From Chloroflexota bacterium (lineage in GTDB: Bacteria; Chloroflexota; Anaerolineae; JAAYEA01), in contig JAAYEA010000076.1 of NCBI GenBank assembly GCA_012689325.1, forward strand, positions 1-39,786: DNA of 39,786 bases, read 5' to 3'. The position numbers and the translations under genes were made by a program. Of this stretch, positions 1 to 39,786 are shown in pieces. Under the pieces are notes generated by a model, which was not told the origin of the DNA, did no database searches, and saw nothing but the letters and a program-made list of their open reading frames with translations. Positions within the stretch are counted from its first letter, which is position 1; every line of letters begins with the position of its first letter.

Positions 1-2
1 CT

Positions 3-2882
3 GACGCCGCCGCCCAGCGGCGTGTTCTGGAGGAGCGCGCCGCCTGCTTGGACGAGGCCCTGGCCCAGGCGCTCAAGCGGGAGGCGGACGCCGCCCTGCG
101 GGTGGACCTGCGGCGCTCGCTGCAGATCGTGGAGCTCATGCGGCGCGCCGCCGAGGTGGGCGGCCACCCGCTGGCCCGCGCGCTGGCCTTGCTGGCGGAG
201 GCCAACACCCAGGCCGTGGGCGGCCTGGGCGAATACCAGGAGTCCATCCTCCTCTACGACGAGGCCGCGGCGATCTATGCCGCCCACGGGCGCCCCGTGG
301 AGCAGGCTCGCTCCCAGATCGGCAAGCTCTACGCCCTCACCTGCCTGGGCCGCTACGCTGAGGCCGTTCGCGCGGGCGAATGGGCCGCCGCGGTCCTGGA
401 GGCCCACCAGCAGTGGCACCGCCTCGCCGACGTGACCGTGAACCTGGCCATCAACTATGTGCGCATGGGACAGGATGCCCGCGGGCTGGAGCTCTACGAG
501 CGCGCCCGCCAGCTCTACCAGGGGCTCGACCAGGACGTTGCCTCCTATGTGGCCTGGGTCGACCAGAACATGACGGTGGCTCTGCGCAACCTGGGCCGCT
601 TTCCGGAGGCCATCGCCGCCAGCGAGCGGGCCTTTGCCGCCCTGGATGCCCTGGGCCAGCGCGCCGAGGCCATCCGCGCCCGCCAGAACCTGGCGCTGAC
701 CTATTTCGTCCTCGGGCGCTACAACGACACGCTGTTGCTGCTGGACGAGGTGCGCAACTATTTCCTGGGCGACGGGCGCCCCCGCGACGCCATCCTCGTC
801 GAGTTGTTCATCAGCGACTGCCTGCTGCAATTGCGGCGCTTTGACGACGTTCTGGACAAGTGCCGGCGCGTCCGCGCCCAGTTCGCCAAGCTGGGGACCC
901 GCTTCGAGGTGGGGGAGGCGCTGATGAACGAGGCGGCCGCCCTCTGCCAGCTCCGCCGCTATGGCGAAGCGCGGGCCTCCCTGGCCGAGGCGCGCGAGCT
1001 TTTCCTGCGCGAGGGCAACGCCGCCTGGGTCGCGCGGGCCGACCTGGAGGCGGCCCAGGTGCTGCTGGCGGAGGGGCGGGCCGCGGAGAGCGCGGACCTG
1101 GCCCTGGCCGCCACCAGCGTGTTTCACCAGCACGAGGCGCCCGTCGCCGAGGCGCAGGCCGCCCTGGTCGCTGCCAAGGCCCGGGCGCAGCAGGGGCAGC
1201 GCGAGGCGGCCCATCGCCTGGTGGAGCAAGCCCTGGCCATCGGCGAGGGGCGCGATATCCCCTTCATCACCTACCAGGGCTATCGCCAGCGCGGCGCGCT
1301 CCTGGCGGCGGAGGGAGCGCTGCGCCCCGCGCTGGCGGCCTATGAGCAGGCCATCGTCCAGGTGGAGCGCCTGCGCGGCCAGTTGATGATCGAGCACCGC
1401 GCTGCCTTTGCCGAGGACAAGCAGGCGGTCTATGGCGAGGCCGCGGCCCTTTGCCTGGACGCGGACGACCCGCGCCAAGCGCTGCACTATGTCGAACGCG
1501 CCAAGTCCCGCGCGCTGTTGGATCTGCTGGCCCATCGCCTCGACCTGGGCCTGCTGGCCCGCAGCGAGGGCGATCAGGAGCTGGTGCAAGAGCTGCTGCG
1601 CCTCCGGGGGGAGCGCGATCGCCTTCATCGCGACTGGATCTCGCGGGAGCAGGAGAGGGCGGATGAGCCGGTGGCCGCCGACGAGGAACGCCAGGTCGTG
1701 GAGCGCCGCGTCCTGGCCCTGGAGCGCGAGATCACCGACCGATGGCACCGCCTGCTGATCCACAACGCCGACTATGCCCGTGACGCCTCGCTATGGCAGG
1801 TGCGCGTGGAGGAGGTGCAGCCCTATCTGCCGCCGCAGACGGCGCTGCTCGAATATGACGGCTCCGGCGGCGAGCTCGCGGCCTACGTCGTGACCCCGGG
1901 CGAGATCGTGGCGCGGCGCCTGCCCGGCGCCCTGTCGCGCGCCGAGCGGCTGCTCCGTCTCCTCCGCCTGAACCTGCAAGCCGTGCCGGCCAGCCCGCCG
2001 CGCGAGATCGCCGCGCTGGAAGCCACGGCCCGCGGCATCCTGAAGCAACTGCACGGCGCGCTGCTGGCGCCGCTGGATGACCTGGTGGAGGGCTACCCCA
2101 GGCTCATCGTCGTGCCCCATGGCGCGCTGCACTATCTGCCGTTTCACGCCCTGTACGATGGCCAGCGCTATGCCGTCCAGTCGCGGCAGATCACCTACCT
2201 GCCCGCGGCCAGCGTGCTGCGCTACTGCCGCGAGGCACGCCCCGCCACGGGCGCTTCCTCCGGCGCCGTGGTGTTGGGGCACTCGCATGGCGGCCTCCTG
2301 CCGCAGGCGGTGCGCGAGGCGCAGGTAGTGGCCGAGCTGCTCGGCGCGGAGGCCCAGGTGGAGCAACAGGCCACCCTGGGGCGGCTGCGGGAGGCCGCGG
2401 GGCGGGCCGAGGCCATTCACGTGGCGGCCCATGGCGAGTTCCGTCCCGATAACCCGCTTTTCTCGGGGCTGGCCCTGGAGGATGGCTGGCTGACCACGCT
2501 GGACGTCTTTGGCCTGCGCCTGCGGGCCTCGCTGGTGGTGCTCAGCGCCTGCCAGACCGGGCAGAGCGTGGTCGGCGGCGGCGATGAGCTGCAGGGGCTG
2601 ACGCGCGCCTTCTTGTATGCCGGGGCGGCGGCGCTCTTGCTGAGCCTATGGCGCGTGGAGGATCGCTCCACGGCCTGGCTGATGACCCGATTCTACGCCA
2701 GGCTGGCCGAGGGCTGGGACAAAGCCGCCGCGCTGAGCGACGCCCAGCAACAGCTCATCCTCGGCCAAATGGGCGTCGAGGTCGGCGCCACCGCCGATGC
2801 CGCCTATGCGCACCCTTACTTCTGGGCGCCCTTTTTCCTGGTGGGCGACTCCGCCCCGCTGCGGCCGCGCGGCGCGACGTGA
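3..2882 (+). CDS. TPR-CHAT domain protein (caspase-like peptidase), 5' end cut by window edge
   Basis: The frame is open to the left edge, so the true start is outside the window; the first internal start codon is TTG at 48. The first ~450 residues are helical TPR-type repeats (for example LGRYAEA, LGRFPEA, LRRYGEA blocks spaced ~40 aa). A charged coiled-coil-like stretch follows (LLRLRGERDRLHRDW), then a C-terminal CHAT domain. Numbered from 48, the caspase-type dyad is His795 in HVAAHGEF and Cys835 in LSACQTG. The domain ends with the usual FLYAGAAALLLSLWRVED and FYARLAEG segments. CHAT proteins are clan-CD cysteine peptidases that often act in proteolytic signalling or defence, with TPRs sensing a partner. 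A subtilisin-family gene starts 91 bp downstream, so the two may form a protease pair. Family assignment is firm; the biological role is inferred. Confidence 0.93.
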   Translation, partial: DAAAQRRVLEERAACLDEALAQALKREADAALRVDLRRSLQIVELMRRAAEVGGHPLARALALLAEANTQAVGGLGEYQESILLYDEAAAIYAAHGRPVEQARSQIGKLYALTCLGRYAEAVRAGEWAAAVLEAHQQWHRLADVTVNLAINYVRMGQDARGLELYERARQLYQGLDQDVASYVAWVDQNMTVALRNLGRFPEAIAASERAFAALDALGQRAEAIRARQNLALTYFVLGRYNDTLLLLDEVRNYFLGDGRPRDAILVELFISDCLLQLRRFDDVLDKCRRVRAQFAKLGTRFEVGEALMNEAAALCQLRRYGEARASLAEARELFLREGNAAWVARADLEAAQVLLAEGRAAESADLALAATSVFHQHEAPVAEAQAALVAAKARAQQGQREAAHRLVEQALAIGEGRDIPFITYQGYRQRGALLAAEGALRPALAAYEQAIVQVERLRGQLMIEHRAAFAEDKQAVYGEAAALCLDADDPRQALHYVERAKSRALLDLLAHRLDLGLLARSEGDQELVQELLRLRGERDRLHRDWISREQERADEPVAADEERQVVERRVLALEREITDRWHRLLIHNADYARDASLWQVRVEEVQPYLPPQTALLEYDGSGGELAAYVVTPGEIVARRLPGALSRAERLLRLLRLNLQAVPASPPREIAALEATARGILKQLHGALLAPLDDLVEGYPRLIVVPHGALHYLPFHALYDGQRYAVQSRQITYLPAASVLRYCREARPATGASSGAVVLGHSHGGLLPQAVREAQVVAELLGAEAQVEQQATLGRLREAAGRAEAIHVAAHGEFRPDNPLFSGLALEDGWLTTLDVFGLRLRASLVVLSACQTGQSVVGGGDELQGLTRAFLYAGAAALLLSLWRVEDRSTAWLMTRFYARLAEGWDKAAALSDAQQQLILGQMGVEVGATADAAYAHPYFWAPFFLVGDSAPLRPRGAT

Positions 2883-2973
2883 GGTCATTTCCTGGGTTCC
2901 TCCGGCCCCGGCTCGTCTGAGGCGTGCCAACGCCGCGAGCTTGGGCCTGGTTGAGGGAAAAGGAGAGGGCAAG

Positions 2974-4371
2974 ATGAAAAACGACAGAAAGCCGCGGGTT
3001 AGCAAAAAAGGGGGAGGGGGAGGCCCGGGCGGCGAGCTGCCGCCAGTCGGTAAGGTATTCGATGGGGACCAGGGCGGCAAACCCCCGCCGTCCGATCCTG
3101 GGAGGCTGCCCTTCATTCCCGATCAGGTGATTCTGGCTGGCCCTGGCTCGCTGATGGGCGGAATCCCTGGGCTGAAGGAGATCTGGCGCGTTGAACTGCC
3201 CGCGCTGGACGCGCCGGCCATCGATCGTGTGAGGAACCTCATGGGAGGCGCCGATCGGGGTGGCAAGGTGGTCGACAGGCTCGGGGCGGAGCCCTGGGTC
3301 ATCGCCGTGTTCCGCATCCTCCGGGATAACCAGAGCCCTGTCGAGTGGGTCAAGCAGATCAACGAGACGACCAGCCTCCTGGCCGACGCCAACTTTATAA
3401 CGGGCGATCCACATACCCCGGTAGGTAGCCCCCACACGCCGGTGGGAAGCCCCTGCGCCGGAAACGGCAAGCGGGCGACACCAGCAGACTTTCAGGCGCA
3501 GTGGGTCTGGCAAGGATCCCACGGGATCGAGCTGACAGAGCCAGTCCAGGGGCAGAACGGGGCTTGTCGCATTGGCGTGTTCGACACCTCGCCGTTCCCT
3601 TTCGACGCCTGGGGGGCTGAGTTGGATGTGCACATCCCCTGGGCTATCCCGCCGCTGCAGCTCAGGGTCCATTGTCCGGAGCCCGTGGCGATCCTGCCCC
3701 CACCCGCTGGCGGCCTCGACATCCGCGAGCACGGCCTGAGCGTGGCCAGCCTGGCCCACCGGGTGGCTCCGGACAGCGAGGTCGTCCTGTATCGGGTGCT
3801 GGATAACTATGCCCGGGGCGACACTTTTACGCTGATCCGGTCGTTGGCCAGCTTTACCGCGGACACGGTGCGACAGCGGGTCGGCGGCGTCATCAATCTC
3901 AGCCTCGGCATATCCGGGAGCATCGACTGGTGGGCCCTTGGCTTGCCGGACGACATCGTGATCCTGCGGCTGGTGCTGGCCGTCGCCCACAGCCTCGGCC
4001 TGGTGACCGTTGCCGCCGCTGGCAACGACTCGTGGGGACTCGAGTCCCCCGCACCCGCCCAGATCCCGGCCCGCTACGGCTTTGTCATCGGCACGGAGGC
4101 CAGCGCCTACTACGACGCCCGGGCCTGCTTCTCCAACGCAGGGCATGTCGCGGCGCCCGGCTGCGGCGTGATCGCGGCGGTCAGCATGCCGCCGGATGGC
4201 TACGGCTATTGGTCGGGCACCTCCTTCGCCACGCCGCTCGTCGCCGGCGTGGCAGCCCGCCACGTGCCGGGAGCCCCCAGTGGGCCGGCGGCGCGTGACG
4301 CCACCTTGAACTCGGCCAGCGCGCCGCAAAATGCTTCAGATCCCAACTTTAGGGTCATCAAGGCCCACTAA
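2974..4371 (+). CDS. Subtilisin-like (S8) serine protease paired with the CHAT gene
   Basis: The protein has 465 aa. The ATG at 2974 was chosen because AGGAG lies 7-12 bp upstream; the open frame reaches further left only into the CHAT gene. The S8 triad is visible as Asp204 (IGVFDTSP), His253 (REHGLSVASLAH) and Ser417 (SGTSFATPLVAG), with the oxyanion Asn in AAAGNDSW. The N-terminus is Lys-, Gly- and Pro-rich with no convincing signal peptide, so the protein is probably cytoplasmic, unlike most subtilases. The region before the catalytic domain (residues ~50-140) resembles a propeptide. It contains a tandem HTPVGSP-HTPVGSP duplication, visible in the DNA at about 3410-3453. The CHAT gene upstream is on the same strand and a strong terminator follows. 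A proteolytic cascade of the two peptidases is an inference. Confidence 0.9.
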   Translation: MKNDRKPRVSKKGGGGGPGGELPPVGKVFDGDQGGKPPPSDPGRLPFIPDQVILAGPGSLMGGIPGLKEIWRVELPALDAPAIDRVRNLMGGADRGGKVVDRLGAEPWVIAVFRILRDNQSPVEWVKQINETTSLLADANFITGDPHTPVGSPHTPVGSPCAGNGKRATPADFQAQWVWQGSHGIELTEPVQGQNGACRIGVFDTSPFPFDAWGAELDVHIPWAIPPLQLRVHCPEPVAILPPPAGGLDIREHGLSVASLAHRVAPDSEVVLYRVLDNYARGDTFTLIRSLASFTADTVRQRVGGVINLSLGISGSIDWWALGLPDDIVILRLVLAVAHSLGLVTVAAAGNDSWGLESPAPAQIPARYGFVIGTEASAYYDARACFSNAGHVAAPGCGVIAAVSMPPDGYGYWSGTSFATPLVAGVAARHVPGAPSGPAARDATLNSASAPQNASDPNFRVIKAH

Positions 4372-4376
4372 CTCCG

Positions 4377-4409
4377 GGGGCCAGGTCGCTGGACCTGGCC
4401 CCTCTCTTT
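4377..4409 (+). terminator. Rho-independent terminator after the CHAT/S8 pair
   Basis: A perfect 11-bp stem (4377-4387 with 4392-4402) encloses the 4-nt loop GCTG and is followed by TCTCTTT. It lies 6 bp after the protease stop codon, so the CHAT/S8 pair is probably one transcription unit ending here. Confidence 0.85.
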
Positions 4410-4561
4410 GTCCGACCCCGCACCGACCTCAGAGATCTCCCCTCGCCATGCCGGAAAAGTTGCGCGCGCCGCGTTGATATGGTCAGGAACAACCAAAGAG
4501 GCTGTCACCTCCGAGCAAGGGGCCCGGAGGAGCAGCGCCAGCGCACAACAGGAGGTGTGAC

Positions 4562-4780
4562 ATGACGCTCGGTGAGTTGTACGAGGTGGATGCTTTTGTC
4601 AAGGAGCGGATGGCGCGCCTGCAGCAAGAGGCTGCCGACGCTCGCATGCTCAAGGAGCTGGCACGGAACCGTGAGCAGGCGCCCGCGGTGCCGCTGCTCG
4701 CGGCCCTCGGCGAGGCCCTGACCGCCGTCGGCACCAAGATGAAGCGCCAGGCCGCGCGTGGGGCCCAGGCGAGAGCGTAG
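4562..4780 (+). CDS. Small protein with C-terminal LGxxLxAxGT motif (72 aa)
   Basis: The 72-aa reading frame has an excellent ribosome binding site (AGGAGGT at 4550-4556) before ATG 4562, which supports real translation. The N-terminal half is a charged helix (VDAFVKERMARLQQEAADARMLKEL). The C-terminal half carries PLLAALGEALTAVGTKMKRQ. The same pattern, P-L-L-x-x-L-G-x-x-L-x-A-x-G-T-(K/R), recurs in the next small gene, so the two are paralogues. There are no Cys/His clusters and no membrane segment; the tail could be an amphipathic helix. Short proteins with a similar helix plus LGxxLxxxG tail occur in Chloroflexota and actinobacteria, but I know of no assigned function. Confidence 0.7.
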   Translation: MTLGELYEVDAFVKERMARLQQEAADARMLKELARNREQAPAVPLLAALGEALTAVGTKMKRQAARGAQARA

Positions 4781-4813
4781 ATGGACCTCTGCAAGAGGCA
4801 GCACCGGTAAGCA

Positions 4814-4848
4814 GAGCCTCGCGCTGCCATCCCCGCAGCGCGAGGCTC
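4814..4848 (+). other. Perfect 14-bp hairpin between the two small genes
   Basis: The inverted repeat pairs 4814-4827 with 4835-4848 around a 7-nt loop. No T-tract follows, so it is not a standard terminator. It sits just upstream of the second small gene's ribosome binding site and could act as an mRNA stabiliser, a processing site or an attenuator. Confidence 0.6.
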
Positions 4849-4871
4849 CCTGGGCCAGAAAGGAGGGTACC

Positions 4872-5060
4872 ATGTACCCCTTCCAACCTGATGACGCCGT
4901 GACCCTCAGCCGCAGGCGGGTCGAAGAGCTGAGGCGAGAGGCGGAGCGCGAGCGGGTCAGCAAGACCCCGCAGCCAAGCCAGAGCGAGAGCGAGCCGCTG
5001 CTCACCAGGCTGGGCGCCGTGCTGATCGCGATGGGCACGCGTCTCCAGCCGTCCTCATGA
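4872..5060 (+). CDS. Small protein, paralogue of the preceding 72-aa gene (62 aa)
   Basis: ATG 4872 is preceded by AGGAGGG (4861-4867) at workable spacing. The 62-aa product has an N-terminal Arg/Glu-rich helix (LSRRRVEELRREAERERV), a Ser/Gln/Pro linker and the C-terminal motif EPLLTRLGAVLIAMGTRLQ. That motif matches the previous small protein at P-L-L, L-G, L-x-A, G-T and the following basic residue. Duplicate small genes with strong ribosome binding sites suggest a conserved short-peptide family rather than chance frames. Function unknown. Confidence 0.68.
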   Translation: MYPFQPDDAVTLSRRRVEELRREAERERVSKTPQPSQSESEPLLTRLGAVLIAMGTRLQPSS

Positions 5061-5140
5061 GGGCCCAGCCCCCACCGCGTTCCTCCGCCTCTCCCGTCGA
5101 GGCGGGGGAAACGCCATCTCGGACTGGGCGCCCGGGCACG

Positions 5141-5175
5141 AAGGAGCGGGGAACCGGCCAGTTCCCCGCTCTTTG
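5141..5175 (+). terminator. Hairpin terminator after the small genes
   Basis: A 10-bp perfect stem (5145-5154 with 5161-5170) with a 6-nt loop is extended by weaker pairs and followed by CTTTGA. It lies 85 bp after the second small gene and likely closes that unit. Confidence 0.6.
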
Positions 5176-5372
5176 ATGCCGCCTCCAGTGGCGACGGCCT
5201 CACGACTCGTTCGAATGTCTTCAACTTTTCCGTCGGCTCCTGACCGAAACGGCGCCGATCCACTGGTCACTCCGCATGGGCCTCCCACAAGAGGGAGCCC
5301 ACCAGACCCTCCTTCGTCAGATCCCCCTACGCCGCTTTGTGAGACACGATCAAGGTGCAGCCGAGCCCCGTT
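5176..5372. other. Intergenic region with a possible IS-end remnant
   Basis: No gene is seen here. Bases 5315-5351 match 22471-22507 at 30 of 37 positions, with weaker similarity just upstream (a CACCAG/CTCC block). Since 22471-22507 lies next to a decayed integrase fragment, both may be old transposon ends. Confidence 0.35.
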
Positions 5373-5401
5373 TTGACAAGGCCGCCCCCGTGTGCTATAC
5401 T
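5373..5401 (+). promoter_or_regulatory. Sigma70-type promoter of the GntR gene
   Basis: TTGACA at 5373-5378, a 17-bp spacer and TATACT at 5396-5401 give a near-consensus promoter. The predicted start is near 5408, giving a ~42-nt leader before the regulator ATG at 5450. Confidence 0.8.
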
Positions 5402-5411
5402 GCGGTGTAGA

Positions 5412-5426
5412 GAAATTTCGCATTTC
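5412..5426. promoter_or_regulatory. Candidate operator for GntR autoregulation
   Basis: This is a palindrome with perfect 5-bp arms (GAAAT/ATTTC) around a 5-nt centre, just after the predicted transcription start. FCD-type GntR regulators commonly bind short inverted repeats at their own promoter. Autoregulation is inferred from position. Confidence 0.45.
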
Positions 5427-5449
5427 ACATTTCCTTCTCCGAGGATACG

Positions 5450-6154
5450 ATGCAAGCTAGCGATTGGCCAGAGTTGACCCGCAGCAACCTCAATGACGAG
5501 GTCTATGCCCTCCTTCGTCGCGGCATCCTGAGCGGCCAGCTCGCGCCCGGAGCGCGTCTCAACCTCCGCGAGCTGGAAACCCGGCTGGGCGTCAGCCGCA
5601 CACCACTCATCCGGGCGCTGGATCGCTTGACGGCGGAGGGGCTCATGGAGGTGCGCCCCTCCCGGGGCACGTATGTCGCCGACCCCACCCCAGACGAGGT
5701 AACGAAGGCGCTTGATTTGCGCCAGGTCCTGGAGATCTATGCCATCGAGCAGCTTGTCCCACGGATTACGGAGGCGCAACTGGACGAGCTGCGTACCATC
5801 GTGGAGCAGTTGCGTGCACTGGCACCTGCGCAGGAATCGGCAGCAAGCCACGAGCGCTACATCCAGCAGGACTATGCTTTTCACGCCGCCGTTGTCCGAC
5901 TGGCCGAGAATCCTTTGCTTTTCGAGTTCTGGGATCGGACGCGCGCGCGCTGGCAGGTGATCCGGGCCCTCTATCGCATGAGACAATCCGAGCTGGACGA
6001 GGCCAAAGCCGTGGAATTGGCCACCGTCCAGCCGGAACACGAGGCGATCTTGCAGGCTCTCCAGGACCGAGACGTTGCCCGCCTCAGGCAGATCATCGCC
6101 AAACACATCGAGGACTCCAAGCAGTGGGCGATTCAGGTGCTAGAGAGACACTAG
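5450..6154 (+). CDS. GntR family transcriptional regulator (FadR/FCD subfamily)
   Basis: The 234-aa length is typical of the FCD subfamily. The N-terminal winged helix (residues ~10-75) shows the GntR signature, including LNDEVYALLRRGILSGQLAPGARL, LGVSRTPLIRALDRLTAEGL and a wing ending RGTYVA. The all-helical FCD domain (~80-230) has the usual metal/effector positions: QDYAFHAAVV, PEHEAIL and IAKHIEDS. Such proteins repress catabolic or transport genes until a small carboxylate or sugar acid binds. ATG 5450 follows CGAGGA. The substrate-binding-protein gene begins 69 bp downstream on the same strand, so that locus is the likely target. Confidence 0.93.
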   Translation: MQASDWPELTRSNLNDEVYALLRRGILSGQLAPGARLNLRELETRLGVSRTPLIRALDRLTAEGLMEVRPSRGTYVADPTPDEVTKALDLRQVLEIYAIEQLVPRITEAQLDELRTIVEQLRALAPAQESAASHERYIQQDYAFHAAVVRLAENPLLFEFWDRTRARWQVIRALYRMRQSELDEAKAVELATVQPEHEAILQALQDRDVARLRQIIAKHIEDSKQWAIQVLERH

Positions 6155-6223
6155 GCTATAGAAAGGGGTGATGCAGGTTCCGGGTTGGCTCGTTCATTGG
6201 ATGTGTAGGCACGAGAAAGGAGC

Positions 6224-8245
6224 ATGAGCGTGGCTAGCGATGTGAGTCGTAGGGATTTCTTGCGAGCTTCCGCTATGGTGGCGGTGGGCGCCCTGGCTTC
6301 GGCCTGCGCGCAGCCAACCGCCCAAGTCATCGAAAAAGAGGTTCCCGTCGAAAAGATCGTCAAAGAGACGGTGGTCGTACAGAAAGAGGTCGCCGTGGAG
6401 AAGGTGGTCACGGCGACGCCGGTCAAGATGAAGTACAAGGAGGCGCCCATGCTCGCCGGCTTGGTCCAGGCGGGCAAGCTGCCCCCCGTAGACGAACGTT
6501 TGCCCGAAGACCCCATGGTGCAGCCTGTGGCTGAGGGAATCGGTCAGTACGGCGGAACCTGGCACCGCCTAGCCGTATCCGCCGGCGACATCCAGCTAGG
6601 GTCCCGCCTGACGGCGACCACGCCCGTGCACTGGAATGATACGGGTACCGAGATCTTTGCTAACGTGGTCTCGAGTTACGAAATCTCGCCTGACGGCAAG
6701 GTGTTCACCTTCAAGCTGCGCAAGGGGATGAAGTGGTCGGACGGCGAGCCGTTCACCGCCGATGACATGCTGTGGTATCCTGTGCAGCATTGCGGAAACA
6801 AGGAGCTGGCGCCGAGCTTTCCTGTCTGGCTGGCGCCGGGCGGCACACCGGTCAAGGCGGAAAAGATAGACGAGTACAACGTGCGGCTCACCTTCGGCGC
6901 CCCCGCTGGCGTTTTCATCGAGGTGCTGGCTGCCCCCTGGGGCCCCAGTTTCGGCATTTATCCGGCGCACTACTGCAAGCAGTTCCATCCCGATTTCGTG
7001 GACAAAGCCAAACTGGAGGCCGCGGCCAAAGCAGCGGGCTTTGAGTTCTGGTACCAGCTCTATGGAAATAGAACCGCCGGCACCGCAATGAAAAATCTGC
7101 CCGAGTACCCGGTCATCGACGCTTGGAGGGTCACCGTCCCGCCGCCCAAACAGCCAGCGGTCGCGGAGCGCAACCCCTACTTCTGGAAGGTGGATCCGGA
7201 GGGGAACCAGCTCCCATACATCGATCGCATCGAGCATATGATCGTCCAAGGAGCCGACCAGGTCAACCTGCGCGCGATGTCTGGTGAGGTAGACATGCAA
7301 CTGCGGCACACGACCTTCGACAACTACCCGCTGTACATCGAGAACGAGGCGAAGGGTGACTATCGTATCGTGCCTTGGGATCGTGGGTATGTGACCGATG
7401 CGCTGCTCTTCTTCGGCGTCGGCTACAAGGACTTGGAGAAACGGGCTCTCCTGCAGGACAAGCGCCTGCACTACGCCCTCTCCCTGGGCATCAACCGCCA
7501 GGAGATCATCGATGCCGTCTACCTCGGCGTGACCGAGCCCACCCAGATCTCCCCGCTCCCCTCGTCGCCGCACTACTGGGAAGAAGCCGCCAAAGATATG
7601 ATCGAGTACGATCCGAAGCGGGCCAACGGCTACCTGGATGAGATGGGCCTCACCAAGCGCGACGCGGAAGGCTACCGCCTCATGGCCGACGGCAAGCGCT
7701 TGACCATCTTTTTCGAGTACGGGGCGGTCTTTGGCGCCTGGGGCGCCATTGCCGAGCTGCTCAAGGCCCACTGGAAAGAGCTCGGAGTCGACCTGAACAT
7801 CGCCCAGCAGGATCGGACGCTCTTTGACACCCGCGAACAGGCTGCCGAGGTCGAGATGGGCATCTGGACCAGCAGCAGCGATTTCAACCCTCTTCTGGAA
7901 AGCACCTGCCCCTACATCAACTGGATGGGTGGCCCGACGTTCTACACATGGCGCAACTCGAATGGCAAGCAGGGCGAAGAGCCGCCGGAGTGGATGAGGA
8001 AGCAGTGGGAATGGTTTGACGCGGCCAAGTCCACGATCGACCCCGAGGAGCAGAAAAAGCTCGTCCGCCAGATCCTGGAGGTCCACAAGGACCAGAAACA
8101 TACGCTGGGCATCTGCACCTCGCCGCCCGAGGTGGTGGTGGTCAAGAACAACTTCCGCAACGTGCCCGAGGTGGCCCTCAGCGACTATATGCTGCTGTCG
8201 CCGGGCAATACCTGCCCCGAGCAATACTACATCAAGTCGAGCTAG
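6224..8245 (+). CDS. Extracellular solute-binding protein, family 5 (peptide/oligosaccharide ABC uptake), Tat lipoprotein
   Basis: The 673-aa protein starts at ATG 6224, preceded by GAAAGGA. The N-terminus has a twin-arginine signal (SRRDFLRAS) followed by a lipobox (ALASAC), so it should be exported folded and lipid-anchored. Next comes a Lys/Glu/Val-rich spacer (residues ~35-70) typical of Chloroflexota binding proteins. The body is SBP_bac_5-like, with landmarks FTFKLRKGMKWSDGEPFTADD, ERNPYFWKVDPEGNQLPYIDRI, ALSLGINRQEIIDAVYLG and YDPKRANGYLDEMGL. Family members deliver oligopeptides, nickel or plant-cell-wall oligosaccharides to ABC permeases. No permease or ATPase gene lies nearby, so it is an orphan receptor here or uses a transporter elsewhere. 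The ligand cannot be read from sequence. Confidence 0.94.
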   Translation: MSVASDVSRRDFLRASAMVAVGALASACAQPTAQVIEKEVPVEKIVKETVVVQKEVAVEKVVTATPVKMKYKEAPMLAGLVQAGKLPPVDERLPEDPMVQPVAEGIGQYGGTWHRLAVSAGDIQLGSRLTATTPVHWNDTGTEIFANVVSSYEISPDGKVFTFKLRKGMKWSDGEPFTADDMLWYPVQHCGNKELAPSFPVWLAPGGTPVKAEKIDEYNVRLTFGAPAGVFIEVLAAPWGPSFGIYPAHYCKQFHPDFVDKAKLEAAAKAAGFEFWYQLYGNRTAGTAMKNLPEYPVIDAWRVTVPPPKQPAVAERNPYFWKVDPEGNQLPYIDRIEHMIVQGADQVNLRAMSGEVDMQLRHTTFDNYPLYIENEAKGDYRIVPWDRGYVTDALLFFGVGYKDLEKRALLQDKRLHYALSLGINRQEIIDAVYLGVTEPTQISPLPSSPHYWEEAAKDMIEYDPKRANGYLDEMGLTKRDAEGYRLMADGKRLTIFFEYGAVFGAWGAIAELLKAHWKELGVDLNIAQQDRTLFDTREQAAEVEMGIWTSSSDFNPLLESTCPYINWMGGPTFYTWRNSNGKQGEEPPEWMRKQWEWFDAAKSTIDPEEQKKLVRQILEVHKDQKHTLGICTSPPEVVVVKNNFRNVPEVALSDYMLLSPGNTCPEQYYIKSS

Positions 8246-8271
8246 GCTTGGCGCTGGGTCCGTTCTATTCG

Positions 8272-8311
8272 GCCAGACCCTGAGGGCCCCCTCAGGCCCT
8301 TGGGGTCTGGC
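8272..8311 (+). terminator. Nested hairpin between binding-protein and UroD-like genes
   Basis: A 9-bp perfect outer stem (8272-8280 with 8303-8311) encloses a small inner palindrome (8281-8294). No strong T-tract follows, so partial termination or mRNA stabilisation is likelier than full termination. It could raise binding-protein mRNA over the distal genes. Confidence 0.5.
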
Positions 8312-8333
8312 ATCACTCGCAGGAGGAGAACGC

Positions 8334-9419
8334 TTGAATCGACGCGAGCGATTGCGCCGCTGCTACTTTCACGAAGAGATGGATCGCCCCGGCGTCTATA
8401 GCCGCACCGGTTTCCCCGAGGACGATCCCACCTATGACCGGCTCAAGGCCTACCTGGCCGCGCATAGCGAGCTCAAGCGCGGCTGGCATCCCCCCATCAT
8501 CCGCGAGCCCACGGTGCGGGCCGAGGTCCACACCGAGCCGATCTCAGCGGATTTCGAGCGCGAGATCACCGTGTTGCACACCCCCGCGGGCGAGTTCCGC
8601 GCCTCGCGCTTCCTCAGCCTGCGCGGCCAGCCCGAGCTCCCCGAGACGCATTTCATCAAGGATCGCCGCGACGCCGAGCGTTGGCTCTCCCTGCCCAAAC
8701 CGGAGGTCGGCGGCGACGTCTCGTCCTTTTTCGAGCTGGACCGCCGGATGGGCGACGCGGGCATCGTCGACGTGGGGCTGGGCACCAACCCGGCTGGCTA
8801 CCTGAACGGGATGCTCGGCTCCGAGACGCTGGCCTTCATGTCCATCACCGACCGTGACGTGGTGCATGAGCTCTGCCAGCGCCGGATGGAGACGTTGCAG
8901 GAGGCCATCAAGTATCTGCTGGCGCGGGGGGTCGGGCCCTTCTTTGGCCTCTCTGGCCACGAACTGGTGGCCCCGCCGATCCACGGGCCCAAGGACTTTT
9001 GGGATTTCAACGTCAAGTACGACCGGCCGCTCAACGACCTGATCCACGACGGCGGCGGGCGGGTCCACGTGCACTGCCACGGGCGGCTGGCCCTGGTCTT
9101 TCAGGGCTTCCTGGAGATGGGCGTGGACGTGCTGCACCCGGTGGAGCCGCCGCCCATGGGCGACCTCACCGCGGCGCAGGCCAAGGCGCTGGCGGGCGAC
9201 CGGCTGACCATCGAGGGCAACATCCAGATCGCCCACATGTACGAGCATACTCCCGCCGAGGTCCGGGCCGAGACGGAGGCGCTGATCCGCGACGCCTTTG
9301 CGGACCACCGCGGGCTGATCGTCAGCCCCACGGCCTCGCCCTACATCCGCGGCGCGGGCGAGGAGTGCTTCCCCATGTACCGGGCCATGATCGACGCCGT
9401 GCTGGCGCAAGCATCATAG
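8334..9419 (+). CDS. Uroporphyrinogen decarboxylase (UroD)-fold protein
   Basis: The start is set at TTG 8334 because AGGAGGAG at 8321-8328 is well placed; the upstream frame overlaps the binding-protein gene. The 361-aa product has UroD-family features: NRRERLRRCYFHEEMDRPGVY near the N-terminus, GLGTNPAGYLNGMLGSE, HELVAPPIHGPKDF, VHVHCHGRL followed by GVDVLHPVEPPPMGD, and TIEGNIQI. COG0407-type proteins of this fold include corrinoid methyltransferases and many catabolic enzymes of unknown reaction. Its place after a GntR gene and a solute receptor argues for a catabolic role rather than haem synthesis. I do not see the HxC zinc motif of MtaA, so a methyltransferase role is uncertain. Confidence 0.88.
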   Translation: MNRRERLRRCYFHEEMDRPGVYSRTGFPEDDPTYDRLKAYLAAHSELKRGWHPPIIREPTVRAEVHTEPISADFEREITVLHTPAGEFRASRFLSLRGQPELPETHFIKDRRDAERWLSLPKPEVGGDVSSFFELDRRMGDAGIVDVGLGTNPAGYLNGMLGSETLAFMSITDRDVVHELCQRRMETLQEAIKYLLARGVGPFFGLSGHELVAPPIHGPKDFWDFNVKYDRPLNDLIHDGGGRVHVHCHGRLALVFQGFLEMGVDVLHPVEPPPMGDLTAAQAKALAGDRLTIEGNIQIAHMYEHTPAEVRAETEALIRDAFADHRGLIVSPTASPYIRGAGEECFPMYRAMIDAVLAQAS

Positions 9420-9432
9420 AAACGAGGACACC

Positions 9433-11100
9433 ATGACAGAGAAGGCTTTGATCGCCCACTGGCCGTTGCAGAGCGACGCCAGTGATATTGTGGGCCACAA
9501 CGACGGAGCAGCTCAGGGGATCGCTTATGTCCAGGGCACGCGGGGGAGCGTAGCGCGCTTTGATGGCGCCGCGAGCCAGATCGTGGTGCCTGCCAGCGAG
9601 GCGCTGCGGCTGGGCAATGGCGATTTCACGATCGCCGTCTGGGCGCGCTGCGACCAGCCGATGCGCGGCGCGTTCGGCGACATCCTGTCCAAGTTCGACG
9701 CCGCCAATCGCTGCGGGATCAATCTCACCGTTGCCGGCAGCTCGCCGGGCTACAACGGCATGTCCGACACGCGCCACCTCCACCTGGGCATCGACGACGG
9801 CTATCTCAGCGGCTGGGAGGACTGCGGCAAGCCCTGCCCCTCCAACGCCCTCATCTCTAACCTCTTGTCCATGGACGGCGAGTTGTACGCCGGCATCGCC
9901 GACGCCGCCGATCCGTGGGACGCCGCGCGCGTCTTCCGCTGGCGCGGCGGGCAAGAATGGGACGACTGCGGGCGGCTGGGGAGCGACCTGCTGCACCGCT
10001 CGGTGCAAGGGATGGGCGTGCACCAGGGCGTGCTTCACGCCGCCGCGGGCGTGTGGGACTGGAACAAGTCCGCCGGGATCGTACCAGGCTTTGTCCCCGC
10101 CCCGGCGCGCATCTTTGCCTACGAGGGCGGGCAGACCTGGCGCGACCTGGGGGCGCCGGATGGGATCAGCCCGCGGGCCTTTTCCATGACGAGCTTTGAA
10201 GGGCACCTTTATGTCAGCCTCGACCGCGTCGGTGGCGGCAAGTGCTTCATGTTGGAGGGCGACCGCTGGGTGGACTGCGGCTCCATCGAGCGCGACAATT
10301 TCGAGTGCCTGATGCCCATGGGCGGGGTGCTCTATGGCGCTACCCATCACACCATCGCCCGCTACGAGGGCGGCCAGCGCTGGACCGTGATCGGCCACGA
10401 GCCCTTTGGCATCACCCAGATCCATTCGATGCAGGTCTACGAGGGCCAGCTCCACATCGGGACCTGGCCGCAAGGGTACGTGCTGCGTTACGAGGGGGAT
10501 GGCCAGTGGGCCAACACCGGTCGGCTGGGGATCCCCGAGGGCTTTCAGGAGTGCAACGAAGTCAATGACCTGACGGTGCACAACGGCAAGCTCTATGCCG
10601 GGGTGATCCCCAAGGCGCAGGTCTACCGCTACGAGTCCGACGGGCACTGGACGCTCATCGGCAGCCTGGGCAGCCAGCCCGGCTGGCGGGACATCAAGAG
10701 CGATACCTGGCGTCGGGTGCCGACGATCACCACCTTCCGCGGGCGGCTCTTCGCCGGGACCGGCTCGTGCGTCAGCCGCGCGGAGGATGTGGACCCCGAC
10801 GGGAGCCTGGGGCGGGTCTATGCCTTGCAGGCCGGGCAGATGGCCAGCTACGATCGCGACCTTGACGATCAGTGGGCCCACCTGGCCGCGGTGCGGGAAG
10901 GGAAGCGGCTGTCGCTCTATGTCAACGGGCGGCTGGTCGCCTCCTCCGAGGCCCCGGCGCGGCAGGTCCTGGACCTGGCGAACCTGGAGCCGCTGCGCAT
11001 TGGTGGTGGCCCGCAAGGTCACTTCGCCGGCGAGCTATCCGACCTGCGCCTGTACGAGGCGGCCCTGGATGGGGCGGACGTCCGCGCCCTGGCGGGGTGA
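9433..11100 (+). CDS. LamG-domain protein split by an inserted six-repeat beta-propeller
   Basis: The 555-aa gene starts 13 bp after the UroD-like stop with GAGGA before ATG 9433, so it is co-transcribed. Residues ~1-125 form the first part of a concanavalin/LamG fold (IAHWPLQSDASD, ARFDGAASQIVVP, GDFTIAVWARCDQ). The second part reappears only at ~485-555 (WAHLAAVREGKRLSLYVNGRLVASS, GELSDLRLYEAALD). Between them are about six 40-60-aa repeats around a (R/F)YEGGQxWxxxG core, at residues ~167, 227, 270, 308, 350 and 397, typical of a Kelch/BNR-like propeller. No signal peptide is visible, so it may be cytoplasmic or exported by another route. Carbohydrate binding is likely from fold; the ligand is unknown. 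Confidence 0.85.
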   Translation: MTEKALIAHWPLQSDASDIVGHNDGAAQGIAYVQGTRGSVARFDGAASQIVVPASEALRLGNGDFTIAVWARCDQPMRGAFGDILSKFDAANRCGINLTVAGSSPGYNGMSDTRHLHLGIDDGYLSGWEDCGKPCPSNALISNLLSMDGELYAGIADAADPWDAARVFRWRGGQEWDDCGRLGSDLLHRSVQGMGVHQGVLHAAAGVWDWNKSAGIVPGFVPAPARIFAYEGGQTWRDLGAPDGISPRAFSMTSFEGHLYVSLDRVGGGKCFMLEGDRWVDCGSIERDNFECLMPMGGVLYGATHHTIARYEGGQRWTVIGHEPFGITQIHSMQVYEGQLHIGTWPQGYVLRYEGDGQWANTGRLGIPEGFQECNEVNDLTVHNGKLYAGVIPKAQVYRYESDGHWTLIGSLGSQPGWRDIKSDTWRRVPTITTFRGRLFAGTGSCVSRAEDVDPDGSLGRVYALQAGQMASYDRDLDDQWAHLAAVREGKRLSLYVNGRLVASSEAPARQVLDLANLEPLRIGGGPQGHFAGELSDLRLYEAALDGADVRALAG

Positions 11101-11196
11101 GCTACCGTCCCGCCGCGCCAGGGCGGCGGCATCCGGCAGGGTTCGGGCGGCGTCGCTCTCCCAGAGCGGCCATGGGTTAGGAGTGAGGCATCGGAT

Positions 11197-11227
11197 AGGC
11201 GGGGGCCAGCTTGCTGGCCTCCGCCTT
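11197..11227. terminator. Bidirectional hairpin between convergent genes
   Basis: Arms of about 13-14 bp (11197-11210 with 11213-11227), with a single G-T wobble, sit between the LamG stop (11100) and the Calx-beta gene stop (11269). A short T-poor tail means efficiency is uncertain, but the position fits a shared terminator. Confidence 0.5.
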
Positions 11228-11268
11228 GCCGTGCCGGCCCGCGGAGCACCGAGGCGCAGGCTTGTGCT

Positions 11269-14200
11269 CTAGTCGTTGTAACGGATCGTCAGCGTGGACA
11301 GGCTCGGGGTGCCCAACTCGGCGTTCACCAGGCTAGAGAGCGCCAGCGGGATGGTCTCGTTGCTCTCCTTCATGGCATCATCGATGATGGTCACGGCAAA
11401 GGTCGCGCTGGTTTGGCCAGGGGCAAAGATCAGCGTGCCGCTGGCCGGAAGATAGTCGGCGCCAGCGGTGGCCGTGCCCTCACCGGTCCGGTAATCCACC
11501 CGCACCTCCACCCCCGAGGCCGCGCTGAGCCGGACCGAGATGACGGCTTGTCCCGCGTTTTCCGCAACATAGTTGTTGGAGAGCGAGAAGCGCAGCGCGT
11601 CGTTATCGGTGATCGAGATGGTGGTGGTGGCGGAAGCGCCCAGCCCCGCGTTCACCGGGTTAGCGAGCGCCAGCAGGATGGTCTCCCCGGCCTCGGCTCG
11701 GGTGTCGTCCAAGATGGTCACGGCAAAGGTCTGGCTCGTCTGGCCAGGGGCAAAGATCAGTGTGCCCTGGGCCGGGACATAATCCTCGCTCGCGGTGGCC
11801 GTGCCCCCTGCGCAGGCGTAATCCACCCGCACCTCTTCCTCGACGGCGACGTTCAGTTTGACGGTGACCAAGACCTGGCCCGCGCTCTCGTTCGCCAGGT
11901 AGGAGGTGGAGCCGAACTTGAGCGAGTCGTTGTCCTTGATGCTTACGCTGGCCGTGGACGGGGAGCCCAGCCCCGCATTCACCGGATTGGAGAGCGTCAG
12001 GCCAAAGGTCTCCGTGGCCTCGGCGAGGGAGTCATCCAGCAGGCGCACGCTCAAGCTTCGGCTCGTCTCGCCAGGGCTCAAGATGACGGTCCCGCTGGCC
12101 GAGAGGTAATCCTGGCCAGGCGTCGCCGTGCCCCCTCCCGTGGCATAGTCCACCCGCACCTCTCGGTCGGCCGGGGCGTTCAGCTTGACGGCGACCACCA
12201 CCTCGCTGGCGTTCTCGTACGCGCTATAGTAGCTTAGGCTAAACCGCACCGCGTCATTGGCCTCGATGGCGAGGGTGGCGGTGGCGGGCGCGCCCAACCC
12301 GGCATTCACCGGCCCGGAGAGCGCCAGGAGGACGGTCTCTTTCTCCTCCGCCTCCTGATCGCTAAGGATGTTCACCGTAAAGGTGCGGCTGGTCTCGCCT
12401 GGCGCAAAGATCAGCGTGCCGCTGGCGGGGAGGTAATCCTGCCCGGCCAGGGCCGAGCCGTCGGCGGTGGCATACGCGACCCGCGTCTCGACCGAGGAGG
12501 GGCCGTTGAGCTTGACCGTCAGGACCGCCTGCCCATCGCTCTCCTTCACCGAGTAGGCGCTCGCGCCAAAGCTGAACGCGTCATTGTCGCCGATGGTGAG
12601 TGCCGCCAGGGCGGGCGCGCCCAGCTCGGCGTTGACCGGGTTCGCCAGTACCAGTTGGACGGTTTCGGCCTCTTCGGCGAGCAGGTCATCCAGGATCGTC
12701 ACCGCAAAACTTTGGGCGGTTTGACCAGGCGCAAAGACCAGCGTGCCGCTGGCGGGAACATAGTCCTCGCCCGCCGCGGCCGTGCCCGGCAGCGCGGCAT
12801 AGTCCACGCGCACCTCCTGGTCCGAGGCGGCGTTGAGGCGGACGTTGATGATCTCCTGGCCCTCGCCCTCTGGGACGCTAACCGAGCTGAGGCTGAATTT
12901 GAGCGTGTCGTTGTCATAGATCTTGATCGTGACCAGGTCCGGCGAGCCTAGCCCGGCGTTCACCGGGTCGAACAGGGTCAGGGTGAAGGTCTCGTCGGCC
13001 TCGGCCTGGAGATCGGCGATGATCGGCAGGGCCAGGCTGTAGCTGGTTTCCCCAGGGGCCAGGACCAGCGTCCCGTCCATGGGCGCATAGTCCAGGCCTG
13101 CCGTGGCCGTGCCCTCCGCGCAGGCATAGCTCACCCGGACCTCCTGGCTGGAGGCCGCGCTGAGCAGGACCGTGACCACGGCCTGCCCGGCGCTCTCGTT
13201 CACCGTGCGCAGGCTGGTGGAGAAATCCAGCGTGTCGTTGTCGTCGATCATCAGGGTGGAGGAGGATCGGCTGCCCAGGATCGCATGGTCGGGATCGCTC
13301 AGGGCCAAGAGGATGGTCTCGTCGGCCTCGGCGAGCACGTCGTCCCAGATGGCGACGCGCACGGCGGCGCTAGTGACGCCGGGGGCCAAGTCCACCGTGC
13401 CGCTGGCCTCGGCATAGTCCGTCCCGGACGTGGCCGTGCCCGCCTGCGTGGCATAGGCGACGGTCACGGGCAGCTCGGAGGCCGGGCTGAGGCGCACCAC
13501 GACCTCCGCGACGCCCGCGCTCTCATTGACATAGGCCGAGCTCAGCTTAAAGTTGACCTCGGGCGGGCCATCGTTGTCCACGATGGTCAGGCTCGCCGCG
13601 GCGGGCGCGCCCAGCCGGCCGTTCACCGGGTCGCTCAGGGTCACCCACAGCTCCTGGTCAGGCTCATCCCGGTTGTCGTCGAGGAGAGGCACCGCGAGCT
13701 CGGCCACCGTCTCGCCGGGGGCAAAGGTCAGGGTGCCGCTGGCGCTCGTATAGTCCTGCCCCGCCAGCGCGCTGCCATCCGTCGTGGCGTAAGCCACCGT
13801 GACCGCGCGCGCCGCCGGCTCGCTCATCACCACCTGGACGATGGCGGGCCCGGCGCCCTCGTCCTGGGCGTAGGAGGGCGCGCTGAAGGCCAGGCTGGGG
13901 TTGACGGGCATCTCGTCCAGCGCGCGCCCCTCGTAGCTGAGGCGGAAAGGCGCGCCGTTGCAGTGGGTGGCCACCCATTCCACCCTCCCGCCGCTGGTCC
14001 CCAGCTTGAGGTTGGGGTAATAGGTCTTGCTCAGGCTGCTGGCCGTCAGGATCTGCTCGGGCGAATCCCAGCCATCGCCGGTATAGCGCCGCCACCAAAG
14101 GCTGCCGGCATCCTCCCAGGCCACCCAGCCTTGCCCATCCTCGCCCTGAGCGATGGAGGGCCACAGGCCCGCGCCCACGTCCACGGGGTCGCCATAGGCC

Positions 14201-16323
14201 AGGCCATCGTCGCTGCGCCGGAAAAGGATATGGTCGCCCGCGGCGTAGGCCAGGTAGAGCCGGTGGCCGACGCCGGCCAGGGAGAGGCCCGGCTCGTCCC
14301 CGGCGCTATCCGAGTCGCTGCTCAGCTCGACGGGCCCGCTCCAGGTCTGGCCGCCATCGGCCGAGTGCAAGGCCAACAGGCGAAAGACGGCCATCAGCCC
14401 GTAAAAGGCTGGCTCGGTGGTGCGGGCCGCGAGGGTGACGTGGTCGCCCGCGGCATGGAGCGCGGCGTAGCGGGCGGTCTGTCCGGGGCCCGAGGCGGCG
14501 TCGATCGACCGGGCCGCACTCCAGGTGAGGCCGCCATCGTCGGAGGCCGCGTAATAGAGCGAGCCATCGTTATCGCTGGCGGCGGCCAGATGCAAGCGGC
14601 CATTGGTTGGGTCGAGATAGAGGGCGGGCCGCACCGCGTTGAATGCGCCCCCCAGCACCGGGACAGGCGCGGACCAACCGCTGCCGGCGGGCTTGAGGGC
14701 GAACCAAATGCGGGCGTTGGCCGAGCCCTCGCGGCTGGCAAAGGCCAGGTAGAGCGCCGCGCCGTCCGTCGCCAGGGCCGGAGAGCCGGTCTCGGCGCTG
14801 GACTGGAAGACGGCCTGGGCGGGCGACCACACGACGCCGTCGGCCGAGGTGGCGTAGAGCACCCGATACCCGCCGGTGACGCTGTGCCAGGCCCAATGCA
14901 ACAAGCCATCGTCATCGCGCACGAGCTTGCGCGCGTGAGGGTAGCCCGTGGCGGAGAGGGTGTCGGCAAAGAGGCCGGCGGGCGGCTCCGTCGCGGAGGT
15001 GTCCTCGGTCAGCGCCCGGAGCGCGTTGATGCGGCCATGGCCGAAGAAGGGGTCCACGCCGACAGGGCCCAGGTCCTCGGCGGTGGATTCCATGAGGGCG
15101 CGCACCTGCTCGTTGCTGCGGGCCGGGTCCTGGGAGATGATCAGCCCGGCCAGCCCGGCCGCGTGGGGCGTCGCCATGGAGGTCCCCGAATAGGTGGCGT
15201 AGGTGTCATTCCCCGCGGCGTCGCGTGGGGTGGTGGAATAGACCAGCTCGCCGGGGGCGGCCAACGCGACGTAACCGTCGCCATAGTTGGAAAAGCAGGA
15301 GCGCAGGTCGTCCCGGTTGCTGGAGGCGATGGCCATGGCCCTGGCGTAGGCGGCGGGGTACATGAGCTGGTCGCGGCCACTGTTCCCCGCCCCCGCCACG
15401 ATCACCGCGCCGCGGTCCCAAGCATAGTTGATGGCGTTCTCCAGGATGAACGAGCCACTGGTCCCCGCGAGGCTCAGGTTGATCACGCGGGCGCCGCTAT
15501 CGGCCGCATAGAGGATGCCGTTGGCCACGGCATCGAGGGTGCCGCTGCCACTGGCGTTCAGCACCTTCACGGGCATGATCGCACAGCGCGGGCAGATGCC
15601 CACCAGCCCCTGGGGGTTGTCCGTCGGCGCGGCGGCGGCGATGCCCGCCACATGGGTGCCGTGAAAGTGGTCATCTAGCGGGTTGGCATCGCTGTTGATA
15701 AAGTCCCAGCCATGCACATCGTCCACATAGCCGTTGGCGTCATCGTCCAGGCCGTTGCCGGGGATCTCGCTGGGTCGGGACCAGAGATTGGGCGCCAGCT
15801 CCGAGTGAAGATAATCCACCCCCGTATCCACGATGGCGATGGCCACCGCGGGGTCGCCGGCCGTGATCTCCCAGGCGGCGGGAGCCTCGATCCGGTCCGG
15901 GGGCCACTGGTTGGCCAGCCCTGGGTCGGTGAGGTCGAGGGCGTGGTAGAGATAGTTCGGCTCGGCGTATTCCACCTCCGGCCGAGCCCGCAAGGCCTTC
16001 ACAGCATCCTCGACCGACAGGCCTGGGGGGAGGGCGAGCACCTGAACCCCCAGCGGCTTGATGTGGCGCAAGGTGGAGAGACGCTTCTCTTTGAGCAGGC
16101 CGTTAAGCTGGCTGGGGGGTACGGAGCCGCGGAAGCGCACCAGGACCTCGCCTTCGGCGAAACCGGTGGCGTCTGGAGCAGGGGACTTGCCCTTGGCTGG
16201 CGAGCCATCCGCCGGCAGATGACCTTGGGCCTGGGCTGGGCTGGCCCAGCCGGCCAACGCGACGAGACAGAGGACAAGCAGCAGGGTGGAGAGGAGCCAG
16301 CGTTGAACAGGGGCAGCGCGCAT
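11269..16323 (-). CDS. Secreted subtilisin-like protease with Asp-box region and eight Calx-beta domains
   Basis: The start is ATG at 16323, not further upstream, because it has GGGAGG before it and begins a clear signal peptide (MRAAPVQRWLLSTLLLVLCL...ASPAQAQ). The protein has 1684 aa. In order: an I9/fervidolysin-like propeptide (~53-125, EGEVLVRFRG...ARPEVEYAEPNY); an S8 domain with Asp166 (IVDTGVD), His221 (HGTHVAG), Asn in GAGNSG and Ser382 (GTSMATPHAAG); sialidase-type Asp-box blades (SADGVVWS, SDDGGLTWS, SADGGQTWS); then eight ~108-aa Calx-beta repeats from ~810 to the end. Each repeat carries DY...SGTL.FAPG.T and ends in DND. Calx-beta domains bind Ca2+ and mediate adhesion. The last repeat ends at the stop, with no sorting signal seen. 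It is probably an extracellular calcium-stabilised protease or adhesin. Confidence 0.94.
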   Translation of the reverse strand: MRAAPVQRWLLSTLLLVLCLVALAGWASPAQAQGHLPADGSPAKGKSPAPDATGFAEGEVLVRFRGSVPPSQLNGLLKEKRLSTLRHIKPLGVQVLALPPGLSVEDAVKALRARPEVEYAEPNYLYHALDLTDPGLANQWPPDRIEAPAAWEITAGDPAVAIAIVDTGVDYLHSELAPNLWSRPSEIPGNGLDDDANGYVDDVHGWDFINSDANPLDDHFHGTHVAGIAAAAPTDNPQGLVGICPRCAIMPVKVLNASGSGTLDAVANGILYAADSGARVINLSLAGTSGSFILENAINYAWDRGAVIVAGAGNSGRDQLMYPAAYARAMAIASSNRDDLRSCFSNYGDGYVALAAPGELVYSTTPRDAAGNDTYATYSGTSMATPHAAGLAGLIISQDPARSNEQVRALMESTAEDLGPVGVDPFFGHGRINALRALTEDTSATEPPAGLFADTLSATGYPHARKLVRDDDGLLHWAWHSVTGGYRVLYATSADGVVWSPAQAVFQSSAETGSPALATDGAALYLAFASREGSANARIWFALKPAGSGWSAPVPVLGGAFNAVRPALYLDPTNGRLHLAAASDNDGSLYYAASDDGGLTWSAARSIDAASGPGQTARYAALHAAGDHVTLAARTTEPAFYGLMAVFRLLALHSADGGQTWSGPVELSSDSDSAGDEPGLSLAGVGHRLYLAYAAGDHILFRRSDDGLAYGDPVDVGAGLWPSIAQGEDGQGWVAWEDAGSLWWRRYTGDGWDSPEQILTASSLSKTYYPNLKLGTSGGRVEWVATHCNGAPFRLSYEGRALDEMPVNPSLAFSAPSYAQDEGAGPAIVQVVMSEPAARAVTVAYATTDGSALAGQDYTSASGTLTFAPGETVAELAVPLLDDNRDEPDQELWVTLSDPVNGRLGAPAAASLTIVDNDGPPEVNFKLSSAYVNESAGVAEVVVRLSPASELPVTVAYATQAGTATSGTDYAEASGTVDLAPGVTSAAVRVAIWDDVLAEADETILLALSDPDHAILGSRSSSTLMIDDNDTLDFSTSLRTVNESAGQAVVTVLLSAASSQEVRVSYACAEGTATAGLDYAPMDGTLVLAPGETSYSLALPIIADLQAEADETFTLTLFDPVNAGLGSPDLVTIKIYDNDTLKFSLSSVSVPEGEGQEIINVRLNAASDQEVRVDYAALPGTAAAGEDYVPASGTLVFAPGQTAQSFAVTILDDLLAEEAETVQLVLANPVNAELGAPALAALTIGDNDAFSFGASAYSVKESDGQAVLTVKLNGPSSVETRVAYATADGSALAGQDYLPASGTLIFAPGETSRTFTVNILSDQEAEEKETVLLALSGPVNAGLGAPATATLAIEANDAVRFSLSYYSAYENASEVVVAVKLNAPADREVRVDYATGGGTATPGQDYLSASGTVILSPGETSRSLSVRLLDDSLAEATETFGLTLSNPVNAGLGSPSTASVSIKDNDSLKFGSTSYLANESAGQVLVTVKLNVAVEEEVRVDYACAGGTATASEDYVPAQGTLIFAPGQTSQTFAVTILDDTRAEAGETILLALANPVNAGLGASATTTISITDNDALRFSLSNNYVAENAGQAVISVRLSAASGVEVRVDYRTGEGTATAGADYLPASGTLIFAPGQTSATFAVTIIDDAMKESNETIPLALSSLVNAELGTPSLSTLTIRYND
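11272..13900 (-). repeat. Eight tandem Calx-beta repeats (~327 bp each)
   Basis: The repeats are diverged at the base level but keep runs such as the coding sequence for TLIFAPGQT and NPVNAGLG. The membrane-distal copies (toward 11272) look more alike than the first two near 13600-13900. This suggests recent duplication at the C-terminal end. Confidence 0.85.
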
Positions 16324-16444
16324 GATATGCCTCCCGGTGCTCGGTCTGCAAACCCTTGCAGAGGGTCCAGGGATGGCTCGCCCAGCCCACAGCGCGATCT
16401 CGAGCATGCCACCCCTTGGGGCAAACATCCAGTCTACAGTGTAT

Positions 16445-16474
16445 ATCTTAGCGGCTGCCGTTGACCTTGTCAAC
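16445..16474 (-). promoter_or_regulatory. Promoter with overlapping palindrome upstream of the Calx-beta protease
   Basis: On the minus strand, TTGACA (16468-16473), a 17-bp spacer and TAAGAT (16445-16450) form a plausible promoter ~120 bp before the start. The -35 box lies inside a perfect inverted repeat, GTTGAC-CTT-GTCAAC (16460-16474), a good position for a repressor. Confidence 0.55.
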
Positions 16475-16775
16475 AGCCTGTGCTTGCGAAATGCTGACAG
16501 TTTGGGCCTGCTGGCGAGCGGCGTGGGGACCGAGCGCCGCGTGCAGCCATCGCGCCACGCCACCGAGCGCGCGATCGGTGAGGGCAAGGGGTCATCCGCT
16601 GGGGGCAAGCTCATGCGGGTGCGCGACCCGCCGTCTGCGTCCGGTCCAATGGCGAAGAGGGCGTGCCCCCGGCCGCGCCTGACGGAGGTATCGGGATCGC
16701 TGACCTGACTGGCCTTACTAAGTTGGCGGCTCCTTTTACGTGGTCAGCAGGACAGCTTGAGCCCCTTGTGTCGGG
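16475..16775. other. Intergenic region without recognised gene
   Basis: This 301-bp stretch lies between the Calx-beta promoter and the beta-lactamase-like stop codon. Open frames cross it, but none has a ribosome binding site or recognisable protein features. Confidence 0.5.
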
Positions 16776-17912
16776 CTAGGCGGGCAAATGCATGGTCGCC
16801 GCCGCCAGCGCATTGCCGTAGCGCGCGGCGAGGCTGTCGTGCTCCCGAGGCGCGCTGCGCAGCAAGGCGGGCTGGTTGGTCAGCAGCACGCAGGCCAGCC
16901 GCGAGCAGGGGTCGGCCCAATAGATCGCGCCGGTGGCGCCCAGGTGCCCAAAGGTGGAGCGGGAGAGCAGGTCGCCAAAGGCCTTGTTCCCCAGGCTCCA
17001 GCCCAGGCCCCAGCGGTCGGTCAGCTTTTGCTCCGCGCTGATCCCCGGCAGCAGGGCGGTCTGGTCGGCGGTCATGGCCGCGCGCAGGGCGGGGCTCAAG
17101 GGGCCCTCGCTCTCGCCCAGCATGTGCATCAGGAACCGCCCCAGGTCCTCGGCGGTAGAGTGCAGCCCGCCCCAGGGGTTGCCCAGCGCCCGCCAGTAGG
17201 TGGTGTTCCAGTCGTTGCCCACGTCCCGGCTGCCTGCGGGAAAGACCGCCGGCAGGCTGTAGGCAGCCCGCGCCATGCCGGAGGGCGGCATCCCCAGGGT
17301 GCTATCGCGCATCCCCAGCGGCACGAAGAGGCGGTCGTGGAGCCAGTCCCGCAGCCGCAGCCCCGTGAGGCGCTCCACCAACTCGGCGAGCATCAGGATG
17401 CCCATGCTCTGGTAGCTGACCCGCGTCCCCGGGGGGAAGAGCAGGTCACTGGCGCAGGTCGCCCGCACAAAGTCGGCCAAGGGCGCCTGCCTGGCGCGCA
17501 GCGCGGGGCTCTCGGGGAGCTGGTCGCACAGCCCCGAGGTGTGGGTGAAGAGGTGGCGGATGAGCACCTGCTCCTTGCCGTGGCCCGCGAACTCGGGGAG
17601 ATGGAGCGAGATGGGCTGGTCCAGGGCGAAGGCGCCCTCCTGCAGCAGCAGGAGCGCCCCGGCGCAGACCACGGTCTTGGTCAGCGAGGCGATCAAAAAG
17701 AGGGTGTCCCGCTCCACGGGCGACGCGGGGTCATCGGGGTTGCGGGCGCCCGCCCAGCCGACGCGCACGAGTTGGCCCCCTCGATAGATGGCGGTGACCA
17801 GCCCCGGGATAAAGCCGGATCTGACCGCCGAAGAGAGTAGCTCCGTCGCCTGGTCCAGGCCGGACGCGGATAGGCCCACCTGACCCGCGGGGGTGTGCTC
17901 CACGATGTGCAT
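16776..17912 (-). CDS. Serine hydrolase, beta-lactamase class C/esterase family
   Basis: The 378-aa protein starts at ATG 17912 behind AAGGAGG; the frame extends upstream but that part resembles nothing. The three penicillin-recognising motifs are present: Ser76-Leu-Thr-Lys79 (ASLTKTV), Tyr-Gln-Ser in VSYQSMGILMLAELVERLTG, and His-Leu-Gly in FGHLGATG. Other family landmarks are HLFTHTSGL, PLGMRDSTLG and WGGLHSTAEDLGRFL. There is no signal peptide, so a cytosolic esterase, D-amino-acid amidase or peptidase is likelier than antibiotic resistance. The neighbouring pseudogene is on the same strand 109 bp upstream. Confidence 0.9.
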   Translation of the reverse strand: MHIVEHTPAGQVGLSASGLDQATELLSSAVRSGFIPGLVTAIYRGGQLVRVGWAGARNPDDPASPVERDTLFLIASLTKTVVCAGALLLLQEGAFALDQPISLHLPEFAGHGKEQVLIRHLFTHTSGLCDQLPESPALRARQAPLADFVRATCASDLLFPPGTRVSYQSMGILMLAELVERLTGLRLRDWLHDRLFVPLGMRDSTLGMPPSGMARAAYSLPAVFPAGSRDVGNDWNTTYWRALGNPWGGLHSTAEDLGRFLMHMLGESEGPLSPALRAAMTADQTALLPGISAEQKLTDRWGLGWSLGNKAFGDLLSRSTFGHLGATGAIYWADPCSRLACVLLTNQPALLRSAPREHDSLAARYGNALAAATMHLPA

Positions 17913-18021
17913 CTCGCCCTCCTTCTTGGCCGCCGGCGCGGCCCGCGCGTGATGCCCCCCATTATCGTCATTGCCGTGGAAGGGGCAACTCCCAGCCGGC
18001 CCCGGCCTAGAAGCCCAGCCC

Positions 18022-19490
18022 TCAGCAGTCGGGTGGCCGGCCGGTGGACAGGTGGAGGAGCGAGAGCAGCAGGAACCCCACGCCATCCACCGCGTCGTAG
18101 CGGTCCTCCCCCACATGGCCGCGGAACAACCCTCCGGCCCACAGCGCCGCCACCGCCTCGTCGGCGACCCTCCGGGCCTGATCCCACAAGGCCGGGAGGC
18201 CCAGGCTGCCCGCCGCGCGACAGAGAAAGTCGATGCAACGGCCATAGTGCTCGGCGTAGGCCCGTTGGCCGCTGCCCAAGTCCGCGGGGTTGATGAAGGG
18301 CATGAAGCCAAAGGCGGAGCGGGTCGGCCAGGTGACGATGTCGTGCTCATTGGCTACCGTCCGCTCCGTGAGGAGCGGGCGCGCCTCTTCCTGGGCGACG
18401 ACCTCGATGCCCAGGCCCTTCCAGTGGCTGACCGAGAGCTGTACCGTATCATCGCCCCAGCCCTTGACGTACTCGAAGACGAGGGTCAGCCGCTTGCCGT
18501 CGGGGCGCAGTCGATAGCCCTCGCCATCTCGCTGGGTGAGGCCCATCTCGTCCAACAACTGGTTGGCCCGAGCCGGATCGTACTCGATCAGGTTCAGGGC
18601 TTGCGGCTCCCAATAGAGCGGGGAGGAAGGCAACGGCGCCACCTGGGTGGGCACGCCCAGGCCCAGCGTGGTGGTCTCGATGAGGTCCTCGCGCTTCAGC
18701 CCCAGCGACAGCGCCCAGCGGAAGCGCTTGTCGCCGATGATCTGGCGCATCACCGGGTCCTTGTGGGCCACGTTGGGGTGGATGCCGACCTCGCTGCCCC
18801 CGGCGTTCTGCCAGGCCAGCACGCGATAGTCGCCCTTGTCCTTGTTCTCCTGAAAGACAGGATAGTTGGCGAAGGCGATGTGGCGCAACTGCATATCCAC
18901 CTCGCCCGAGATGGCGCGCATGTTGAGCACCGTCGCGTCACCCACGATCATGTGCTCGACGCGGTCGATGTAGGGCAGTTGGTTGCCGTCCGTGTCCACC
19001 TTCCAGTAATAGGGGTTGCGCTCCAGCACCACCGGCTGCTTAGGCGAGGGCACCACCACGCGCCAGGCCGCGATCACCGGCAGATCGGCGTTGGTCTGGT
19101 GGTTGAACTTTTGGCCGTGCAGGCTGACCCAGGTCTCCTGGCTGGCCTCCTTGACCAGGGCATCCAGCTTGGCCTTCTCGGTATACGTCGCGTGAAACTG
19201 CTGCAGGTAGTGCTTGGGATACAGGGTGATATACAGCCCCATGGAGGAGGGGAGTTGGCTCATGAAGAGGCCATAGGGCCCGGCGAACTTGAACTGGACC
19301 GCGTAATCGTCGAGCTTGGAGAACGCGACGGGCTGGCCGTCCGGCGCCAGCCAGCCAGGAAAGGACGGGCTGATCTCCTTGTTACCGATGACGTCCGCGT
19401 GGGGGAAAGGCCGGCCCCTGGCCGCGCCTGGCGGATGCACGGGGCCAAGGGGGTGGTGCGCTTCTCGCCGCCGCTGCTCAATTGGGTGGC
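18022..19490 (-). pseudogene. Truncated, chimeric family-5 solute-binding protein remnant
   Basis: From about 19405 to 18300 the translation aligns throughout with the middle of the intact binding protein at 6224-8245. Shared features include IGNKE(I/L)(S/A)PSFP.WLAP, VLERNPYYWKVDTDGNQLPYIDRVEHMIV, SGEVDMQLRH, ALSLGLKREDLIE and YDPARANQLLDEMGLTQRDGEGYRL. The Tat/lipobox signal and the first ~200 residues are missing. After FMPFINPADLGSG the last ~90 residues (RCIDFLCRAAGSL...RYDAVDGVGFLLLSLLHL) no longer look like a binding protein and seem to be the tail of an unrelated, perhaps helical carbohydrate-active, enzyme. There is no start codon with a ribosome binding site. It is best read as a deletion fusion of two genes. 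Confidence 0.8.
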
Positions 19491-19496
19491 TGAACC

Positions 19497-20660
19497 TCAA
19501 GCCCCTGGCTCTGGAAGCCAACCGCGTTTTCTCCAGCGATCGAGCAATGAGGGCCGCGAGGCATACTTTTGGGCCAGTTGATCCAGGCGTGCTTGAAAAG
19601 AGCACCTCGTATCCTGGAACTCGGCCAATTGTTCGAGCCTGACCAACGACGTTGTGGCTTGATCGTAAACAGAAGCGATCTTGCGCCCGGCGTCCAGCAG
19701 GGTTTCCACCTGTCGCCAGGCCTGCGCCTCGCTGGCGGCCAGTGCCTTCATCTCTGCGATATGCTTCTGGCGGGCGGCCTCAGCCTGGCGTTGCTGCTCT
19801 GCCTTGGCCAGTTGTTCAGCCCGCAGGAACAACTCCCGAATGGTTCGTCGCCTCGCCAGCTGAGGGTGTTCTTGAGGCAGGAACGTGCCCAGCCGCTTGC
19901 GCAAGGCAGGCCCCACACCGGGATCGCCTTCAGCCAGGCGCGTCAGGAAATCATCGCATTCCTCGCGGGGCAGGCGACCGATCAGCGTGCCGTAGCCGGC
20001 CGTCAGGGTCTTCCCGCGGTCTGGACTGGCTTCGGCGGCCGCCTGCACTAGGAAGGGATCGATCTCAAAGACCCGGACAAAGCTCTGCAACGACGGAGAG
20101 AGTTCCCTCAAGCCCGGCGGGACCGGTGGCTCGCGGTCCTGAGCGGCCAGGTCGGGGGCGTCCCCTTCGCATCCTTCATCGGCATCCCCGTCGCCATAGC
20201 TGGTCATCGCTTTCAGCCAGGCCAGGTAGAGCAGACGGCAATCGCCTTCCAGCAGGTCGGCGCGCAGTCGCACAAAGTGCGCCAGGCCGGCCTCGGCTTC
20301 CATCCAGCGGCCACCGTCTTCGGGGCCAAAGTCCAGGTCCAGCACCTGGTATCGGCCGATCGCCTCGAAGGTGATGGTTTCATCGACGCAATAGGGCTCA
20401 AGATCGGCGGCATCCAGCAGCCCCTCGGGAAAGCGAAACATCAGCCGCAGGCTGCCCCAGTTCGCCAGGTAAAAGTAGGCATCGAAGTACTTCAACAGCA
20501 CCTGTTTGGGATCGTGGCGGAAGTCGCTCCAGTGGTAGCTGACCACCGCCCGGCTGGGGCCGACCTCGATGTGGCTGGACAGCTCGTTGACCGCGGCCTG
20601 CTCTTCGGGAGTCAGCAGCCGGTCAACCGCCTGCCACTCATGGCACTGGTATACGTCCAT
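19497..20660 (-). CDS. Conserved uncharacterised protein, often seen with SWIM zinc-finger genes
   Basis: The 387-aa protein starts at ATG 20660, 8 bp after the stop of the PRiA4_ORF3-domain gene, so the two form an operon. The N-terminal half has a conserved pattern I recognise from many bacteria but cannot name: HEWQAVDRLLTPEEQAAV, SYHWSDFRHDP, DAYFYLANWGSLRLMFRFP, and later LRADLLEGDCRLLYLAWLKAM and EPPVPPGL. The C-terminal third (residues ~270-360) is a long charged, Ala/Gln-rich coiled coil (RAEQLAKAEQQRQAEAARQKH). From memory, homologues often neighbour SWIM-finger proteins and helicases, and the SWIM/XPB cluster lies just upstream here. Function is unknown; it is probably cytoplasmic. 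Confidence 0.82.
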   Translation of the reverse strand: MDVYQCHEWQAVDRLLTPEEQAAVNELSSHIEVGPSRAVVSYHWSDFRHDPKQVLLKYFDAYFYLANWGSLRLMFRFPEGLLDAADLEPYCVDETITFEAIGRYQVLDLDFGPEDGGRWMEAEAGLAHFVRLRADLLEGDCRLLYLAWLKAMTSYGDGDADEGCEGDAPDLAAQDREPPVPPGLRELSPSLQSFVRVFEIDPFLVQAAAEASPDRGKTLTAGYGTLIGRLPREECDDFLTRLAEGDPGVGPALRKRLGTFLPQEHPQLARRRTIRELFLRAEQLAKAEQQRQAEAARQKHIAEMKALAASEAQAWRQVETLLDAGRKIASVYDQATTSLVRLEQLAEFQDTRCSFQARLDQLAQKYASRPSLLDRWRKRGWLPEPGA

Positions 20661-20668
20661 GGCTGTTC

Positions 20669-22069
20669 CTACCTGGTCGCCTCACGGATCCCCGCCAGGA
20701 GCCTTCTGCCGAAAGCGGTGATCCGGAAGGTGGAGAGCTCGCGGAATCCTGCGCCGAGCCTAGGGTGCGGCTCGTATTCTGGTTGCACGATCCCAAAATC
20801 CACCAGTGGGCTGATCACCGTGTGCTCCATGATGATGCGCAGGATGAGCTGGGCGCTGTCCCGATCTTCGATGGGCCAGTACAGCCCAGCATCTTGGATC
20901 AGCGAATCGGCGAATGGGACGAAGGAGGTCGGCTCCTCCACGGGCGCGGCCAGCAGATGGGTGAGCGCGAGCCGGACAACCGCCGGCGGCATACGGCCGT
21001 CCTCGAAACCATGAGCAGAGGCAACCGCCCAGTTGGTTCGCGTCCACCAGGTCGCCAGCAAGAACCAGACCTGCCAAGGGGCAGGCGCGGCCAGAAAGCG
21101 TTCCCCGAGCGGGGTCAGTTTCCATCGCCGGCTGGGGCCTCCCGTGACCAGGCCGCCCACCGCGGCCAGGACGTGCCGGAAGTAGAGCGGCCAGACATCG
21201 GTCTCGCTGCGCACGCGAAAAACCTGCCCTCCAATGACCGCTTCCAGTTGAGGCGGCTCGACCAGCCGGGCGCAGATCTCGCGTACCGCCTTCAGCGTAA
21301 GGTTTCCGAGGGATGGAGTTCCAGTGACCTTGTTATCACGGAGGTAGGTGAGGAGGACGATGACATCGCGACGAAGCGGCAGGTTCTCTGCCACGATCTG
21401 GTCTTCTGATAGCAGCGCGGGCCCTGGTGCATCCGGCTCGGGCCTCAGCCCGACCGATTCATCGTCCTCCATGGGCCAAGGGCTGCTCGCCTCGGTGCTC
21501 CTGCCGCGACCCATGCTCCGCAGTTGCGCATTGACTTCGGCCAGGTCAAAGGCTGCCGGGTCAAAGTCCCCGCCGATCCAGGTCAGGTATTCCTCATGTT
21601 CCTCGTGGCCGGGGTTGCGGATCGCTTCCAGCATGTGCTGATAGCCCCAGACGCCGCCCACGTCTTCGGGCGGGCAGGCGCGACTGCCCTTCAGGCAGAT
21701 GGGATAGCGGACGCCCTCTTCAGGCGGAAGGATCTTTTCCACCAGCAGCGTGTGTTGCCAGCCATCGCCAAAGTCATATTCGTAGCCGAGCCGTTGCCCC
21801 TCTCGATCGATCACCTGGTTCAGCTTGAAACTGGCTTCGTCCAGGGTGCCCATGTCGCCGAATTCGTCGTCCGCAGGATCGCCGTAGGTTATTCCCTCGA
21901 TCGTGAACAGGTGTAGGTGATAATCCTGCCAGCCCATCACGATCTGCAGGATGTCGTGCAGCTTGAGCAGGGTGGTATTGGCAAGCACCTGGATCCGCCG
22001 CCAGACAGGCGGGCGCGTGCCATTCAGGGTGACTTTGATCTGGTAGATCTGGCCGGGCTTGTTAGGCAT
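20669..22069 (-). CDS. PRiA4_ORF3-domain protein (plasmid pRiA4b ORF-3-like) with extra C-terminal region
   Basis: The 466-aa protein starts at ATG 22069 with AAAGGAGG upstream. Residues ~5-185 match the PRiA4_ORF3 family: IYQIKVTLNGTRPPVWRRIQV, LHDILQIVMGWQDYHLHLF, YDFGDGWQHTLLVEKILP, CLKGSRACPPEDVGGVWGY and DFDPAAFDLAEVN. This fold is found in mobile-element and plasmid genes of unknown activity. Residues ~230-466 form a second, all-helical-looking module with winged-helix-like pieces (WKLTPLGERFL, FRITAFGRRLLAGI) that I cannot assign. It is the first gene of a two-gene unit with the 387-aa protein. A role with the nearby XPB/SWIM genes is inferred from neighbourhood. Confidence 0.88.
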   Translation of the reverse strand: MPNKPGQIYQIKVTLNGTRPPVWRRIQVLANTTLLKLHDILQIVMGWQDYHLHLFTIEGITYGDPADDEFGDMGTLDEASFKLNQVIDREGQRLGYEYDFGDGWQHTLLVEKILPPEEGVRYPICLKGSRACPPEDVGGVWGYQHMLEAIRNPGHEEHEEYLTWIGGDFDPAAFDLAEVNAQLRSMGRGRSTEASSPWPMEDDESVGLRPEPDAPGPALLSEDQIVAENLPLRRDVIVLLTYLRDNKVTGTPSLGNLTLKAVREICARLVEPPQLEAVIGGQVFRVRSETDVWPLYFRHVLAAVGGLVTGGPSRRWKLTPLGERFLAAPAPWQVWFLLATWWTRTNWAVASAHGFEDGRMPPAVVRLALTHLLAAPVEEPTSFVPFADSLIQDAGLYWPIEDRDSAQLILRIIMEHTVISPLVDFGIVQPEYEPHPRLGAGFRELSTFRITAFGRRLLAGIREATR

Positions 22070-22159
22070 CTTGCCCTCCTTTGAACCTATGGGAGAGGGG
22101 CTATCCCCTGCGCCTCTCGCTGTGCTGGTTCAGCGTGAAACGGGATCCTTCGGATGGCT

Positions 22160-22507
22160 AGAGCGTTCCTTTCGCCCTGCCTCCGCCGGCTTGGAAGCCA
22201 CGCGGGCCCTGGTGGATAGACGATGGGACTCGCGACGCTTCGCTTGAGCGACGGCCAACTTGCGTTCGCGCCCTGCCCGGATCAGCTCCTCCGGCCCCCA
22301 GCCGGCCTCGGGGCGCGCTGTGGCCGATGGCGCCGTGCAGCCGATTCCCATTGTACTTCTGAACAAGTTGGGCCACAAGCTGAAGCCCATGGCTCGAGGC
22401 CATCCTGGGTGCCGCCTTGGGAAGCCTCCCGGGGCGTGTTGCTGAGGGCTTGCACCAGCGCTCCCTTGAGCGTCAGATCCTTCTACACCACTTTGCGAGA
22501 CATTATC
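22160..22507 (-). pseudogene. Decayed integrase-type (rve_3) transposase fragment
   Basis: The minus strand encodes LVAQLVQKYNGNRLHGAIGH, matching the C-terminal YNxxRLHxALGY signature of IS3/IS481-type DDE integrases. The continuation expected for such proteins (EELIRAGRERKLAVAQAKRRE) is found in another frame near 22330-22250, so at least one frameshift has occurred. Bases 22471-22507 also resemble 5315-5351. No catalytic DDE core is present. The rest of the 22070-22664 gap shows no gene. Confidence 0.6.
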
Positions 22508-22664
22508 TTCCGCTACATCGCTAGCGGCACGGAACAGGGATCAGTTGCAGGAGTTCTGGTCTTCGCCAAAAGACCAATTCGGCGTCTGGTTGCACGAACC
22601 TTGCGCTAGATTCCAACGGTGACCGGCGTTGAAACCAGCTAGCCGGCGAGAACCCCCCTGAACT

Positions 22665-24152
22665 CTAGCCCGTCAACCCCTCCCTCGTAGCAACGCCGAA
22701 CCGGGCCAGCAACTCCTGCACCTCGGCCAGCTTGTCGCCGGGCACCACCGCCAACGCCCGGTTGCCGGCCGAAAAGGGCGCAAGATAGGGCTGCAGCTCG
22801 GGCTGCTGTCGCAACTCGTCCAGGGCCTCCTGGTCGTGGAACTGGAGCAAGGTCAACGTCTCGGCGGCGGCGCTGCCGTAATAGCCACCCCAGGCCTTGA
22901 GCTGGGCTTCCAGGTTGGCAGGCAGCGTGCCCCGGTGCAGCTTGGCCAGTTCTTCCAGCAGGCGGAGGACCTTGCCTTTGCTGCCCCCGGCCCGCCGCAC
23001 TGACTTTTCGGTCAACTGCCAGCGGCCCTCGCCCGCTTTCTCGGCCAGTTGGTCCAGGCGGCTGCGCAGGTGCAGGCTGGGCACGGCGTGGACGGCCTGG
23101 ATGCTGCCATCCTCCCGGACGAGCACGCTTTTGTCGGCGGCCTCCGGGTCGACACCAGAGACGGCCGGGAACAAATCCTGGCCCACCAATGCGGCGACCA
23201 GCGGCTTTTCGGCGCCCTTGCGCACCAGCGCCACCGCGGGCGAAAGGGCGCGGGCCAGGTGGCTAGCGGTCTGGGGCTCGGCCATCAGTCGCGCCAGCAG
23301 GCTTGCGTCGGCGGCCTGGAGCAGGCTCACGCCGCTGCGAAAGACGATCCGCTCGTGATGGGCGCCCCACTCTTGCAGTGAGCGGCGCACGTTTTGCGGC
23401 AGCTCGACGTCGCTCATCTCTTCCAGCAAGCGAGTGACCTCGGGCACCTCCAGTCCCATCTGCTGCGCCCGGTAGATCGAGTCTCGCGACAGGCGGTAGG
23501 CAAAGGCCCCCCGATCGGCCTGCTGTCGCTCGGCGAACAGGTCCAGACGCGCCAGCCAGGCCAGGCTCACAGGGCCGAGGGCCAACACCTGGAAGCTCGG
23601 TTGGACGACCAGCTTGCCTGACTCTGGGGCCGGGAGCCGAGCATCCTCGCCGGTCAACAGCGCCTGGCCTGGCGGTGTCAAGCGAAACACATTCCCCTGC
23701 CCGCCAATGGTTCCCCGATCGAACAGGCCGAGTTGGGGCAAAAAGCCAGTCACGATCTCCTGAGTGAAGCGCCGCTCGGCCAACTCGAATTCCCGCAGCA
23801 GGTCTTTGGTCGAGCCGGAGTAATAAGCGGTGCCAGAGCGGCCGTAGTAGTAACTGCCGCGATAGTCCTCCACGTAGGTGTGGTTGGCCAGCAGAAAGTC
23901 GGCGTCCCGGTCCATTACTTCGGCCAGGAGTTCTTCCAGTTCAAACCAGGTGCTGGCCGGCAAACCGCGCAGTACGTCCAGCACGACATGGCGGGCATGG
24001 GCCGGGCGGGGGCTGTACTGGCTGATCTCCTTTGCCCAGCCAGACATAGCTTCCAGGCCGGACCAGGCTTCCAGGCAAGCTTTCTGTTGTCGGATTTGGG
24101 GCCAGGTCCAAAAGGGAGGGATGGCCAGAAGATCGGGGTCTTTGAGGCGCAA
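22665..24152 (-). CDS. Helicase_C_3 (XPB/Ssl2 N-terminal-like) protein, C-terminal half of a frameshifted SWIM gene
   Basis: The 495-aa frame begins only at a TTG without a ribosome binding site, and the same frame is readable upstream to about 24195. Residues ~175-300 fit the Helicase_C_3 family (LVVQPSFQVLALGPVSLAWL, FAYRLSRDSIYRAQQMGLEVPEV, LPQNVRRSLQEWGAHHERIVF), the domain found at the N-terminus of XPB/Ssl2 helicases. The tail (EKPLVAALVGQDLFPAVSGVDPEAADKSVLVRED onward) continues the same architecture. The preceding SWIM-domain frame runs out of register here, so the native product was probably a single ~970-aa protein. It may be an assembly indel or a true break. Confidence 0.82.
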   Translation of the reverse strand: MRLKDPDLLAIPPFWTWPQIRQQKACLEAWSGLEAMSGWAKEISQYSPRPAHARHVVLDVLRGLPASTWFELEELLAEVMDRDADFLLANHTYVEDYRGSYYYGRSGTAYYSGSTKDLLREFELAERRFTQEIVTGFLPQLGLFDRGTIGGQGNVFRLTPPGQALLTGEDARLPAPESGKLVVQPSFQVLALGPVSLAWLARLDLFAERQQADRGAFAYRLSRDSIYRAQQMGLEVPEVTRLLEEMSDVELPQNVRRSLQEWGAHHERIVFRSGVSLLQAADASLLARLMAEPQTASHLARALSPAVALVRKGAEKPLVAALVGQDLFPAVSGVDPEAADKSVLVREDGSIQAVHAVPSLHLRSRLDQLAEKAGEGRWQLTEKSVRRAGGSKGKVLRLLEELAKLHRGTLPANLEAQLKAWGGYYGSAAAETLTLLQFHDQEALDELRQQPELQPYLAPFSAGNRALAVVPGDKLAEVQELLARFGVATREGLTG

Positions 24153-25587
24153 CTGCCCGGGTTGGCGCTGGACCAGGTCCAGTTGAGGTGGCGGCCTTCA
24201 TCTCGGCCAGGGCATAGTCGTCGCCGAACTCGATGACGGTCAGGTTTTCGTAGAGACGCAGCCCACCGTAGGCTGCCCACCAGGCAGCCAGTTGCTCGCC
24301 GATGGCCTGCGGCACCGGGATGCCCAGCAGGCGATCCCACTCGGCCAGGAGGTCGTCCAGGACGGCGCCATCTTCAAACGCCTGGTAGGCGGCCTGGGCG
24401 TCCAACCGGTAGACAAAACGGTCCGGCTCGGTCATCTCCAGGCGGGCCAGGTCCGGGTCGGTCAGGGGCGGGGCCGGCGGCGGCACCGTCAGGGGCAGGT
24501 CCGGGCCGGGCGGCGAGCCCAGCAGACCTTCGCGCTCGGCCTGGGCCAGTTCCACCGGGTCATAGTCCCAACCTTGTAGCTCGCGGTGAAAGCGCTCCAG
24601 GCGGGGGCGGGGCATGGGCGGGCGGAGTGGCAGGGGCGCCTGCTCCAGCAGCAGGATGAGCCGGCCGGCAGCTCGCACCAGGGCCGAGGGGTCGGCCAGT
24701 TGCAGGCCGCTGGCGACGCTGTCGTCCGGCAGGTCGCAGGATGCGGGGACGACGTCCTCCAGCAGCGGCGGGAAGCGGCGGGCCAGAATCGGGGGCACAA
24801 AGCCGATCTGGAAATAGGGATCGCTGCTCTTGACCGACCAGGACAGGGCAAGGCCTTGATCCCCCAGGTGGAGGCTGTAGGTCTCGATCTGCTTGTGGCG
24901 CTTTGGTTCTCCCCACATCTTGGCCAGCCGGGCCACGTCCTCGGGGCGGACCTGGTCGTCGCCCAGCACGAGCAGGGCACGGAGGACCTGGCCGTGCTCG
25001 CGGTCCAGCCCGGCGATGGCCCGGCGCAGGTCGTCGGCGTCGTCGATCTCGGCCAGGACCTGGCCAACCACTTCGGCCTTGCGCGAGCCGCGCAACGTCC
25101 AACCGCGCTGTTTGGCCATGCTGCGCAAATCCTGGATGGTGATGTGATCCAACCATTGGGCCAATTGCTGGCGGTCCCGCTGCTGGCGCTCCTCGAAACG
25201 GTCGGCCAGCCAGGCCGGCGGCTGGTCCGGGCGCCGGGTCGGCGGGGGCGCAACGGGGGTGGCGGGCAGGGGAAAGCCGGGAAGGGCGGCAGCCGGCGCC
25301 TCAACGGCAAAGGCGCCGGGCGTTTGCAGCCACCTGAGCAGGACGGCGCCGACGTGTTTGCAGTAGCCGCCCCAGGTGTAGGGGCAACTGCACTGGGCGC
25401 GGATGCCGCCCGGCGAGACCTCGACCTCGACCTGGTACATATAGGTGCCGCGCACCTGGGCGCTGAGGGCCTGGCCGGCGCGCACCGGGTTGTGGATCGA
25501 GTCCAGGTAGCCGCGCGCCTTGCGTAGACTCTGATCGCTCAGCGGGCCGCGCAGGTCGTTTTCGGTCAGGGTTTCCAGGCTGGGCAT
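23941..25587 (-). CDS. SWIM zinc-finger protein, N-terminal half of the frameshifted gene
   Basis: ATG 25587 lies 3 bp after the XPB helicase stop, with a GGAG element inside that gene's end, so translation is probably coupled. Residues ~65-79 carry the SWIM finger CxCx(n)CxH (CSCPYTWGGYCKH), a DNA/protein-binding zinc site. Residues ~130-260 are helical (LDHITIQDLRSMAKQRGWTLRGSRKAEVVGQVL resembles a SAP-like DNA-binding helix pair). Homology-like sequence holds to about ALAEMKAAT (near 24195). Beyond that the frame gives low-complexity Pro/Gly/Arg junk to the stop at 23941, while the true continuation lies in the -1 frame. The intact protein would join this to the Helicase_C_3 half. Confidence 0.82.
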   Translation of the reverse strand: MPSLETLTENDLRGPLSDQSLRKARGYLDSIHNPVRAGQALSAQVRGTYMYQVEVEVSPGGIRAQCSCPYTWGGYCKHVGAVLLRWLQTPGAFAVEAPAAALPGFPLPATPVAPPPTRRPDQPPAWLADRFEERQQRDRQQLAQWLDHITIQDLRSMAKQRGWTLRGSRKAEVVGQVLAEIDDADDLRRAIAGLDREHGQVLRALLVLGDDQVRPEDVARLAKMWGEPKRHKQIETYSLHLGDQGLALSWSVKSSDPYFQIGFVPPILARRFPPLLEDVVPASCDLPDDSVASGLQLADPSALVRAAGRLILLLEQAPLPLRPPMPRPRLERFHRELQGWDYDPVELAQAEREGLLGSPPGPDLPLTVPPPAPPLTDPDLARLEMTEPDRFVYRLDAQAAYQAFEDGAVLDDLLAEWDRLLGIPVPQAIGEQLAAWWAAYGGLRLYENLTVIEFGDDYALAEMKAATSTGPGPAPTRAVAPQRPRSSGHPSLLDLAPNPTTESLPGSLVRPGSYVWLGKGDQPVQPPPGPCPPCRAGRTARFAGQHLV

Positions 25588-25590
25588 GGG

Positions 25591-27387
25591 CTATTCTCCA
25601 GAGACCAGGTGCCGGGACCGGACCTCGACGAATTCACCGGCCAGGGTCGCCGGCGCGTGGTCGGCCACCTCATCCTCGTAGAGAATCGTGTAGCGGTAGC
25701 CCTGCTCGGTGAGGAAAAGCTGGCGGTTGGCGCTATAGTCCTGGTCGTTGGTGTCTTTGCTGACCAGGGTGTAAAAGTGGGCCAGCAGGCCGTTCCTTTT
25801 GGGGCGCAGGATGCGACCCAGGCGTTGGGCTTCCTCCTGGCGGCTGCCGAAGGTGCCGCTGATCTGGATCATGACGTTGGCGTCGGGCAGGTCGATGGCA
25901 AAGTTGCCCACCTTGGAGACAATCAGGCAGCGGAATTCGCCCCCACGGAACTGGCGGTAGAGCTTGCGCCGCTCGCGCACCGCCGTCTTGCCGGTGATGA
26001 GCGGGAAATCATAACGGTCAGCCACCTGCTGGAGCTGCTCCAGGTACATGCCGATGATCAACACCTGGTCGTCGGCGTGTTTGGCCAGGAGTTGGTCCAA
26101 CACATCAAACTGGGCCGGGTTCTCGGCGGCGGCGACACGATATTTCTGGCGGGGCTCGGCCAGGGCATAGTCCATGCGTTGTTCGGGTGGCAGGTTGATG
26201 CGGACCTCGGTCACGTCGGCGGTGGCGATCCAGCCCTGCTTTTCCAGGTCTTTCCAGGGCACGTCGTACTTTTTGGGGCCGATGAGCGAGAACACGTCGG
26301 TCTCGCGGCCATCCTCGCGGACCAGGGTGGCGGTCAAGCCCAGGCGGCGGCGGGCTTGCAGCTCGGCGGTGATGCGAAACACCGGCGCGGGCAGCAGGTG
26401 TACCTCGTCGTAGATGATCAGGCCCCAGTTCCGCAGGTCGAACAGCTCAAAGTGAGGGAATTCATCAGCCAGGGCATAACCGCGCCCCTTGGTGCCGCGC
26501 TTGCGGTAGGTCATGGTCTGGTAGGTGGAGATGGTGACGGGCCGGATCTCCTTGCGTTGCCCGGTGTACTCGCCCACCTGGTCTTCGGCCAGCGTCGTTT
26601 TGTCCAGCAGCTCGTCGATCCACTGCCGCACGGCGACCGTGTTGGGCGTGAGGATCAGGGTGTTGCACTGCATCTCGGCCATGACGGCCATGCCAACCAT
26701 CGTCTTGCCCGCGCCGCAGGGCAGGACGACGACGCCCGAGCCGCCGTGGGCCGCGCCGCCGGCGTAAAAGACGTCGGCGGACTCTTGCTGGTAGCGGCGC
26801 AGGGCAAAAGGCTGGGCGCCCAGCGTCATCGGCCGCAGGTGCAGATCCAGGGCTTCGCCGTTCACGTAGCCGACCAGGTCCTCGGCCGGGTAGCCGATCT
26901 CGACCAGGGCATGTTTGATGTGGCCCCGCCGGGCGGGGACCATTTTGAGGGTCAGGGCGTCCAGCGGGGCGGTGATGAACGGCGCGAGCTGCTTGTGGCG
27001 GGCCAGCTCGGCGATGAGCGGCCCGTCGTCGGAGTAGAGAACCAGGCTTTGCCCCGAGGGGCTCGAGGGATCCTTGCGCCAGGCGAGTTTGACCCGCCCG
27101 TAGCGCGAGATATACTCCTGGACGTCTACCCGGACGTTGCCGGGCAGCGGGTACTTGCTGTAGCGTTCCAGGCCGTCGAGGATGGCCTCGGCGCTCGTGC
27201 CGGCCGAGGCGGCGTTCCACAACGACAGGGGTGTGATGCGGTAGGTGTGGACGTATTCCGGGCTCTTCTCCAACTCGGCAAAACGGGCCAACACGTCGCG
27301 GGCCTGCGGGTAGAGGTCGTTGTCCACCTCCAGCAAGACGCTCTTGTCGCCCTGGACGATGACAGGATTGTGCGAATGGTAGGTCAT
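25591..27387 (-). CDS. XPB/Ssl2-family DNA helicase
   Basis: The 598-aa length is normal for bacterial and archaeal XPB. The N-terminal ~190 residues hold a Helicase_C_3-like and damage-recognition-like region (LARFAELEKSPEYVHTYRITPLSLWNAAS). The SF2 core shows Walker A at ~222 (LPCGAGKTMVG), the DEVH box at ~323 (IIYDEVHLLP), motif III plus the XPB-specific RED loop at ~355 (GLTATLVREDGRETD), and motif VI at ~521 (EAQRLGRILRPKR). XPB is a 3'-5' translocase that opens DNA in repair and transcription; archaeal forms pair with the Bax1 nuclease, which is absent here. It is the first gene of an operon with the SWIM/Helicase_C_3 gene. ATG 27387 lacks a clear ribosome binding site, so the start is less certain. 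Confidence 0.95.
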   Translation of the reverse strand: MTYHSHNPVIVQGDKSVLLEVDNDLYPQARDVLARFAELEKSPEYVHTYRITPLSLWNAASAGTSAEAILDGLERYSKYPLPGNVRVDVQEYISRYGRVKLAWRKDPSSPSGQSLVLYSDDGPLIAELARHKQLAPFITAPLDALTLKMVPARRGHIKHALVEIGYPAEDLVGYVNGEALDLHLRPMTLGAQPFALRRYQQESADVFYAGGAAHGGSGVVVLPCGAGKTMVGMAVMAEMQCNTLILTPNTVAVRQWIDELLDKTTLAEDQVGEYTGQRKEIRPVTISTYQTMTYRKRGTKGRGYALADEFPHFELFDLRNWGLIIYDEVHLLPAPVFRITAELQARRRLGLTATLVREDGRETDVFSLIGPKKYDVPWKDLEKQGWIATADVTEVRINLPPEQRMDYALAEPRQKYRVAAAENPAQFDVLDQLLAKHADDQVLIIGMYLEQLQQVADRYDFPLITGKTAVRERRKLYRQFRGGEFRCLIVSKVGNFAIDLPDANVMIQISGTFGSRQEEAQRLGRILRPKRNGLLAHFYTLVSKDTNDQDYSANRQLFLTEQGYRYTILYEDEVADHAPATLAGEFVEVRSRHLVSGE

Positions 27388-27467
27388 AAACCGGATTCAT
27401 CCCTTCGAGACCACTAGCCTGCTATCTTGGCGCAGAACGGGCGCAGGGGCAAATTGGCAAGGAGGAA

Positions 27468-27496
27468 TTGATGTGGCGGGTAGAGGGGGATATACT
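27468..27496 (+). promoter_or_regulatory. Promoter of the divergent Helicase_C_3-type gene
   Basis: TTGATG (27468-27473), a 17-bp spacer and TATACT (27491-27496) form a good sigma70-type promoter, placing transcription start near 27503. This argues that translation starts at ATG 27527 (with GGAGGG 7 bp upstream) and not at the earlier GTG at 27473. Confidence 0.7.
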
Positions 27497-27526
27497 GGGG
27501 CAGATCTGAACGTGGAGGGTGGGAGT

Positions 27527-29368
27527 ATGCCAGGAGGAGGGAGCACACCGGAGCCGGATCTGCTGCGCGGGGTACTGGAGAGTTACACCGTGCCCGTGCT
27601 GCGCGGGCTGGCCGGGCTGCTGGACAGGGGGCTGCCGACACGCAAGGCCGAGCTGGTGAGCCTGATCCTGGAACACCTACAAGATCCCCTACGACTGCGG
27701 CAACTATGGGCGGAGCTCGACGAACGGCAACAGGCGGCGGTGGCCGAGACGGTCCATTCGGCCTCGGGCCAGCTCGACGGGGCTGCCTTTCGGGCCAAGT
27801 ACGGCGCAGATCCCCACTGGGGCCGGATCAGCCGCTGGGGGTTGATAGAGGACCCTTCGCCGTTATGTCTGTTCATCTGCAGTGGCCGGATGCCCCGCGA
27901 TCTGCGAGGATGGCTCAAGGCGTTCGTGCCGGCTCCGCGCGCCGCCCGGATCAAGACGGCCGATGGGCCGCCAGACACCCTCTCCCAGGGTTGGACCAAC
28001 GGCCAGACGAACCAGGAAGAGACCGTCGAGATCCCGGTGATCCGCGCGGAGATGGAGCGGGCGGCGCAACACGACCTGCTGGCCGTGTTGCGCCTGGTGG
28101 ACGCCGGCAAGGTCCGGGTCAGCGACAAGACCAAGCAGGCAACGGCCGCCGGGGCGCGGGCGATCACCGCCGTGTTGCAGGGCGGCGATTTCTACCCGCC
28201 GGTCGAAAGCTCCGACCCCTGTACGACGGAGCCGGGTCCCATCAAAGCGTTCGCCTGGCCGTTGATCCTCCAGGCGGCTGGCCTGGCCGAGGCCTCGGGG
28301 ACCAAGCTCCAGCTCACCGCAGCCGGCCGCAAGGCGCTGACCTCGCCGCCCCACGAGACGATCCGCCGCGCCTGGAATCGCTGGCTCAAGACGACGATGC
28401 TGGACGAGTTCAACAGGGTGCACACCATCAAGGGGCAGACAGGCAAGGGCAAACGGCAGATGACGGCAGTATCAGGCCGGCGCCAGGTGATCGCCGAGGC
28501 CTTGGCCACCTGCCCGCCACACGAGTGGCTGGCCTTCGACGAGTTCTCCCGTTTCATGCGCGCTTCCGGCCACCAGTTCGAAGTCGCCCGTGACCTGTGG
28601 CATCTCTATATCAGCGACCCGAACTATGGCAGCCTGGGCTATTCCGGCTGTGGCGATTGGCCCATCGTCCAGGGCCGCTATCTGCTGGCCTTCCTGTTCG
28701 AGTATGCAGCCACGCTGGGCCTGGTGGACGTGGCCTACATCCGCCCTGCCGGCGCCCGCGACGACTATGGCAAGTTATGGGGAGTGGACGATCTTGATTG
28801 TCTGAGCATCTACGATGGGCTGTTGTACCTGCGCCTCAATGGCCTGGGCGCCTGGTGCCTAGGGCTGAGCGATGCGTACGCGCCCTCGCCGCTGGAGGTG
28901 CGCCAGGTGCTCCGGGTGCTGCCCAATCGAGATGTGGTGGCGGTGGAGCCGCTCGATCCGGCCGACACCCTGTTCGTGGAGCAGTTTGCCACGCAGACCT
29001 CCGACGTGGTGTGGCGGATCGAGCCGGCCAAGCTGCTGGAGATGCTGGAGCAAGGCCATGCGGTAGCCGAGGTGGACGAGTTCTTGACAGCCCGGAGCGG
29101 CGACCGTCTGCCGGACAACGTGGCCGTCTTGCTGAAAGAGATGGGTGAACGGGCATCGCAACTCGTGGATCTCGGCCCGGCACGGTTGATCGAGGCTCGG
29201 GACGCAGCACTGATGCAACTCGTCGCAAACGACAGTCGCCTCAAGTCTTTGTGTCTTCCGGCTGGAGAAAGATACCTGGCCATACCGGCCGACTCGGAAG
29301 CTGCTTTCCGCCGCGCCCTGCGGGAGCTGGGGTATGGGCTGCCCTTGTCTCGGACGGGGAGACCGTAG
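27527..29368 (+). CDS. Helicase_C_3 (XPB N-terminal-like) domain protein, divergent from XPB
   Basis: The 613-aa product runs from ATG 27527. No ATPase motifs are seen. The N-terminal part is helical (LRGLAGLLDRGLPTRKAELVSLILEHL, a SAP-like arrangement, then AELDERQQAAVAETV). The middle has winged-helix-like pieces (LQLTAAGRKAL). Residues ~455-590 fit the Helicase_C_3 pattern (VLRVLPNRDVVAVEPLDPADTLFVEQFA, WRIEPAKLLEMLEQGHAVAEVDEFLTARSGDRLPDNV, RYLAIPADSEAAFRRALRELGY). It is transcribed away from the XPB gene from its own promoter. Together with the SWIM gene it makes two free copies of the XPB-N-type domain beside one XPB motor, so it is probably a loading or regulatory partner. Confidence 0.85.
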   Translation: MPGGGSTPEPDLLRGVLESYTVPVLRGLAGLLDRGLPTRKAELVSLILEHLQDPLRLRQLWAELDERQQAAVAETVHSASGQLDGAAFRAKYGADPHWGRISRWGLIEDPSPLCLFICSGRMPRDLRGWLKAFVPAPRAARIKTADGPPDTLSQGWTNGQTNQEETVEIPVIRAEMERAAQHDLLAVLRLVDAGKVRVSDKTKQATAAGARAITAVLQGGDFYPPVESSDPCTTEPGPIKAFAWPLILQAAGLAEASGTKLQLTAAGRKALTSPPHETIRRAWNRWLKTTMLDEFNRVHTIKGQTGKGKRQMTAVSGRRQVIAEALATCPPHEWLAFDEFSRFMRASGHQFEVARDLWHLYISDPNYGSLGYSGCGDWPIVQGRYLLAFLFEYAATLGLVDVAYIRPAGARDDYGKLWGVDDLDCLSIYDGLLYLRLNGLGAWCLGLSDAYAPSPLEVRQVLRVLPNRDVVAVEPLDPADTLFVEQFATQTSDVVWRIEPAKLLEMLEQGHAVAEVDEFLTARSGDRLPDNVAVLLKEMGERASQLVDLGPARLIEARDAALMQLVANDSRLKSLCLPAGERYLAIPADSEAAFRRALRELGYGLPLSRTGRP

Positions 29369-29399
29369 CACGGTTGGGATGACGGATAGGGCCAGCAGC

Positions 29400-29520
29400 A
29401 TTCGAGGTGTTGCCAATCGCGGTGGATCAGCAGGCGGCAGGGACGGGCATCAGGTGAAGCCAATGCTCCGCCGGATAGCCAAAAAACGTTAGCAACCGCA
29501 GCCTGAGGTGCGCAGCGGTC
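29400..29520 (-). pseudogene. Short transposase remnant (IS256/Mutator-like)
   Basis: The minus strand reads LRLRLLTFFGYPAEHWLHL before a stop. This resembles the FDFPAEHWxHLRTTN segment of IS256-family transposases, but the TTNxIES continuation is missing. Only ~30 residues survive, so the call is tentative. It directly abuts the left end of the IS at 29529. Confidence 0.35.
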
Positions 29521-29528
29521 ACAAAAAA

Positions 29529-30131
29529 CTATGGTGGCAAAATCAGCTTGACTAGCCGCGCTTCGAGGTTAGCGAGATAGGCATCGGGATCTTGACGAAA
29601 GTACCGCTGTTGGACACGTTGCTGACAGCGCTGTTCCAGCTTCGCGCGTAGGGAGCGCCAGGCACCCGGGTCCACTGCCGCCAGGTCGGCAGATGAGAAG
29701 GAACGTGATCGGCTGGCCACGGCGGCCACGATGCGCACTGGGCCGCGCAAAACCAGTGCTGGCGAAGCGGCCTTGCGGCCCGTGACCCGCCGCTCGTGAT
29801 GGCGATGGGCGCCAAAGAAATGCTCCAAATCATTGTTGGTCCGCGGCAGTTCTGACACATCATAGCAGTGGAACAAGCCGGGCCAGTAGCTGCGTGTGAC
29901 TTTCAGGAAGTGTCGAATGGCAGGCTCCAGATTGCCAGCTCTGGCCTGCCACCGTCGCATGGCGCCCAGCAATCCCTGGTAACATCGCCGTACTTGGGTG
30001 CTCTCCTGCCCCGCTTCGTTGGCCAGAATATGCGCTGCCAAGTGTACCCATTGATAGGCGACCTCGATGGGCTCCCACAAGGTCTCGGTCTCTCGCAGCG
30101 CGCGCCCTATGACTGCTTCAAGCCTGGCCAA
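29529..30131 (-). CDS. IS transposase, C-terminal part (-1 frame)
   Basis: The 200-aa frame continues the transposase in the -1 register. It carries the likely catalytic Glu in RTNNDLEHFFGAHRHHERRVTGRK, a pattern common to the last helix of DDE transposases. Upstream the frame is readable through LPTELARLEAVIGRALRETE up to the A6 run at 30149-30154, where the first frame ends in a few foreign residues. The product is probably made only as a fusion with the upstream frame. Its C-terminus overlaps the left inverted repeat. Confidence 0.82.
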   Translation of the reverse strand: MARLEAVIGRALRETETLWEPIEVAYQWVHLAAHILANEAGQESTQVRRCYQGLLGAMRRWQARAGNLEPAIRHFLKVTRSYWPGLFHCYDVSELPRTNNDLEHFFGAHRHHERRVTGRKAASPALVLRGPVRIVAAVASRSRSFSSADLAAVDPGAWRSLRAKLEQRCQQRVQQRYFRQDPDAYLANLEARLVKLILPP

Positions 30132-31126
30132 CTCCGTAGGAAGCGCCCTTTTTTACCAACCCGCTCCAAACTGCGGGCGATCGACCTCAAGCGCCGTCGC
30201 AAGCGCAGACCAGCGGCATCCAGAGGTGGCAGCCCATCGTCAGTCAAGGCACTGCGAATCGCTTGGCAGTAATCTTGAGTGATCCGACTCAGCTCATCCT
30301 CACGGCCCTCAACTTGGCGCTCCAGCGGACGTACGCCACGCACCCGTTTCTTGAGTTCCTTCTTGGCATGGCGATCCGCTGCATAGATGGGCCTGGCAGC
30401 TTCTCGCAAGTAGTGGTAGTGGCACAATCCGTGGGGTATCCCTGGCAAGGCTTTGGCCACGGCCTTGCGAATCGAGTGTTGTCCATCGCTAATCACTCCA
30501 ACAACCGGAACAGGCAAGTCCACCGTGACCTCTTCCAGTAGGCGGGCCAAGTCGTCTTGCGTGGCTGACAATAGTGATCGCGCCAGAAGCACCTCTCCCG
30601 ACAGGCAATCCCGCACGACCCACAGAACCTCATGCCCCACATCTGGCTGCAAGCCATCCATCGCCAGAATCACACGCCCTTGCTCTGCCATGATTTGCCG
30701 CAGACGAGCACGGTTCTGCAAAGATAACGAGACCAGCTCATCATACCGCTGTAGCAGATTCGTCACGCTGCGCTGGCTGATCTGCACACCGCGCTTTTCC
30801 AGCCGAGTATGCATCTCTGGTACGGTGTGATGCTCCTGATAGCGCCATATCCCTATTTGGGCGACCACATCCAAGCCATATTCGTGGCCAGGCAACGACC
30901 ACCCCCCTTCGGCTTCAGGCCGGTATGGCCGATGATACTGCCCACACGTAGGGACCTGACACCGGCGCACCTTCAGTGTCAGCCGCACGACCTCCTCCAA
31001 AGTGCTGACCGAGCGAGTGTTCTCATAATCCACCCACATGGGACCGCCACACGCTGGGCACACGCGCTGCACACATTCCAGGGTCTGCTCTCGAGTCGCC
31101 GCCGGGCCGCTTGTTCTCCTGGCCAT
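30107..31126 (-). CDS. IS transposase, N-terminal part with zinc finger and first two catalytic Asp
   Basis: Start ATG 31126 (MARRTSGP) is preferred over 31144, because a promoter-like TAGACA-16 bp-TATACT sits at about 31153-31180, almost touching the earlier ATG. A zinc-finger-like CPACGGP...CQVPTCGQYH lies at residues ~25-70. Helix-turn-helix-like helices follow (YQEHHTVPEMHTRLEKRGVQISQRSVTNLLQRYDEL). The DDE core begins with AMDGLQPDVG and VGVISDGQHSIRKAV, then HGLCHYHYLREAARPIYAADRHAKKELKKRVRG. The frame stops ~14 residues after an A6G3 run (KKG), where a -1 shift joins the second part. Similar transposases exist in many phyla; the family name is left open. Confidence 0.85.
   Translation of the reverse strand: MARRTSGPAATREQTLECVQRVCPACGGPMWVDYENTRSVSTLEEVVRLTLKVRRCQVPTCGQYHRPYRPEAEGGWSLPGHEYGLDVVAQIGIWRYQEHHTVPEMHTRLEKRGVQISQRSVTNLLQRYDELVSLSLQNRARLRQIMAEQGRVILAMDGLQPDVGHEVLWVVRDCLSGEVLLARSLLSATQDDLARLLEEVTVDLPVPVVGVISDGQHSIRKAVAKALPGIPHGLCHYHYLREAARPIYAADRHAKKELKKRVRGVRPLERQVEGREDELSRITQDYCQAIRSALTDDGLPPLDAAGLRLRRRLRSIARSLERVGKKGRFLRSWPGLKQS
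30146..30154 (-). promoter_or_regulatory. A6G3 slippery run at the transposase frame junction
   Basis: The run reads AAAAAAGGG on the minus strand, with zero-frame codons GGT-AAA-AAA-GGG. The two transposase frames join in the -1 register here. The run could support ribosomal or transcriptional slippage, as in several IS families, although the phase is not the canonical A-AAA-AAG reading. A plain inactivating indel is equally possible. Confidence 0.45.
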
Positions 31127-31201
31127 ACCGTGCCCCCCAACCATGTTTGCCCACAGTATAGCTGCCCTGCCGCCATTGTCTAGCCAGTTTTGCCACTATA
31201 G

Positions 31202-31469
31202 TTTTTTTGAGCCACTCCAGCTCCATCTTGAGCCGCCCGATCTGCTCATAGAGCTCGGCCTGCTGAGCTTCCTTGTCTCGCTGTTGGCGAACCGTGGCCG
31301 TACTGAAGAGATTGGCTCCGTCCTTCAAGAGTTGGTTCTTCCACTCGCTGATCTGGGTGGTGTGGACCTCGTACTCGCTGGACAGCTCGTTGAGGGTCTT
31401 TGTCCCCTTGGCTGCTTCAAGAGCCACTTTGAATTTGAACTCGGCACTACGCTGTTTCCGTCTTGCCAT
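31202..31469 (-). pseudogene. IS3-family OrfA, truncated by the IS insertion
   Basis: ATG 31469 follows a perfect GGAGGTGAT site. The 89 native residues are a typical IS3 OrfA: a helix-turn-helix (FKFKVALEAAKGTKTLNELSSEYEVHTTQISEWKNQLL) and a leucine-zipper-like helix (EAQQAELYEQIGRLKMELEWLKK). OrfA proteins normally end about ten residues later. Here the frame runs into the inserted IS at 31201 and on to 31023 as foreign sequence. No OrfB follows on the far side of the insertion, so the element is dead. Confidence 0.85.
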
Positions 31470-31510
31470 AATATCACCTCCACATGCTGTTCATGATACC
31501 TCAAGTTTCG

Positions 31511-31574
31511 CCTAGCATGTGGCCTAGTTTTCGGGGTACATTATACTCCGCATGTGGTCCAGTTCTTGGGGATA
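31511..31574. repeat. Two tandem IS3-type inverted-repeat-like sequences
   Basis: On the minus strand two similar ~25-bp blocks (31511-31540 and 31548-31574) both read CCCC...AACT..(A/G)CCACATGC. One is the expected outer end of the IS3-type element; the second could be the end of an older element or of a circularised or tandem copy. Confidence 0.5.
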
Positions 31575-31616
31575 ATCATAGATAGCACATCCGGCGATTG
31601 ATGTCCTGGGGTCAAC

Positions 31617-31645
31617 TGGACACGTGGAGGCAATTGGTGTATATT
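31617..31645 (+). promoter_or_regulatory. Promoter of the toxin-antitoxin operon
   Basis: TGGACA (31617-31622), 17 bp and TATATT (31640-31645), in an AT-rich patch unlike its surroundings, precede the antitoxin gene. Transcription would start near 31652, making the early ATG at 31655 unlikely as the start codon. Confidence 0.5.
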
Positions 31646-31696
31646 ATGTTATAAATGTACAGAATATATATAAACACGAGCAGCGAGGCAGAGCGC

Positions 31697-31972
31697 ATGG
31701 AAAGGCAAATGGGAGTCACCGAGGCACGCAAGCAGTTCGCGCAGATGATCGACGAGGTCCAGTACAAGGGCGACAACTATATCATTGTGCGACATGGCGA
31801 GCCAGCCGCGGCGGTGGTGCCGGTGGAGGTCTATCTGCAATGGCGGCGGGAGCGGGAGGAGCTCTTCGCTCTCATCCGCAGCGTCCGGGCCGCGAACGCC
31901 GATGCGGACCCGGATCAGGTGCTGCGGGATGTGCTGGAGGCACAACAGGCCGTGCGCCGGTCGGCTGAGTGA
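31697..31972 (+). CDS. Phd/YefM-type antitoxin
   Basis: The 91-aa protein runs from ATG 31697; ATG 31655 is also in frame but too close to the predicted transcription start, and ATG 31709 is another option. It has the Phd pattern: MGVTEARKQFAQMIDEVQYKGDNYIIVRHGEPAAAVVPVEVYLQW, a DNA-binding dimer domain, followed by a charged helical C-terminal tail that would bind and block the toxin. Its stop codon overlaps the toxin start region. Such antitoxins usually repress their own operon. Confidence 0.9.
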   Translation: MERQMGVTEARKQFAQMIDEVQYKGDNYIIVRHGEPAAAVVPVEVYLQWRREREELFALIRSVRAANADADPDQVLRDVLEAQQAVRRSAE

Positions 31973-32406
31973 GTATGGACATGCGCGTCGTCCTGGATGC
32001 CAACGTGCTGGTGAGCGCGCTCATCTCTCCGCGCGGGGCCACGGCCCAGCTCCTTCAGGTGTGGGAGGAGGGGCGATTGCCCTTGCTCATCTCCGAGGCC
32101 ATCCTCCGCGAGCTGGACCGCGTCCTGCACTATCCCAAGCTGCAGGAACGCTACCGGCTGCCTGAGGGCCGGATCGCGCGGTTCCTGCAGTTCCTGCGCA
32201 CGCAGGGCGTCCTGGTGGAGCCTATCAAGCGGCTTTCGGTCATCGAGCGCGACCCCACCGACGATCGCTATCTGGAGTGCGCCGTCGCCGGCGAAGCGCA
32301 GATCATCGTCAGCGGCGACAAGCATCTCCTGGAGTTGGGCACCTATCAGGGCATCCAGATTCTGTCTCCGGCTGGGTTCCTGGCCTTCCTCAGGTTGGGG
32401 CCATGA
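31969..32406 (+). CDS. PIN-domain toxin (putative ribonuclease)
   Basis: Translation may start at GTG 31969, overlapping the antitoxin stop, or at ATG 31975 or 31981; the last gives the usual MRVVLDANVLVSAL-type beginning. The product is ~141-145 aa. The PIN acidic residues are visible: Asp in VLDANVLVSAL, Glu in SEAILRELDRVL, Asp in RDPTDDRYLECAVAG and Asp in IIVSGDKHLLEL. PIN toxins cleave RNA in a metal-dependent way. Together with the Phd-type antitoxin this is a type II module placed directly beside an IS graveyard, a common location for mobile TA pairs. Confidence 0.92.
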   Translation: MSMDMRVVLDANVLVSALISPRGATAQLLQVWEEGRLPLLISEAILRELDRVLHYPKLQERYRLPEGRIARFLQFLRTQGVLVEPIKRLSVIERDPTDDRYLECAVAGEAQIIVSGDKHLLELGTYQGIQILSPAGFLAFLRLGP

Positions 32407-32651
32407 TCCGGCGCTCCCCCGGCTATCCATCGTAAGGAATCCCCCGCGATCATTTCGGCTTGCTGGGGACGCCCCCAGGCATCCTGTGCGCACACCTTCG
32501 CCTGGCCAGCCGTTGGCCGCCGCTTATCAGAAGGGAGAGGGGGCGTGCCTTCTCCTTCCTGTAGGCGTGGCTACGCGCCTGGGAATTTACATAATAAGCG
32601 CGCTCTCTGGTGCGTCTTCGAGTAATGACCGCATATCAACGGATGCGCAGC
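32407..32651. other. Intergenic region, no gene seen
   Basis: I see no coding signature or stable hairpin with a T-tract between the PIN gene and the next promoter. Confidence 0.4.
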
Positions 32652-32679
32652 TTGACATTTGTTGGGTAGGTACTAGAAT
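32652..32679 (+). promoter_or_regulatory. Promoter of the M55 peptidase gene
   Basis: A perfect TTGACA (32652-32657), a 16-bp spacer and TAGAAT (32674-32679) predict a start near 32686. That supports GTG 32755 and rules out GTG 32689 as the start codon. Confidence 0.75.
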
Positions 32680-32754
32680 GCTCTGGAAGTGCCAAGTAAC
32701 CGTTTTGGGGGCGTCTTGGGGGGCTCGTATCTCGAGCCCGGAGAGGAAACCTGC

Positions 32755-33591
32755 GTGGGATCAGTCAGATCAGTGTACATGTTCACCGATCTCGAAGGGG
32801 TGGCGGGGATCGATGACTGGGATCCACGCCATCGCGACGATGCGGCGCAGGCCCGCGGCGTCTACGACCGGGCCGAGATGCAACGCTTGTTCACCGGCGA
32901 GATCAACGCGGCGGCGCAGGGGCTCTTCGACGCCGGCGTGGAGGAGGTGCTCATCAACGACGCCCACGGCGCAGGGCGCACCATCCTGGTGGAAGAGCTG
33001 ATCTCCGGCGTCAAGATCGCCAGGGGCGTCAATCGTCCCTACTGGCTACTGGGCATCTCGCCGCGCTTCGGCGCGCTGGTGCATGTGAGCATGCACTCCA
33101 TGGGCGGAACGCCCGACGGCTGCCTCTGCCATACCATGAGCCGGGGCTATATCTACCGGGCCAATGGCAAGGAGGTGGGCGAAATGGAGATGGCTGCCTA
33201 CCTGGCCGGCGACCTGGGCATCCCCTGGGTCTTTACCTCCGGCGACGCGCACGCCTGCTGCGAGGCGGAGGCCTGGGTGCCAGGCATGGTCACGGCGCCG
33301 GTGAAGGAGGGGCTGGACCTCAACTGCGCCATTCACCTGGCGCCGGTGGATGCGCGCCAGCTGATCCGCGAGCGGATCGCGGAGGCGGTGCGCAAGGCCT
33401 GCGAGATCAAGCCGCTGGTGCTGCCCGGCCCGTGCGTGCTGGAGGTGCAAAAGGTCGAGCCGTGGCCCGCCCAGATCAGGGAGGGGGCGGAGCGGGTGGA
33501 CGCCTTCACGCTGCGCTATGCTGGTGATTCCTTCTGGCAGGTCTTTCACCATCACGTCTATGGCAAGCCCGACCTGCCGTTGCCGGAATAA
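32755..33591 (+). CDS. M55 family D-aminopeptidase (DppA-like)
   Basis: The start is GTG 32755 with GGAGAGG 8 bp upstream, giving 278 aa, the family's usual size. DppA landmarks are the N-terminal metal-binding VYMFTDLEGVAGIDDW, VLINDAHGAGRT, HVSMHSMGGTPDG.L.HTMSRGYIY.ANGKEVGEMEMAAYLAGDLGIPWVFTSGD.A.C.EA, and the C-terminal RYAGDSFWQVF. These zinc decamers cut D-amino-acid-containing dipeptides, for example from peptidoglycan. The protein should be cytoplasmic. A near-consensus promoter lies just upstream. The hydrolase gene behind it, across a repeat-rich 140-bp gap, may or may not be co-transcribed. Confidence 0.93.
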   Translation: MGSVRSVYMFTDLEGVAGIDDWDPRHRDDAAQARGVYDRAEMQRLFTGEINAAAQGLFDAGVEEVLINDAHGAGRTILVEELISGVKIARGVNRPYWLLGISPRFGALVHVSMHSMGGTPDGCLCHTMSRGYIYRANGKEVGEMEMAAYLAGDLGIPWVFTSGDAHACCEAEAWVPGMVTAPVKEGLDLNCAIHLAPVDARQLIRERIAEAVRKACEIKPLVLPGPCVLEVQKVEPWPAQIREGAERVDAFTLRYAGDSFWQVFHHHVYGKPDLPLPE

Positions 33592-33728
33592 GGTTCGCCG
33601 CCGAGACACGGAGGACACGGAGGCTGGAGGTACAATGGGACGCAGAGCCTCAGGATGAACGCAGATCAGGATAGAGGATCCGATCTGGTCGATCCCGAGA
33701 ATCTGCGTCCTATCTGCTCAAGGGGGAG
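33592..33728. repeat. Repeat-rich spacer
   Basis: A short tandem GACACGGAG repeat (about 33605-33622) is followed by an inverted pair CGCAGAT...ATCTGCG (33659-33708 region). Similar low-complexity genomic spacers are common in large environmental bacterial genomes. A related CGCAGAGACGC patch lies at about 34760-34775. Confidence 0.4.
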
Positions 33729-34751
33729 ATGATGGAGCGGAACAGCGATTTCTTCAAGGCGATGCTGGAGCAAGGGCACGCGCACACGCCGCGGCTGAGC
33801 TGGCAGGCGACCACGCCCGCGGAGCACGCGGCCTGGCGGCGGCGCTTTCGCGCGCGGCTGGGCCAGGTGGTGGGGCGGATGCCCGAGCGGGTGCCGCTGG
33901 AGGTGGAGTGGGACGAGAAGGTGGAGGAGCCCGGCTTTACCCGGCACAAGATCTATGTGCGGACCGAGGCCAACTATTGGTCTCCCGCCTTTCTCTTCGT
34001 CCCCAAGGGACAGCGGCTCCCCGCGCCGGCCCTCGTCTGCTTGCATGGCCACAGCGGCATCTATCCCTACATCCGCGAGGGGACCGAGGCCCAGAAGGAG
34101 ATGGGCAGGACGCACGAGCTGGACTATGCGCCGTTCTTCGCCGAGCATGGCTATGTGACCATCGCGCCCATCGTGCGCGGCTGGAACGAGACCAAGGTCA
34201 ACATCGACCCGCACGAGAGCGGCTGCCAGCGCATGGTGATGGACGCCTGCCTGATGGGCCAGACGCCGGTGGGGCTGCGCTGCTGGGACGCCTCGCGGCT
34301 GGTGGACTTTTTGCAGACCCAGGAGTACGTGGAGCCGGGGCGGATCGGCGTGGCCGGGCTATCGGGCGGGGGATTCGTGGGGCTCTACTGGGCGGCGCTG
34401 GAGCCGCGGGTCAAGGTGGCCATGATCGCCGGTTTCTATTGCACCATGGTGGATTCGCTCTATTCCATCTATCACTGCCTGTGCAACTGCGTGCCGGGCG
34501 TGCTGGAGTGGGGCGAGATGCGCGAGATCGCCGCCCTCATCGCGCCGCGGCCGTTGCTGGCGATCAGCGGCAAGCAGGACGAGATCTTTCCCATCGAGGC
34601 GACCATGCGGGCCTATGCCGACCTGGAGCCGGTCTATGCGCTGCTGGGCGCGAAGGGCAACCTGGACCACGACTGGTTCGACGGCCCGCATGCCTGGTCC
34701 AACCGCAAGACGCTGCCCTTCCTCGCCAAGCACCTCCCGCTGCGGGGGTAG
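33729..34751 (+). CDS. Alpha/beta hydrolase, dienelactone-hydrolase/acetyl-xylan-esterase type
   Basis: The 340-aa frame has two adjacent ATGs (33729, 33732). The AGGGGGAG element leaves better spacing for the second. The catalytic set is complete: oxyanion LVCLHGHSG, nucleophile Ser in GLSGGGFVGLYWAA, Asp in AISGKQDEIFP and His in WFDGPHAWSN. The N-terminal ~70 residues (RRRFRARLGQVVGRMPERVPL) resemble those of the 37935 gene, so the two are distant paralogues. No signal peptide is seen, so action on an imported ester or lactone is likely. The true substrate cannot be told. Confidence 0.87.
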   Translation: MMERNSDFFKAMLEQGHAHTPRLSWQATTPAEHAAWRRRFRARLGQVVGRMPERVPLEVEWDEKVEEPGFTRHKIYVRTEANYWSPAFLFVPKGQRLPAPALVCLHGHSGIYPYIREGTEAQKEMGRTHELDYAPFFAEHGYVTIAPIVRGWNETKVNIDPHESGCQRMVMDACLMGQTPVGLRCWDASRLVDFLQTQEYVEPGRIGVAGLSGGGFVGLYWAALEPRVKVAMIAGFYCTMVDSLYSIYHCLCNCVPGVLEWGEMREIAALIAPRPLLAISGKQDEIFPIEATMRAYADLEPVYALLGAKGNLDHDWFDGPHAWSNRKTLPFLAKHLPLRG

Positions 34752-34892
34752 GCCACCGCAGCGGCGCAGAGACGCCGAGATATGGAGGCGGGGAGCGAGA
34801 AAGCAGCCCCTTGTGGGAGCGAACCTGGTGCTCGTCCAGGACGGGCCTCAAGTGCTTGCTGTTGACGGATTCACAAACGCCCTGAGCGCCTT

Positions 34893-35893
34893 ATGATGAC
34901 ACCGGTGGTGGAGACGATTCGCGTGGTGCAGTACGGGCTGGGTCCGATTGGGAGCGCCGTGGCGCGCCACATCGCCGAGCGCCCTGGCTTGCAGCTGGTT
35001 GGTGAGGTGGATATTGACCCGAGCAAGGTTGGCCGGGATCTGGGCGAGGTGATGGGCCGGGGGCGCTCGCTGGGCGTCAAGGCGGCAGGCGCGCTGGGCG
35101 AGGTGGGGGCCAAGGCTGACGTCATCTCCCATGCCACCAGCAGCTATTCCGATCGGTTCCAGCCGCAAATCCAGGAGCTCCTGGCGGCGGGTACGACATC
35201 GTCACCACCGCCGAAGAGCTTTCCTTCCCCTGGCTGGCTCATCCCCAGGAGGCCGCCGCGATCGCTGCCGCCGCGCGCAAGGCGGGCAAGATCGTGCTGG
35301 CGACGGGCATCACCCCTGGCTTTGTGATGGATTCGCTGCCCCTGAACCTCACCGGCCTCTGCCAGCGGGTGGACCATATCGGCATCCTGCGGCTGCAGAA
35401 CGCCTCCAACCGTCGCGGGCCTTTCCAGAAGAAGAACGGCTCCGGGCTGACGGTGGCCGAATTCCAGGAGCAGATGGCTGGCGGACGCATGGGCCATGTG
35501 GGCCTGATCGAATCTATCGGCATGATGATGGACACGCTGGGAAAGAGCTGGCCCGCTACGAGTCCAGCGTGGAGCCGGTGGTGGCGGAGCGGCCTATGCG
35601 CACGGCCTATTTCCAGGCGGAGCCGGGGCGTTGCATCGGCCCAAAGCGGGTGGCCCGCGCCTACACGGCGGAGGGCGAGTTCGCGACGTTTGACCTTTCA
35701 CGCCTACCTGGATGCCCTGGACGAAAAGGACGTCATCACCATCGCCGTCGTGCCCGCGCTGGAGGTTACGCTGCGGGGGACCAACGGCGACCTGACCACG
35801 GTGGCCATCGTGGTCAACGCCATTCGCCGGGTGCGCGAGGCCGCGCCGGGCCTGGTGACCATGCGCGACCTGCCTATCGTGACGAACTGGTAG
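34893..35893 (+). pseudogene. 2,4-diaminopentanoate dehydrogenase/dihydrodipicolinate-reductase-like gene with three frameshifts
   Basis: The protein begins with an NAD(P)-binding Rossmann motif (IRVVQYGLGPIGSAVARHI) and VGEVDIDPSKVGRDLGEV. It stays in frame to LLAAG. Around 35185 the frame moves by -1 to YDIVTTAEELSFPWLAHPQEAAAIAAAARKAGKIVLATGITPGFVMDSLPL. Near 35545 it moves by -1 again (LARYESSVEPVVAERPMRTAYF). Near 35692 it moves by +1, back into HAYLDALDEKDVITIAVVPALEVTLRG up to TNW. Each change is a single-base indel and the residual protein is otherwise well conserved. The start ATG has no clear ribosome binding site. It is either a young pseudogene or contains sequencing errors. Confidence 0.82.
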
Positions 35894-36398
35894 GAGCGGC
35901 GGGGCTTGGGCCTCACGTTCAGCGGAGGTTGTCCGAACCCACCCTATCGCGATTGGCGGGCACACACCCATGTGTGTCCTGAGCGTTGGCGGCCTCGCAG
36001 CGGAATGGCGGGGCCCCGCCGTCGTCGTGTCACACCTGCCGATGATCCAGACCGGCAACACCAGGTCGGCGAGGAAGGAGCTCTCAACCTCACCCGCCAG
36101 GACGAGCCCATCACTTCCAGCTCCGAGTGGCCGGTGGCGGCCGATCGGCCAGCATGCGGCCCTTTCGAGGGCCTGCACATGCGGCTTCGGGCGATCTCGC
36201 TCCCCTTGCCCCAGCGATGGCTGTGGCTCGCCAGGCGGGAATCCTGTCCCAAGGGGAGATCGGTGTCCAAGTCCAGTGTGGTACTCGATGTGCAGGGCTG
36301 CTTGACTGCAAGGAGTATCGACTTGCCGCGTCTCAGCGTCGGCCAGGCTGCTTTTTGGCCCATGCAGCGTCCGGGCCGTGAGCGAAAGGAGGATCGTC
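35894..36398. other. 505-bp intergenic region
   Basis: No protein signature was found on either strand; a long minus-strand open frame across it looks like chance. A small palindrome, ACACAC-CCAT-GTGTGT, lies near 35964-35979. Confidence 0.45.
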
Positions 36399-37619
36399 AT
36401 GACGATGCCCGTCAACTATGAGGAGGGCCTGGTGCCCGAGTATGCGCTGCCGGATCCACTGGTCTGCGCCGACGGCACGTTGGTCGCCGACGCACCGACC
36501 TGGAGGGAGCGCAGGCGACCGGAGATCCTCCGCCTCTTCGAGGAGCACGTCTACGGGCGCACGCCCAGCGCTGACGTGGACGCTGTCTTTGAGGTCTGGG
36601 AGAAGGATACCGCGGCTCTGAACGGGCTGGCGACGCGCAAGCAAATCCACGCCCGGTTTCATCGGACCGGGCAGCGGATGTCGATGGAGCTGTTGCTCTA
36701 CGTGCCCAACCACGCGCCCAAGCCCGTGCCCGCTTTCCTCGGGCTTAACTTTCGGGGAAATCACTCGATTCACACGGACCCTGACATCATGCTTTCGCAA
36801 GCCTGGGTGAGCGATCGCTACGAAGGCGTGGAGGGTAACCGTGCCACCGAGGCCGCCCGTGGCACCGTGTTCCACCAGTGGCCAGTGGAACGCGTTTTAG
36901 GTCGCGGCTACGCACTGGCTACGGCCTACTACGGCGATCTGGACCCCGATTATGATGATGGCTTCCGCAACGGTGTGCATCCTCTCTTCTATGCCCCAGG
37001 CCAGCTCGTGCCGGCCGCGGGCGAGTGGGGTGCTATAGGGGCCTGGGCCTGGGGCCTGAGCCGCGCCATGGACTATCTCGTGAGCGACTCCGAGGTCGAC
37101 CAGGGCAGAGTCGCCGTCATGGGCCATTCCCGGTTAGGCAAGACCTCGCTCTGGGCAGGCGCCCAAGACGAGCGCTTCGCCTTGGTCATCTCCAACGACT
37201 CGGGCTGTGGTGGCGCGGCGCTCTCCAGGCGTCGCTTTGGGGAGACGGTGGAGCGCATCAACACCACTTTCCCGCACTGGTTCTGCGGCAATTTCAGGCG
37301 ATATAGCGATCGGGTGGACGATCTTCCGGTGGACCAGCACATGCTCATTGCCCTGATGGCGCCGCGGCCGGTCTATGTCGCCTGCGCCCAGGAGTACCCG
37401 TGGGCAGATCCACGAGGCCAGTTCTTGAGTGCTTACCACGCCTCCCCGGTCTATCGCCTGCTGGGAGAGTCGGGGCTGGCCGCGGATAGCATGCCCGGCC
37501 TGCACCAGCCCGTCATGAGCCGAATCGGCTATCACTTCCGTGCCGGCAAGCACGATGTGACCAACTATGACTGGGATCGGTTCATGGACTTTGCCGACCT
37601 GCACATGGGGCCCGGGTAG
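36399..37619 (+). CDS. CE15-like glucuronoyl esterase family protein
   Basis: ATG 36399 was chosen because AAAGGAGG (36385-36392) is ideally spaced; this gives 406 aa. CE15 features are present: LNFRGNHSI near the oxyanion region, [12 protein letters not shown], the nucleophile elbow [80 protein letters not shown], and a C-terminal [24 protein letters not shown] holding the catalytic His. CE15 enzymes cut ester links between glucuronoxylan and lignin alcohols. Most are secreted, but no signal peptide is seen here, which suggests cytoplasmic use on imported fragments. Confidence 0.9.
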
Positions 37620-37934
37620 CTCGAAGCAGGGCCAGCGGTGTCTCCGACGGCCACAGCATTGTGATAGTCTGGCGCAGAATGAGGAGTCACGTCGTCCCGC
37701 GCTGCGACTACCGGAATCGGCGTTGACAGACCGGCAGGCAGTGGCGGAGCCCCAATGCACCAGCCTCTCCCTGGATGGCGAGTTGATCATCGAGGGCGGG
37801 CGTTTCGCCGCCGATCGGGGCGATGGCCCCGAAATGAGCAGTGTCGCTTCCGGCTGACCCAACACGTTGTAGCACCGCTCGGCCCAAGCAGAGGCGACGA
37901 GGGACATCACTATTCGATCAACAAGGAGAGAAAC
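37620..37934. other. 315-bp intergenic region
   Basis: No confident gene. One open frame ends at 37857 with SLDGELIIEGGRFAADRG, which has some protein-like character but no start signals. It could be a remnant. Confidence 0.35.
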
Positions 37935-39023
37935 ATGGCCAGGCCCGACATTCTACCTGATGGTCAATTCTATGCCACCTCGGAATACCTGGCGGCTCGC
38001 TGGGACAAGGCGTCCCGCCAGTTGGGCTTTCGCGCCCGCACACGGGCCGAGCATGCGGCCTGGCAGCGCGAGCTGCGGGCTCGTTTGCGCCAGATCACGG
38101 GGCTGGACACGATGCTCACCTGCGACCTGGAGCCACGGGTTACCGAGCAGGTGTCCATGGACGGCTACGTCCGGGAGCGCGTGCTTCTGCAGACGGAGCC
38201 AGGCGTGACGATGCCCCTCTATGTGCTCCTTCCGGCGGGCTTGAAGGCCGGTGAGAAACGGGCTGCGGTGATCGCCGCACACGGTCCCTCCAGTGGCGGC
38301 AAGTACGCCGTTGCTGGTCGCACCGATATCCCCGAGATGGTGGAGACCATCGAGCATTACCACTATGACTACGGCGTGCAGTTCGTGCGCCAGGGCTTTG
38401 TGGTCTTTTGCCCTGACGCGCGGGGATTCGGCGAGCGACGCGAGTGGCCGCGCCAGGGCGATGCCCGGGAGATGATGAGCTCCGGCTCGTGTGAGGTGCT
38501 CAATCACATGGCCCTGGCGCTCGGGCAGACGGTCACCGGCATGTGGACGTGGGACCTGATGCGCCTGGCCGACTACATCGAGACGCGGCCCGAATGCGAC
38601 GCCAGTCGACTGGGATGCGGGGGCCTCTCCGGCGGAGGACTGCAGACCCTCTGGTTTGCCGCGCTGGACGAGCGGGTCCAGTGCGCGATCATCAGCGGAT
38701 ACTTTTACGGGTTCAAGGAAGCGCTCCTCAGGGTGTGCACCCACTGCTCCTGCAATTTCGTGCCTCATCTGTGGGAAGCGGCTGACTGCGGGGACTTGGG
38801 CGCGCTGATCGCTCCAAGACCCCTATTGATTGAGACGGGCGCGCAGGATCCGCTGAATGGCGCCAGCGGGCTGGCCAACGTGACCAGCCAGGTCGAGATC
38901 GCCCGCTCCGCCTACCAGTTGCTCGACGTGCCGGAGAGGCTCGCCCATGCCGTCTTCCAGGGGGTGCATCAGTGGGACGGCAGCGAGGGGATCCCCTGGA
39001 TGAGGCGCTGGCTTTCGCAGTAG
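37935..39023 (+). CDS. Alpha/beta hydrolase, dienelactone-hydrolase/acetyl-esterase type
   Basis: The 362-aa protein starts at ATG 37935 behind AAGGAGAG. It has the nucleophile elbow LGCGGLSGGGLQTLWFAALDERVQCAIISGYF, an oxyanion segment AVIAAHGPSSGGKYA, the acid in LIETGAQDPLNG and the His in FQGVHQWDGSEGIPWMRRWL. The internal FVVFCPDARGFGERREWP segment and the Cys cluster VCTHCSCNFVPHLWE are typical of large bacterial acetyl-xylan-esterase-like hydrolases. The N-terminus (RTRAEHAAWQRELRARLRQITGL) parallels that of the 33729 gene. No signal peptide is visible. It is probably a cytoplasmic deacylase. Confidence 0.88.
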   Translation: MARPDILPDGQFYATSEYLAARWDKASRQLGFRARTRAEHAAWQRELRARLRQITGLDTMLTCDLEPRVTEQVSMDGYVRERVLLQTEPGVTMPLYVLLPAGLKAGEKRAAVIAAHGPSSGGKYAVAGRTDIPEMVETIEHYHYDYGVQFVRQGFVVFCPDARGFGERREWPRQGDAREMMSSGSCEVLNHMALALGQTVTGMWTWDLMRLADYIETRPECDASRLGCGGLSGGGLQTLWFAALDERVQCAIISGYFYGFKEALLRVCTHCSCNFVPHLWEAADCGDLGALIAPRPLLIETGAQDPLNGASGLANVTSQVEIARSAYQLLDVPERLAHAVFQGVHQWDGSEGIPWMRRWLSQ

Positions 39024-39046
39024 CGCGCTGGGCGGAGGCAGAGGTG

Positions 39047-39268
39047 ATGAAGCCTGCGTTCTATGACGAGAGCCTGGTGCCCGGGTATATGCGGCCGGAA
39101 TCGACACGGATGGAGCGGCTTGCCGTTGCCGGGCTGCTGATGCGCCAAGTTGCTGGGCTGGCGCACCACGACCATCTTGCGGCGCGCGATCCCCGTGGCT
39201 GCGAAGACGAGGTGATGCGCGAAGCCAGCGTCCACGCGCCCCTGCTGATTGGCTTTCCGGCTTGGTAG
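39047..39268 (+). CDS. Small hypothetical protein, possibly a gene fragment (73 aa)
   Basis: The frame begins at an ATG with a weak GAGG element upstream. The first residues (MKPAFYDESLVPGYMRPES) loosely recall the N-terminus of the CE15-like protein ([16 protein letters not shown]). I recognise no domain in the rest. It may be a degraded start of a larger gene. Low confidence. Confidence 0.35.
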   Translation: MKPAFYDESLVPGYMRPESTRMERLAVAGLLMRQVAGLAHHDHLAARDPRGCEDEVMREASVHAPLLIGFPAW

Positions 39269-39458
39269 GGTGAGCAAGGCAGTGCATACCAGGATCCTGC
39301 ACAACTGGCCGAACGGCAAGCTGGCGGTTGACACGAGAATCCGGCCTCCCAGGAGTCCACATCCGGTCTCGTTGGGATGATGGACTCACACGCGCATAGC
39401 GAGAAGGGCCTCCCTCGGGATGGCCCGGTGACGGCGCTTCTTGGCCACAGGAGCGGGG

Positions 39459-39786
39459 ATGAAGCTGGTGTTCAGCAGAAAAGGGTTCGATTCTGCCGCG
39501 GGCGGGATGCCCAGCCCCATCCTGCCCGATGGCCGCCTCGTGTCGTTGCCCATTCTCGACAGCCGATCCCGCATCAGGTACGGGGACATCACATCCGACG
39601 GCCGCTCCCTGGGGCCGCTGGTCGACCAACTCTCAGACGGGCGCGTTCGCTCGCATTGGCGTGCCCATCTTGACCCCGATCTTGTGCGAGAGAGCCTTCT
39701 GCGTTCGCCTGGGTGGCGGCCCCTATTCGGGCAGGCCGGTGCTGCCCAAGGCCATCTGCGCAACCACGGGGTGGGGCCCGGCGACC
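39459..39786 (+). CDS. Nmad3-type putative nucleotide modification protein, 3' end cut by window edge
   Basis: From ATG 39459 (AGGAG 5-9 bp upstream) a frame with no stop runs off the right edge, 109 codons visible. The sequence reads MKLVFSRKGFDSAAGGMPSP, ILPDGRLVSLPI, then SRIRYGDITSDGRSLGPLVDQL, HLDPDLV, GWRPLFGQAGAAQGHLRNHGV and GPGD. This matches the start of the nucleotide modification associated domain 3 (Nmad3) family as I recall it. Those proteins were predicted from genome context to take part in DNA or nucleotide modification, with no established reaction. Any partner genes would lie to the right of this window. Confidence 0.8.
   Translation, partial: MKLVFSRKGFDSAAGGMPSPILPDGRLVSLPILDSRSRIRYGDITSDGRSLGPLVDQLSDGRVRSHWRAHLDPDLVRESLLRSPGWRPLFGQAGAAQGHLRNHGVGPGD

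Follow-up and report, generated by a model that had tools for sequence, protein, structure and literature searches.

Candidate p52-like clutch proteins encoded beside an XPB translocase gene in a Chloroflexota bacterium

In the window, that is, the whole stretch of 39,786 nucleotides of Chloroflexota DNA that was analysed, an intact XPB-type gene lies beside an intact gene and two gene remnants encoding proteins with a clutch domain. We consider it likely that this locus specifies a translocase of the XPB type together with clutch regulators resembling p52, which would probably act in DNA repair; both the complex and its function are what we infer from comparative analysis. The proposal derives from eukaryotic TFIIH, in which the clutch of p52 pairs with the N-terminal domain of XPB: the clutch shares the fold of that domain, and the pseudo-symmetric dimer formed by the two recruits XPB (PMC6422496). 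In the same complex, p52/p8 activates XPB in the absence of DNA and limits its rate when DNA is present (PMC7708078).

The XPB gene and the intact partner gene

The reverse-strand gene at 25591-27387 is intact and encodes an XPB/ERCC3-type SF2 helicase-translocase of 598 aa, the motor of the set. Its membership in the XPB (ERCC3/RAD25) family follows from the whole-protein model, the motifs and the N-terminal domain. The protein scored 838 bits against the 'DNA repair helicase XPB' equivalog NF045503 (cut-off 610) and 345 bits against TIGR00603 (cut-off 329), and the GAGKT (Walker A), DEVH and RED motifs were all intact, confirming the single XPB motor that an earlier note on this DNA had placed here. 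A clutch-type Helicase_C_3 domain (PF13625) was found at residues 9-137 with an E-value of 9.4e-34; the protein has thus kept its N-terminal domain, the counterpart of the one that p52 binds in TFIIH. Among solved structures the nearest relatives in a profile search were eukaryotic XPB proteins (1e-122), well before archaeal XPB (6e-61). A second XPB, 67% identical to the first, is encoded on another contig of the same genome (C102) with no partners alongside.

DUF790, which we take to be Bax1, was not found in this genome by a profile search in which the archaeal and Deinobacterium controls were positive, and the absence of Bax1 reported earlier was thereby upheld. The archaeal XPB-Bax1 helicase-nuclease also couples XPB to a dedicated protein partner, but differs from the present case, where XPB has the N-terminal domain and Bax1/DUF790 is missing. 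The XPB of A. fulgidus is without the standard N-terminal domain (PMC3353954).

Gene C lies on the forward strand at 27527-29368, divergent from XPB; according to the gene coordinates, the intergenic region between the two spans 27388-27526. An alternative start of the gene C ORF is located at 27473. The gene is intact and encodes a putative p52-like protein of 613 aa, in which a winged-helix array is followed by a Helicase_C_3 (clutch) domain. PF13625 matched the ORF at 27473-29368 with an E-value of 3.5e-7 and 30.7 bits, under the curated Pfam cut-off of 34.2. The domain call was also backed by the fold and by the orthologue at locus L096, which reached 36.6 bits, is 70% identical and directly follows XPB.

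Remnants of two tandem genes

The earlier note had described 22665-25587 as one gene encoding a SWIM finger and a Helicase_C_3 domain. Both domains were present, but the region holds two ORFs that overlap and are read in different frames; they are what is left of a tandem pair of genes, A and B, each of which has lost a piece. The gene A remnant (23941-25587, reverse strand) encodes a SWIM zinc finger with the pattern CxC...CxH (PF04434, 21.9 bits, over the cut-off of 19.6), a winged-helix region and a Helicase_C_3 domain. For the latter, PF13625 gave 1.9e-7 and 31.5 bits, again under the curated cut-off of 34.2, and the call was supported by the L096 orthologue with 50.4 bits. The gene B remnant (22665-24152, reverse strand, with homology from 24182) encodes the last winged-helix part and two Helicase_C_3 domains (PF13625, 4.8e-27) and is without the first ~271 aa. 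Pfam thus detected the domain whose absence the earlier note would have taken as evidence against its reading, although the matches in A and C lay below the curated cut-off.

Comparison with L096 located the missing pieces. Residues 1-367 of A are kept at 25587-24511 and residues 649-737 at 24450-24184, while residues 272-777 of B, 57% identical, are kept at 24182-22674. Relative to intact A proteins (L096, L099 and L049), ~280 aa are gone internally, with breakpoints at 24511/24450, as are the last 41 aa. At the junction of the two remnants (24182-24184, reverse strand), about 1.2 kb has disappeared, which would have held ~41 aa of A, the intergenic stretch and 271 aa of B, and the frame changes. 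The sequence may truly have been deleted, or the draft, which is in 580 contigs, may have been misassembled. An intact pair of the same type, A'/B', is present in the genome on contig C281 (locus L115), where no XPB was found.

The local cassette might therefore be a decaying remnant, the only working parts being the second XPB on C102 and the A'/B' pair on C281. The two lost pieces and the frame change in A/B speak for decay, as do the intact A'/B' and second XPB elsewhere in the genome. Against this, XPB and C are full-length and the XPB motifs are intact, and in a draft assembly the losses in A/B may be joining artefacts. We regard decay as possible but somewhat doubtful.

Recurrence of XPB with its partners

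Tandem sets of XPB, A and B were found at loci L043, L049, L051, L058, L096, L099, L145, L146, L147 and L149, an arrangement that exceeds chance. The set proposed from this locus, a single XPB motor accompanied by several Helicase_C_3 proteins of which one bears a SWIM finger, thus recurs. The closest intact cluster found was L096 of genome G309, with the order XPB-C-A-B on one strand; there A (SWIM and Helicase_C_3) and B (two Helicase_C_3 domains) are each 778 aa long. The gene order in L099 (genome G410) is XPB-A-B-C. The last gene of the L049 set is cut by a contig end.

When 301 Chloroflexota genomes were scanned with PF13625, matches were present in 101. XPB was assigned to 54 genomes, 51 by a strong match to its N-terminal domain plus G092, G187 and G134. 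All 54 contained at least two PF13625 matches, that is, at least one besides XPB's own domain, and PF13625 was present in 47 of the 247 genomes without XPB. The association was significant (Fisher 8e-32) with kinship ignored, the 54 genomes spanning 19 families.

A scan of named bacterial and archaeal genomes yielded 80 XPB loci, with each related species counted separately, so that the events are not independent. A Helicase_C_3 partner was found in the XPB flank at 48 of the 80 loci, always on the same strand and within 2 kb in 42. The bacteria with a flanking partner included Streptomyces, Cellulomonas, Arthrobacter, Corynebacterium, Planctomycetota, Latescibacterota, Hydrogenedentota and Bacillota, and the archaea included Thorarchaeota and a Nitrososphaerales archaeon. 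For the 32 loci without a flanking partner, 21 genomes had one elsewhere. No partner was found at E 1e-3 in 11 of the 80 named XPB genomes, which belong to the Fibrobacter group, Brevibacillus and small drafts. The earlier note had held that XPB genes without these neighbours would speak against its reading, and formally they do, since most Chloroflexota XPB genes stand alone, the C102 copy included. However, genomes with a lone XPB carry partners elsewhere, indicating that the association is genome-wide and extends beyond the locus.

C-type proteins beside an SNF2 motor

A three-gene unit in the order SNF2-SWIM-C was found at 12 Chloroflexota loci, and C-type proteins also occur with neither XPB nor SNF2. 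At L097 and L098 the C orthologues lack an XPB in their vicinity, which shows that the link between C and XPB is not strict. A tree of 20 C-type rows, drawn with an arbitrary root, contained a fully supported branch that split the sequences from XPB contexts from those of SNF2 contexts. This split suggests that the C-type adaptor may have changed its motor once, in a direction left unsettled by the arbitrary root. The SNF2-SWIM gene pair resembles the XPB set in that a SWIM protein and a C-type protein serve beside an ATPase gene. It differs in the motor and in the SWIM finger, which there is a separate small protein.

Resemblance of the partners to p52/Tfb2

AF2 models of C (mean pLDDT 82) and of B' from L115 (pLDDT 82, pTM 0.56) were compared with the PDB using Foldseek. 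For C, searched against 350,542 PDB chains, all 17 matches at E<=1e-3 were p52/Tfb2, the best being 8ebs_D (E 9.5e-8); these were followed by XPB chains from 5e-3, and then by one p52 fragment and noise. The B' model matched p52 at 3e-11, and its 38 matches at E<=1e-3 were all p52 or XPB. Judged from predicted structures, both independent models therefore find their best PDB match in p52/Tfb2, and since p52 outscores XPB in both cases, the modelled resemblance exceeds the common clutch domain.

Sequence profiles pointed in the same direction. A profile of 47 diverse partners, covering winged helices, clutch and tail, retrieved only XPB (3.5e-13) and p52/Tfb2 (4e-10 for human, 9e-7 for yeast) from 177,635 PDB sequences, and matched C. 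thermophilum Tfb2 over residues 90-362 (3.5e-8). B-type profiles likewise retrieved XPB and p52/Tfb2, save for one match at E 0.35. The position of human XPB T119 was occupied by T or S in 37 of the 47 partner sequences.

The Pfam Tfb2 model (PF03849) matched B' (L115:9539-11794) with 38.4 bits against a curated cut-off of 34.5; in the whole-genome scan with neighbouring matches the result was borderline (34.6 bits). It gave sub-threshold matches in several others, among them further B proteins and proteins of Bacillota, Latescibacterota and Thorarchaeota, and none of the window's own three partner proteins exceeded the curated cut-off. Across the phylum, PF03849 matched 12 of the 301 genomes at E<=1e-3 and exceeded its cut-off in one of them, so the family would escape a search made with the Pfam Tfb2 model alone.

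The winged-helix region before the clutch aligned with p52 in full-length Foldseek comparisons and was without a sequence match, as no p52 was retrieved from PDB sequences by winged-helix-only profiles. The N-terminal half of p52 (6tru) matched the C and B' models weakly (E 0.1-0.4, probability 0.5-0.85). Global TM-scores to p52 were low (0.2-0.46), which is expected for hinged domains though no proof. Since the winged helices gave no sequence match and the N-terminal half matched weakly, the case for homology outside the clutch comes from the full-length Foldseek comparisons. The assignment of a clutch domain sharing the fold of the XPB N-terminal domain is solid, and the full-length likeness of the partners to p52 is probable.

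A different origin would also yield such proteins. Copies of the XPB N-terminal domain could have been joined, independently of eukaryotes, to unrelated bacterial winged helices, and the products would bind XPB or SNF2 and owe nothing to TFIIH. Clutch and XPB N-terminal domain are homologous in any case, and independent joining would agree both with the lack of a p52 sequence match in the winged-helix region taken alone and with the 12 loci where C-type proteins accompany SNF2. However, the E-values of both models are several orders of magnitude better for p52 than for XPB, the Tfb2 profile exceeds its cut-off in B', and the alignment with C. thermophilum Tfb2 runs from before the clutch through it. 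We consider independent joining unlikely.

Proposed mechanism and comparison with known systems

In the preferred reading, XPB with p52-like regulators, A, B and C would dock through their clutch domains on the N-terminal domain of XPB as pseudo-symmetric pairs. The winged helices, together with the SWIM finger in A, would tether the motor to DNA or to other proteins. The motor itself would open or remodel duplex DNA, most likely in repair. In this genome an intact C would be available locally, and A'/B' on C281 could serve both XPB copies. The earlier suggestion that the Helicase_C_3 proteins are accessories serving the motor, perhaps as loaders, comes close to this proposal.

The bacterial set and TFIIH p52 (GTF2H4)/Tfb2 have in common a clutch of the XPB N-terminal fold, winged helices before it (predicted in the bacterial proteins), and an XPB with an N-terminal domain. 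They differ in that the winged helices of the partners show no sequence match, several paralogues occur per genome, and some bacterial partners have different ends, or carry a SWIM finger or an additional clutch domain. Neither p8/Tfb5 (PF06331), the partner of the p52 C-terminal module, nor p44/Ssl1 was found in the genome. The XPB neighbours of actinobacteria (Streptomyces, Cellulomonas and Corynebacterium) are likewise PF13625 proteins, encoded on the same strand by a long ORF of ~700-1200 codons lying upstream. Unlike the set described here, they provide one partner instead of three, placed upstream, and no SWIM finger was found in them. Rv0862c of M. tuberculosis is presumably the actinobacterial XPB-neighbour protein of that species.

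The set could serve transcription, like TFIIH at promoters, in place of repair. However, sigma-70-type promoters in bacteria are not known to need an XPB motor for opening, and the distribution of XPB in the phylum, with 32 of 201 Chloroflexota genomes, is patchy and marks it as dispensable. A transcriptional role thus appears quite improbable, even though eukaryotic p52 and XPB act in both processes (PMC6422496).

Neighbouring genes

Two reverse-strand genes near the set were assigned outside the module. The first, at 20669-22069, encodes a PRiA4_ORF3 protein (PF07929, 5.5e-71) with a C-terminal part of ~235 aa, and the second, at 19497-20660, an uncharacterised protein of 387 aa. Counting this genome, the 387-aa protein occurs in 14 of 201 Chloroflexota genomes; at XPB loci no further copy was found, and its neighbours vary among the 14 genomes. 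A PRiA4_ORF3 gene follows XPB in L057, one of about 30 XPB loci. The PRiA4_ORF3 identity given in the earlier note was correct, but neither protein has a conserved link to XPB and both were rejected as members of the module. The C-terminal part of the PRiA4_ORF3 protein, present in 1 of 150 other genomes, resembled the winged-helix part of C weakly (hhalign to A1, probability 57%, E 1e-4), and homology to C was not accepted on this resemblance.

At 30107-32406, a MULE/IS66-like transposase fragment, an HTH_Tnp_1 fragment and a PhdYeFM/PIN pair were found, in agreement with the IS remnants and toxin-antitoxin pair noted earlier at the border. These elements just beyond the set, and the patchy distribution of XPB in the phylum, would suit the defence system or accessory island that the earlier note had favoured, but this reading is now hardly tenable, since PADLOC models gave weak generic SWIM/helicase similarity at most, no nuclease or other effector was seen recurring in the set, and the adjacency of XPB and partner recurs across many Actinobacteria, Planctomycetes and other phyla.

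Implications

According to a 2012 study of M. tuberculosis XPB (PMC3353954), no bacterial homologues of p44 and p52 had been identified, and no later report of such homologues was found in the literature searched, subscription papers and preprints lying outside its scope. The identification of p52-like proteins, the multi-subunit sets and the SNF2 exchange appear to be new. The gene pair itself was not hidden, as actinobacterial XPB with a PF13625 neighbour was already visible in public genomes.

A wider proposal, which we judge to be evenly poised, is that a minimal TFIIH-like module of XPB and p52-like clutch subunits, found in bacteria and in some archaea including Thorarchaeota, predates eukaryotic TFIIH. 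In Chloroflexota this module would have expanded to three paralogous subunits of the clutch type, one of which has a SWIM finger, and there would have been an exchange of a clutch subunit with an SNF2 motor.

If the partners are p52-like, bacterial XPB gains a regulator, and what it works with becomes directly testable with two small proteins. They would also offer a simple system for studying human disease-linked clutch positions such as XPB T119, and the XPB-p52 clutch of TFIIH may predate eukaryotes.

Other genes in the window and its genome

The genome to which the window belongs also carries a second XPB gene, alone on its contig (G000:C102; L005, 2178-3896). An intact A'/B' pair, A' being the SWIM and Helicase_C_3 protein and B' the one with two Helicase_C_3 domains (639 and 752 aa), was found on a separate contig without XPB (G000:C281; L115, 7620-11794), and the B' protein exceeded the Pfam Tfb2 cut-off. 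The gene after the pair encodes a protein of 1246 aa that contains HEAT repeats and matches Schlafen/AlbA_2 weakly.

The window gene at 20669-22069 encodes a PRiA4_ORF3 protein with a fused C-terminal part of ~235 aa, which weakly resembles the winged helices of the p52-like protein C (hhalign E 1e-4). At locus L057, a PRiA4_ORF3 gene (10890-11615) lies directly 3' of XPB. Transposase remnants (a MULE/IS66-like and an HTH_Tnp_1 fragment) and a 200-aa ORF occupy 29529-31469, between gene C and a PhdYeFM/PIN pair (31655-32406). A very long ORF of 1781 aa (11269-16614) has a subtilase-like N-terminus followed by repeated segments that, by eye, appear Calx-beta-like.

XPB and p52-like proteins in other genomes

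The XPB closest to that of the window (78%) is at L144, under an Acidobacteriota record title, reflecting either misbinning or transfer. Chloroflexota loci L101, L103-L111, L113 and L114 each hold a three-gene unit in which a DUF3670/SNF2 ATPase is encoded together with a small SWIM protein and a p52-like protein of the C type.

XPB was present and the Helicase_C_3 partner was not found in the genome (E 1e-3) for the Fibrobacter group (L174, L175, L180, L185, L195) and Brevibacillus (L203, L218, L221); their partner was lost, is too divergent, or is a different one.

In Thorarchaeota (L163, L168, L169), XPB has its N-terminal domain and a Helicase_C_3 protein is encoded 1.7-3.6 kb downstream, with a below-threshold Tfb2 match in two of the three loci. 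These loci bear on the origin of TFIIH.
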